From contig NC_092572.1 of the NCBI RefSeq assembly GCF_037975245.1, positions 4,857,501-4,921,500 on the forward strand: 64,000 nt of DNA, written 5' to 3'. Position 1 is the first letter of the stretch. Every line of letters starts with the position of its first letter. Below the pieces are notes generated by a model that saw only the letters and a list, made by a program, of their open reading frames with translations, was not told where the DNA came from and did no database searches. Positions 1 through 64,000 of the stretch are shown here, in pieces. The DNA comes from Apostichopus japonicus (lineage: Eukaryota; Echinodermata; Holothuroidea; Aspidochirotida; Stichopodidae). The translations under genes and the position numbers were made by a program.

Positions 1-3000
1 CGTTGCGAATAAATACTGTTAACATTTGTTGCTTGCAAGTTTTGTGCAGGATGTTTTAAACTCAAATGCGTTCAAATGTTACATGTCTTCTTCACGAACG
101 AAGTTTATGTATTGTTTTGGAGAATTTTGCTACTCAAGGAGATTTGTATTCTTTACGTGTGCGGAATTTACTGTTCGCCGCCTTAATTATTCGCAAGTTT
201 GGGTCTGGATTTTTGCTACATAGCCAACCTGTGAATTTGAGATTGCTGTTAAGAGTGTATGTACAGCTGGCATTCACCGGACAGCCATGTAGATGATGAA
301 ATAGGCTATTATTCCCGATATTGTGGCGCGCATGCGCACTACAATAAAAATATTCTGAACGTTTGCCAGCAGTTTATTACAAGTGTTCGTTCCGAAGAAA
401 TTCAATACACGTTCAAATGTGGGCGCATGATTGAGATGACGGTAAAACCGAAAGAAACAAAGGAAAAACTATGTCCAAATAACAAATTAAGATAAAACAT
501 ATGTTATGAAGCAAAGCACTAGGTTACATACCTGACGACATATCAACTGTGCTGATGCACAAGGCCGAAAAAAGCATTGACAAGGTAAGAAAGTACTGTC
601 TTACTTGTGGTTATCTAAAATTGTCCACTTCAATATCATCGCATGGAACACATCATATGTAACTGTATACGACTGAGTAATCAAAAGTTCCAACCTAAAC
701 TCCTTTCATCCAAAGCATGACCTACACGTACCTGGGACAATCGTTATGCATATACAACAATGCTTACATATCACGCAATTGAAAGCCCGAGGGAAAAGAG
801 ACATACTGAATGAGCTGTGATGATAAATAGAAATTCCAAGCATAGATGTGAAGTACATGCAATAATAAAGATACCCAAAAATCTACAATAAACAACCTCT
901 TATGACTAAACAAAACCCTAACAACCAGGTAACGTGTAAGCCCTGAATAACTGGGATTGAACATTTTGTAATCCCAAATAAGCAATGGAAAAATAAAAGA
1001 AGTATACTCACATACTATCACATTCAATGGTTAGCTAATGAGCAAGATTAAGGCTAAATGCTCGCATCTAACCAACCAAACGTGGCAAATAGTTACCAAA
1101 CGATTCAACACATCTTAGTAGTCGGAAAGAAAAAGGTGGCGCCCCCCAAAGAATAATAATATTATGTTACGAGAAAGCAACTTACTTTTCTCGTGTGTAT
1201 GTATGTTCTATCTTGCCTGTTTTCCGTTATAAAATGTTTCTTACTTTAACCAGGGAGTTGTTCCATAAACACTCCCTGTTTTAATGTTTAAGCTGGGAGG
1301 TCCCTAGTATATGCAATTTAAGTATCAGTTTATTGCTGGGTTATTGCGCTTTTCAATCTTACTGGCTTGGTCAGTATTGGTCAGTAGTTGGTCAGTTAAT
1401 CGTGTATCGGATTCTACACAGTTACCGGGCCATTTATAATGTCGTACAAGGAGCGTTTTAGGCATTAAGTTTGGGGTATATTTAGTGCGGGTTGCTAGGC
1501 AGAATCTATGCCGAATTTTGCAGCGGTTGTAAGAGACGTTGTTTAAGGGAAATCTCTAGATATCCTTTAAATAATATCTAAAATGTTCCATTAACTTCAT
1601 CATTGACAAATAATATAAAATTTATACACTTTGCAATAAATATTCTTAAAGTATCCTATTACTAATGATGCACTACTAAATTGCAAAAAATCTTACCAAA
1701 CCGCTTCCGATTTTCTTGCATATAATGTCCTCCTTCGATAGCATATTAACCAGGATCATAAAGGCAAATACCTCATCGAGCTCTAGAAGAATCATACAGA
1801 ATATTAACAATGTGTAAAGTTACACTGACACTAACTGTAGTTTTTAAAATGGCTAACAGATTTCGTCCATGTAGGATAATCGACATTCATAATAACGTTA
1901 TCTTTCGAAGTAAGAAACTTAAACAACTAAAGCCATTCATCGACACTAAACCTACCTAATTCTGGAGTTTAATGTGTCAGACCAACACACTGTTAGTGTT
2001 GGATCTAAACTCAAAAGTATTGGGGTCGAGTACTTGCGATTGTAAGTGTCACAACCCTGAATGGTGTCGCAACTCCAATTTATCTTTAAGCAATGACGTC
2101 ACAGAAAAGAACTGTCGTGGACAAACATGATTTCAACATCACAGCATAACAATTATTCAAGAGAATTGTGAGAAAATGATTTTCCTTGCATGTTTACAAC
2201 CCGATTGGTCTACATCGCACAATATGTAAGCTTTGCATGAATGCGGCAAAGACAACGAACAAACTGCTGTAGTCTTATCTTTATTCACAGGAATGAAAGG
2301 CTAGAGCCATAAACCTTTTGTTAAAATGAGCATCGTCATTTCGAACAAATACTACAGTACATGTAGAGTTCAGTTGATTATATTCCTACTAGTCTTATGG
2401 CAGAAAAGTTCCTATAGTTACAGAGTTTATGCAATTGTTTCCATTGTTAGTATCTACTTCGGTCGCACACAACAGTGCACATTTGATATGCTCCACCTCA
2501 TTTTTGTGTGTAAGTATGCATTACTTAGGCTATATGATATTTCAATACAGAGGTATGGGCGACTGGCGTAAAAAATTCTGATTGGAAAATTCAAATGAAA
2601 AATATACCCACAACAAACAGCAAGGCAAACTGTCTTTGTTGTCATCCCGGAGCATCACCCACTTGATCCCTCGTATCAACCTAATACAACCTACAAATCT
2701 GTTTGCAACCCCTCGTCAACTATGGCCAAATTCAATAACAAGGTCTACTTGGAGAGTTAGACTGAATATTGTATCCATTCCAAATAGGCATATAGTATTT
2801 ATCCAACTTTCCGCTCAAATTTTTTTAAGAATTCAGTGTTGGATTTTTGTTGACCTACAATAATCATTGGCCACTACCATAAACACTAGGGTATATCTAC
2901 TCCTTATGACAAAGGAACTTAACATACATAGTGTCCATATCCATATCCCTGCATCATAGGTTTTCAATATTTGGCATTTCACCTTCCCTATTGTCAATAG

Positions 3001-3635
3001 TATTAATAGGAGAGCATGGTTACACGCTTCAATTGTGTAGCTTTGTTGACCTTTGGCTGTGGAAGAACAGGTATTTGGAAATATCATTCTGTAACAACCA
3101 ACACACACTATATTTAAATCAGCAATATAGAAGAACTAACCCACTGGTAAACTATAATTTTCACCTGTCATGCTGAAAAAGTGAGTGGATATTGCCAGAA
3201 ATGTCCACTTGACATTCTCCGGCGGAAATAATGCTTGGGTGCGAGATCCTTTACCCGTTGACCACATTATCCGCATTATCGACATTATGAACTCAATGAT
3301 AAAAGGACACACAACAACTATGCCCAAGACCTTGAAGACTGGATGAGGACAATTCACAAAGTCCTGATGATGTCTAAGAAGCAAAGCTTAGAATACGTAC
3401 CACCTATACATACATTAAATTTTTCTGAGATGTGCTTTTGTGCTTTACACTCACTACGAGAAAACAAAGATTTATGAAAAGCTTGAGCTTCCAGCACTGA
3501 AAAAATAAACTAGTCAATATTGCAACGGACTAACGTTAAATTAGTCTGTAACGTTAGTCAATGCACAGTAGCTAGCAAAAATCTTCGTTCCATCACTGCT
3601 TCTTAGTCATTTTACACTGACTAAGGAATGTTTAA

Positions 3636-3745
3636 TCGCAGTCGGTGTCGACGGACTAAGGTATTTAAACCGATGGACTAAGAACGATACGGACACCCGA
3701 TTTGCGCCATAATCGTAGCTTAGTCGGTGTCGACGGACTAATGTA
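3636..3745. repeat. Repeated GTCGAC-centred palindrome
   Basis: Two near-identical sites about 85 bp apart have the form AGTCGGTGTCGACGGACTAA. In the second, the preceding TT makes the outer TTAGTC / GACTAA arms complementary around a GTCGAC core. Both are followed by a TATTT run. Further TAGTC/GACTAA half sites lie between 3530 and 3690. This could be a transposon end or a protein-binding palindrome; nothing in the sequence decides between them. Confidence 0.5.
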
Positions 3746-5378
3746 TTTTAACTCAATTCGATTCAATTCAATTTCGAGACCGAGAGGCAACGGCATTTTG
3801 CTGGGCTTGACATAGTTTCATACTCTAAGCAACTTTCAACCGTAAATCACCCAAGAAGGTCTTTAGAAGAATGGAAGTATTAACTGCCATCATCGGCCTA
3901 CCTGTTATTCCCTTAACTCCTTAACTTGAAGGTAAAATTAAAGTTAATTGTTAGGCCATTGGCACTAGTACTGTATTATGGTTATAGTGTTACGCTACGC
4001 AGTACCGTGTAACCGTTGGCGTTTCGTTGGCGTTTCGCAATACACAAGTGCAATGACAGTGAGTAGCCTATAGGCTTCTACTGGGTACTGCAGTGCATTC
4101 TCAACACTAAAGTGTGCATTCTAAACACCAATTAACAATGTGTTATGTGTGTATTGGGCTAGATTGAAGAGTGGCACATAATCTTCTAATTTATGCTGGG
4201 ACTATAAGTCTCAATAGTGTATTTGAAGTCTACACTCATTTGGTAAAGATTTCCTGTAATTTCCCATGTGAATCTAAATGGGTAGGCTATGTGATATTGA
4301 ATAAGCAAGGCTAGACCATCAAACTTACAATCACAGAAGGCTGAACAATGTATGTTGGCTAGTCACCGGTATTATATGTTGCGAGCAGTCAGGATGCACG
4401 CTTCAGTTCTATTTAACCTTTTCATTTATCATTTTTTAGTATTTAATTTCCGGTCACGCCTAGGAAACAATTACAACATTTCTTCACAGTCGATTTGTTT
4501 ACTGTAAGAAGTATTTTTAAAGGTTAAGATTAACTAGTTTTCTCTTTTTTTTTATCCCAGATTGAATGAAAGAGTGCATAACACAACTATAGTTCTGGTT
4601 CACCACTGATTACCTTCTATGACACAGTACACGGTCTACATAATATATAACACAATGGTAACACAAGCGTCCTGGTGATTCATCCGTCATATGGCTATTC
4701 AATGAATAACATTTATCCATTCTGCTGTAAAATGTACTACAACGGTGTAATATACAAGGAACAATAGCAGCAACGCATGCAGAGTCTCAGGTAAGCGTTT
4801 ATTTGATTTTGTTTCTGAGAGGGTTATCCATTTTTTGGTGCGAATAATTTAGTACATAGGTAAGATAACGGTGTCATTTCCTTTCCTCCCATCCTCTTTT
4901 CCCTTCTCTTATGATCATTTTTAGCAGAAACAGTTGTTTTCAATATTAGAAAGTTGTAAATATTTGTTTTGAAAAAAAAGATAAAAAGATAAATTTAATT
5001 TGTAATTAAAATTGTTTTTCAAATGAACGATGATTACAGAATGAAATAAATTTGAATAGTAAAAATTCTATGATTACTGTAAGTAGTATTCTTGAATATT
5101 TAAATTTCAGAGCTAGCTTTGTAGTATGTTTAAACCAGTAAACAAAGCTCTACCGAGGTTTCTTGGATGACTTTATTCCAGTTAAAATAGTTACAGTTAC
5201 AGTTATACTCAAAATGACACCTCATGAAACACTTGTCAATGTTATTTATTTTTCCTTAGCTATGGTGGTCACAACGTTTTCACATTTGAACCACTTGACG
5301 TCAAATGACATTTGACCTTAAATATCAAATTGAAGTTGTAGTGAGTTGGACAATCCAGAGCAGTGAAGAAACTTCCAG

Positions 5379-5438
5379 CCTCCCACCGGGATTCGAACCC
5401 GGGCCTCTTGGAACACCGAACCACTAGGATATGGACGC
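5379..5438 (-). repeat. tRNA-derived SINE head
   Basis: Read on the minus strand, this has a T-arm-like hairpin (CCGGG TTCGAAT CCCGG) that includes a B box (GGTTCGAATCC). An A-box-like stretch (TCCTAGTGGTTCGG) precedes it at the spacing seen in tRNAs. The acceptor arms do not pair, so this is a tRNA-related SINE or pseudo-tRNA rather than a working tRNA gene. The element body probably runs towards lower coordinates, but I cannot fix its end. Confidence 0.55.
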
Positions 5439-5629
5439 TGATTGTACGTCTAGAGGTTCGAAACCGGTAGGAAGGTCGTAAGTCCACTGTAGGCACCTGC
5501 CACCTGTGTTAAACAATGCTAGTTCTGTTTTAGTGACACATTTGGTGACATATAGTCACGAACTATTTATGCAAGATCGTTTTACCTATTACTAGGGTAT
5601 TACAAGGGATAAAATATGCCACATTGTAA

Positions 5630-6470
5630 TAACAAAGAACCAACAGTATAAACACAACCTAGTTTCATTTATGCAATAATAGAATGAACATAAAATGAAT
5701 ATTCAGTGCGTGAAAGTCTCCAAATAGAAACCTCTAGTAACCTCCAAGATTGCCGTTTCTGCATGTACAAGTCAGTCACCCTGAAATAATGCAATTAACT
5801 TGACCACTTCGCTATTTGTGTTGGGTTTGTCTCATCGTTGATTTATCTTAACTTCGGCCAGTTACACTGACGTCACGTCACTAAATGAAACAACATCTAA
5901 TAAAACTAATGATTAAATGGTAATAGCCGAAGATACTTTGAAGTATGGAAATGTTATGATTAACTATCGTGGGACAGTTCCACTAAATTTGACACAGGAG
6001 TGGTCAACCGATGAGCTGTTCAATAGATCATCACAACTGAAACTTAATATGGGCAAATTTTGAAGACAAAATTTCTTTGCCTGAACAACTTTTGTTCGCC
6101 ACCATGCAAACGTTGAATACACATTTCCATAAAATTGGATAAGCTCTGGGGGAGTAGCACTTTTACAGAAAATGACCTCTCGTGACCTCATATGACCTTC
6201 AAATTTCGAAGGAAAAATGACGAAATGGCAAAATCGCGTGATATAGCTAAACCTCAATTGAAAGCATTTAGCTGAGCTAAAACTACCCTGACTGAATGAA
6301 ACATAACAGAAACTGTTGTGATATTGTTTGACCTTCAAATTTCGAAGGAAAAATGACGAAATGGCAAAATCGCGTGATATAGGTAAACCTCAATTGAAAG
6401 CATTTAGCTGAGCTACTGAATGAAACATAACAGAAACTGTTGTGATATTGTTTGAGTAGGCGTTTGTGTA
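5630..6470. repeat. Dispersed repeat, copy 1 (with internal tandem duplication)
   Basis: This segment shares stretches with 42700-43500, including a CAACAGTAT start, a TTTCATTTATGCAATAATAG block and an AGAAAATG(A/G)CCTCTCGTGACCTCA block in the same order. Within it, 6193-6328 is tandemly repeated at 6329-6451, nearly identical apart from a deletion of about 13 bp. No coding capacity is seen. It is best described as an unclassified interspersed repeat. Confidence 0.6.
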
Positions 6471-9400
6471 TACCACAAAAGAAAAAAAAATGGAGCTCAA
6501 TGAATAGTCACGTACGTGTTACAGTGGGCGTTGTTATCAGTCACGCTATCAGTTTTGTTTAGTTTAATAATCTGCTTTTATATTGCTACTCTCACGAGTA
6601 ATGTTCATACGTCGCCTTTCCATTAAGTCATTCCCAACGCATCGGAATAATTTCCTCCTCTTCGGGTTACATCACAAGATACTCTTCGTTATCATTTGCG
6701 GTGCGGCTATCTTTTTTAAGCTAACGAAGACTGATTCGAGGATCCTAGATCACGCAACAACATCACACAAGTGAATAACATTGACTTGCAATGTAAGTAT
6801 TACACTCTCTGTATGTACTACAGCTTTACACTTTTATATCCTATTATATTTGTCAATGGCTATGGTGTAGACGGTAGCTTTATAGGTTATTCCCGCAGTA
6901 GGCAAAGTGACTGTCTTTGAAAAGAAATGGTAGTCTTTATATATGCCTATTCTTATATGTGACCACCATCGTAATATCCTGTTACTAATGCTAGATATGG
7001 TTGTTTTAACGTATACCCTTTACCGTACAAATCGTTCCTACTCAAGAATGTGTATCATAGCAGAGAGTTATTATCAACGTTCTGATCATAGATAGTAATT
7101 GAGGTGTTGTGACGACGGCAGATGATCTTGAAATGCTGTACTAACCTATTAAATGTTAGCTTAGATTTCAAATTTCATCAATTTTCTAGTTAACTAATAG
7201 AATATTGTTTCCATCGGTGGAGGAATGATTTTTGCATTTTTGTAGAAGAATCTATATATAGCAATATAGCCAGATACATTCGTCAAATTTGTGATGATAT
7301 AAGATGCTACACTGATTTGGTTTTACCTAAAGATGATAGAGATTTTCAGCAAATAACTAAAACAGTAAACTAATGTTTATTAAGCCATGGAAATATCCTT
7401 TTAATTGGAGAACTGGATATATTTTGGTTATCAAGTTCTTAGTGCGTTTTCATTGTGATTTTATTATTCCAAAATAAAGGGGTCCACTTTTAGTAAGTTG
7501 AAGCCCTACACCACTTTTCAGATGAAAAACGGTAGAATCCACTTTACATTTTTGCTATGTGTTGTCAATTGGTTAACTACTACGTTCAAGTTGTTAATCG
7601 TCATGTGAGGAGTTATTACTGAGAATTTACAATGAGGTATTGTAGAAGCAGTTGGACTATACTGTATCTCCTCAATATCAGTATAGAGTCGTTGCTAAGT
7701 GTATTCTTGGTTAGTTCAACACATTCTTCCAGATGTTCAGAGAGAGTTGCGACGCAGAAGGTTTAAAGTCACGTGATTGGAAGTACTATTTTGTATCCGT
7801 GTTTATGTTCTATGCCTACACGTGACTGTCATGAAACATGGATGTCGATGGTGGTAAATGTACTGATTCCCTTCTGACATTGAAAGAAGGAACGCTTTTA
7901 TTGTTCATTACATACACTGTAAGAACTCCAAAAATAAAGGTTTTACTTCACAAATATCATGCAGAGCAAACTGGGAAGATGTTAAATACTATTTGTCCTT
8001 GGGAAACATAACTCAATCGTAAGCATACAGGATTAACTGTGATTGTTAACGCAACTTAGTAATTTCTTTTACTTGTTTTCTTGCCCATACCCCCTCCCTA
8101 AACAATCAATAATTCCTGCCCTCCTACCTCTTGCATCCCTTCTACACCATTCCCCACTTCTCTCCACACCCCATCCCTGATAAAAGTCTGCTGGAATATC
8201 TGGTCATCATACCCATTCAGTATTTGACGGCATAATTTATTTCTCCAGTGTCTCCTGAATTTATTCAATTCAATGGTATAATAAAAACACCCCTTCTCCA
8301 CGTGACATTTTGCACTGCTCTAGTAGCCATTTGTGTAATGATAAAACTGCAATATAAGTAACCCAAGTGAACAATCATGTTCTCCATTCCACCAAACTAA
8401 CTTATAATGCATGTTCCTGCCAAAAAGAGGTGACCATCCCCTCCCTCTTCCTTCCTCGCCATTAAATATGTGTGCATTTATAAGTAAATAAAAAATTTTA
8501 AGTAGTTTTGGAATCATGCCTCACAAGCGGGAGACAAGACATGGAAACAAAACTCCAGTGTTACAAGGCTCCTGAATTCTGACGCGTATATAGGATGTCA
8601 ATGGTAGGAGGTTAGACGGTAAATTCCAAACATCCCTCGACTGATTAAGATAGGGCTGAACTTAGGCCAGAGGCAAATAAAGAAATTTATAAAGTAGGGG
8701 CACTGCAATTTGGTCATTGAAGCCAACTTCTATGTAGGAGTGGGTGTTGGTCACTCAGCCCCAAAATTAGACGTCAAAAGGTGCATTCTGCGATGTAGAA
8801 GTGGTCCAAATATCCCGGGCTGAATGCGCAATTAACCAGACTGAAGTATTTTCCACCGACTGACGATCGGAGAGAAGGGGGGGGCGATGTTGTTCCCCTG
8901 GAACCCCTTTGCGCCTTTCATTGACCCACAACGAACGATCTCTCGTACTCTCGTTCCGACGACGGCTTCTATTCATGTATAAAATACACGAATATTTCAA
9001 TGGATAAAGTGTGGCGGACAATTATGAGTTGTCGCAACTCTCTCTATCTAAGGCTCTGGTTTCACTTATGTGACACCCTCTCCCCTTTTTAATAGTGAGG
9101 CTTGTATATTTGTTCATCATCGTTGAAACCTTGTATTTTAATTATGCGTTAAGTAGCCTTTTGACTATGTCTAATAGAACAACAATACGGCGTATGTTAA
9201 ATATGTATTCCGTCTTAAAATCATTGTATGTGTTTAAGGTACGATTACATCAGCTCCATAGGCGCATGATAATTTTTCCGACCTGTTTTGTCTTTTCTAC
9301 CTTTTTTTTTTCGTTTTCTGACTTTTTATATATGAGTTTTCATTTTAGTTCCATACTGGTAAGAGGTGAGTTGATCGTCTGTAGCCAGAAACCAGAAAAA

Positions 9401-9655
9401 AAGTCAGAAAAACTAAATTTTAACTCAGAAAAACGAAGTTTAAACTAAAAAAACTATAAAAAAAAGTCGGAGAAACCAAAACCCAAAAATGATCATGGTC
9501 TTATTGAGCTGCCGTATGCAATGCTTCTTACTTATAAAAAGGGACGAAAACGCTCTGCACTTTTTCCCCTGTATACCTAGCTATATAGGTTTAAACTTTT
9601 TGGAATAATATATTTTAAAATAAATCATTAATTAAGTACTTTTATTTTGGTACAG

Positions 9656-9728
9656 TTGAACAGGAACGTGCGCAACTTATAGAAATTTGTCAGAAGATGG
9701 ACATTTTTAAATTACCCATCGTCACACC
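9656..9728 (+). CDS. Exon: helical linker of the beta-propeller gene
   Basis: This is a 73-nt exon between an acceptor ending GGTACAG and a donor GTAAGTAC. Two bases complete an incoming codon and two are passed on, matching the phase at 11255. It encodes about 24 residues rich in Glu, Gln and Lys with a hydrophobic heptad-like pattern. Confidence 0.55.
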
Positions 9729-12101
9729 GTAAGTACTTACATCTTCAGTAACCCGTCTTAATAACTTGCCTCTTATGTGTCATCTCCATCCCCATGCCTA
9801 CAGGTTTAAGTCCCAAAGTCTCGGTCTGTTAAGACAGTTACACCCATCTAAATTTTCACAAATTCTTCATAATAGTATGCTATAAATATACCGCCGTTTT
9901 CCTTTGTTGACGCTAGCGTTTATTTCGTTACTCATTCTTTTTATTCATTTGTCGGAAGCATACATAATTTATTTGATGATGGTGTCGTGTATGTGTATGT
10001 GTGTATCATTTAAGCAATTACTCACAAAGTATGTTATAGCTAATGTTGATGCATGGCATACATGGTATTGTCAAAGTGAATACAAGAAGCCTATTGAAAT
10101 TGGTCGATGTCAATGGACATGAGGTAAATACATGTCAAAGATTGAAAACCTTGTAAACACGATAACTCAAGAAGGACAACTTCGTTGAAGTTCACAGTTG
10201 GTGTGTAAATCACGCAAGTAAGCGTTAGAACCACATTGAGAATTGGAGGTCAAACGTAAGTTGATTTCAACCTAAGCGAAGTCAAAAATAGGCAAGCCTA
10301 GGTCGACTTTATACTTGGTATGTGGATTTACACTTGTGTGTACAACAAGCTGCTTCTATGAAGAACAAAGGTCATTCAAGGTCAATATACATAGCATACA
10401 ATATTGTACACACGATAACTCTGACATTAAAGCTTGGATTAACTTCATGGGTTTGTGGATCCAACTTAGTGAGTTCAATAAACTATAATACTTGAAACAG
10501 TCAACAGGTCCAGCAAACCTCTAGCACACTACTAGGATGCTATAAAATGTCACAACCGTTAATGGTGTTATTATCCAGAGATTCTCACTGACGATTTTTC
10601 AATTTATCACCACTTTGTTATTTACAGAAGTCACACATAAATTCATTGTCATCAGCAGCATCATCAATCCCGGCACACGCCGGATGAGCAAACTGAGTGC
10701 ATACCGTGCACTGAATCATGCCATCTTGCATGCTTTGGCTCCATAGCTTGCTGTAATCGATACACTCGGTATTGTTTGGTCATCTTCACCGGCATTGTCT
10801 AGTACTGAGTCGGCCTCACTTCTTACTGATCCACCGTTAGCATATTTGTTCCTTTAATAACAGTATTACTTAATAAATCACAGCATAACGTACATCCGTG
10901 ATCCAGGCGCTCGACCAAAGACCGTTCCAACGGGCCAATAGTCTATAACTCTATGGCCTGTGGATACACTCAATCGTGTAAACAGCGAGTAATAAAGCAA
11001 TAAATGAGCAAATAAGCACAAACAAACTAAGGATTCGAGTATATTTGCGAACGTGTTGAGAAGAATTCGGTCTAAACTGGAGCATTGTCGGCGGGGAAGG
11101 TGCCTCAGCTTCTGTGAAATTTTCTTTTTATGATTTTTTTTAATAAGCAATGTCTCCAGCGGCTATATGCGTTGTGTCCGACCACATTCTCCGTTACCAT
11201 ATATACTGTCTTGTAAACTTGACCTAATATTCTACTTTTTTTTGCCTTGTCTAGAGCTGAATATGGGCTGTTGCCCAGGTTTGTCGGTCAAGGCAACTGG
11301 GAGTGGCACGATATGAAGGTGGATTCTTCCAGAGTTGCTTTTAGCGGAAAAAGCGAAGACAAAGGGACAACATTCATAGACCTGTTTACATTAAATAATC
11401 CTGATTCTTCGCCTTCATTATTAATTCGGTTTTATTCTAAAGAATTCAAGAATCATTCAAAATGGCGGCCTCGTCATGTTTCATTCTTGGATGATTCTCG
11501 TATAGTCACTGTGTGTGAGAATCAGTTAGATGTCTTCAATATCAAGACAGACAACTTACCCACACACAGTGAGCTATTAGGTAATAGGGTAGCTTCGTGC
11601 ATAACTGTTAGAGAGCGAGAGATATTCATCGGCTGTTTGTTTTCTAACGAGGTGATTGTGTTTGATTTTAATTTAAATAAAATCAAGACAATCACCTTTA
11701 AACGATTACAAGAATATTATGGTAGTTCTGCAGATATAACAGTGCATGGAGATGATCTGTTTATATCTATAGACAATGACAGTGCTACCAGATACAACAT
11801 GGATGGAGTTATTGTACATAAATACAAGACACCAGACTACACACTTCCATACAGTATCACTGTAAGCAGTGAGTTTGGTCTGGTGTTTTTATCATGTCAT
11901 TTTTTCTTCCATGATGTTGTTGTCGTTGTTGTTTACTCTCTCTCTGAGGGTCATACATTGTTTACTTTCCGAGTTACTGATGGTTTTGCGAATAGAATCA
12001 GGATAAGCAGTGTAAACAGGTCTATGTTTACAGTAACAGAAGAAGGAATACTGGGTGTATACAGCACAGTAAGTACAGTAGGACAGTGTAAGAAAATGTA
12101 A
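9656..12101 (+). CDS. TRIM/NHL-like beta-propeller protein, 3' part (two exons seen)
   Basis: Exon 9656-9728 has good splice sites (TTTGGTACAG acceptor, GTAAGTAC donor). Its frame joins exon 11255-12101 (acceptor TTGTCTAG) with matching phase. The short exon gives a charged, helical stretch (starting EQERAQLIEIC, ending KLPIVTP), like the region between the coiled coil and the propeller in TRIM-like proteins. The long exon encodes about 280 residues of alternating beta-strand repeats (for example DDSRIVTVCENQLDVFNIKTD), typical of an NHL- or WD-like propeller. No RING or B-box exon is visible, so the N-terminus is missing and the TRIM label is inference. The frame stops at 12099-12101 with an AATAAA at about 12124. 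A strong donor (GTAAGTAC at 12069) lies just before the stop and is in phase with the DED exon at 14978, so an alternative splice into the next gene is possible. Confidence 0.6.
10618..10779 (-). pseudogene. PHD-finger fragment, antisense in the propeller gene's intron
   Basis: The minus-strand frame ending at TAA (10618-10620) contains DGMIQCTVCTQFAHPACAGI and then, 15 residues further on, C-D-F-C-K before the stop. The spacing Cys-x2-Cys-x4-His-x2-Cys-(about 17)-Cys-x2-Cys is the C-terminal half of a PHD zinc finger. The first cysteine pair is missing or frameshifted: upstream the frame closes at a TGA, and only one plausible Cys (about 10763) remains. PHD fingers of this kind also occur in transposon proteins, so it may be a transposon relic or the last exon of an unrecognised gene. 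Confidence 0.45.
11255..12101 (+). CDS. Exon: beta-propeller domain
   Basis: This large exon has a polypyrimidine-rich acceptor. It encodes repeated beta-blades with hydrophobic strands broken by charged turns; the Trp-Glu-Trp-His of the first blade is at about 11300. The ending is ambiguous: either the stop at 12099-12101 or the internal donor after 12068. Confidence 0.65.
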
Positions 12102-14977
12102 AGAATAAGTAAAAATATAGATTAATAAAAAATAGACTAGAAAAAATGTCAAGTTAGGTATCAATATTTATGTGGAGAACAATTGGTATTATTCTTCTGT
12201 GTTAAAAAAAAGAAAGGTGAAGAAAACTAGATCAAAAGATGGAAATGAAATTTACATAGTAGAACTTGTACGCTGAACATGATATACATTTAGTGTGAAT
12301 TAATTCAAAAAAAAAACTGTAGAGACCCTCAATATCTACAAACGTGGGTTCCGTGACTACACACAACTGTGTAAAGTACACGTACAGTATATTACCTAGA
12401 GTTATTTAACAAAATTAAAGGTTGTATGAAAAGAAAACATTAAGTGAATTGAATTAACATCGTAGAACCTCTAAGAGTATTAAGAAAGAACTTGTACATA
12501 CTACTGTACATTGTAAAAATTGTGAATTAATTATCAATCTTCCAGAATTGGTGCATATAAGAACAACTTTGATAATAGTACCATATTAGTAGTTTTTTTC
12601 AGGGTTAACATGCCGGAATCTAACAACCTCTCGTAAGGGTGTTGTCTAGTGCAAACATTGACCAGTCCCTCAGTCAGGTGTTATATACATCGGTAACTAA
12701 ATATTTAAATTAAAATATATAATTAATGTAGAACTAAGTCTTGAAGCTTGTGTCTGTCTATTGGAGTTGTTTTGTGAACTCAACACATAATAATTACAAT
12801 ACAATATAAGCAAAGGGCAAGGGTTTACAGTTTCCTGCAATAAGTTAGCTAACTTATAAGCAAAATAAAATAAGTATGAAATATGAAGGATAAATTGACA
12901 TGCCAAGTCTCTCCTACCTAATGCATGTTCAATTACACAATAACTTTATTTACAATAACTTCTGACTTAGACTACATGTTGTCATGGCAACTAACACATT
13001 TTTAGGCTGCATGTACGTAAAACTCCTGTACTAACTGTAGGCTACAAAGCAGAGACTATATCCAATTAGCATGTATCTGGTGTGGAGTCTGTACCAATTA
13101 ACAGTGACTTATAGGGCTGAAACATGCTAATACTTGCTAACATTCTAACAAACCCTCAATAGTCATTCAGTCTACAGTTTTAGAACGGAATATGGCTACA
13201 TCCCTGCACGTACACCAAAGCGAATGTAAGGACATTTTCTCGATTAGTTTTGTTAGAAAAGGACAAAAAATTGCTACATTCCCATGTACACGCATCAAAG
13301 CATGCTTACTGTAGATGACATCCAACAGGACCAATACCTTAATAAATTTGTAATACATCACAAATGTACAGTGTAGACGTTGTACATTTAACAGTAAAGC
13401 CCTACACATCGCAATAAATCTATACGTAATAAGATACATATTGTAATGCTAAACGACAGCATGTTGTTTTGCTTCTTCTGCCACATTGCTTAGGCGATGC
13501 GGTTGAAATATTTTCTCTCAGTACTACATGGAATCATTTACATATGTTAAAAATTTTTGTAGCCTTAAAGCAATTCAGTCACAAATTATGAGGCAATTTT
13601 GGCTTAATTTGATGCATTAGTCATCTATGGTAACATCTGAACTAGTCGAAGGTTACACATAAGTGTCAACTACAGTTTTGAGGTAAGCACGGTACGTAAC
13701 TGGTACAGACCTTCAAAATGTTTGCAAGCATAGCTTGTAACAAAAGAAATAAAGGATGTTAGGCATCTGATATTTAGGGAGCTTATACACTGAACAATGC
13801 TGGTCATTGTTCTAATGTAATCAGTAATACTACTAATGGCCAGTGTCTGACAGTTTCATTCTTACTTGGCAGTAAATCCTTGATTTGAGATCATTTGGCA
13901 TTGAAGGTACAAAAGTCTAGACAGCTTAGATTGAAGGGTTGAAAGATATTGTTTTCTTGAAAGTGGCATCTCACACAATATATCTAAACAATTGTGACAT
14001 CCGATCATGATCTGATCCTGACTTCGATATCACGGCTGTAGTGTACACGCAGTTCTCCTATTTAGATGCTGGCAGAGACCAGGATCTGATCCGAGATCAA
14101 TTGTGCAATGTAAACACCCCCGCGTCATCAGTGACCCGAGATATCTGGTGGCCGAATTATGTCACATGAATTGTCGCGTAAAATTCCTGTCCTGTATCAC
14201 GCGTGTGCTTATGCCTACGTTTATTGAGTGCATGTGGGCTTTACATAGCACAGTATTGTCACCCTAAGGCTTAAAGTTTTGGAGTATACGTACTACGCGA
14301 TCCGCGGCTGCGCATGACACATTTCAAATCCAGTATTATATACCAACAATCGGTGAAAAGCGGGGGAGGATCAGAGTAAGACTTAAGTGTAAATGCATCC
14401 TGATCAATGGATACGTTTACCCGATAGAGAGATAATCATCTAATAAAATCAGTGGATCTAATCCAGGTCTAGTGTAAAAGCACCCTCAATGAGCAGTGCT
14501 TGTTTTATTTTTGTTAGAATTTACCCTAATACATATCAGTAGTATTGAGGTTTTGCAGCTTTGCTATAGAAATCATAAGTCAGTTCAAGAAAATATTAAT
14601 AAGAATTTAGAAACAATGCGAGCACACACAGTGTACTTTAAATCTGTGGTTTTTAGATTTCTTTCCTTCGTCACAATATTCTGAACAATACTGTTTGATG
14701 TATATTTCATTAAGCTGACCAGGGGTCAATACTTACAGTAGCTTGTTCTGACTTCATTTAGTGTGTGGATCTGTGTGAGTAACCAGAATCTTACTCTCTT
14801 ATGTTGAGTTCAAGAGGAGTGCTAGTCTCAAACGAGCTGTTGGTTACTGTACATTTTAGACGTTGTCACATTTTAGAAATCGTCTGACCGAGGCTAATCT
14901 AATGAAAGTTATTGGTGTGATTAGTTGGCAAAACATTACCAAGTCATTTAATTTATTGTTCTTTCTCCCTTCCATAG
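12102..14977. other. Intergenic (or intronic) stretch without coding signal
   Basis: Open frames here are short and AT-biased with no domain signal. The stretch separates the propeller stop from the first DED exon and should hold the NLR-like gene's promoter and 5' UTR exon, or else be an intron if the two loci are joined. Short blocks resemble sequence near 29.9-30.35 kb (for example GTAGTATTGAG followed by TGCAGC), suggesting a shared interspersed repeat. Confidence 0.45.
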
Positions 14978-15248
14978 GCATCCATGTTTACCTTCAGCAA
15001 TCTCAAAGAAGAACTGTCTTCAAGGCTCACCGAAACTGACTGTGGGAATTTAGGCCGCTACTTTTCACTACCACCTGATCAAGTGCAGACCATTATTACA
15101 AGTCCCTTGTACTCCAAGAAATTTCTGCTTGCCCTTGAAGAGAGAGGATACATACACCCTTCAAATGTGAATCGATTAACCGATGCTCTCACTGAGCTGA
15201 AGATCAACCATATTTACTTGTTAACAGAGACGTACATGAAGCTAAGAG
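14978..15248 (+). CDS. Exon 1: first DED
   Basis: The acceptor TCTCCCTTCCATAG is followed by GCATCC then ATG at 14984, and the donor is AGAG|GTAGGA. Residues 1-88 show the DED helix pattern: a hydrophobic N-terminal helix (FSNLKEELSSRL) and the characteristic FLLALEERGYIHPSNVNRL, in which a short loop precedes the last helices. Because the exon has an acceptor, either a 5' UTR exon or the upstream propeller exon is spliced to it. Confidence 0.8.
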
Positions 15249-18200
15249 GTAGGACCCTAATCATTACCTCTCTTTGTAATTTTGTATTTTGATTTACCCC
15301 TTGTAATTCCAAAGTAGAACTTGAAAAGTGTCTTGATCTCCATACATTATGGCGCAATGATCATACATATTTTCCTGTATATGACAAACCTCTTAATGCC
15401 AACTCGCCCAACCCCCCTCCCCTCCCTCGGAAAGATTCCCCTTTAAGCAATACATAACACCGGATCTTGATTAATCATAAATGTTGAAACCAAACTGTGT
15501 ACACCAATACACAGTATATGTATTAACGGCAATAAATCACTTTGTGCCATGATGTGTATAAATGCATAAATCAGAATGCCTGTTTGTCTTTGGATATTTA
15601 ACAACACTGGAAACTTCAATTTGATGTTTACCTTAAACATTTCAGATCAAGAGACTGAATACGATAGATTCCTCGCCACCCTCTCTGCTCATTTGACATT
15701 TTCCATAACGGAGAAACTGTGTGATAACTTTGAAGTTACTGATGAGAACAAGAAAACAGTTATCTCTAGTCAGAATCCAGGACTTTCCTTCCTCCTGAAA
15801 ATTGATAAGATGGGTATCATTAATCCTTCTGATGTCAGCAAATTAGAGACACCTTTAGAGGAATATCTTCTTCTCCAGGCAGTAGCGAAGATACACGAAT
15901 ACCAGTCCTTGGTACTTTCTGACAAATCTCAACCACAAGACGAAGGTATTGTAAATTCCTATGTACGTTACAAACTTTAAACTCCACTGGTACAAGTTTC
16001 ATGCCAGTTTTTAGGAACATACCTGACTTAAAGATTTCATAGCTCAAAAACAGATAAATACACAAATTGCACTAACTATCTTAAATAACAAATAGTTGCA
16101 ATACAAAATTAATTGAGAAATAATGGATGTCACAGGTACTTTTATTTTTTTTAAGGAAAAAGCCTATAGTTAAACTATAACAACTGGGATTTCTGTCTTT
16201 GAAAATCTCATATCATTGTGATTTTTTTTTGCATATACATGAACGTAGCATAACATCGTTTTATTGCATACTACTTTAAGATTTTTTTGCTATAGGATAT
16301 GAACATAAAATCGCATCGTTCAGATGACATACTACTTATAGTTAGTTGACTTTTGCAATTGGTACACTCTGTTATACAGCACACACCTACATCCTGACCA
16401 ACATATACATTGGATATCGGTGTAGAATCAATATCCCTAATTCAGCTATAATTCACTTTATCCCAAAATGTATTTATAAACGGAAACTCTTATCATTACA
16501 TGGCAGCTTTTGCAGCATTCAGGCAACACGTCCAGGACTCTGAGTCAAGCGTCTTCACTGATCAAAGTACAGCAGCTCCTCCTAAAAATTTTACTTACTT
16601 ACTTTGAAAAATTGACACACATTCTTATACACCTGGGTGTTACAAGATTCTGGGAATTTCCATCCTTTTTCCACTGAAGGTGTGACAGACTTAACCTTGA
16701 AGGTTCCACCACTATACATTGCTCCCTGAGATTATGTGACATTACTTCAGACACCGGAACTGGAGGTTAACCCATGGAAACACTCTCCTACCCCAAATTA
16801 TAAATACCACAGGGGATTAAACTAGACATCATGTGTGGAGGATTTCCTCTTCTAATCACACACATTTTGTTATTATTGTTGTTCGTATTACTGGTAACTG
16901 TTAAACTGACTAAGCATGTTTGAGCGTTTTCAGTGTATTAGTTTGTGTTGGAGTGAGCTTCCTTTACATTGGAAGATTATGAAAGACGTTATCAAAGAAA
17001 CAGTGTTACCAGATTATCCAAACTATAAACATCAAATTACATTTGCCTAACACCTTGGTAGATTTCTAGCATGAATTGTGAAACATTTCACCTTCTCGTA
17101 ATGGTAGTTGTGTTTCTGTATTTCTTGTTTTAAAGATAAAGTGAGCTTATTCATGAAATGCCTCCAACAGAAGATGAAGAGTTGGTTTGAAACCATGACT
17201 CCTGTCCCCTGGAAGAAGTCTTGTCAATGGAAATCAAAGGATCTATTTATTGCCAGCGGCTTAGTCTTAACAACTTTTGGTTCAAAAATATCTAGCAGAA
17301 AGGTTGACCGAAAATGTAAGCTACACTACCTAGATATCTTTACTGATGAAAGACTAAAATCAGAGACTCGAATCATTCTGGAAGGACATCCAGGGTCCGG
17401 CAAGACAATGCTCTCATCTCAGTTGGCCTATGACTGGTGTTGTGGGAAGCTTATGGATATCCCCCTGTTTATCTATCTGCCCTTAAAAATTGTTGCTGAC
17501 ATGACAATTGTTCAAGCTATCAAGTTCTTCTACATACGTAAATATATTCCCATCACAGAAGAGGATATTGAATCTATACTTACCAGTGGCAAGAAGAAAG
17601 TCTACATCATATTAGATGGGTTAGAAGAATACAATGGTGGACCCAAAGATGGAAGTCCCTCAGAAGTAATGAGAGTAATGACAAAGGAAAAACTGTCCAA
17701 CTGCATTGTTATAATCACAGCTAGGACAGACTATGCCAAGGATCTACCTCGAGGTCCACTGTTGACGATAGGAAGCTTTGGTGAGGATGAAAGGAATGAA
17801 TACATTGAAAAAGTCTTCTCTGATGATCAAAAAAGGCAAGAAGAAGTAAAGGAATTGATTGATAATGTTCCATTTATTATTGATCTTTGTGATGTTCCAC
17901 TGCTCTTTGTGTTGTTAGTACATAACATTGATAGATTAGAAAAGTTAAAAGAAGAACAGCTTGACAGAGTTACTCCTTTCGTGAAGGCCATTGTAGACAT
18001 TCTGTGTTCTGTGCAGGATGAGGAAGGCAACCATAGTCATCTGTCACACCAGAAAAAACACATTACTTTGGAGGAACTTGCATTTAACGGCCTCTGTAAA
18101 GGAAACCAACAATTGTTTTGGGAGAACGATTTTGTGGATAGATATGTCATTAATAGCAAAACGTGGATAGATTCTGGGATACTTGTTGTTGAGGAAGGAA

Positions 18201-21200
18201 CTCCATTAAATTCCTCTAGTAGAGATGTTCAGACTGACTCAGGCAGTGTAAGTCCCCAGATTGATACCATCAGTGATGAGTCACTGAACACATATAATGT
18301 TACTTCAGAGATAAAAAGAGAAGTATGCCCTGATCCTGATCTCTTGGCATCTGTCAATCAATCAGAGAGTACACCAATTTTGACATCAAAATTTTTACAG
18401 AGAGGGAAAGATCCGAAATATGTCTCTTTACAGGTTAAATTTCTTCATAAGTTAATCCAAGAGTGGTTTGCAGCAAATTATTTAGCTCTCTTGTTCTGGG
18501 GTCATAAATCAACTGAACAACATTACAAGTATCAATTGTTCAGAGAACACTTGGCTAAAATACACCCAGCTGATCTTCATTATATCTTGCGCTTCACCTG
18601 TCACATCTGTCCTCCTAGCTTTCACTTCATTGCCAGTTTTCTAATGAGAGACTTTAAAACAGGAGATGGTGAGATTCCTGATTACATCATGAACTGCATC
18701 TGTCTTTGTTTTGGTGAGCATAATGAGTACAAAGGACACAAGTTCAAGGACATTGCCACAGAGATCTGTAGACGAAAATCTGTCAACTTCAGCTTTGAAG
18801 ATAGTCGACTGATGCTGAGGTCAAAAGTTTCTATGTTGACCTTTGCTTCGAGATCAAAGGTACATTGACTTTTATGTTAACAATTTCTATTTTAAAAGTA
18901 ACTGCATATTCCTTGAAATTTGGTTGGATGAATATGCTTGATAAACATTTGAGCCTGCAGTGTCGCAAACTGTGCTTGAATGAATTCCCAGTAATATATA
19001 AGTCATTATGTTTGATGATCAAGTCAGTGTTGAATTGGTTCTCTTTGTGATTACATTTTGTACCCAGTCCTCTATTGCCATTGTACCTTCCGTTATTCCA
19101 AGGGACCTTTAACGTTCTCAAAGAGACCCTCTGGTATCTGTGAATACTGATGTCAGGTTTTAATGTGGGAAACACGCTGTTCCTTTTTAGGTTCCAGTAA
19201 AGCGACTAAAGTTTTCAGATGTGGTTGAAAAAGTTACAGACAAGGCGCTTGTCTTACAGGACGATGTATGGCTCGGTATATTAGAAACACTTGAGGCTAT
19301 TGAAATGGATCGATGGGACCAGACACTTACTGACAAAGATTATGAAGACCTCCTGAAATTCATTTCAAATTGTAAAAATGTTAATGCAGCATTGTAAGTA
19401 GAAATGTTATATCTTTTGTTTATTAAAACCATGAAGACAGAACTGAGAATACATACCTACATTTACATAGAGACAAGAATAGTTGACGATGAATATAAGT
19501 AAAGCCAACGGGAAAGAAATAGTAACTGTTGGTTTATTTCTGTCGGTCACACAGAGTTCATTTGTAACTGTTTCGTTGTTTACACAACGGACCAAACTAT
19601 TCATTCCTATTGAATCAAGATATAGAAAATATATGCAAATTCAATATTCCTTTATTAAATATATACGAAGCATGGAGTGAAATGAATAACTAAAACACAT
19701 GTTACAATATTTAACATTTGTTGCTAAGAATTTCTGTTTATAAGAACAGTGTCTGCACCAGCCATGTATTGTTTTTTTTTTCACTTTCTTTAACCATAGT
19801 TTACTCTTTCCAAGTCCACCGAAGGATGTGACAGATGACAAGATTCTGAAAGCCTTACAATCCCGAAATATTTTAGGTACAGTTTCGCTTGGCAATTAAC
19901 GAATACCATTTTTGTTTGGTTATGTAAATTAAGTCCCTTGGTAGCATGTTGTAGGTCAATTCTTATCACACAGTCAAAGGAAGTAATGTGTAGTCGACAT
20001 GACATTTAAAACAAGTGAAATCTACATTGGTCTTACATCTTTGTTTGAAGCACTTTGTAATGTACTCAAAGTATAGAGAAATAACTTGGATCAATTGAGC
20101 CTTGATTCCTTGTCAAAGGCAACACAAATCTGCACCATATGGATGGTGTTTATATGTGTGAAGTTAGAGCTATACTGATTTTGTGTTATCATTTGAGATA
20201 ACATGAGTTACAGCCTGAATACTTTGTAGAAATGATAAACTTCTCCAAAAGTACAGCGTCAATGAAATTAGGCATATGGCATATCGATTCACTTTACATT
20301 GTTGAGTGCAAGGACGCTTTTTGTTTTCTTTGTGGAGGTCAAAAGTCTGGAAATCTTGTCACAACAAAAACTCCAAGTGTAAAGGGTGGATAAATTTTGC
20401 ACTTCTATGTAGATCCATTTGAAAGTTATTTTCTGGATGGTTAATATGCTTGATAGAAAGAAGATTAGGAGAAAGATGAGACTGAGGCAATTTTTGGATT
20501 ATCTTTATCACTTACACTTAATTTCTACAGGCATAACAGTATTTCTCACAAATTGTTAAACAATTGTTATTTTTTCAACCAGATGTTTACCAAACATGTA
20601 GTTTCTTGCAGATCTAGTCTAGAACGAGATGTAACTGCAATTTTATGGAAACAAATTGTCACCATTTAGCGAATAGTAAATCATTTATTTAAGAGAATTG
20701 CAGTTCTTTTCGCAATCACCAAAACAGTTAAATGTGATCTAATATGCTCTTTGCAGTTGAATGGACCATTGGAGCAAACGCAATTCACACTTTAGATGTA
20801 CACACTGGAAAATGGCCGGTGAGACAAACATAATCTTTTGTTGTTTATGCCAAATAATAAAGTGTCATTTGTTAAAGTGAAAGTTTGAAAGCATTTTTCC
20901 ATCACATATTTGCTTGATTGTTGCTTTCGAGAATTTCTGTCAGTTACCAGCAAATCTAAATTGATAATCGTTTCTATTGTATTTATCTTGAATGATTTCT
21001 TCAACCAGATGGAGTTTAGACCACACAGTAGGAACTCTAATGAACCATCATCAACAAAAGCAGTTAAAGGTAACTTTATGATTCACAGTACCAAGGAGAT
21101 TGTTAGTGGAATAACTTTTTTTTAGAAAAGGCATCATGATTGACTTTATTGAAATGGAGTTTAGAAGAGTTTCAGAGTTTTACAAAGTAGACATTTTAAA

Positions 21201-24200
21201 AATATAATTGAAAATGTAATACTGTAGCAATGATGAACGGTGGAATAAAGTTAATAACAATGGCAGCACTCGCCTTTGATATAGTTTGTAGTTTACCAGA
21301 TAGGCTAATCTTCAGAGCCTGAAATCTTTGGGGATAAAAAATATAGATCCTAACCTTAGTGTGGTACAATCCAGGAAGAAAATGAATTAGGTCTTAGGAA
21401 GCATTTTGACACCAACAGAGCCACATGTAGAGACGCACTCAAGCTGTAAAGAAAATCCGAACAACTATAGTCTATGTGTAGTAACACCATAAACAGTGTG
21501 TATCATTATATTCAAGCAAACATGCAATGGCACATGACAATTTAGTTGTATCGAAGGGGAAACGGAAAGTGACATTGTGTGACCCTATTTTGTTATATTT
21601 CACATCTCTCTCATGCTCTGAGTTACCTAACATGATCAGCTGTGATTGTTCATATTGCATAAGCTGGATATTAACATATGTAGCACTGTATACTAGCAGA
21701 TATAATACCCTCTTTACCAGTTGTTAAGCATTGTTTTATGATATCTACGATGGTGCCTGAACATACAATATATGTGGGTCTCATACAAAACCATACATGA
21801 GGTGCACAGATGGTAAAGCTATGTCTAACTGTAATACTCAGCAAGTTTATGAATTTGAATTTGCATAATTGATATGAAAGCTAGTGCATTAATTAAATAA
21901 TAAGGTCAATGGCTCAATAAAGAGTTGTACTGACCATAAAGCTATAAAAACACACTTTAAAGAACAAATAAACATACTTTCTTGAGGCAACAGTGGTACT
22001 AGATCACACTATTTGATGTTAAACTATATGATAGGAGATTACTGGCATGTGTGTTTCTATTTAATTTGTGGTGATATTCATGATATTCTCTTTACACTCA
22101 TCAACATATATAGACTTGGACACATTTTTTAGCATAAAATCGTTGGTTAACATGAAAGGAGGTATTCTTGAGATACCAGGGACTGGCGTTAGACTAGAGA
22201 TTCCTACTGGTGCTATTGAACAGGAATGCTTGATCCAGATGAGAATCATACCAATCAGTTTTCAAGAAGAGTCTGAATCATCATTTACAAGTAACTCAAC
22301 AGTAGTAGTGGAACTTCTTCCTGATAATCTGAAGTTACATCAGTTAGCAAAACTCACCCTGCCTCACTGTCTGCAGTTTAAGAACACTGGTGGACGCAAA
22401 GCCATGGTGTACAGCAGTCACCATGCTAAAGGTACTGTTTATTTGTAGTGTGGGAACTCTGACTAAGCACACATGGACGAAACACCCCACCCCACAGTAT
22501 ATGCTTACTGGATGTATTGTTCTTTCCTGGTATGCAGTATCTGTCACACCTACCAAGACTATATTGGTGTGTGTGTGTTGCCTTTAGTGTTGTCAACACA
22601 CAACAGATAACTGAGAGTGTATTAGGTTTCATAATCTTGATGTATGCAGCAGTCTTCACATGTAGAAATATTTGCTTGCTAAATAATTGTACAAATTCAT
22701 TCTTACAGCAAAGATATGCAGAGCATATTTTAATGTTGCTAGCTAATGCAGCTGTCATCATTCCATACAAGTTATAAAGTTGACTTTCAGAAATAATAAG
22801 AATATAACATATCATCGCAATATTACTTAGTAGGTAACGGTGTTAATATAACCATCCTAATGAAACTTAACCATGTCTTCCATGGCATGAATATATGTCC
22901 TCAGCAGCTGCTTTTCCGCAATTAAACTCACTGCAAATACCACTGGGTTGCAAGCAAAAATTATTCTTGGAATACTCTATAAACAAAACTTCCGCATTAT
23001 CTGTAAAAGTGTGTGCTTGGGGAGAAATGAAAATTAAGAAATGACAATATCAACTTTTCAGGCTCCTGCTATATTTTGTTTTGATACAGGTTCTAAGCCA
23101 ATGTGGAGACCAAAACCTAATGTTTTGTATCAGGTGAATGACACAAACTGTGTAATCTGGATTGAAAGCTTTTCATGGGAGACATGTCAGATTGATGGCA
23201 AATATGTTGAATTTAAGCAGATCCAAGTCTATGCTGCTCGTAACCTGAACCCACTTTCTAAAATAATACCCATACATGTTGGCTTCTACCCTAAGCTGCC
23301 AGGTGAAAGACCGGTGAGTCAAAGAAAAGAGTTATCATTTGTTGCAATTAATTATTAGCTACTTCTCTTTGTAATGTAATGGTGTTAAGTAGTGTAATTA
23401 AACAGTGGTACAATAAAGCTGCTAAGACGTGGTTCAAGTTATTTGCAATGTTATTTATTATGAACACACACCAACTTTCATACCACACTTATTGTGCTAG
23501 TATCAATTTGCATGATGTCCATATGCAAGTATTAGTACAGGAAAACGAACATGAGTAGGAGTATGAGTTCAGAAAAAAACTGTATTACTGATTTAGGTGC
23601 TCTAATAAACAACACAAAAGTGTGATGTTTAATCTAGTTGGTCAGAATTTGCAAAGGAAACTTGTTCTTATTTGTGGGAAATTGATGGAAATCTCTTTCA
23701 GTAGATCTTTCGGTACATTATCAAGATCAATTTTCCATTTGGAGAGAAATTGCAGGCGGGAACGGGAAGGGACACCAGGAGAGGGGGTTCTGAGAGTAAT
23801 GCTTCCAAATTTGTAGCCCAGACAAGATATAATTAATAATTTCATATAATTAATATTGCAAAAAACGAATAGTAACATGCGATTTAACAAAAAGCCACTA
23901 ACACAGAGGAACAAGTTATTGGAAAGTTATACACCTTAATGACACCGAAAAGATTACAAAGACGCTTATAATAGCTACACTACAGTTGGTATAACATTTA
24001 GAAACTCGTAGTTTGGGAAAGAGGGAGGAGATTTTATGAAAGGCTGAAATATATGCGTTCGTGTGTGTTGGGTATGGGGGAGGGGGGAGCTCTTCTGATT
24101 ACCTGGAAGTGAAACATCTTTAATGGTGAAATGAGCCACAGTATGTGCTTGCACAAACATCTCTATATTAGAGAATTTTCCTATAGGTAGATAAGATAAC

Positions 24201-27200
24201 AAGATTTCACACTTGAACAGTGTTTAAAAGATGTCATAGTGCATTTCCTACAAGATTTTTTATTCACTTAATATTGTAATGATAATAATAACGATAACCA
24301 TAATGATAATGATGTTCCATAATGAAGTGTACACTAACTGTATGCAACATATTGTGACGTTGTTTGAAAGTAAAATATATGTAGCAAATGTATCCATACA
24401 GGATCAGAGTAATAATTGCAGTCATAATAAATATGGAAATAGACATCGGTGTTTGACTAAGAAAGTATGAGTACCAAGTCGTTAGTTCAACAAATGAGCA
24501 CAATGAGTATTAAGGGTACGGCAAAATGTACTCATGTGCTAATACAGACTCCGGTACTACAATGTTAAACATCCTTGTTGTCAAACATAAATTGGAGCGA
24601 TATAAAATACCTCTGCTCCCTTTGCTTACCTATACAGATAGGCCTCAAGGTATATGGGCAAATCTGCTTTTACCTCATAACATAGAAAAACTTGTTTACC
24701 AGCATAAATGGCAGAATAATATCTAGTAGGGATGAAATTTAATAGAGATTGAATCACAAGTACTAGGTCTAAGCATGTTAATTTTACATGGATGTATTGC
24801 CTATATCTGTTTGTTTCATTAATACTATTGTTGTTTTCCATCAAGAATAATTTGCAAATTTTAGAAGAAATTCCGTTCCTATTCCAAAAAGAAGGAAACT
24901 TGCCTTTGAAGATACTATTTAAGGAGGTAATGCCCATGTCCTGGAAATATACAGGAGAGGAAAAAGGAAAGGTGATGACCTCTGATTTCTTTCATGTTGA
25001 CCAATAAACACAGGTTTTTATTCATGTCTAGCTTTGGAATGACTGCATTCTTAACCAGCCTGTGTTTTGTAAATCTTTTGTTAATGTTGTTTAAATTCAT
25101 CATGCTTTCCACAAAGAATTATGATCATGAAGTGTTGTATGTTATGGAACGTTTGATGTATCATGCTATGTCATTCTTAACTCTGGATTTGGAATTGATT
25201 CTGTAACATGTATTTATATCCAAAGAAAAGTATTACGTTGGTTTTCATGGCTTGCATTGTTTTAAGCTCATTTGGCATGACCATCCAATAGAGCTAATGC
25301 CATAGCAAGGTGCATCTATCTGTCTGTAAATTTTTTGAAAGGTTGTTGCTTTCAGTCCATTTGCCCAAACCTGATAAAGATGTCCAAGTTGCTGCCCATG
25401 TCAGGGGCTCCATAAGCCTTACGTCTAAATTGGAGTAGGGCAAAGTTCATTTGAGGTTAAGGCAGGTACAAAGATAAAAACCTTTTAATGCTTCTCCTCC
25501 TTGGGTGTAATTCTGATCGTTTAAGTTTGGAGTTTATGGAGTAGTCGGTTGATGAGTGGGCACAAAAGTGTTACAAGGATAGGAGGCCAAAGGATGTTTT
25601 AATAAATAATTACAGAAAGTGAAATATTTTTCAAATGAATCTTCTCTATTTGGAATTAATATCATGACGCCAAATAGCAATAATCAATAATGTAAGGTCA
25701 AAGGTCATATGCAGCTATTAGCAACCAAAAGTAAGCATTCTTCAAACCTGCATATCTCCTAGATGCTTGTTCATATTTTCAGAAACGTTGATTTAAACAG
25801 TGATATCCCCAAACTTGCTACATAGGTAGGGAACCCCCCTCATCCCACCCTCTCCATGTTGTGCATGCCGTTGTGAGGTGGCACAATATTCAGTACAGCA
25901 GAATAATTCAGGGCATATCACATTGCACCAAAGCATTGTTGGCAGAATAAGATAAGTTACGCCCAGCGGTCAAATTGTGCCCCAGTTTGATGTGAGTTAA
26001 ATTGAAATTATTTTCAAGGGACGTTTATTGTAAGAACTCTTCCATAGGAATGGACTTAATTCAATCTGTGACTAAGTTGTTCTACATTAAGAGTTTTTTG
26101 CAATGCAGTGGACAGATTCCGAAAAGAAAACAATTGTCTGCACATATTTGGAGCCTTTTGGTGGGAAATGAGGGTAAGGGCAAATATTTCCCAGTGAAGC
26201 TGACCATTTTACCTCCAAAGGAAATATTTACTTTGATAGTTTCAGACAGGCTCCTATAATCTGAAGAGGACAAACAGTAGTATCTCAAATCGGTTTGCTA
26301 TCTGTGTACACAAAGAGAAGATGGTTTTTGAAACTTTATAGTCTTAAAATGTAGTCACTTTGCCAAAGTCTCTCTTTGAAAGCTGGTATTGTTGAGGGAA
26401 GCACAAACATAACTGTCACTTCAGAATAATAAATATTTGTGTTTAACATATTTAGAATAAAGCAACCTTCCCTTATCACATGACTAACAATTAATTTCAG
26501 CTGCAGATAATTCCTTTCTTGAACGTAGCAGCCAACGTGGACTGTCGGTGTTCATTTGTCTTTATGAAGGTTGGAGAAGAAGAATGTATTTTAGACTTTG
26601 AAGCTACTCAGGAAGATCCAGTACATTTGATTGTCCAGTTGAAGGTTTGTAAACATTTATAGATTCATTTTGCTGTTAAATTATCACTTGACAATATTAT
26701 CAGCTGTCTTTGTGAATTCTTTTACTTTTGTTGGTTAAGTTACACATTTACTTAAATATAAAACTATTGAATATGTTCCGCCTCAGTGCATGCACATCAA
26801 TGAAGAACAACGTATATTTTCATTCAGTAAGCAATTAAGGCTATAAAGTATTATTCTAATAATTATGCTATGATCTATGTATGCTTGAAGTAAGGTCTTT
26901 AACTACACATATTGTTATCACACCCTAACCCATAGTGTTATGGGAATGAGATATTTTACCCTATTAACCTTTTTGGTTCGTTGCTGGAAGCAAAGGAATA
27001 TATTACGTCAGGTTAGCGTGTGGTTGGTGTGTGTGTGACACCCTAGCTTTTAACATGATTTTACAAGATAGGTAACTTCTGCAGTTCTCATATTTTGATC
27101 TTGGCTTCCCCATGTTTAGTGCAAGAATTGTAATGTTTTTGGTGGAGGTCATTTGTGGTCAGCAGAGGGCAAAATGTGAAATCTAAAATTTCCAGAACCT

Positions 27201-28382
27201 GAACATCAAAGGAGGTTATACATGCATGGTAGGATATCCATTTTTAGTGTAAAGTTTTAGAGACTTTGGAGTAGGTCACAGTTCATTTAAGGTCACCAGG
27301 GGTCAAAATTTGAAATCTTTATATACATAATGTCTCCCAATAGAGAACTGTATTGGTTCTCATACTTAGCATTTGTCTTTCATATATTGAGTACAAGAAC
27401 CATATTAGTTTGAGTGGAGGGCAAAAGTCATTTGGGGTCAACTGAGGTCCAAATGTCAAATATTAAAAATACTGTATCTTGAGAATTTTTCCTTCAAAAA
27501 TAGAAAAATACAAACTTTCTAAAGGTCAGGTCTCAATGAAGATGTAAGACTTATTCTGATTTGACTTCCCCATATGTAGTAGAACCTATTTGCAGTTTTA
27601 TTTGGAGGTCAAAGGTCAGCTTAGGTACATGCAATATGGACTTAAGCCAGGGTCAGCTGGCAAACAAATCTTGTGCTGAAGATGTAATGTAAAGGCAAGT
27701 AACCACTGGGAAGGGTTTCCCTCCGGTTGAGATAACCATTTGTCAAAGTATAACAATATTTAAGAATGGTAAATCTGAAAACTTGGATAAGTTTCATAAG
27801 TGCGTGTGGATTCATTCTGGAATCTTAAATCCTTGTAAGCACATGTTTTTGGAGTTTACAGTGATAGTTCCTGTTTTATGACGTTGACCTCTGGTGAACT
27901 CAAGGACCTTTGACCTCTGTACAGATTGATAGGATTCAAAATATGGGTAACTTCAGCAGTAAAGTTTGCCTGAACTTATGTATCCTTTCAGTTGTACTCC
28001 AATCGTAAAGGTTGATTGAATTTGCTCAAGTGCAATAATAAAAAAAGTGGGGGGTCTTTTGAGGTCAACAGTGGTCAAAGTATGAAAATCTTGTGAATTT
28101 ACCAGTGGTCAAAACTTTCAATCTTGTCTACAGTGTTGCATTAAATATAATTAATTGTGGCATATAAGGATAACTTTTAAGCCCAATTATGGTTACTTTT
28201 TTACTAGTTAATATCGTAATACTCTGTGTCTAGCCTCATTTCAACATATATAATTGCAGGACGTTTCAGCATCATCCCTCTCAGGCATTTCTGTGCCACC
28301 ACAGGCAGCAGATGTCCCACACCCAAAGAAGAGACGATTAAATGAATCTACAGTTGCAGCAATGGTAAAGTTCAGATATCAA

Positions 28383-28462
<80 letters not shown>

Positions 28463-31400
28463 CTTCACTTGAATAAAGAAACATTAATTTGTGACTTGAT
28501 TTGACTTGCAAGAAAATCAAATGACTTGTGATAGACTTGACCTGCTGAAATAAAATTTACCTGTGACTTGCCTTGAATTGAGACACATTGACTGGTGTAA
28601 AGTAGTCACGTGACTTGGATACAACGCTGGATATCAAACTTTAAAGTGAAGGTCCATGTTTAACATATCTATGTAGGATTTTCCTGTTTTCTGATATTAG
28701 GATGGAGTGGAAGATTATGCAGCTCTCAGTTATCATAATGTAGTCGATGCGGGACTATCTCAGTCACCAAAGAAGACTTGTGCTGAAAGTCTAACTGTCA
28801 AACAACCCCTAGTTAACATTGATTTGGAAGTCAGAACAGAAATGTTCAGGGTAATAATTTACATACACAAGATTATGCTGTCTTGGCAAACATTCTTTTT
28901 AGAGCATATTACACAAATTAATGTTTAGTGAAATACTATATACAAACAAAATGTTCAATCAATCAGCTAAACATTTTCCCTAGATACGAATCATATGAGC
29001 TTTCTGGTTCTCAACTATCTCCTTTTCCATTTCTTTCTCACAGAATCCTTCTTTACCATCTCATCAAGCAATCAGAGGAGAAGCCAAAGGGAACCCAGTA
29101 GAAGCTGAAGCAATGACAATAGATAGCGAAGTAGTGAAAAATCAAACTCTGCTGGTAAGTATTAGTGAGTGAGAACTCCCAAATACGATTCATGACTTTT
29201 GAATCAGCGATTTCTAAATGACTGATTCAGACTGACTGCTAAATTGAGACAATCGTAATTGATAACATGTTTTTTTCAGTCACTTGAAGCCGACATTTAG
29301 ACATTACTGAAAGCTATATTTGCTAGACTAAGGTTTCATGTTGAATACATATAACATCTATAAACATCCCACAAAATATCAGAAAGTACACATAAATTAT
29401 TGCCCTATGTGCTTCCTTTTGTTTTTAAGAAGTAATAGCATGCATATTAATGAGAAAGCGAAGCATATTAACAATAATACTATTGCAATATAAATGTTTG
29501 TTATCTTTCATATTTGGCATGTTTGTATTGTTAGTAAGTGTTTATGCGCTTGTGTTATTAAATTATTGAAAAAAGGCTGAAACCATTATGCAAATGGTAG
29601 ATGGGATTTGATGTTACTTTATAGCTTCTGCTGCCAAATTGGAAAATTCTTTTGAAAGTTTATCAGTAGGTAGTGCATGAAATTATTAGAAAAAGCTATT
29701 TATTTTGGAACCAAAAATCATATCTGAGACAAACTTTGACGTATTTTGCCTTATTTGCCTGAAACACTCACATGAGGTTACACCAAAATGTCAACCACAG
29801 TCTTGCAGTACCTATGTTACATGGTTGCTGATCTTAGCATTGTATTGAAGGTGTTTAGAAGGACGTTGTGCATCTGACGTATTCTCAATTACCACATGCA
29901 GTGCTGCAGGAGCCACTGTCATACTTAACTGAACAATGATGTAACAGTTTGTGCTAATGTGACAGTGGTAACTGATATGTTCCGTACCTGGCATTAAAGG
30001 CTTAATTTTAACATGGAACTGCAACGGTCTAGACAGCTTGGATTGTTCTCTTGAAAAGAATAATATTGCTTTATTTTGTTGTCCCACAAAACATATATAC
30101 ACAATAATGGAATCTTTTAAAGTTTTGCAAGGAACAATGTTCAGTTTGTTGGGATTGACTTTAATGTTATAATGGCGTAATCTACATCAATCTGTTATAT
30201 TTGTAAGCGATTATGTAATATATGCTCTGTGTGGAAAATGTCCGCCAGCCAAAAACCATTAAATAATAACCACCTGAAATACCTAGAAAAATACCTGTCT
30301 TAACAGATAAAGTATTAACTACAAGCACATCGGTAGTATTGAGATTCTGCAGCATTTTTCCTGTATGCTTTCAGTTTCCTGTGTCAACCCTTCATCTGAG
30401 TTTACCACTCTTTTTCTCATTAACACCTGTTTGACAATTTTTGTTTGCAAATCTGTGTCTATTAAATTATGTGTCTATTTGTGTCAAAGTCACACTTTTC
30501 GCACAAAATTGCTGCTGTTACCATGGACAATTGTAGCTTTTGTCAAGCATATTAATGATTTGATGTGGCAAAATGAAATGATAGCCCTTTAACTGTGTAG
30601 TACACAACTAATTTTCATTAAAAGTATATGATATGAGCATTTGCCTCATTATTGTTCTAGCTTTTAACCATCCACTGAGGTTTTTATATGGATTAGCTCA
30701 ATTTCAATTGGAATCATGAGATAGTATCAGAACAATGAAACGAAACATTTTGTTCTTTTGTTATTTCAAGAACTTGTCAGGAACTTTTTCCAAAGAATGG
30801 CGGGATGTGGGAAGAAAACTGAAGCTTGATGAGACAGACCTTGACAACATAGAGGCGGATAACAAAAGTAAGGGACAAAAAGAAGTGGTTTACCAGCTGC
30901 TGTTACTATGGAAACGGAAAAATGGGATGGAAGCAACAAAAAAAACACTGAGAGACGCTCTTAAAGCAGCTAATCGAAAGGACCTGTCCGATTATCTTCT
31001 CAATAGGGAACAATGTGGAACAACGTCAGGTAAGTCAAAGACAACAAAACCATGAGATCATTATGGAAGATTATGTTTTTCTTGTGTTATATTTACACAA
31101 TACAGTTGTGCATTCTATAGCCAACATAATATGAAAAGGAAATTAGCCTGTAGAAAGAACAATTAACATTACGTATAAAAAACCGACATTCAGCAATAAG
31201 CTCAATGTAAGTCTTTAAGCAATTTTCCATGGAAGCATGAGAAGCAAAACAATGTGCAGATTGTCAAATAGCAAGCAGCTGCAATTGTCATTGAATATTA
31301 GATTATTAAGTTACTATTATAATAGTACTGCAGTTTCCTTCAATAAAACAACACTTATATGAGTCTTACTGTTGTTTGGAAGGATTTAAACTTTGATTTC

Positions 31401-31570
31401 CACTTTCGAATGACCAGGCAATTGTTTTACATTTCTGTATGATCTTATTTGAAAGCTCTTCTTGGAATTTTAATTCTACTTTAGAGGTTATTCTATAAGT
31501 AAAAACAGGAAATAACCCTACACATTTATATCCGTGATATTGCCATATCTTACACCTCACAGATGATTGA
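14984..31570 (+). CDS. DED-DED-NACHT-ZU5-UPA-Death domain protein (NLR-like, 16 exons)
   Basis: Exons: 14978-15248 (ATG 14984), 15646-15945, 17136-18859, 19191-19393, 19800-19876, 20757-20818, 21009-21069, 22114-22431, 23090-23302, 24865-24971, 26501-26644, 28260-28364, 28701-28850, 29044-29154, 30771-31029, 31563-31570. Every junction is GT-AG and phase-consistent, giving 4,107 nt (1,368 residues plus stop). Domains: DED 1-88, DED 89-188, NACHT about 265-650 (Walker A GHPGSGKT 272-279; Walker B VYIILDGLEEY 344-354; sensor-like VIITARTD 380-387; FLHKLIQEWFAANYLA 624-639), a weakly leucine-rich segment 764-877, ZU5 about 908-1040, UPA about 1041-1158, a Ser/Pro linker with PKKRRL 1180-1185, and Death domain 1281-1366. 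From family knowledge, NACHT drives nucleotide-dependent oligomerisation, DED and DD recruit death-fold adaptors and caspases, and ZU5-UPA can self-cleave. Inference: a cytosolic innate-immune or cell-death switch. No clear LRR sensor is seen. Reading through the last donor gives an alternative stop at 31053-31055. Confidence 0.88.
15646..15945 (+). CDS. Exon 2: second DED
   Basis: This 300-nt exon (acceptor AACATTTCAG, donor GAAG|GTATTG) is phase 1 at both ends. Residues 89-188 repeat the DED pattern, including LLKIDKMGIINPSDVSKL, which aligns with the equivalent loop-helix of the first DED. Tandem DEDs are the arrangement known from caspase-8/10 and FLIP prodomains. Confidence 0.78.
17136..18859 (+). 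CDS. Exon 3: NACHT domain
   Basis: The acceptor is CTTGTTTTAAAG and the donor AAAG|GTACAT. The exon encodes residues 189-763 and holds the whole NACHT module: P-loop GHPGSGKT (DNA about 17384-17407), Walker B with LDGLEEY, the sensor-1-like IITARTD, a DVPLLF segment like the GxP helical motif, and the NLR-typical QEWFAANYLALL of the helical domain. About 65 acidic, Ser-rich residues (about 544-609) are inserted before that last motif, which is unusual and probably a disordered loop. Confidence 0.93.
19191..19393 (+). CDS. Exon 4: post-NACHT segment
   Basis: The acceptor TCCTTTTTAG starts in phase 0 and the donor is ATT|GTAAGT. It encodes residues 764-830, helical and leucine-spaced (DKDYEDLLKFISNCKNVNAA), possibly a degenerate LRR-like or NLR-specific helical extension. 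No canonical LxxLxLxxN repeat is present. Confidence 0.8.
19800..19876 (+). CDS. Exon 5: post-NACHT segment
   Basis: A 77-nt exon, acceptor TTTAACCATAG, donor TTTTAG|GTACAG. Residues 831-856 include PPKDVTDDKILKALQSRNIL. The phase fits both neighbours. No family was recognised. Confidence 0.75.
20757..20818 (+). CDS. Exon 6: post-NACHT segment
   Basis: A 62-nt exon, acceptor GCTCTTTGCAG, donor GCCG|GTGAGA. Residues 857-877 include IGANAIHTLDVHTGKWP. Phase-consistent. Confidence 0.75.
21009..21069 (+). CDS. Exon 7: short linker
   Basis: A 61-nt exon, acceptor CTTCAACCAG, donor AAAG|GTAACT, encoding a polar linker (residues 878-897) before ZU5. It starts with an in-frame ATG, so an internal promoter could in theory make a ZU5-UPA-DD-only protein from here. 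Confidence 0.7.
22114..22431 (+). CDS. Exon 8: ZU5 domain, first part
   Basis: The acceptor ATATATAG is chosen over a nearby TTTTTTAG because only it keeps the phase. Residues 898-1003 hold the ZU5 signature: GGILEIPGTGVRLEIPTGAI, then VVVELLPDNLKLHQLAKLTL and PHC. The stretch YSSHHAKG near the end places two histidines (H1000, H1001) about 31 residues before the putative cleavage serine, similar to the spacing I recall for the catalytic histidine in NLRP1. Confidence 0.88.
23090..23302 (+). CDS. Exon 9: ZU5 end, predicted self-cleavage site, UPA start
   Basis: The acceptor is TTTTGATACAG. The donor CCAG|GTGAAA (23302) is chosen over CCG|GTGAGT (23313) because only it keeps the next exon open. 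Residues 1004-1074 contain MWRPKPNVLY, typical of late ZU5, then IESFSWETC at 1028-1036. The SFS codons are 23167-23175, predicting a break between F1031 and S1032. The first UPA strands (QIQVYAARNL) follow. Confidence 0.85.
24865..24971 (+). CDS. Exon 10: UPA domain, middle
   Basis: A 107-nt exon, acceptor TTGCAAATTTTAG, donor AAAG|GTGATG. Residues 1075-1110 include FLFQKEGNLPLKILF and WKYTGEEKGK, the beta-strand pattern expected of UPA. Phase fits exons 9 and 11. Confidence 0.78.
25695..25707 (+). promoter_or_regulatory. Perfect DR1 nuclear-receptor-like site
   Basis: AGGTCAAAGGTCA is a perfect direct repeat of AGGTCA with one spacer base, the classic DR1 for RXR/HNF4-type receptors. It is intronic and part of the repeat family above, so function is doubtful. 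Confidence 0.25.
26501..26644 (+). CDS. Exon 11: UPA domain, end
   Basis: A 144-nt phase-0 exon, acceptor TTAATTTCAG, donor GAAG|GTTTGT. Residues 1111-1158 end in beta-rich GEEECILDFEATQEDPVHLI, consistent with the last UPA strands. Confidence 0.82.
27100..28140. repeat. Intronic GGTCA-rich repeats
   Basis: The intron between exons 11 and 12 contains several degenerate copies, roughly 100-170 bp apart, of a unit with a GGAGGTCA-like start, a second GGTCA, a GGGGTCAAA-like core and an AAATNTTG-like end. Related blocks appear near 20.33 and 25.4-25.7 kb in other introns of the gene. It is probably an old intronic satellite or dispersed repeat. Confidence 0.5.
27606..27618 (+). promoter_or_regulatory. 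Second perfect DR1-like site
   Basis: A second exact AGGTCAAAGGTCA lies in the next intron, again inside the GGTCA-rich repeats. Two exact copies in one gene may simply reflect the repeat consensus. Confidence 0.25.
28260..28364 (+). CDS. Exon 12: linker with basic cluster
   Basis: A 105-nt phase-0 exon, acceptor TAATTGCAG, donor AATG|GTAAAG. Residues 1159-1193 are Ser/Pro/Ala-rich with PKKRRL at 1180-1185, a monopartite NLS-like cluster. A 70-bp TA microsatellite begins about 25 bp after the donor. Confidence 0.8.
28388..28459. repeat. TA microsatellite
   Basis: About 70 bp of alternating AT, with one ACAT interruption at the start, lie just after the exon 12 donor. The Tyr-Ile frames through it are not genes. 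Confidence 0.95.
28701..28850 (+). CDS. Exon 13: linker
   Basis: A 150-nt phase-0 exon, acceptor TTCTGATATTAG, donor CAGG|GTAATA. Residues 1194-1243 are polar (VEDYAALSYHNVVDAGLSQS) with no known fold; low complexity suggests a flexible tether. Confidence 0.78.
29044..29154 (+). CDS. Exon 14: linker
   Basis: A 111-nt phase-0 exon, acceptor TTTCTTTCTCACAG, donor GCTG|GTAAGT. Residues 1244-1280 form a Glu/Ala-rich linker immediately before the Death domain. Confidence 0.78.
30771..31029 (+). CDS. Exon 15: Death domain
   Basis: The acceptor is TTGTTATTTCAAG and the donor GTCAG|GTAAGT. Residues 1281-1366 have the Death-domain pattern: KEWRDVGRKLKLDETDLDNI, then VVYQLLLLWKRKNG, then LRDALKAANRKDLSDYLL, the six-helix pattern with the usual W in helix 1 and in LLLLW. 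If the donor is skipped the frame stops at 31053-31055. Confidence 0.92.
31563..31570 (+). CDS. Exon 16: terminal two codons and stop
   Basis: The acceptor CACCTCACAG is followed, in the phase required by exon 15, by Asp-Asp and TGA. This is a minimal coding end, and the alternative is the stop at 31053-31055 without splicing. The acceptor is weaker than the others. Confidence 0.5.
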
Positions 31571-32172
31571 GGAGAAAATGTCCGATATCCAGTCAGAGTA
31601 TTCTGGTCGTCGGAAAGAGGTGATCTACAAATACTACTGCTGCTGCTGTTTTGCCATAGTCCTCACAGAAGCGTCGGCATTCTCTTGTGTGCATACAAGA
31701 GATTTATAGACTAATAATCCGCTGGGTCGTCACTCCGCTACGGATGCAGCTGGCCGTAACATACTATCATGTACAACCGCCCTTTACTACACGAACACCT
31801 ACTGCTGGTGCTGCTGCATGCCTTCAATACCGTAGAACAACGCCATTTATAAAAATATCAACTATGAAAATACCGCAACGCGCATATTTAAAACTGAGGT
31901 TTCAATAAGGAGAAACGATCATGTTAAAGCTACTATTGAAAAATAGGTATAACCAAAGGGGGAAAATGTGTATTCTAGTATTATTTTATTCAATCAGAAT
32001 ATTACGATTTTGAACAAAACAGTGATGCTTGGTAGGGTTTGCCAAATGTTTGAATGTTCACAGACAATACAACTCGGAAACATTAAATTTGCGTTATTAA
32101 TATATATTCCATAAAAATAAACATGTATCATGTAATGTGTAATGTAATGTGTTGCTAAATCATGTTAATAAA
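31571..32172 (+). terminator. 3' UTR with two poly(A) signals
   Basis: AATAAA hexamers stand at about 32116-32121 and 32167-32172, each within an AATAAACATGTATC block. They are the first good poly(A) signals after the Death-domain gene's stop. Cleavage shortly after either would give a 3' UTR of 550-620 nt. Confidence 0.5.
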
Positions 32173-35100
32173 CATGTATCGTTGTCATTATGTGTCTGAT
32201 GGTCTACATGATGATGAGTGATACTACACATGCGAACTTGACGTAGCCTTGTGGTGAGTTCTATGACTGCAGTAAAAGGTATATTAGCCATTTTGTTTTG
32301 AACGTTGATTCCGTTCGTTTCCTGTTTCAGTTTTACTTGAGGGTGTACCCTTCATTGATCAGTAATGTAAACAATCCAAGAAATTGTATAAAATACGTTC
32401 AGTAACGAAATAAAGTTAGCTCAAAACTTCAGTTTATAGAGCTTTTCAGGCTTTAAAACCACATGGTGTTTATCAGTAAAACTTTTGATAGTTTCGAAGA
32501 CAAAATAGGTAACGTTTTTAAAATCAGATGGTTTAATCAAGTAAAGGTGTGGGACAGTTGTCGATTACGGTATGTATGACCAGTATCGTAATTTACAAAT
32601 CCACATGTATTTATTGGTAACGGTGTTGGATTGGTGTCGACGACCGAATGAACGAAGACAATATAAGTGTCATGCATTTTAAGTATAACATGGCGGGATA
32701 GGTGTCGACGACGGCATGAAGGAAACTGGACTGACAGCAGTGTTTCCGCAATTTACAGCATATCAATATTAATGTTGTTCTTTTTGTCACCACGCATGGC
32801 CCCATCCCTCTCATTTTTATGAAATTCTAAGAACTGAGAACTTTGACAGCAATGCAAACATTCCGAATGTATCAGATATCAAGGAGAAATCAACAAAAAG
32901 AGTATACTTGTCAAAGTGAAACCGCCACATAGCATTTGCTAACACTTACGTCACAGACCTCCTACTGTGATACAACTTCATTGCATAGATTTTTCAGTCA
33001 AAATAGGTTACATTAAATCAACCAAATCTCGAATTAGGGGTATGATATTGAGATCGGGTTTTCAACTAGCGGTGTGGAATTTATATCTCCTGAGTATAAG
33101 TTATTTTTAACTTATGATCGTTGAAAATGTGTACTCAAATTGGCTTTTCTCACATAGTAGGGAAACAATAGAATGCACTAACAAATGATGTAAAAATTAC
33201 ACACAACGTCAAAGTAGTTTTAAAAGAGAAGTATTTTAATTAAGTTTTTGACGTGTTTTTGTCACTTTTGACGCTTTTTGTCGGAATCTTTTGATTGTAT
33301 GTTTCATTAAGGTAACAACGTATTGCGTGGCAAAATGGGACTTAGTTGAGTGTCTGCCAGTGGAATTCATACAGAACAAACAATTGAAAGCAATTCCGAA
33401 AATACTCGAACGAACATTTAAGCTAAAAAAATGTAATTCTAGGTATTTAAATAACCAGTCATGTATAGCAAGTACGGACAAGTGGTAACTATACGAAAAA
33501 ACAAACTTAAGTTTTTTTTATAGAAGTAACGGTAACGTGCAAGCTTAGAACTCTGAAGTCACTTTCTTAAGAAACAATTGTTAATACTTCATATTGGGAA
33601 AAATTAATATAACCAATTAGGTACAAATAGACGCTTTCACTATTATTGTTTGTAACTGCTTACAGTAAAATGTAAAATCATCAATTTTTGCTCACATTCC
33701 TCTTCAACAATGTATGGACGTATACCTAATAGTTTTATAACAAGATGGACACTCTTTCTGACTTTCTTTCTTAACATGTACGTTTTAAGTACGTTCATTT
33801 CAGCTATTCAAATAGCTCGCACATGACTTGTACATAATGTTTTATAAAGAACGGTTCCTTCCTTTTTATATTTGAATACATTGTCATGATCGTGTAATAA
33901 AGTTTTGTATTGTGTTAGACAAGGGATCTTCTACCAGCGAGATTGCTTCAATTAAATAGATCAGAATAATGAATTGGAAAGGATGTAGTGTCCGCCAAAA
34001 AGTAATATATTGCTTTCTTTCATGTTAAAATGCTCAATTTCATCACTCATGTTGCATATTTTTGTGGATTTTGTGGAAAGATTTGCACGTTTTAAGTGTT
34101 CAGTGTTCATACCAACTAACCGATAGCCTATAACTATATTTACGCCTGTTTGAGCACTGTGTAGTAAATAATGTTAATAAAGATGTATGTTTTGTGTGTA
34201 AGGTTTACTAAATTATATAACGTCATTATTGTTTATAATTTACGGCAAGATAGTTACAATCTTTTAGACTGTCGCAATTGGTTGCATAATAATGCATTAA
34301 CATACATGATATTTTATGCAAAAGATTATATAAGTGCAGTTTGCACCCGGATGCCTTGGGTATTCAACTATCAATGCATTTTACGGGGAATAGTGGTAAA
34401 ACAGCGACACACGCAATATACATTAATGTTTCATTTTAATATGAGATGTTTGTTAAAGAGAAATAACTAAAATATCAATATGATATGGAGAGGGTGTTTG
34501 CTCATATGTCATCATCCTACTTTCAATCAGAGAACATTTTCTTAAAGCAATTGTTTTTCTTCAAAATGACGTTCTTGTCAATGATATTGACAAAAGTTTA
34601 AAATGAGAGATATAATTTAATTTAATTTCTTTGTATTTATTTAGGAGCAATCTCTATCACCATCTAGCATCATTATTCTAGTTATCCCTAATGTTATATA
34701 TCGTAGTGGAATATTGTTGTTTTTGTCTTCAGTAAAATAATGTAACTGATTCCATGGTTACGTAATAAAAGTTCCTAATTGTCATGAAAAATCATTGAAT
34801 AACTTTCAATAAAAGACAGATGCAAAAGAAATTGAAATGTTCTTAAATGATGTTATAATAAAGTATCTATGTTATAATTAATTGTGCACCAACTTTTTTT
34901 TTAAATTATAATTTAAACCCCCAGGACGATGTAGCATCTTGGCTCCTATAACAGAAATGATGGTTGGTAACCTGCGTACTGATTAACTATGATCTCACTG
35001 ATTGCAAAATTAAAGGTGCTTTGCAAGAACATCCAGTATGTTAAGATAGTCGCAGATATGCTACAAAGGCTATCCTTGTCACAACTTAGTAAAATTGATT

Positions 35101-35900
35101 AAAAACATCGGGTATCTATTTTAACTGGATATTTCTTGAACGTCGGCTACCCCTTCACTTAATTAGGTAGGGTATTTCTAGGGCCGACAAATTGAATCGT
35201 GAGGGCTTATTGAAATTACAAGTAAAAAAACCCTAAAAACAAGTATTTCGCTTGTGACCAAATACAATCCCCTCATCAACTCCATATGAACACTGTCAAA
35301 CGGTCAGTATGTAAGAGAATCGTTTAAGGTACTAGCTTCTCGTCAACCCCCTCACCTTCGATTCACTCACTTTCTCCAGACTTCCCAACCCAGTTTCTAC
35401 CTCCGCAAGCAATTTCCGTTGTGGAAAACCTCGCTGCCAAATATGCCCCCATATATCTCCTGACACTATGGTTAAATTCGACTATGGTCGACTATGGTCT
35501 GAGACCCCCTTCCCTCTCTTGTGATTCTGACTTTATTCAGTTCTCTAGTAGTCTGATGTGAGTAAATATCTCATCTTGTTGGGATAGAAGGGTTGGATAT
35601 GGCAATTTTCGATTGTTCTTTCATGAACAATGGGTATCACTTTTAACCTATCACATGATTAATCCGAGGAAATACAAATATTCGTCCCAGCAACTTTCAG
35701 CAATTTTTGTCAGTAAATTTTACAGATTTTGTTTACAGTGTACACCATGATATTTGCTCCATTCTTTGAAAAGTCGTTCTTTATCCGACCTGAGTTAGCA
35801 AAAATGAAGGAGACCATGTTAAATACATCCACTCTACTTCCTGTCTGGATTTCAATCATTTATTCAGTTCTATTAGCCTGTAGAAACATTATGAAACTAA

Positions 35901-36635
35901 AGTGATTCTATCTAGCCACAGAAGGTATGCGACAGTATGTGACACTAAAAATCTATGTTTTATCGCCATGTCTGTTTTCACATCCGGTTGAAAGGAAGTA
36001 AAACAAGGTTTGTGATAACCTATACCAAACATAAAATATTTGAAAAAAATAACCATATCATATTTACAATGCTGCTGGAAAATGCTATTTAATGTTCATT
36101 CACTAATTTGATGAATCTGGAATATGCAATGTTTCTGCAATAAAAATGATATTGGAAATTGAATTATACATTGAAGGCAAGTAGAAATATATCGTTTTCA
36201 TGCAAAACAAACCACTGTTTGTTGGGTGCTACAAAACATCATTATTCTCAGGCTCATAGGTTTACAACAACTCTCACAAAGAATATGTTAAAAATGAAAC
36301 TGAAGTGATTCTATCTAGCCACGGAAGATATGTGACACTGTGACAGTATGTGACACTAAAAATATATGCTTTATTGCCATTTCTGTTTTCACATCCGGTT
36401 GAAAAGAAGTAGAACAAGGTTTGTGATTACCTTTAGCAAACATAATTCTTGTTAAAAAAAAAACGTTATCTTACTTACAATGCTGCTGAATGATATTTAG
36501 AATTGCATTTTACATTGTTGGCAATTAGAAATATATCGTTTTCATGCAGAACAAACCACTGTTTGTTGGGTGCTACAAAACATCCGTTTTTTCAGGCTGA
36601 TAGTTTTACAACAACTCTCACAAAGGAAAGGTTAC
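35901..36635. repeat. Tandem duplication, unit 330-400 bp
   Basis: The block starting GTGATTCTATCTAGCCAC at about 35902 recurs at about 36305. Shared landmarks are TGTTTTCACATCCGGTTGAAA, TATATCGTTTTCATGCA and CCACTGTTTGTTGGGTGCTA, in the same order. The second copy is shorter owing to internal deletions. No coding potential is seen. Confidence 0.85.
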
Positions 36636-37744
36636 AAATCGCGTTACAATAATTATTTTTCTACGACACCAAAGGACACAAATCACCTCCCCTCAATTGG
36701 ACCAAACAATGGTAAACAAAGAGACTTAAGGAAATTCAACTAAACATCTAGGTCAGTTGTTTTATAACGGCAAGACAAAATAACATGCAGTTGAAAATTG
36801 AGAAACTTGATTAATTTCCAACCAATCACGGAACTATTGGCGAAAGGGCGTGGTAAGTTTTATTCATGCTTTATTTGAATTCTCCAGCCTTCACCACTAA
36901 CTATAATTACTAAAGGGATGGATATCATATATAGAATCACCTAAGTTAAAGATACAGGATATAACCTGCAAAAATGGTTCACTGGGGATGAAGCACCTAG
37001 CTATAATACAATTCACAACTTTTACATATCACATGTACCACGAAATTGATAAACTCTATCTTGTGTTTCAGTATGAAACTTTCAAAATGACTGCAAATTG
37101 GCCTAGCTTAAGGCTAGGGGAACAGTAAGTGAATTCAGTCAGACAATCTTTTCCTTTGGTGCATGCAATTTCAGGATTATATCCCAATATTGGATAAGTG
37201 AGAAACCAATTCGAAATAAGTATCATGTGGATACCTGTTCTTAATAACACGAAAAGTCAATACGTTTATTTAGATACGTTTCATGTATATGTAGGGATAT
37301 CATTTCTCATTAAACCGAAATAAATCACAGAGATCTAGGCGCACATTTTGTGTTAGTTGGTGAAATTTTTTTAACTTTTCTGTTTGAATGTTTTTCATGG
37401 TTGCCATGGGAACTGATGGAACAATTTTCATATCAAACGGTTACAACAAAAACAGTGAAAAATATTGTGAAGAAAACATCGATTACTTCTCAATGAATTC
37501 TGCTAATAATTAAACATTTGTCAACTATTGTTGACGCACACGTTTTAATATCCTGTAAGTTGCTCCTATCCTGCTTACTATTGACATTATTGCATTCATA
37601 TCAGTTTGATAATATAACACAAAAGACTATTTAGACGATTGCAGAAGGTTCTTTTTGTTCTTTCAAAAGTTCTTGAACTTCTTTCCTTGCAGCTTCTGCT
37701 GTCTGAACTGTTTCTATTAGGATCATTTTTAAAGTTCTAATTGG

Positions 37745-38830
37745 GCACAAATAAATAACATCAACAAAATCCTTTTCTAGAGCGTCATGTCTGCTTCATC
37801 TCAATTGCTTGTGCTCTCGATTCGACCCCAGTGAGTTTAATCCAGTCATTCGCAGGTCATGTGACGTCATAATGCTTGGAAGTGTCTACGGGATGCAACT
37901 AAACATGGTATGTCTGCAACATATTTTCCGCTTGCATTGTCTTATATCGTAACCTACATAAAAACAGTTGGTTAACGTAGTATTACAGGCTCTTCCAACG
38001 CATGCAATCAACAATTTAAAGGTATTCCATTCTGGCTTTAACTAAGTTTAGTTTTAATTATTTGAAAGAAGGTATACGGCTGGTTTCGAGAGAAAAATAA
38101 GAACGCAGAGCTTCAGTGTTTCGTTATATTATTGTTACAATATTTTGCTTGATTTCTTATATTTTGAGGGAGTTGAGGGTGTTTGGTGGATTCCCATCGG
38201 TTTTACCTGCATTTCAATAGATTTAATTATCGATACATAAGGGGGAAGGGGGTTGCGATAACCTTTATAGATAGCAGCCACATAGCCTTTATGACGTTAT
38301 ATTGTCTTTTCCTGATTTAATGAACCACAGTTCTTTAACAAAACGCGCACTATGGTTATTTACCTTTATCAAACGAAAGACTTGTATGCTAAATTACATA
38401 CGTTTCATGCTCATTATGTAAGGGATTATTCATTTGGTTAAGGTGACATCAAAAAATGCACATGCGTCACATCGTACGGTTGGTAATTGTGAGAGAAATC
38501 TACTTCTATTGTATTATTTCAATCTTTGTATTACGTTGCTAAAGCAAATGAAGATAGACATTTTATATACATTTGATATAATGATTGAAGTAAGTTCATT
38601 TTCTTCAAAAACTTTACAAATCAAAAATGGACGAACGTGTTTTACTGCCTTGTAATTGCTGCTAAGTTGCTTGTATTATTGACATCAAATGAAAACATAA
38701 AACCAGTTTTTCATACGCGAAAGTTCTGTTGCTTATATAAAACACAATCACACTTGCTGTACTGCAATTAAAGCTACTAATATAGTCCTTGTTGCAAATT
38801 GCATTCATATCGGATTCCTTTTACTTTTAT
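37745..38830. repeat. Segmental duplication, copy A
   Basis: The part at about 37780-37910 matches 45540-45720 (TCTGCTTCATCTCAA, CCAGTCATTC, CATGTGACGTCATAATGCT). The part at 38265-38830 matches 53960-54550 and, in part, 43870-44170 (ACTTCTATTGTATTATTT, TACGGTTGGTAATTGTGAGA). Order is kept, with indels, so these are diverged copies of one segment or element. Confidence 0.65.
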
Positions 38831-40738
38831 CAGCCGGATACAAGTTACTGCGAAAATCACTTCACTGACCTTCGAATTTGACTTTACTGCTTGTTATTGC
38901 TGTAAATTCATTACATTTGCGATTAAGACCTGAACGCTCTGTCTTTGAGTTTTTGAGTTCTCCTTTGTAATATACGAATTTGTCAAGAAGCTAACAATTT
39001 GCTTCAATCTTCGATGAAAACCCAAGGTTGAGAAATATCATCAGTATTAAGCACTTTCATTATAATTACAACAGCGTTAGTACTTTTAAGAAAGAATCTG
39101 CATCAAATACTAAGATGGAGATTAAAGCTGTCAATACACATATGGCATATTTGCTATTACACCTAATTTGAACAGAAAAATGTCATTGTTACAGTTGAAT
39201 ACTGTGAATATGAAAGCATTGTGTAAAATTGGCTATAGCGAAAGGACCATGTTCAATAATGCATGCTATGTATATGGAACAATGTGGCTAAATAACCGAT
39301 GCTGCACCCACCCTAGAGACCAATGGACAGATTCGTAGTCAGATGATGGGGGTGCAAGGTGTATTTTACAGACACTTTCAGTGACGAAATGTAGAACAAC
39401 AAACAATCGCAAAAAGGAAAATGAAAATCTGTTTTGATATATATTACATATGGTTTTATAGCACGGTGTGATGTGTTTTTCAAAATAATTTTCTCATTAA
39501 CAATGCTAATAGAGTAAGTTAACTTTAATTCGCCGATCATATTTTTAGTCGAAGCTCCTTGTGTGGTATGGAACCTAAATTTCGTCTTTATTAAGTCTTT
39601 AATTAATAATATGGAGATATAAGATACTTGTGTATATGCACCTATCCACATGTATTGTTATTGTTTTGTAATGATTTGATCGTTAATATATACAGGGCCT
39701 TAGTCACTGGGAGCACGCTTGCATGTGCTTCCTGCAGTACTCCCCTCCCCTCCAGAAGAACTTAGAAGAACCATTTCGTTATCCTCCAAACGATGTCGAA
39801 TCCGTATTTATACACATGCACCGAAAGGGTAATTTTCATAGCAAATAATATCTTCGATTGGGCGCATATATCGTAGTTCAACTGATTAACACTAAAATTG
39901 TGCTAAATGACGATATGTCCACAATTTATACCAATTGATTCCAAGCATATTAGAAAACAATTGAAAAATATGAAATCATGTTTTTGGCTGTCTCCATCGG
40001 GAACAGCAAAATAAACAAGATTAACTAAATTGGGATTTCTATGAACTACGATAATGGCATGCATTAATTAAAATAAGATTAACCATAAGGAAGGTTACAT
40101 ATTATCAATCCAAACAATTTCAAAATAAGGTAAAAACTCTGCAAAACGGTATTGCTCAGAAGCAACCAGCACGTTACCGTGTTGTTAAGTTACCTGTCGA
40201 CTTCTTAAATTAGTTAATTTCTACTTGTATCATGCAATATATTGTTTCAAGTCTGAGGTTTGTAACATTGCAAAACCGAACATATTAAGAAGACAAAATG
40301 TTTTAAAGTGGCAGCAGTTCCATAATGTTTGAAGTTGTAACATCACTGCCCGTTATTTCGTGAATCGGGAACCAAGTTTTTCTGCAGACAAGCGGATCCA
40401 GGGAACAATTGTAAGGGTTGTACATCGCTTTTTGCCAAGGACAAAAGAAGAAGCTAGGGTGCCCCCAAGATCCTCATAAGTTGCATTCATCTTACCCAGG
40501 TCCACATGAGGTAGTATATTATTCATTACATGTTGTTCTAGTAACAACGGAATGTGAGTCTATCCATCAAACTGTGGGAAATGAAGGTGAGTTTTAAAGG
40601 AACTAACGACATGCTTTAATGTTTCCGTTTTTTTTTTATCTTGGTGGATTGTACTTTGTAATTGTTATGCAAATGGTGACGCATTCTTCTTATCATATTT
40701 AACAATGTTGATGCGTGGTCGCGTGATCAATTCACCAT

Positions 40739-41048
40739 CTATCTCCCTGTACTGAAGCGGTACTGTGAAACTTTATGGGTTATTCCTTTGTGACACAATA
40801 TCTTCTTTATATCTGTTTCTGTGATTTCTGAATGGCTGTCAAATACATCAGTCGTTAAAATGATGTAATTAATATTTTGTGTCATTAATTTATGTAATAT
40901 AGCAATCAATTTAACACTGACACGTCGTAGTCTACTATATTAAAACTGATTGTTTCGGTTTGCAAAGTTTTCACCTTCAAACAATTTTAAAAGTTTGGTT
41001 GCTCCTTCTACCATGGAATAAATGATGGTATCAGCGTCTAGTAAACAC
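40739..41048 (-). pseudogene. Possible degraded coding fragment (VWA-like?)
   Basis: One minus-strand frame from about 41048 down to the TAG at 40739-40741 is open for about 100 codons apart from a single stop near 40939. It reads as protein-like: it begins with C-L-L-D-A-D-T-I, then SMVEGATKLLKLFEGENFAN, then YIILTTDVFDSHSEITETDI followed by a KGIT turn. The LDA...TTD pattern faintly resembles a von Willebrand A domain with a lost metal site. The assignment is weak, and no neighbouring exons were found. Confidence 0.25.
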
Positions 41049-41149
41049 AAATTGGTAAATGCTTACATACCATGTTTTACCCTTTAATACTTAATCGACC
41101 AAAATACACCATTAATGTGGTTGTTAACATGATGTTAGTGTTAACGATA

Positions 41150-42525
41150 ATAATATATAATACAGATGCCAGCTTCCCTTACTTCACCGTTAATTGTTTA
41201 CATTGTCTCTGTAACATTAATATGTATGTTCAACTGGAAAGTATTTTATTCAGCTTCATTTGGTCCAGAAAACCAGACAAAGTTAAGCGCACTACACTGA
41301 TAAGCTCTATTTCAGAATGGAGGTTAAATGCAACCCATATTAACAATTTTATAAATGGTTTGAAATGCACTTGGTTAAACGATATACTGATGCAAACGTT
41401 GCCTTTTGGAAAATTTACTTCAATAATTATCTAAAAGAATATGGAGCTGAGTTAATTTTTGATTCCAACTACAAGGCAGGTTATGTGGTCACGCATACTG
41501 CATTCATTGATGATGGTCTTAATGCTTGGTCTGATTTTGCATTTAAAGAAGTTAACGATAACTTTAAAAGTCAAGTCATCTGGAATAATCATCATAACAA
41601 AGTAAATGACAAAGTAAATGACAAAGTAAGATTTTATAAAACATGGTTTTAAGATGCATTAATGATATCATTGGTGAAAATTATCACTTTTTATCGTACT
41701 CAGACTTCAGAGAAAAGTATCATATTAGCCGCTCTTTCATTGTTTATTATGGGATAATTAATGCCATCCCAGTTCACTGGAGAAGGTCATTTAGTCTAGC
41801 TCAGACTGGCACACCTGTCGAGGTGTATTTATAAGCAACTTATTTTACAGGCATGTATGAGTTATAGGTCGATTGATAAAAACTTTGTTTTAAGTGATTT
41901 TCCAAACTCCTTTTAAATCCTTAAGATAAAATACTAATATCATTTATTTTCAATACCGTTTTCTGCACCGCAATTCTAGGAACTAATTATTTTTTAATTA
42001 ATTTGTTATTTCTCATAAAGAAAACGGTAGACCCCCTCTGTAATCTGTGCGGACGTAGAGATGAAACAATTGAGCACTTTTAATGGGAATGTAATGCAAG
42101 TCCTAATTTTATTTTGGACGTCTAGCAAAGGATTTTTTAAGACAGTTTTTTTCAAAAAAAGGATATTTTCTTTGGATATCAACTTTTGTTGAAACATCCA
42201 TTGAACTTTCTCATCTTTCATATTTAATACTACATTTTCCAGAAAAGTTACAAAGTTTCTATATTAATTTAAGTTCGCATCACAGGTACAATTCTCCTAG
42301 GCATTTTCCTAATAGCATTTCAAGATCTGCTTTTGGCGGGTGCAGAATGTTATTTGAGTAACAAGATTAAGTTAAAAGACTTTACTTATTAGTTTTGCAT
42401 AAAATGTAGCAGGTAATACCTGTTTGCTTCAATTTCCTTGTGTCTGTTTGAGAAACAGACATTATTTGTTGTTACTTTGCGGAAAGTATATTGAAATAAG
42501 TGTTGGCAAAATAAAATAAAAAATA
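41150..42525 (+). mobile_element. Decayed non-LTR retrotransposon (Tx1/L1-like ORF2 3' end)
   Basis: Fragments in shifting frames match, in order, the C-terminal part of an L1-clade (Tx1-like) ORF2: LESILFSFIWSRKPDKVKRT, then a Trp-Lys...YLKEYGAEL segment, then SQVIWNNHH, then FLSYSDFREKYHI and VYYGIINAIPVHW, and finally a zinc-knuckle-like CNLCGRRDETIEHF with WECNA after an in-frame stop (about 42080). The 3' end is probably the AAAATAAAATAAAAAAT tract near 42510-42525. At least two frameshifts and several stops show it is dead. The upstream reverse transcriptase and endonuclease are absent, a typical 5' truncation. Confidence 0.8.
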
Positions 42526-42699
42526 ACGGTGGTTAGCCTAAGTTACTGTAGGGGTATACGAACCGCCTGTTGTTAGTCCATGATAAAAATTCCCGATCTT
42601 GTCCGTGAAATTTCCTTCAATGTGGACACTGTCACGAACTAAATGTATCCAATATATCGTTGTATTTATTAATAGGGATGAACTATGTTAGTATGTTTC

Positions 42700-43500
42700 A
42701 TTGCAAAAGCAAAGAATCAACAGTATCTGCACTTCGAAGTTTCATTTATGCAATAATAGCATAAAATTACTCAAGAACATTGCACCCATTCCATCTTTAC
42801 CGACCTGCAACTTGTTTACAATCGACGTACCACAGAGAAACGTTAAAGAGCAGAAATCGGCTCCGGCCAAATGTCGTATTTCACAAACAAACTGTGGAAA
42901 AGTTCATACAATTGCCAAGTAGTCCTGTTACAGAGAATGACAGCGAACTACATAAGAAGCCTGAATAACAAGTAAATATTTGACTTGATCAAGTCTCCCG
43001 TGGGTGGAATTATTTTCAACATGACGGGAAGATTAAGATGGAAACATTTTGCTACTTACACCAAAAAGCGTACTGGTCATGAATACAAAACAAATGTTCA
43101 TAATCGTAGCATTTGATATGTGACTTACATTTCATCATAACTGAAAACTCTACAGAAGGCCCTGTTATTGGGACCTCACAAAAATATTTTCCTGAACCAA
43201 CTTTGGTTCTCCATCATTCAAATGACATTTCAGCAGGTTTGGAAAAACGCTCTAGGAGAGGTAGCATATTTTTCAGAAAATGGCCTCTCGTGACCTCAAA
43301 TGACTTTTAAATATAAAATGTATGATCGCATATATGACAAGTTAACTCACAGGAAGCAATGAAGAAATTTCAGCTGAATCGAATGAAAAATGACGAAAAA
43401 TAGTAGGCATTCAAACACGGTGACAAAATGTGACAGAATTTCGGAAGAACCGCACGCTGACTTTAACTTAACTGAAAGCTTTCAGCTGAGTTGCAAATGA
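42700..43500. repeat. Dispersed repeat, copy 2
   Basis: Similar in content and order to 5630-6470 (CAACAGTAT, TTTCATTTATGCAATAATAG, CCTCTCGTGACCTCA blocks). It directly follows the LINE remnant by about 180 bp. No coding capacity. Confidence 0.6.
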
Positions 43501-43839
43501 ATGTCAGGGGCGCAGTCACATATATGTCTAGGGGGAGAGGGTACCCCATACACCAACTGACAAACAAAATATTAAAAAAACTCTCACTGTACAGTACATA
43601 ACATGTTAACGGATATATACTTGAACATCTGAATGGTTGAAATACTTCAAAATTGTTTCAAAACGTACAACAGTGTAGCACAATATTGCGCGTACACAAA
43701 CTTCATTTACAATAATTTCTTAATACGGAGGGGCACTATGGGTCTCCCTCCCCTACACCCTCTATTTACCTTACCATTATTCTTTTGAGCGCGGGGGGGG
43801 CTAGGGGGTTGTGAGTTGGAGCTGCAGTTAACTAGATGT

Positions 43840-44200
43840 AAGTATCAGTTCAACAGGGAGGGGAGCTTGCGATATCCTTTAAAGATAGCAGTCCTATAGA
43901 TGACAATTTTTGTGCTGTTTTGTGCTGTTTTGATGAACGACAATTTAATGATGAAATGCGCAGTATGAGTATTTGCCACCAAGAAACGAAAGACATGTTT
44001 GTTAAACTACATACGTTTCATGCGTGTTATGAAATGAATTTGATCATTTAGCGAAGGAGACGTAAAAACCTATATATACGTCAAAACGTTTGGTTGGTAA
44101 ATATGAGCGAAAGCTACTTCTATTGTACTGTTTGAATATTTGTATTAGGTCACCATAGCAGATGGTTTACTGATGACGTATTATACATATTCATGGTTGA
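43840..44200. repeat. Segmental duplication, copy B, upstream of the secreted-repeat gene
   Basis: Shares ACATACGTTTCATGC, ACGTTTGGTTGGTAA-like and GCTACTTCTATTGTA blocks with copies A (38265 onward) and C (53960 onward). It ends about 140 bp before the signal-peptide ATG, so it may contain that gene's promoter. Confidence 0.6.
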
Positions 44201-44341
44201 TTTCAAACTGTCTTACGTCACGTTGAATACTGTTTAAACAAGTAGACTTTAACATATATCATGGACAAAGGTTCGTACTGACATCTAGTGTTCGAGAGCT
44301 TTATATGATGATCAACGGTGAACAGCTGTAGGTTACTTAAT

Positions 44342-44453
44342 ATGCCTGTAAAGCTTACAGCAAAGTCTTGTACGAAACTTGTCACCAGAAGGACAAAAAT
44401 GACTCTAGTGCTTCTTTTGTTTGGATTATCTACATGGCTTAATGTAGTAGATG
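44342..44453 (+). CDS. Exon 1: signal peptide
   Basis: ATG at 44342 or 44399; donor GATG|GTGAGC. The hydrophobic core LVLLLFGLSTWL follows a Lys, the classic n/h layout of a signal peptide. Splicing to 48640 makes ...NVVDA|S, giving small residues at the cleavage site. Confidence 0.7.
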
Positions 44454-47400
44454 GTGAGCTTGATTATACCCTTTGTTTTTATACTCTTTCAGAATTTTAT
44501 CTCCGTAATGGTAATACGATCCTGGTTGGTTCACGCTGATAGTTATCTGTAAGGGGAGATGTGTATGGTTAGGGTTGGGTGAGGAGTCGTTGTTTAAGAT
44601 GAGCAACAAATCTAAAAAAACGAAAGCGATTGGAATCAATAAATCGTTTAGAAAGGAAAAGAGTGCACATTTGTCGGTGTTTGAAATGAACTGGATACAT
44701 TTATTGTAAACATCTTGCGTATATTGAGCAGATCGGAGTAGTGTGGAGTGGAAAACGAACTTTGTGAAGTGAAGAGATTATACAGAAATTTTACACAATG
44801 CATTGAATTGAATTAAGACAAGTGACAAAGAATAACATAGACTAGAATAGACTATAAGTTTAAATACTATAGTGTAGGGTAGAATATAGAAGTGACAAAC
44901 TTTAAAATGAAGTTTGTAATTGGTTGGACTGAAGTTGAATACTTTAGTAATAGCGTAACATAGACAGAATACACTACAGTGAAATAAAATTTAAGATGTG
45001 CATAATGGAATATGTAGTGCACTAAAGTGATATAGTGCACTAAAGTGATATAGTGCACTGAAGTGATGTGAACTGAAGTGAAGTGCACTGAAGTGATAGA
45101 GTGCACTGAAGTGATAGAGTGCACTGAAGTGAAGTGAAGTGAAGTGCACTGAAGTGATGAAGTGCACTAAAGTGATATAGTGCACTGAAGTGATATAGTG
45201 CACTGAAGTGATAAAGTGCACCTAAGTGAAGTGCACTGAAGTGAAGTGAAGTGCACTGAAGTGAAAAGCACTGAATAGAATAGGTAAAGCATATGCATAG
45301 CATCATGTGTAGGGGCGCGAGGTGGATCAGAATGGGCTGAATGGACCTGAATGGACCAGAATGGAGGGACTGGAGTGGGGTGATGGGGGGTGATGTGGAA
45401 TGGTTGTTCAAAGTGAAAGGCTTTATAGTATTACTAGTATTTGATATTAAACAAGTGACCAGACATTGGTTACACCAACCCATTATAGTTCTTATTGAAC
45501 ATTAATAAATAAGATATAAACACAATTATTTTCCAGGGCGTAATGTCTGCTTCATCTCAACTGTTAGTGCTCTTGGTTCGACCCCGGTGAGTTTAATCCA
45601 GTCATTCAGGAGGCCATGTGACGTCATAATGCTCGGAGGTGTCTACCAGATGGTGCCTGACTTTTTAAAATTGCAAATACATGAGTGTCTCAATGCAACT
45701 AAATATGGTATGTCTGTAACATGTCTTTATCACGACAATATAACGTTTTGAGGAACTGACTTAATATAGTCAAAACAATACAAAAGCTAAAAGGAGGAAA
45801 GAGGAAGGAAAAATAAAAGAAATTCTCATCCTTTTATTGATTAAAATAAAACCAAACTGTTATCAAACTGATTATCCGCTAACAAGTCCGTGTAAGAGAA
45901 TGTGTAAAATGTGTAAGCTTAAGATGTTTCGATCCTAGCAGGATCTTCTACAGATGTTGACTGACAAGTTACAGTAACAGAAGGGACAAATACATACACA
46001 GAATATAGACAGGTTAATAAGCAGGGTTAACACAAAAGAGAAAGATGTACGAGGATTAGTAGACAAGGGATGGAGAGAAGAAAAAAAGGTAGGAGATAAA
46101 CTGTGACAATGAGAGGAGTAAGGGAAGAGGGTCGGGAGTAAACTAGAGAAGGGCAAAGACAGAACATTATCGAGAAAATATCCTGCTCGGATCGAAACGT
46201 CAGGCCCTCTTACATCTACACTTTTAAAGATCCATATATTTAGATATTTTCGTTTTCCAGGTGTGTTTGTTTCACTTACACTGTCTTATATCGTTACCTA
46301 CGAATGCAAAGTTTCAGAAGGGGGTAAGGCATGCTCTTCCTACACATGGCAGATTTATAAGCTATTTTATTCTGGCATTAACTAATTTAAGTGAATGCCA
46401 GATTTATTAGAAGACATTAGGTGAATAAAACGCGACAAGTCTTTCTGCATCACTGTTAAGAACAAAATTATATATTGTATTGTAACATAATTTCAACAGC
46501 TTGATATTTAATATTAAAGGAATACTCTGGTAGCAAGCATTTTGCTTAGTAAAACAATCCGTTGTTATCTACTATTTATAAATTGTTGCCGTGTATTTTC
46601 GTATAACATGACATCTTGACGATTCAATTAAATTATTAAACGAACTTACTTCCGCTATGTAAGCTCTCTTTACTGACATTGAAAGTCTCTAATACGTTTG
46701 AAGTAAATCATCTCTGAAACTTTGAAGTTTTCTGCACTATTTACTTTGTATTTATTTAATCTGATTTGCCAAACATTTCCATGTGTGATAGATAACCTTT
46801 TTGGTTATCAAAAAACGTATTAAATGTTTATCCTTCTTATTATTCAACTTTTAACAGAAATTAAATAGTAAAGTTTCAATGCATTCAATATTTAGATGGA
46901 GAAGCTTAATTAAATAGCGGTGAAGAACTGAACATGCTCAGACAAAGAAAGGAAAATTTACTAAAGGACAAAAAAAGAGAGATTATATTGGTAAAATCTA
47001 ATTTGAGCAGCCTTAGAATCTTTAGGCTTTTTCTCAATCGACTTTTGAAACCTTAAAAAGAAAACTATATTTTGCTGACAAGACACATTACAATTTATAA
47101 ATACTGAAGAATTCGTCTAACCTCCCTTTTTTAATTTTCATAGAATTTCTTTAACTTTTCATTTTTTGGGCAAAATAAAGTTTAATGGCATGTCTTTTAA
47201 AAATTCTGTATGGTTTCCTTACGCAAAGCACAAATGTTTCATATTTGTTGATATTAGGTCTACTATACATCGTTGGTTACAAAACATACACTACAATCTC
47301 TCTCCCTCTCTCGCTACTTTAATGTTATCCCACTAAATTGCCTGCAGATATATGTTTTCGAAAAACCTTTCATTATTGCTACTTAAAGCTAAAAATTCAG

Positions 47401-50400
47401 CTACATCTTCCCTTATTAATTGCTTAGTTTTAGTTTCACGGTCGAGAATCGTATCACGAAGTGTCGATAAATCGATAAATGAATTGAATAGAAGTATGTT
47501 AACAAACAAACGCTCAGCAGGACGTGAAAGCCATCTTTTGTATTTACAAAGTTTTAGAAATGAATAAATCAATTTGTAACAGATTGAGACATTATTGTTA
47601 CGTTAGCTTAACGTTATAGATTTTGTTGTTAATAATTTATATTTCCAAACGCCTTTAAGCAATCTGATGAATACATGACAACAAATGGGCATGTACACTG
47701 TTCGATAACAGAGTGCTTTCAATTGCTAGTTGTTGAAAAGGATTTCCCCAACAAAAAAGTTAACGCTTGGCATATGAAAGAGGAACATAATATTCTAAGC
47801 ACGGTTTCTATACAGTTTTCTAAATTTACTTCCCATTTCCTATACTTGCATCTCATAAATTGATTATGTTATCGTCATTTGTATATTGTTAACCCAGCAT
47901 CCACTAAGGTAGAGTTGAAAACCTATTGAATCCGAGGTCAAAACCATAAAAGAGTGCAAAGTGAAGTAAAAACAAACTATTTTGCTGCCAGTGTGCAACT
48001 ATGACGTCACTCATGTACTCATCTAAGTTCAATTATGGTACAACTTATGACAGTTTGTGATATCTATATTTTGAATTCATGCAAGAATTGCAAGTTTCAC
48101 CAGACTGATTAAAATATGGTTCTCTCTCATTAATAATAACCTCCATTCTCCCTTTGGGTTATCACTCTAGTTCAATATAAGTATACCTACGATTAATGTA
48201 ACATATTGAGATAACTATGGTACATTTGTCCATGTAATTGGTGGATATTCAATACGTTGAGTTTTCTCGTTTATTTATGCATGACTTGTGATTATAATAA
48301 TGAGACGAAGCGTCTGTGTGACAATATATTAAAATGGAATCAAATGAATTGACGTATCTATCATTTCAATCTCATATCCCTAAAGGTGTATTTTTAATTT
48401 ATACTTTAGTCAAAGCTTGATACCGATGATACTTATTTTGAGACTTAATATGTTAAACAAACGCAAATATCTCTTTTATATTCGATTATAGCGTCCTGAA
48501 CTTTGTTCACTAGTCAACTTAATATCGTTTGTATTAATTTCTCGACCTTTTTAAAAAAAAATAACGTTACTGCAACACTTCCTTTCAATAAAAAAAATTC
48601 ATGATTTGTAAATTGTTATGAAATGATTTTTACCCAAAGCATCATTTGGGGTGGCACCTTCTTCGCAAGAAGCAGTCATAACTACTTCAACGGATTTGGA
48701 AACATCACCACGAAAGATATTTAGCTGTACCCATCGACCTTCCGAGGTCATAAATAGACCTATACGTAAGTATATACAATAACACTTTAATTGTTTAAAC
48801 AGCTTGAATCATAAAATAGTAAACAGAAAGAGAGAGTTCTAACAACTATACTTTCTCTTTATGTGTTATCATTTGTTGAATATAGTCTGATTTATTGTGA
48901 TTGTCGGACTCCTGCCGGAGCTATCAGCCCATACTTTCAAATATTTGTATTTGTAGTAGTACGGGAATATATGTAAGGTCTCGACTGAGCGTCACATATT
49001 TTGCGAAACCACAGTTTACACAGGTGACGAACATACTATGTTATTACTTTCTATAACGATTACATCACCTGATAGTCTTGAAGCGGGATCAGATCTACAG
49101 TTCTGATGACACTAAAATTCATAAATATTCATGATTTTTATTACAATTTAATTCATCTTTAAGCCAACCAATCGAAAATATTAGCTCTAACTATGAAGTA
49201 CAAACCTTCTTCATTGTACATTACGGTATCTTGTACAAACAATAGGTTGGAGCTTAAATTCATGATTGACATTCATTGATTTCGTTATTGACTGAGGTCT
49301 GACGTCATTGCCTAACCTTTCCACAAAACTATGATGGGTCGTTTGTCAGATCTATCTGTTTATCCTTCGTCTTTGCCAGTAAAAGGGTTTTAAGTATAAA
49401 TGTTATAAATATTCTTTTGAAGTCTGCCGTCATGTTTTCGTAGGTCTCACAATAGGTGATGGAAAAAGATGATGGAGAAAATAAAAGTTAAAAGTTAAAC
49501 GATATTATCGATGTTCGATTTTTAAATGGATTCATAACTTTTGTCTGTATATTGTCCACAATTGCTCAGGGTAAACAGAGTTATAGTACAATGTTGTAAA
49601 GTGAATAAAAAATTATTAACGACAGACAGACAACGTTACAAACGGAGATTACTTTTATGGTATCTCGATGGGTATATTGTCTACAATCTCAAATGGAAAA
49701 TAAACAACTGCAGGGGGACTCGGTGATTTCATCTAGGGTAGCTGTGAGGGGGATGAAAATCGTTTACAGAGAAAGTTAAGTTATTACTAATAAGGATTAC
49801 TAGTACACTAATCGGTGCTCACTCTATTCTTTCAAATATTTTCAAATATTTAACTGCTTAGCTTTAAATACATCAACATTCATCATTATTTTGCGTACCA
49901 TCCTAAAACAAACTGCTCTGCACAAGATATCGGTACGACGAGAACAGTGTGTTTATCATCAAGTAACTGCATTGCCAGCTTACCACTAAACATTGCACTA
50001 ATACCTTTATTGACAACGTTATTTATAGTGCGCTCACATTGTAAGTTTAATACACGCGCACGGTTTTGTTAAAAGGTAAAGTTGGTATTGCTCTTAATCC
50101 GAAATCCATTCCAATTGAATGTGATGGTGACATTTCTTTCTTGATCTTTCAGAGTTGCCGGTGCCGCATTCAATTACATACGGCAGTGTCGAACCAGATG
50201 AAGGAAATTATGCCTCTGAGATTGGATATGCTAATACAGATAGAGTAACTGTCAGTAGTGAAGACACAGAGAATACTAAAGGTAGCATTGATGAGGAAAC
50301 AGCTGGACCAACTTCGGCTATAATTCATTTTGTTGGTGATGATAATAGCGATGGTGATAGTAGCGGGGCTGAAATTGAAAGTAATGCAGTAACTAGTGCA

Positions 50401-51815
50401 CATTCTAGTGGTGATGGTAGTGGTGGCAATAGCGACCATAACAGTGGCGGGGCTGCGAATGAGAGTAATGCAGTAATTAGTGCAGTTTCTAGTGGTGATG
50501 GTAGTGGTGGCAATAGCGACGATAACAGTGCAGGCGCAGCGAGTGGGAGTAATGCAGTAGCTAGTGCAGTTTCTAGTGGTGATGGTAGTGGTGGCAATAG
50601 CGACCATAACAGTGCAGGGGATGCGAGTGGGAGTAATGCAGTAACTAGTGCAGTTTCTAGTGGTGATGGTAGTGATGGCAATAGCGACCATAACAGTGGC
50701 GGGGCTGCGAGTGGGAGTAATGCAGTAACTAGTGCAGTTTCTAGTGGTGATGGTATTAGTGGCAATAGCGACCATAACAGTGCAGGGGATGTGAGTGGGA
50801 GAATGCAGTAGCTAGTGCAGTTTCTAGTGGTAATGGTAGTGGTGGCAATAGCGACCACAACAGTGGCGGGGCTGCAAGTGAGAGTAATGCAGTAACTAGT
50901 GCAGTTTCTAGTGGTGATGGTAGTGGTGGCAATAGCTACGATAACAGTGGCGGGGCTGCGAATGGGAGTAATGCAGTAATTAGTGCAGTTTCTAGTGGTG
51001 ATGGTAGTGGTGGCAATAGCGACGATAACAGTGCAGGCGCAGCGAGTGGGAGTAATGCAGTAACTAGTGCAGTTTCTAGTGGTGATGGTAGTGGTGGCAA
51101 TAGCGACCATAACAGTGCAGGGGATGTGAGTGGGAGTAATGCAGTAGCTAGTGCAGTTTCTAGTGGTGATGGTAGTGGTGGCAATAGCGACCATAACAGT
51201 GCAGGGGATGCGAGTGGGAGTAATGCAGTAGCTAGTGCAGTTTCTAGTGGTGATGGTAGTGGTGGCAATAGCGACCATAACAGTGGCGGGGCTGCGAGTG
51301 GGAGTAATGCAGTAACTAGTGCAGTTTCTAGTGGTGATGGTATTAGTGGCAATAGCGACGATAACAGTGCAGGCGCAGCGAGTGGGAGTAATGCAGTAAC
51401 TAGTGCAGTTTCTAGTGATGATGGTAGTGGTGGCAATAGCGACCACAACAGTGGCGGGGCTGCGAGTGAGAGTAATGCAGTAACTAGTGCAGTTTCTAAT
51501 GGTGATGGTATTAGTGGCAATAGCGACAATAACAGTGCAGGGGATGCGAGTGGGAGTAATGCAGTAGCTAGTGCAGTTTCTAGTGATGATGGTAGTGGTG
51601 GCAATAGCGAAGATAATAGTGTCGGGGCTGCGAGTGGGAGTAATGCAATAACTAGTGCAGTTTCTAGTGTCGATGGTAGTGATGGCAATAGCGACGATAA
51701 CAGTGCCGGGGATGCAAGTGGAAGTAATGCAGTAACTAATGCAGTTTCTAGTGGTGATGGTAGTAATGGCAATAGCGACGATAACAGAGGCGGTGCTGCA
51801 AATGGGAGTTTCTAG
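44342..51815 (+). CDS. Secreted Ser/Gly/Asn/Asp-repeat protein (three exons; 1-nt frameshift)
   Basis: Exons 44342-44453, 48640-48765 and 50153-51815 are joined by GT-AG sites in phase 1 throughout. Exon 1 encodes a signal peptide: from the inner ATG (44399) it reads MTLVLLLFGLSTWLNVVD, and the splice adds A-S, a good signal-peptidase site; the outer ATG (44342) adds a 19-residue basic N-terminus. Exon 2 is Ser/Thr-rich. Exon 3 has about 75 acidic non-repeated residues, then 17 full 28-residue repeats (AV(T/A)SAVSSGDGSGGNSD, then (H/D)NS(A/G)G(D/A)AS(G/E)SN), and ends AANGSF-stop. At about 50801 one T is missing, closing the frame at 50811 (298 residues). With that base counted, the exons total 1,902 nt (633 residues). 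Intact repeats on both sides argue for a recent loss or a sequence error. The family is unrecognised; an extracellular matrix, mucus or adhesive role is only a guess from composition. Confidence 0.7.
45013..45275. repeat. 18-bp minisatellite in intron 1 of the secreted-repeat gene
   Basis: Imperfect tandem copies of AGTGCACT(A/G)AAGTGATAT, mixed with shorter AGTGA units. It gives rise to His-Phe-Ser-Ala-Leu-Tyr-like frames on the minus strand that are not genes. Confidence 0.9.
45535..46330. repeat. Segmental duplication related to copy A, with an inserted element
   Basis: 45540-45720 matches 37780-37910, and 46265-46310 (ACTGTCTTATATCGTTACCTAC) matches 37935-37965. Between the matching parts about 540 bp are inserted, including the inverted-repeat element at 45925-46205. 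This dates that insertion as later than the duplication. Confidence 0.6.
45925..46205. mobile_element. Inverted-repeat element with GGATCGAAAC termini
   Basis: GTTTCGATCCTAGCAGGA at 45927-45944 is the near-exact reverse complement of TCCTGCTCGGATCGAAAC at 46181-46198. The outward-reading ends contain a GGATC-GAAAC stem-and-core arrangement reminiscent of hammerhead-like motifs in Penelope-type elements. The interior has no coding capacity. Classification is tentative. Confidence 0.45.
48640..48765 (+). CDS. Exon 2: Ser/Thr-rich segment
   Basis: A 126-nt exon, acceptor TTTTTACCCAAAG, donor TATAC|GTAAGT, phase 1 at both ends. It encodes VAPSSQEAVITTSTDLETSP and then a basic stretch ending EVINRPI. 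It resembles the phase-1 stalk exons of the lectin gene in type, though not clearly in sequence. Confidence 0.6.
50153..51815 (+). CDS. Exon 3: acidic leader and 28-residue repeats
   Basis: The acceptor is TTTCTTGATCTTTCAG. The first 75 or so residues are non-repetitive and acidic (YGSVEPDEGNYASEIGYANT, then EDTENTKGSIDEETAGPTSA). The repeats run to the TAG at 51813-51815. AATAAA at about 51993-51998 is a suitable poly(A) signal. The non-repeated leader, splice signal and terminal stop all support the plus strand as the coding one. Confidence 0.75.
50379..51812 (+). repeat. 84-bp tandem array, 17 full copies plus a partial
   Basis: The landmark GTAATGCAGTAA recurs at about 50381, 50465, 50549 and so on to about 51724, spaced 84 bp except for one 83-bp unit at the frameshift. 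Three subtypes are interspersed, differing at the end of the unit (GCGGGGCTGCG, GCAGGCGCAGCG, GCAGGGGATGCG). That pattern is expected from unequal crossing-over and conversion. Confidence 0.95.
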
Positions 51816-51992
51816 ATAGCAGTGTGAAGTGGAAGTAGTACAGAGTGTACAGTACTACAGTGGCAGTAAAACTGGTTATAATTGCGTTGCGGAACTTGGT
51901 GGGACTACAATGATATAAATTATCGAATTGTGAAGGTACCTGCAAGTAGTATTACAGTAGCGTGTCGGGGATGTCGCCAAGCCCTTGATTAA

Positions 51993-51998
51993 AATAAA
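51993..51998 (+). terminator. Poly(A) signal of the secreted-repeat gene
   Basis: This canonical AATAAA is about 180 bp after the TAG of the repeat exon and the first good hexamer downstream. Confidence 0.5.
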
Positions 51999-52086
51999 AT
52001 CAGTCGGACGCATGATTGGTTTTAGTGGGATTACCTATAGTATTCTTTAGCAGAGGAAGAATAGTTTTAACCAACGTATAGTCAGG

Positions 52087-52092
<6 letters not shown>

Positions 52093-52168
<76 letters not shown>
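52093..52168. repeat. TA microsatellite
   Basis: About 75 bp of uninterrupted (TA)n about 280 bp after the repeat gene's stop. Confidence 0.95.
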
Positions 52169-52170
<2 letters not shown>

Positions 52171-53890
52171 ATGGTTATATACGTCTGGAATTAAGTATAG
52201 ATATAGAGCAGCAACGTATACTTATTATGCATGGGAATATTTTATTGCTTTCAGTTTTAGATGGAGGTTGACGCATATTGACCATTATAAGAATAGGATA
52301 TAACACTAGTTGTATGTAACGTGTGTTCGCTATGGATGAGAATCAGATGCATAGTCAGTGTGGGTAGGCTAATGTTAAGTATTTTGTGATGGAAGATTGA
52401 AAGATAGTACAACCAGCATTGATGGGTATGTCATTCAGTATGAAGTGATCAAGTATCTCATACTTCCTATTAGCGATGTTGAGTAATGTGATGCAAATTC
52501 TTTTGTTTAAAATGATTAATGCATCCTGATTTACAACTGTAGTACACATTACATAGAATGCATTTAAAATTGAATAGCTGCATAATGGATTTAAATAATT
52601 GACTTTATTTCACTACCCTCCAGGTTCAAAATTCATGTGAATAAAATACTATTTTACTTAAAACTATATGTTTTCTTCTCATCTAAACGATTTATCAATA
52701 TGATCATTCGCAGGAAGAATAATAGGAAAGTAAAACACAAAAATCAGTCCCGATTCCTATATGTAAAGCAGTAGAAGGTTTATAGGGTAGTTTTTTATGT
52801 TTGTTTGAAATGAAGATTACTTTAATTTCTAAGATATTAACGAATTTGCCTTGATGAAAAAGTCAAGTAGCGGTTTAAATGGAAACATAACAGCTGTTTG
52901 CAAATGATCCATTAAAGCTGGTCACTTGTAGGAAATAACTGAAATCATTCTCATTATGTGGATGAGGTCTCTTTTGCAGTCATTGACAGAGGTAGAATAT
53001 TAGTACTCTATGAAAATTCGAAGTACTAATATGATGATGTTGGTCATTTGGTCGATCTCCCGGTTGACTCGGACTAGTCGACAAGACCCTTTGGAGAATC
53101 GACTTATCTTTTATTCCAAAGGGCCATGTCTTCATACGATTGAGAATGTCTATTTGAAAAAATCTCAAAATTTTGACACGTCTTGCTTTAAAGACAACAT
53201 CACCTGATATTTCGAGCTAATAATGAAATTGACTAAATATCATCTGAGGTCACGGAGTAATTATTTTATGGTGTCTGGCTGTCCCTTAGTGATCGTTGGA
53301 ATATTGATCTGAGATATGGATTTTCAGCTGCTTCCATATTTGCTTCTTGGTTACTTACACCAGAGTTGATTAAGTCGACTTATGTTGATTATTCTATTGT
53401 CATGAAGGTGGACATCCTCAACCAAATGTGAAGGGTAATATGTCGCCGCATTTCTGTACATCTTAAGGTAGACACCGAGCACAAGAGAGAACCATTGTAT
53501 TTTCTGCTAATATCGATTTTGGTTAGTTTAGGGCTAACACATTTGTCAGAGTAGGTTGAAGCAAAGAAGTTGATTTTTTAATGATGTTGAACTTGGTATT
53601 GTTAAAGCTATTCTTGCTTTCATTGACAAATGCAGTATTTTCCTATCCTGTTATCATCAGCTATTCAGTAAGGAACGTATATTACATTGTTTATGTGTTG
53701 CTGAAATATATATTGGCTGGAAGTTTTTGAAGGCAAAAAAGCGTCCGAATTGTGTTCTCAAGATAGTGAGCTTTTGTACTTGCGATGATGAAGGGTAATG
53801 ACCAGTAGCTGGTCCTGGCGTGAGGAATAGGCTACTCTGAAAAGTCTGGATTAAGCTCTTCCAACGTATTTTTTTAAGGAAAATTTATGT
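52169..53890. other. Stretch without recognisable gene
   Basis: The open frames are short and have no domain or splice support. Parts near 53.2-53.8 kb may be an eroded mobile element, but no conserved motif could be named. Confidence 0.4.
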
Positions 53891-53899
53891 TGTTAAAGC

Positions 53900-54550
53900 T
53901 GACAAATAAGTATAACCAAAGGGGTAGAAATGAATATTTCATTATTAGTTCGATTTAAGTATCAATCCAACAGGAATATGCGTTAACCGTTACAGATTGC
54001 AACCATTTAGATGACGTTATGTCGTCTTGTTCTGTTTTGATGAACCACATATCTTTAACAAAACGCGCAAACGGCATTTAAAACAAAAGAACTTTATGTT
54101 TAATTACATACGCTGCAAGCTTATTATGAAATGGATGGTGCATTTGGTTAAGGTGACATAAAAAGGGACATACGTCAAATCGTACGGTTGGTAATTGTGA
54201 GAGAAAGCTACTTCTATTGTATTATTTGAATATTTGTCTTAGGTTGTTATAGCAACTGAAGATATAAATTTTACATGAATTTGGTTCAAAGGAAGGACAT
54301 GTAGTCAGTTTTCATTTCTGATACATTTTTAAATCAAACGTCTCTTGTTGAAGAACCGGGTTCACTGCCATGTGGTTGCTGTTACGTCGGCTATCATTTC
54401 GATTAAATGGGACTATTGCATCAGGTTTTCATTCCCAACCGTTCTGTTACTTGGATTAAATACAACCACATTTGCTCAACTGCAATTACATTCACGGTGA
54501 TGCTGTTAATATCAGCCGTGTTGCAAAGTACACTCACATCTTTCATTTTC
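53900..54550. repeat. Segmental duplication, copy C
   Basis: Matches copy A (38265-38830) over most of its length and copy B (43870-44170) in part. Its left edge (about 53890-53930, GTATAACCAAAGGGG) also matches 31945-31965. About 2 kb further on, 55985-56115 matches 33715-33845, so a larger ancient duplication is likely. Confidence 0.6.
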
Positions 54551-54875
54551 TTCAATCAGAATTACGTTTAATCTACGTTATTTATTTGCCAAACGTACAA
54601 TACTGATTTATATAAGCTTAGATTAAATCGTTTTAATATATTATAATCAAAAGAAACATCTTCAAGCTGTCGCATCAGAAAACCAGATAACACTTTCAAA
54701 AGAGCAAATTTGTATTCGTTATGTAACTAGCACTGCAATAAACTTACGAACTAACATGATACTGTCAAACATGACTACGGCAAACCCTTCTCAACTAACC
54801 ATGTATTCAGAAAAACGAACATTTTCTTCTGGCTACATCACATCATATATACTGTATACTGAAATATCTACCAAG

Positions 54876-55002
54876 TAACAATGATCAGCTGGACATGGAG
54901 CAAAGAAACACATTTGCAAAGGGATGCCAGTTAAATTCCCAAAATGGGAATGAAGATGAGTTGTATGAAATGCAAAACCTGGTAGCCACAACATCACAAG
55001 TG
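54876..55002 (+). CDS. Orphan exon candidate
   Basis: Between a CTACCAAG acceptor and a CAAGTG|GTAAGA donor, one frame is open across the whole 127 nt and reads like protein: NNDQLDMEQRNTFAKG, then NEDELYEMQNLVATTSQV. The acidic ELYEMQNL stretch looks like a cytoplasmic-tail or linker segment with a tyrosine. No partner exons were found within reach, and no family was recognised. Confidence 0.35.
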
Positions 55003-55222
55003 GTAAGAGGTAACTATAAAGGGACTATTTGTAACTGACTGAGCAATTCCATCAAACCCTTCCGTCATTTGGGATTCTAATTTCAATAAAGGACATCCGC
55101 TAGACATCCCCTCTTAGTGTTGTGAATGTTTTTATTATGTTGCATTGGTGTGGGAGGGGGAAAGGGCACCCGATACGCATAGCTCGCACAGGAACTACGG
55201 TCCATGTCCTATAACACATTTA

Positions 55223-55612
55223 CGAACACAAATTAGTTATTACTGATGCACGGTTGTGGGACATGAACAGTAGTTGCTGTTCCAACCATGGAGTGCGAGT
55301 TCATTAATACGCGACTCTAAAAAGAAGTTGTATCTAGTCGTTTTATGCTATATGTAGGCCTATGGATACACCTGGACATGGCCTTTCTTCATTCTCGGCA
55401 TGACAAATTGGCGTACTTTATAGAGAGGTGTGAACTGGATTCAACCGGTACCGTACCTCCTTTACTTCAAACACATAGCTAATACAGTAACTACTGGTGC
55501 CACCTGTAACACATGTTACTACTGTTCATGTCCCACAACGGTGCATCAGTAATTACTACTTTGTGTTCGTAACACGGTAACATACGTTACAGGTGGCACC
55601 AGTAGTTTCTGT
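55223..55612. mobile_element. Nested inverted-repeat element
   Basis: Arm 55223-55274 is the imperfect reverse complement of 55518-55569, sharing TTGTGGGACATGAACAGTA and its complement. A second, overlapping inverted pair (55484-55519 and 55577-55612) shares CTACTGGTGCCACCTGTAAC. The interior has no coding capacity. It resembles a foldback or MITE-type non-autonomous element. Confidence 0.65.
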
Positions 55613-55619
55613 ACTAACT

Positions 55620-57239
55620 ATAATTTATATGAGTATCGGCTAGGAAGGGTGAAGTTGTTCTCACCGTTGGGGCTCGACCGACGCACATCCTTGACCAGAT
55701 TGTTTAGGGTAAACTAAATGCGTTACCTATATCCATTCATTGTTACGGATGATTACTATCATAAAATAGTACGGTAACTGCTTCTTGCACCTTAATCAGT
55801 CAGAATAATCTCACATTCATTTTACTCGCAATTGTTTGATTACCAAAGTAGTTAAATTGTATTTTATGTTTGCTTTTGACAAAATAGGGACGTGGAAACG
55901 GTAGTTAACTAACACAGAACTTTCATCAATTGTTAACAGTACTGCAGAAGAGCATTACTTATTTATATTGCTGTATTTCAATAATGTATGGACGCATATT
56001 AAATAGTTTCATAACATGGTGGACCTAATCATTTAATGTGATGACTTTTTTTCGTAACATATACGTTGTCGATACCTTCGTTCCAACTATTCAAATAATG
56101 CGCAGATGACCTGTTTTATTGTTTTAAACACTGGGTTGCCTACGTTACTTAAATTTAACATCTAATCAGACATTACAGGAAATCATCATTTCTAACGGAT
56201 AAAACAGATGGTGAGTACTTGAGGTGATGCTAGTTATCTCTATTAAACTGAAACAGTTATGCTTTTGATAATGGTGTCAAATAGAGAAAAATAGGAAAAT
56301 GATGAAAGTCATGACAATCTTTAATAACGTCAAGCAATTTTCATTCATGATTAAATTACAAAAGATGTCAAGGAATGCCTCCTCGTTGGAGACGTACGTG
56401 TGTCTAATTTTCTAACGCATTGCAAACATGCCATCCGAGACCATGATATCCTTTTCGTTCCTATTTCGGTTGAGTCAGTTGCAACGGAGGACTGGTTGAA
56501 AGTAGAGAGGTGTGGAGATTGCTTTATCAGCCTCTACCCTTTGCCTTTCGAAATTACATAAATCAAGAAATCAAATTAAATGACGAAATTAGCAGATTTG
56601 ACAAAGGAGTCTGTGCAGTAGGGATTATGAACTAAAGTATCGAAAACTAAAAGTGAAATAATGTTTTATTTGTCACATAATTTTAAGTCACGTTTCTTTT
56701 CTATGCAAAAATTAAATTAAAATCATCCTTTAAGTTCTTTTTATAGTCAAAATGTTTAACAGTTAGAGCATTTATTTTTTGTTCATGTCATAATTTAAAG
56801 TAATTTTGGATACAAGCTAAAAGTCGTGGTCTCAATATAACATTCCATATTACTTTACAACAAATCAATTTTTTTGCTATATGTGGAAATTTACATCATA
56901 TTGTCTCTCGTGGGATCTGATCCGCGTTTACACTACAATTAAAGGACTTCAAAACCCGGGGTTCAATATTGTGCTCGGGTTCCAATGAAAACGGAGCTTT
57001 AGTTATTTAAACTGAAAGATAGAAGTTACTGTTCGATGGATATAGATGCATCTTATAAGAAGAGAAGTATATACATTCTCGAACATATGACATATGGCAT
57101 TCATTGCTTGGATGTATTTGGTTTAAGATAACTATCCATTCCGGAGTATAAAAAAAAGAACAGAAAATAAGTTAATTGTTAACTAGAACAGCCTGACACG
57201 ATTATTTCATTTGAAAGAGATCTCAATTTATAAGTATCT
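55620..57239. other. Intergenic stretch before the lectin gene's 3' end
   Basis: No gene is supported. It includes the 55985-56115 block that matches 33715-33845. The lectin gene's 3' UTR should occupy the upper end, but I see no unambiguous AATAAA on the minus strand close to the stop. Confidence 0.4.
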
Positions 57240-57412
57240 TCAACGTTCACAAATAAAATACAGAGGCTCATTGCAAGGGTAATCACGGTAGCCACCAATA
57301 TTATTTATTAAGGCACAATCTTGATCTCCCCTACCATCTGTGTTACCATTTGGTTCATCTTCAATCCAGTGGACATACGCTGGTGATCTCCCATCCTCGT
57401 ACCTCCATTCTC
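57240..57412 (-). CDS. C-type lectin domain, C-terminal half and stop
   Basis: The minus-strand acceptor TTCAAG gives GGA-GAA-TGG across the junction. It contains WIEDEPNGNTDGRGDQDC and the terminal Cys pair, and ends at TGA (57240-57242). EPN suggests mannose-type ligands by family knowledge; the replaced WND is a caution. Confidence 0.85.
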
Positions 57413-60400
57413 CTTGAATATAACGAAAAAAAGTATTTACTTATTCAGAGGCATTACTACAGGTATGGACCAATAACTTCTCTCGATACCAAGCAAAATT
57501 GCTATGATGTCAATAGAACTGTCCTTTACATTGTAGTTGTGCCCCCGTTCTCCCCTTCTGCCATATAATAAGACTTGTATGTACACTTGAAATACCCAGC
57601 TCAGGTTTTCGCCCGTCATTGTTGATAACGGTGTTGCAACCTTACGTATTATTAGGGTCTGATACCGGCCTTCTTAATGTTAGTAGGTGTTGTGAGAATG
57701 GGGACAAGTTTTTGTTGTTGTTGTCTAAGTTGACGTAACGCTTGCATTGACATCCCTCTTCATCAAACAACATCATAGACTGTACCCCTCTGTTATACTC
57801 TGAGAGAATGTCTCGAAAATTAAAACTAAATAAAATACACAATCCAGAACATCCCACAGCAGAAATCATCTCTTTACTAGTATTAGAATCAGATGTCAAA
57901 TTTGTATCACACATCAATTTCGTTACAAATCCAAACAAACTGATCTGTTCATGATGATTTGTTAACGTTTCAGAAAATGATTGACAAACTGTATTCTATA
58001 ACCTGTTTAGGTATTGAAAAGAAGAGTGAGCAATGAAGATCACTCCTATGATTCTTGAAGAAAGAATATTTGTTGTTTACGGACAACATCAATGTTGCTA
58101 CATGGATAACAACCCTGTAGTTATACCACATGCATTACAATAAGTCTCTTCCCTGTAGAAACGTATAAAGTATTATTTTCGTATCAATTACGTAGCATTT
58201 CCAAGGACATATAAGGATCGACGTGGGAGTAGGTACAGGCAGGAATCTCATTCTTCTATTGTTGGTCCCGACTTTTGATACCTGTCAAACTTTAAGACGC
58301 GCCTCGGAAAACATTAACTAGAAACTGCCATTTTATAGACCCAGACTATCTATCCTTTGAAACTTATGCAACTAATAATGAGAAGTAGATTCGACCTTGT
58401 TATAAAATAAGTAGCCAATCGAGTGTAATACACCATAGCTATTTTCCCCCGTGTCATCGGCGGCACTATGACCCACCTGCCCAACACTCACTGAACCGAT
58501 ACAGACAAATCGACACAGACAGACGTATATGAGTTTAAGCAAATAAAGTGACACTGGATATAGAAAAGCAAATTCCACAAGAGCCATGACACCACCACTG
58601 CTAGGCAATATCAAAACGTGTAAAAAATGTTGTAGTATCCGTTCGTGTCTGTTTGTGTCGGTTCCAAGATAAAACATAATCTAACCTTTCTACTCTTCAA
58701 CATCACACGAAAAAAGAGATATTAGCACAATTTTGCACAACGACCTGATTCTAGACCTAATTTGTAGCATATATTTATGCACTATAATGCACCATTACAT
58801 TCCTAAGATGATTTCGGGGGCTAGGGGTGCTGGGGGTGTCTTTCAGAACCCTGTTGGTTGGACACAACGTCCACGATCCCTCGGACAAATCCGCTCTTTT
58901 TGCCGTCGCTGATAAATAAATGTTACTATACCTTCTATCAACGAGTCTTCTATACCTATCCAACACCAATTAACTCCGTTGCGGTCAACTGCATCATAAA
59001 ATGATACAATTTCCTTGTTCTCTTCCTCAGTTTCGATGTATACGAGATGTCCATTGTTTGGTGGAAGGCGGCAACTTTCGGCTGCTTCAGTCCAACTAAG
59101 TTGGATGTCACTCATGCAATACGAGGTTATTCCAAAGTCTGTCCATTTCGCACATGCTTTCATTAAACAAAAATGGATAAATAGTTGATATATTAACCAT
59201 ATAAGCCATGTACGTAAATATATATACATATATTTATAATGGATATGTAGAGATAGTAAAACAGAGATCCCCTACCGACTTCCATTTGGGTTTTAACATG
59301 TTTGTTCTAGGAAACTTTGTATCAGCCTTTAACCTTTATTACTATTGTTTTTGATTTGCAAAATGACCAACACGGTCATATATTCACCAACGATACTAGA
59401 ACGAGATTATAAACTGATTTAGAGTAGACTTATTGCTGATTTCTTCAAATGCTTTTTTCTTAACTTTGATTTAGAGTAGAAAAATAGAGACATTGTTGAT
59501 AGAGCTTTAGACACTTCACTAGAACCTAATTTGAGGGCCAGTCTTGGACATTTTGTTGATTTTTTCAAGGTGCTAATCTGCAATAATCACTAGCCTCGAT
59601 CCATAATTCACAAAAGGAAGAGGTGTGACACTAATATTGTTGAAGCTGACTGAAATACAAAAGATTTGGGGTCCTCCTTTAAACCCCCCTCTCCCTTACC
59701 CACCTCCCTCCCCTCCAAAGCAATCTATATAATGTAAATTCATAATATAATTGGATTTCATGATGAAAAAAACAGAGTGCTTACGAGCTGCTACTTTGGT
59801 AGTGAAACCGCCACTCACAGTTGTTTGTAATGTGCTCTTCTCTGCATATGAAGGTACCATGGAAGTTACAGCTGGTGGTTCTGTGGACGTGGCGAGTCGT
59901 GTGGAAACTTTAGCTGTAAAATAGAAGATGTAATCATTACAAATGCATTCCTCCTGTTCCTCTACTGAGATAGCATATTGCAATGGTATGTCAAAAAGCC
60001 AACTGTTTTTAGCTAGTAGTTATATTTGTTCACGACAGTACATCACAACAACTTACATAACACAGTGAATGATTGCAAATCAAAAATGTTTTGGTCATCG
60101 CTCGGTCATTAGGTCTACTTTTAATCGCAACGTATTATCCTTTCTTGGCAATCTCATGTATATATGATCATGGTTGAGTCACCTTTGAATTCCCATCAGC
60201 AATATATCACGTTGTTAACATTGACAAATATGAAGTTCTTCGTTGTTAATTTTCTACAAGCTGCTAAAATGTGTCTCTTTAATTTCGTTCGCTAAGTTGA
60301 AATTGTGATAAGAAACAATCATGAAGTCTTCCAATAGCATAATACAACTTGCCAGTTATTGCTAACGTAATGAGTATGGGTAATGTGATATGAAATGATT

Positions 60401-62347
60401 ATAAACTCACTTGTTGGTAAATCTGTTGTGTGGTCATCCGTTATAGTGGTTGTTGTTGTCGTAAGTCCAACGGTAGACGGAACTGAGCTTACTTTCACTA
60501 TATGAGCCGTAGTGGTGATCACATCCGATGTAGACGGTTTCAGCGAAGTAATTCCCTCTTTACCTACGTAGAAAATATGAATAAAAACCAAGCGTGCACA
60601 CTCCAATCAATATCTCCTGGGGCACCACAGTGCACCACACCCCCATGTCCCCGGGTTCCAAGCCCGTATCCCCCGGGGTCCAGCCACATGTATACCCGGG
60701 GGTCCCCGGGGGTCTAGTTACAAACCGATTCACACAACTATATTTACTCACTTGTTGGTAAATCTGTTGTGTGGTCATCCGTTATAGTGGATGTCGTTGT
60801 CGTAAGTCTAACGGTAGACGGAACTGAGCTTACTTTCACTATTTGAGCCGTCGTGGTGATCACATCCGATGTAGACGGTTTAAGCGAAGTAATTCCCTCT
60901 TTACCTGCGCAGAAAATATGAATAAAAACAATACAAAAAATTAATACAAAATTAATTATTATGCTGATCGAATATTTTAAAGTTGAAAGTTTACAGTCTT
61001 GTTCAAGGCCAAGGCCCTCTCACACGACTTCACAACGTAACCCTTGTCATAGGTAACTTGTCAAACCCACACACCAAGCGTGCACAATTCAATCAATCTC
61101 TCCTGGGTACCACATTGCACAACATTCACGTGTCCCCCGGGTACTAACCCCTGTGTCCCCGGGGTCCAGCCACGGGGTCCCCGGGGGTAAAGCCAAAACC
61201 GGCGCACACAGCTATATTAACAAGTTACCTCGCAAGTCCCCATTTATACACCTTGGTGAAGAGAAGCAATGAACATATAGTGCCGTGCCCAAGGACACAA
61301 CGCAATGATCTGGCCAGTCTCGAACCTGCAAGCCTTAGATCACAAGTCCACTGCCTTAACAACTTGACCATAACCCCCCCCCCCTCCCTCCTCTCGTTAT
61401 AAGTAAACTAATCATCTTTACTTGTTTATCTTTTCGAAGTGATTTATCATGACTACAAGTATCTGTCGCGGGTTAGTGGCAGTCGGAAGCCGCAAATAAA
61501 CAAAAAACAATTGACAATTCAGCAAGTTGGGAACGCGAAGTAGCCCAATTAATAGGTAAGGAATAACCACCAGTTGGGAACACGAAGTAGCTCAACTAAT
61601 AGGCAAGGAATAACCACAATTTTGGAACACGAAGTAGTCCAATTGCCGCTTGTTGGTCTCCCCTCTGAGAGTCAGCTCCCTCAAAAAGACATCATTTTAA
61701 CATACTAAACCATACTCTACATTGCTCAATATTACGTAACGCACTTCCCATGCAAACTATATACCAATGAATGCAAATCCCTTACATGGACATGTTTAAT
61801 AATCTTAAATACCTTTGACGTAAACTGACTTGTGACAGTGTCTGACGAAAATGTATTTGTGCCAAATTGTATTTTATCTTAACATGTGCAATCGTTATGA
61901 TATCCATACTTACTTACTATTACTTGGCTATTAACGACACACGATATAACCATGAAGCTACATAGTAACTACTGAACTGTATTCTGGTCTCCATTTTCTT
62001 TATTCTAGGTAATAAAACACATCGTTTTTAAACATTTCGTGGTAGCACTAACTTGTCAAATTGTTTCAGTTTGAAAAATCAGTATCAACTTATTTCAACT
62101 TGAAACTCCCTTGTAATATTATTTCAGCTTGAAACTAGGCCGTCAAAATATGTTAGCTTGTCAAGTATTGATGAATGACGAAAGGTAGACTTACTAGTTA
62201 TCTGCTCTGTTGTATATTCGTTCTTCAAAGTGACTGTCGTTGCCCTGGGTACTTCAGTTGACGCCACTGCGGTTACCTTTGCTATTTGAGGGGTACTATA
62301 AATCACAGATGATGTTGTTGGTCCCAGAGTAGTCCTTTTATCCCAAT
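57240..62347 (-). CDS. C-type lectin with Ser/Thr-rich stalk, 3' part (six exons)
   Basis: Exons in coding order: 62347-62195, 60904-60752, 60563-60411, 59913-59785, 59156-58932, 57412-57240. All junctions are phase 1, so the stalk exons (153, 153, 153 and 129 nt) can be duplicated or skipped freely. The stalk is Thr/Ser/Val-rich, a likely O-glycosylated spacer. The last two exons form one C-type lectin domain: CAKWTDFGITSYC (N-terminal hairpin Cys pair), SWTEAAESC, GHLVYIETEEEN, WIGIED, GEWRYEDG, then EDEPN, DCALI and YPCNEPLYFICER-stop. The EPN motif is the mannose-type signature, but the usual WND is YRD, so calcium and sugar binding may be weakened. The exon with the start codon and signal or membrane segment is not in the window. 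Role inferred: secreted or membrane lectin in recognition or adhesion. Confidence 0.8.
58932..59156 (-). CDS. C-type lectin domain, N-terminal half
   Basis: A 225-nt exon, minus-strand acceptor TTTAATGAAAG, donor GAAG|GTATAG. It has the two-Cys hairpin of long-form domains, the helix-1 cysteine (AAESC), helix 2 (TEEENKEIVSFYD) and the WIGIED strand. An extra Cys in NWCWIGIED is unusual. Confidence 0.85.
59785..59913 (-). CDS. Stalk exon 4 (129 nt)
   Basis: Minus-strand acceptor TTTTACAG, donor GCTC|GTAAGC. Encodes STRLATSTEPPAVTSMVPSY and LQTTVSGGFTTKVAAR. Same phase and composition as the other stalk exons but not clearly homologous. Confidence 0.65.
60411..60563 (-). CDS. Stalk exon 3 (153 nt), duplicate of exon 2
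   Basis: Minus-strand acceptor TCTACGTAG, donor CAACAA|GTGAGT. It differs from exon 2 at only a few bases (AHIV for AQIV, VGL for VRL). The duplicated unit also includes neighbouring intron sequence, so this is a recent tandem duplication of about 341 bp. Confidence 0.75.
60590..60740. repeat. GC-rich CCCCGGGG intronic repeat, copy 1
   Basis: A strongly GC-rich island (repeated CCCCGGG/GTCC blocks) in an AT-rich intron. Its left edge GCGTGCACACTCCAATCAAT matches the start of copy 2. Confidence 0.8.
60752..60904 (-). CDS. Stalk exon 2 (153 nt)
   Basis: Minus-strand acceptor TTCTGCGCAG, donor CAACAA|GTGAGT. Encodes KEGITSLKPSTSDVITTTAQ and a following TTTTSTITDDHTTDLP. Nearly identical to stalk exon 3. 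Confidence 0.75.
61075..61225. repeat. GC-rich CCCCGGGG intronic repeat, copy 2
   Basis: Aligns with copy 1 over about 150 bp, from AGCGTGCACAATTCAATCAAT to CACACAGCTATATT. It abuts the SINE at 61219, so the GC-rich part may be that SINE's body or tail. If so, copy 1 is a headless relative carried along by the exon duplication. Confidence 0.75.
61219..61373 (-). mobile_element. tRNA-derived SINE with conserved core
   Basis: The minus strand reads as a tRNA-like head (GGTCAAGTTGTTAAGGCAGT, TTGTGATCTAAGG, GCAGGTTCGAGACTGGCC), then a core with TTGTGTCCTTGGGCACGGCA and GGTGTATAAATGGGGAC. The same head-core architecture is, from memory, widespread in tRNA SINEs of invertebrate deuterostomes. It supports but does not prove the echinoderm inference. 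Confidence 0.7.
61525..61643. repeat. 47-bp tandem repeat, about 2.5 copies
   Basis: Units begin GTTGGGAAC(G/A)CGAAGTAG and end AGG(T/C)AAGGAATAACCAC. Located in the intron between stalk exons 1 and 2. Confidence 0.8.
62195..62347 (-). CDS. Stalk exon 1 (153 nt)
   Basis: Minus-strand acceptor CATGCATTAG, donor ACTA|GTAAGT. Encodes LGPTTSSVIYSTPQIAKVTA and then TTVTLKNEYTTEQIT. It is homologous to the two 153-nt exons downstream (shared L-x-P-(S/T)-T-S-x-V-I and I-x-K-V patterns) but more diverged. Confidence 0.7.
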
Positions 62348-62770
62348 CTAATGCATGAAAGGAAAATTAGCAACAAACTTCCTTACATTGATCAACTACT
62401 GCTACTTACTGTAAGACTATAATACAAGGCTGCGGTATCTTATGATCAAAGAAAAAAGTCATAATCATATCACAATTTGTAGCATTGAGTTTATCAAAGT
62501 ATGTCTGTAATTTTCAGTTTTAGTTTCAATTATATTCTAAGTTTGATATTTTCTTAATATGAATTTAGGGGTTTCATCTAATTTGTAGGTGTGATGTTGG
62601 TTAAAATATCTCCGTCTCTCCCTCTAGAAAGTTCGTCATCGGAAGATGTAGCGTCATGAATTTTCCTCCCCTTAGTTTTTTCAAGTACACACATTGTCGA
62701 ATTCCTTTGTCAAACAAATTGCCATTTAATATAGCAAGTAGATGATATGGTTATGTAACATCCAGCTTAA

Positions 62771-63185
62771 TATATTAAGCAAGTTACGTACGGTGTGTTT
62801 TGCTTGTAGCATTTGAAATAGTCTAAATAGATGTTAAATAGGGAATACGTCACTTTATGTACCTAAAAATAATTTTACTGAAGACACTTAATTATATGGC
62901 ATAACTTTGTACATGTAGTAGAGTTCTAAAGGAGAAGCAAGGATAAGGAAAGGAGGAATGGAATGATGGTAAAGGTAATATAACTCTCATCATCAAAAAC
63001 ATCCTATCATAAACCAATCGGATCAGGAAAAGCAACATGATTTTTTTCATTTAGAAAAAAACGCATAATGGTCACTATACAAAAACAACTTAATTCTGCA
63101 ACAATGGGTATTCCCTATTTAACATCTATTTAGACTATTTCAAATGCTACAAGCAAAACACACCGTACGTAACTTGCTTAATATA
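62771..63185. mobile_element. MITE with perfect 77-bp terminal inverted repeats
   Basis: 62771-62847 and 63109-63185 are perfect reverse complements over 77 bp (ends TATATTAAGCAAGTTACGTA and TACGTAACTTGCTTAATATA). They flank about 260 bp with no coding capacity. TA dinucleotides at both edges fit a TA target duplication. The perfect arms imply a young insertion or ongoing homogenisation. Confidence 0.85.
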
Positions 63186-63500
63186 TAGCGGCGGGCAGGG
63201 ACGACGTGCTATTTATGATACTCAATGGGATTATTGTTTGTATAGCAGGATATGATATGCTATTCAGATCCCTGATTTATTCCTTATTAGCCATTATAAG
63301 TTAAAACAAATTAACTTTGATTCTGTGTTTGATACTATGCTGTGTTGATTTCTGGGATGTGGGATGCGCTTGATATTTATTAGGTTCATTTTCATAGAAA
63401 ATTTAACTGTTCTAACTTTCAGTAAAATCCTGTAGAAGTTCCAAAAATAGAGTCATGATATGCCAAATAAAAACCAACGTTGATTAAACTTAACTTCTAT

Positions 63501-63502
<2 letters not shown>

Positions 63503-63548
<46 letters not shown>
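63503..63548. repeat. TA microsatellite with GT tail
   Basis: About 45 bp of (TA)n followed by a short (TG)n stretch. Confidence 0.95.
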
Positions 63549-63558
<10 letters not shown>

Positions 63559-64000
63559 ATGTCCGTTTTTAATCCTTGATATCAAATATGATTAAATTTT
63601 AACATCTCAGTATATCCATATGACATTGGTAAAGGGGAATCGATACAAGACGTTCGCTACCAGTTACTCAATAATATTCGGAACTTTTGCGTTGTCGCTC
63701 ATGGTCATTGAGTAAGTTACACAACAAGTTATTATGAATTGTTAGTGTTTTTCCCTCTTGAGAGACTGCATAATTACGAAACTCGTATTACGGTGTTTTC
63801 TCAATAAAGAAGCCTATAAAGTCTATGATTCCATAACAAGGTCTTACAATTGACATGTTGTAGGATAAGGCTTTGAAATGTCACGATGTGTATATAATAT
63901 TTGATTAGAATTATATATAATATAAATATTCTCATAGTATCGGAGTCGTTGTCAGAAATTGAGAGTTCCTATTATATATTATCAACAAGGTGATGTGTTA
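63549..64000. other. Right edge without recognised gene
   Basis: No exon with lectin-gene phase or signal-peptide character is visible on the minus strand here. The missing 5' exons of the lectin gene probably lie beyond the window. Confidence 0.4.

Follow-up and report, generated by a model that had tools for sequence, protein, structure and literature searches.

The forward strand of the window, the 64,000-nucleotide stretch of Apostichopus japonicus DNA analysed here, carries between positions 14984 and 31052, at C12:4872484-4888552, a set of 14 phase-compatible coding exons joining into one stop-free open frame of 1,345 amino acids (Table 1). The model was rebuilt from paralogues and splice sites. 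All 14 exons are open and bounded by GT..AG with matching splice phases; a crude splice-score cut of 6.5 bits lost most sites and a lower one was used. The encoded order is two DED-like domains, NACHT, a linker, ZU5, a UPA-like region and a Death domain. The first-pass annotation had proposed sixteen phase-consistent exons in one frame: the single frame is recovered on rebuilding and 14 of its coding exons are supported, the last two (31030-31570) staying unconfirmed. Exons 1-6, 8-10 and 14 are found again in the same order in three diverged paralogues (C12:25.7, C15:25.26 and C12:24.3 Mb; 43-61% identity over NACHT pieces). For exon 7, inspection by eye recovered one case among these three; exon 11 has one clear counterpart there and one weak one (E 0.018). 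Exons 12 and 13 were found in none of the three diverged paralogues and have their support in closer copies. Exon 14 ends either at a stop at 31053-31055 or by splicing at a strong donor after 31029 (8.9 bits), the last residues of the protein being provisional. The segment 31347-31598 has similarity to sequence that, in two paralogues, lies downstream of the last Death exon.

Table 1. Coding exons of the predicted gene, with positions in the window
Exon	Feature	Position	Strand	Evidence
1	first DED-like domain, 88 aa, ATG start	14984..15248	+	DED profile, other copies
2	second DED-like domain, ~100 aa	15646..15945	+	DED profile, other copies
3	NACHT NTPase and remainder of 574-residue exon	17136..18859	+	Pfam NACHT 2.9e-17, paralogues
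4	linker; present even in most distant copy fetched	19191..19393	+	copy comparison
5	linker	19800..19876	+	copy comparison
6	linker; EWxIG...HTLD in most copies	20757..20818	+	copy comparison
7	linker; in-frame ATG first, kept in three other copies	21009..21069	+	copy comparison
8	ZU5 domain; SSHHAK end with conserved His pair	22114..22431	+	Pfam ZU5 3.9e-10
9	ZU5 end with ESF/SW motif (slash, putative cut), then start of UPA-like region	23090..23313	+	motif and UNC5B alignment
10	UPA-like region	24846..24971	+	paralogues
11	UPA-like region	26507..26644	+	paralogues
12	linker, low constraint	28260..28364	+	close copies only
13	linker, low constraint	28701..28850	+	close copies only
14	C-terminal Death domain	30771..31052	+	Pfam Death 7.9e-14, PDB profile

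Profile searches place NACHT, ZU5 and Death above their Pfam cut-offs, while the DED named in the first-pass annotation falls below its own and UPA gives no match in the window. The NACHT match of exon 3 (63.4 bits versus a cut-off of 26.7) covers approximately positions 17369-17827 and the exon contains the Walker A motif GHPGSGKT. A Pfam scan of exons 3 and 4 gave no LRR family at E <= 1. The small exons 5-7 encode 20-25 amino acids each, and the splice phases of linker exons 4-6 are kept in diverged copies. Exon 14 reaches 52 bits for Death (cut-off 22.6), its CARD_2 match (0.003) remaining under the cut-off of that family. Against the PDB, the Death profile hits RIPK1 (3.9e-13), followed by THO subunit 1 (2e-9) and FADD (9.3e-9).

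The first DED-like domain of the window scores 13.5 bits against the Pfam DED gathering score of 35.9, and a longer piece of it gave no DED match at E <= 1. The cut-off is reached by no copy scanned, and none of the 84 DED matches listed for the genome is a family copy. The assignment, below the Pfam cut-off, is supported by profile comparison: the family DED profile gives 96.5% over 84 columns when compared with seven DEDs from this genome that reach Pfam grade, versus 0.1% with the family's own Death domain, and Pfam DED is the commonest match among the DED-like domains of family members (6/11). Among PDB entries, the Pelle Death domain (0.014) ranks ahead of cFLIP (0.057), both hits being weak. 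ZU5 is matched in 10/10 family members, with one ZU5 in the window among the matches listed. The joined exons 8-11 of the window gave no UPA match at E <= 1; UPA is matched in 2 of 10 family members (best E 0.011), the window copy not among them, and no family copy appears among the UPA matches of the genome. Structure models, built from single exons with no alignment, have a mean pLDDT of 56 and gave no useful fold match.

Among the matches listed, 43 loci of C12 start with the first DED-like exon. NACHT is present in 42 of them, and 38 have in addition ZU5 and then a Death exon in the same orientation, ZU5 coming directly after NACHT in 25 and after an intervening Death exon in 13; the other five have no listed ZU5 match. 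These counts, made by eye, are lower bounds because scoring in the underlying searches was limited to the best candidates, and the copies, being tandem duplicates, are not independent. The NACHT matches used began at query residues 1-3 and had an identity of 42% or more; first- and second-DED matches of C12 were used with one exception. Five weak first-DED-like matches at 23.76-24.01 Mb (E 7.9e-8 to 0.009), with no NACHT match nearby, were left out and would make the denominator 48. Also left out were ZU5 matches at 19.41-19.99 Mb on the minus strand (except 19409003), 23.7-24.1 Mb and 24.7-27.2 Mb (except 25752456), and 22 Death matches at 19.39-19.98 and 23.7-24.1 Mb. The full order was seen by eye at six further loci on five other chromosomes (C1, C10, C15, C16 twice, C19), giving at least 44 loci on six chromosomes. 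Chance open reading frames were rejected, the same order being repeated in tens of loci. That the predicted gene belongs to a multigene family, rather than being a lone oddity, is well supported by these comparisons.

All domain segments are under constraint. Relative to the C12:25.7 Mb copy, the six segments measured have dN/dS of 0.20-0.41 (dS 0.98-1.67). With the close copies C1 and C12:31.5, dN/dS is at most 0.56 per measured segment except in exons 12-13 (0.69, 1.37), the Death exon being measurable with C1 only. Copies are mosaics: C1 has a dS of 1.03 in the Death domain versus 0.23 in NACHT.

At the position of FIIND cleavage, F-[S/C]-W is present in 16/16 copies read (FSW in 15, FCW in one), exon 9 having been located in 16 of the 20 loci that have exon 8; the family locus at C12:8.86 Mb yielded neither exon. 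The residue preceding Phe varies among the 16 (Ser 9, Asn 4, Arg 2, His 1). The Phe aligns with Leu-677 of UNC5B, equated with the cleavage Phe-296 of CARD8 (PMC3210808), and the cleavage site of CARD8 and NLRP1 is SF/S, cut at the slash (PMC3210808). This alignment strengthens the possible self-cleaving switch of the first-pass annotation. In the exon 8 His pair, the first His is found in 18/20 copies and aligns with UNC5B His-645, and the second is found in 20/20 and aligns with Trp-646. The pair stands 31-32 residues before the motif Ser, versus 27 in CARD8 and rat NLRP1. We know of no cleavage of UNC5B. Given the different spacing and the alignment to a protein not known to be cleaved, the exon 8 pair holds no more than a candidate for the catalytic His (CARD8 His-270).

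We favour, at slightly better than even odds (about 55%), the hypothesis that the gene encodes an NLR-like sensor that would cut itself in ZU5 and could release UPA-DD as NLRP1 and CARD8 release UPA-CARD. The same single gene could instead use ZU5-UPA as a non-cleaving, UNC5B-like autoinhibitory clamp on the Death domain, the FSW motif being structural. UNC5B is the closest solved relative of the ZU5 part (PDB 3g5b, 1.7e-6), the alignment of the first His with His-645 points in the same direction and the UPA is poorly conserved, but we regard this clamp as unlikely since Phe-Ser, present in 15/16 copies, matches the CARD8/NLRP1 site where UNC5B has Leu-Gly.

Both readings suppose one transcript from DED to Death domain. 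Less probable again are two adjoining genes, DED-DED-NACHT and a separate ZU5-UPA-DD, duplicated together. Exon 7 has an ATG directly at its acceptor in the window and in the C1, C12:31.5 and C12:25.7 copies, and could start a second gene, the Death exon lying between NACHT and ZU5 in 13 of the 43 listed C12 loci being a possible end of the first. Divergence of NACHT and C-terminal modules is also unequal within single copies, and the weak first-DED-like matches at C12:23.7-24.1 Mb adjoin ZU5 and Death matches without a NACHT match. However, the spliced frame of the window gene runs from NACHT to ZU5 without a stop, the small linker exons after NACHT are phase-conserved in diverged copies, and the window and 24 other listed C12 loci have no intervening Death exon. 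A predicted single gene combining DED-DED-NACHT with ZU5-UPA-DD, as first annotated, is well supported, though short of proof, by the open phase-compatible model and by the repetition of its order in the family, its UPA being weak by sequence. The least probable reading is that the window gene is decaying within a family of fast turnover and is transcribed little or not at all: a distant relative (C12:8.86 Mb) is ~4 Mb away from the window copy and the close-copy cluster (27.6-34.1 Mb) ~23 Mb away, and some relatives have stops (exon 4 of locus L013; NACHT matches with TGA), but none of the 14 window exons has a stop or a damaged splice site and dN/dS against C1 and C12:31.5 stays low outside exons 12-13.

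The self-cleaving sensor hypothesis has its closest parallels in NLRP1 (NACHT-LRR-FIIND-CARD) and CARD8 (FIIND-CARD), which undergo FIIND self-cleavage with fragment release. Like NLRP1, the predicted protein has NACHT upstream of a ZU5-UPA-type module; as in both proteins, Phe-Ser occupies the aligned cleavage position and a death-fold domain lies at the C-terminus. Unlike them, it ends in a Death domain instead of a CARD and belongs to a family of tens of copies; NLRP1 differs further by a PYD in place of the N-terminal tandem DED-like domains and by its LRR, with no such match in exons 3-4 of the window gene. An NLRP1 orthologue was rejected, exon 14 matching Death (7.9e-14) and not the expected C-terminal CARD. 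PIDD1 (LRR-ZU5-ZU5-UPA-DD) also ends in ZU5-UPA-DD. Its motif is HFS (PMC3210808), and one family copy, L024, has HFSW. The family differs from PIDD1 by its NACHT and DED-like domains; a PIDD1 orthologue was rejected, with one ZU5 in the window among the matches listed and no LRR in exons 3-4. The cytoplasmic part of UNC5B has the ZU5-UPA-DD order, but UNC5B is a membrane receptor without NACHT or DED.

DED adjoins NACHT in proteins of amphioxus, sea urchin and Nematostella (PMC2575513) and Hydra (as cited in PMC13133943), and Chiridota NLRs carry N-terminal death/DED domains (PMC8913654); the available portions of these sources mention no C-terminal ZU5-UPA-DD. NACHT and ZU5 occur together in proteins of early-branching animals (PMC12909245), for which the function is given as unknown, and of cnidarians (PMC8260672), with tandem DED and the cleavage motif unmentioned in the accessible text. 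Since both pairings are already in print, the parts are less exceptional than was first held. No report of the full order DED-DED-NACHT-ZU5-UPA-DD was found in the open-access literature searched, in agreement with the earlier statement that no described protein with this order was known.

In the self-cleaving sensor, the folded ZU5 would break its own chain at Phe/Ser of ESF/SW with help from a conserved His at the 3' end of exon 8, giving fragments of about 1,031 and 314 residues, roughly 115 and 35 kDa, that would remain bound to each other. The N-terminal DED-DED-NACHT-ZU5 piece would act as sensor and keep the C-terminal UPA-DD piece inactive until UPA-DD is freed or clustered by a trigger, either NACHT oligomerisation or loss of the N-terminal piece. 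Its RIPK1/FADD-like Death domain could then recruit DD adaptors or DD caspases, and the tandem DEDs would provide a second output of caspase-8/FLIP type on the same molecule. Candidate partners are encoded in the genome: C17 and C23 each have two DED exons at a distance of 7-15 kb upstream of caspase exons, and C16 has two sets of consecutive DED, DD and caspase exons. More tentatively, and with the odds somewhat against it, the family could represent self-cleaving NACHT sensors of an echinoderm lineage that signal in two ways, from DEDs to caspase-8-type enzymes and from released UPA-DD to DD adaptors or DD caspases. It would expand through tandem and dispersed duplication, with exchange of NACHT, ZU5-UPA and DD modules among the copies, and would include the form with an extra Death exon before ZU5.

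If true, NLRP1-type fragment release would not be confined to vertebrates but would operate here in tens of genes, with another kind of signal at the C-terminus. Such an invertebrate family would mean that fragment release either is ancient or evolved repeatedly. The sequence variation already present in the family (FSW or FCW; Ser, Asn, Arg or His before Phe) would allow tests of cleavage requirements. A. japonicus is described, in the accessible part of the report, as without gasdermins by genome screening and as undergoing lytic cell death via caspase-cleaved MLKL (PMC11932488). The link in question in this animal is therefore that from sensor to caspase, which the family would make testable.

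The window covers C12:4857501-4921500 of a 671,581,487-base assembly of 35 contigs. Its open reading frames were set against six paralogous loci, after which exon limits were fixed from splice sites and phase. The splice and phase reconstruction gives fourteen coding exons in a single frame, encoding 1,345 residues with zero stops. This nearly matches the 16 exons and 1,368 residues of the first-pass annotation, and the discrepancy is confined to the 3' end. The final residues are not fixed because a strong donor lies within this end and a segment further downstream resembles sequence of two paralogues. The gene model is real, intact and a member of a sizeable family.

Features of the window gene, its surroundings and related loci (unprefixed coordinates are window positions)
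Feature	Coordinates	Strand	Description
Upstream open frame	11223-12098	+	292 codons, immediately upstream of the gene; beta-propeller look by impression; nothing over the Pfam cut-off
Window gene	14984-31052		Exons 1-2 DED-like, 3 NACHT, 4-7 linker, 8 ZU5, 9 ZU5 end and motif, 9-11 UPA-like, 12-13 linker, 14 Death
Strong donor	31029		From splice scoring
Paralogue-like segment	31347-31598
Tandem repeat	50380-51809		17 copies of an 84-base unit; long open frames on both strands, + frame Ser/Gly/Asn-rich
C-type lectin exon	58849-59271	-	Pfam Lectin_C, 3.2e-5
Family copy L013	C12:19434300-19443500		Exon 4 interrupted by an in-frame stop; may be a member in decay
Family copy	C12:28834992		Second type, with the ZU5-UPA-DD set present twice
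Family copies	C12:31615016, 33005200, 34122611 and others		In several copies, identical open-frame length (319-414 codons) listed for both DED exons; the stretch joining them therefore seems open as well
Second-type example (L046-L049)	C12:33319983-33350912		Death exon between NACHT and ZU5
DED and DD row	C16:1864920-1908188		Two sets with a same-strand caspase exon 2-3 kb downstream; Death domain related to exon 14

The NACHT, ZU5 and Death domains of the window gene pass Pfam cut-offs. Its two N-terminal exons are below the DED cut-off in scans of the window and family copies, with support from profiles, and UPA is weakly matched in the family. Taken as a family, the N-terminal exons most frequently match Pfam DED (6 of 11 members, best 0.012). 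Their profile scores 96.5% over 84 columns against seven Pfam-grade DED exons of the same genome, versus 0.1% against the family's own Death domain, and four DED-like exons form an intermediate set linked to both the family profile and the Pfam-grade DEDs. In the PDB the profile hits the Pelle Death domain first (0.014) and cFLIP second (0.057). We call the two N-terminal domains DED-like. ZU5 is matched in 10/10 family members and UPA in 2/10 (best E 0.011), the window copy not being one of the two. The top solved relative of the ZU5 part, UNC5B (1.7e-6), has an alignment that stops at the cleavage motif; the UPA assignment thus derives from where the region lies and from a weak sequence resemblance. 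Nearest to the Death profile is RIPK1 (3.9e-13), ahead of THO subunit 1 (2e-9) and FADD (9.3e-9).

The order of exons 1-6, 8-10 and 14 is kept in three diverged copies (C12:25.7, C15:25.26 and C12:24.3 Mb). One of the three yields a reading of exon 7. Exon 11 matches clearly in one and weakly in another, and exons 12-13, absent from the matches in all three, are supported by closer copies. Exons 4-6, 3' of NACHT, have conserved splice phases wherever they are found. In a by-eye tally of selected rows on C12, whose counts are lower bounds and whose family copies are non-independent of one another, 43 loci start with the first DED-like exon. NACHT is present in 42 of these, ZU5 is followed by a same-strand Death exon in 38, and the ZU5 row is missing in five. 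ZU5 directly follows NACHT in 25 loci of a first type, to which the window gene belongs; 13 loci of a second type have the order DED-DED-NACHT-DD-ZU5-UPA-DD. Outside C12, the succession of both DED exons, NACHT, ZU5 and Death recurs at six loci (C1, C10, C15, two on C16, C19); one more locus, on C17, shows NACHT, ZU5 and a Death exon without a DED row.

Two observations speak for the less likely case of two neighbouring genes rather than one: in four copies an ATG opens exon 7, and in second-type loci a first gene could stop at the intermediate Death exon. One locus with such an exon has exons 4-6, and ZU5 was not found 5' of that Death exon. When the window gene is compared with the C12:25.7 Mb copy, the DEDs have a dN/dS of 0.21, NACHT 0.25, exons 4-7 0.28, ZU5 0.20, the UPA-like region 0.27 and the Death domain 0.41, with dS of 0.98-1.67 across these segments; these six segments diverged jointly under constraint. 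Exons 12-13 are almost unconstrained (dN/dS 0.69 against C1, 1.37 against C12:31.5, 0.86 against C17).

Close relatives of the window gene are mosaics. Its dS to the C17 copy is 0.21 in NACHT and 2.5 in ZU5, and to the C1 copy 0.23 in NACHT and 1.03 in the Death domain; such a similar NACHT beside a far-diverged ZU5 or Death exon suggests module exchange. The terminal Death exon of the closest NACHT relatives is about 50% identical. Death exons of the window type (75-86% rows) stand before ZU5 in second-type loci and are terminal in some loci of either type. The genome has a second DED-ZU5 group at two loci (L040 on C11, L041 on C23), where a ZU5 of another type, lacking the SHH end, lies no more than about 2 kb downstream of DED-like exons.

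DED-NACHT is described in amphioxus, sea urchin and Nematostella (PMC2575513) and is cited for Hydra (PMC13133943), death/DED-NACHT is described in Chiridota (PMC8913654), NACHT-ZU5 is named in early-diverging animals (PMC12909245) and cnidarians (PMC8260672), and self-cleavage is predicted for FIIND-bearing TRADD-N proteins (PMC8195603). The first-pass annotation knew of no described protein with the full order DED-DED-NACHT-ZU5-UPA-DD, and we found no report of it in searches of one open-access library; the order may already be listed somewhere, because supplementary tables lay outside this search. The family is a new variant, a combination of already known parts.

Self-cleavage of CARD8 and NLRP1 is reported to take place at SF|S, with His-252 and His-270 important in CARD8; UNC5B Leu-677 and His-624 are the counterparts of CARD8 Phe-296 and His-252 (PMC3210808). 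In rat NLRP1, His-942, equivalent to His-270, is placed beside Ser-969 (PMC8081665). The family alignment with UNC5B, numbered from Cys-670 and Glu-666 as given in PMC3210808, places the invariant Phe-133 opposite Leu-677 and the invariant His of LPHC opposite His-624. Exon 9, found in 16 of 20 loci with exon 8, carries FSW in 15 and FCW in one; two additional copies have ESFSW and EGFSW. At the SHH end of exon 8 the second His is present in 20/20 loci and the first in 18/20, and two ZU5 exons of another type have neither. We claim neither His of the pair as catalytic, since the pair lies 31-32 residues before the Ser, not 27 as in CARD8 and rat NLRP1, and opposite UNC5B His-645 and Trp-646. 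Self-cleavage is a specific, testable prediction for the family.

By analogy with NLRP1 and CARD8, to which we liken the family in mode of working without placing it as a member, ZU5 would constitutively cut its own chain, the N-terminal piece would then hold UPA-DD non-covalently, and activation would free or cluster UPA-DD. Exon-level matches locate two DED exons upstream of caspase exons at each of C17 and C23. At C16:1.87-1.90 Mb, two sets of DED, DD and caspase exons stand in a row, one DED exon having a stop, and a third set consists of DED and DD, caspase not being among the exons listed. With DEDs at one end and a DD at the other, the protein could thus reach two kinds of caspase of the same genome.
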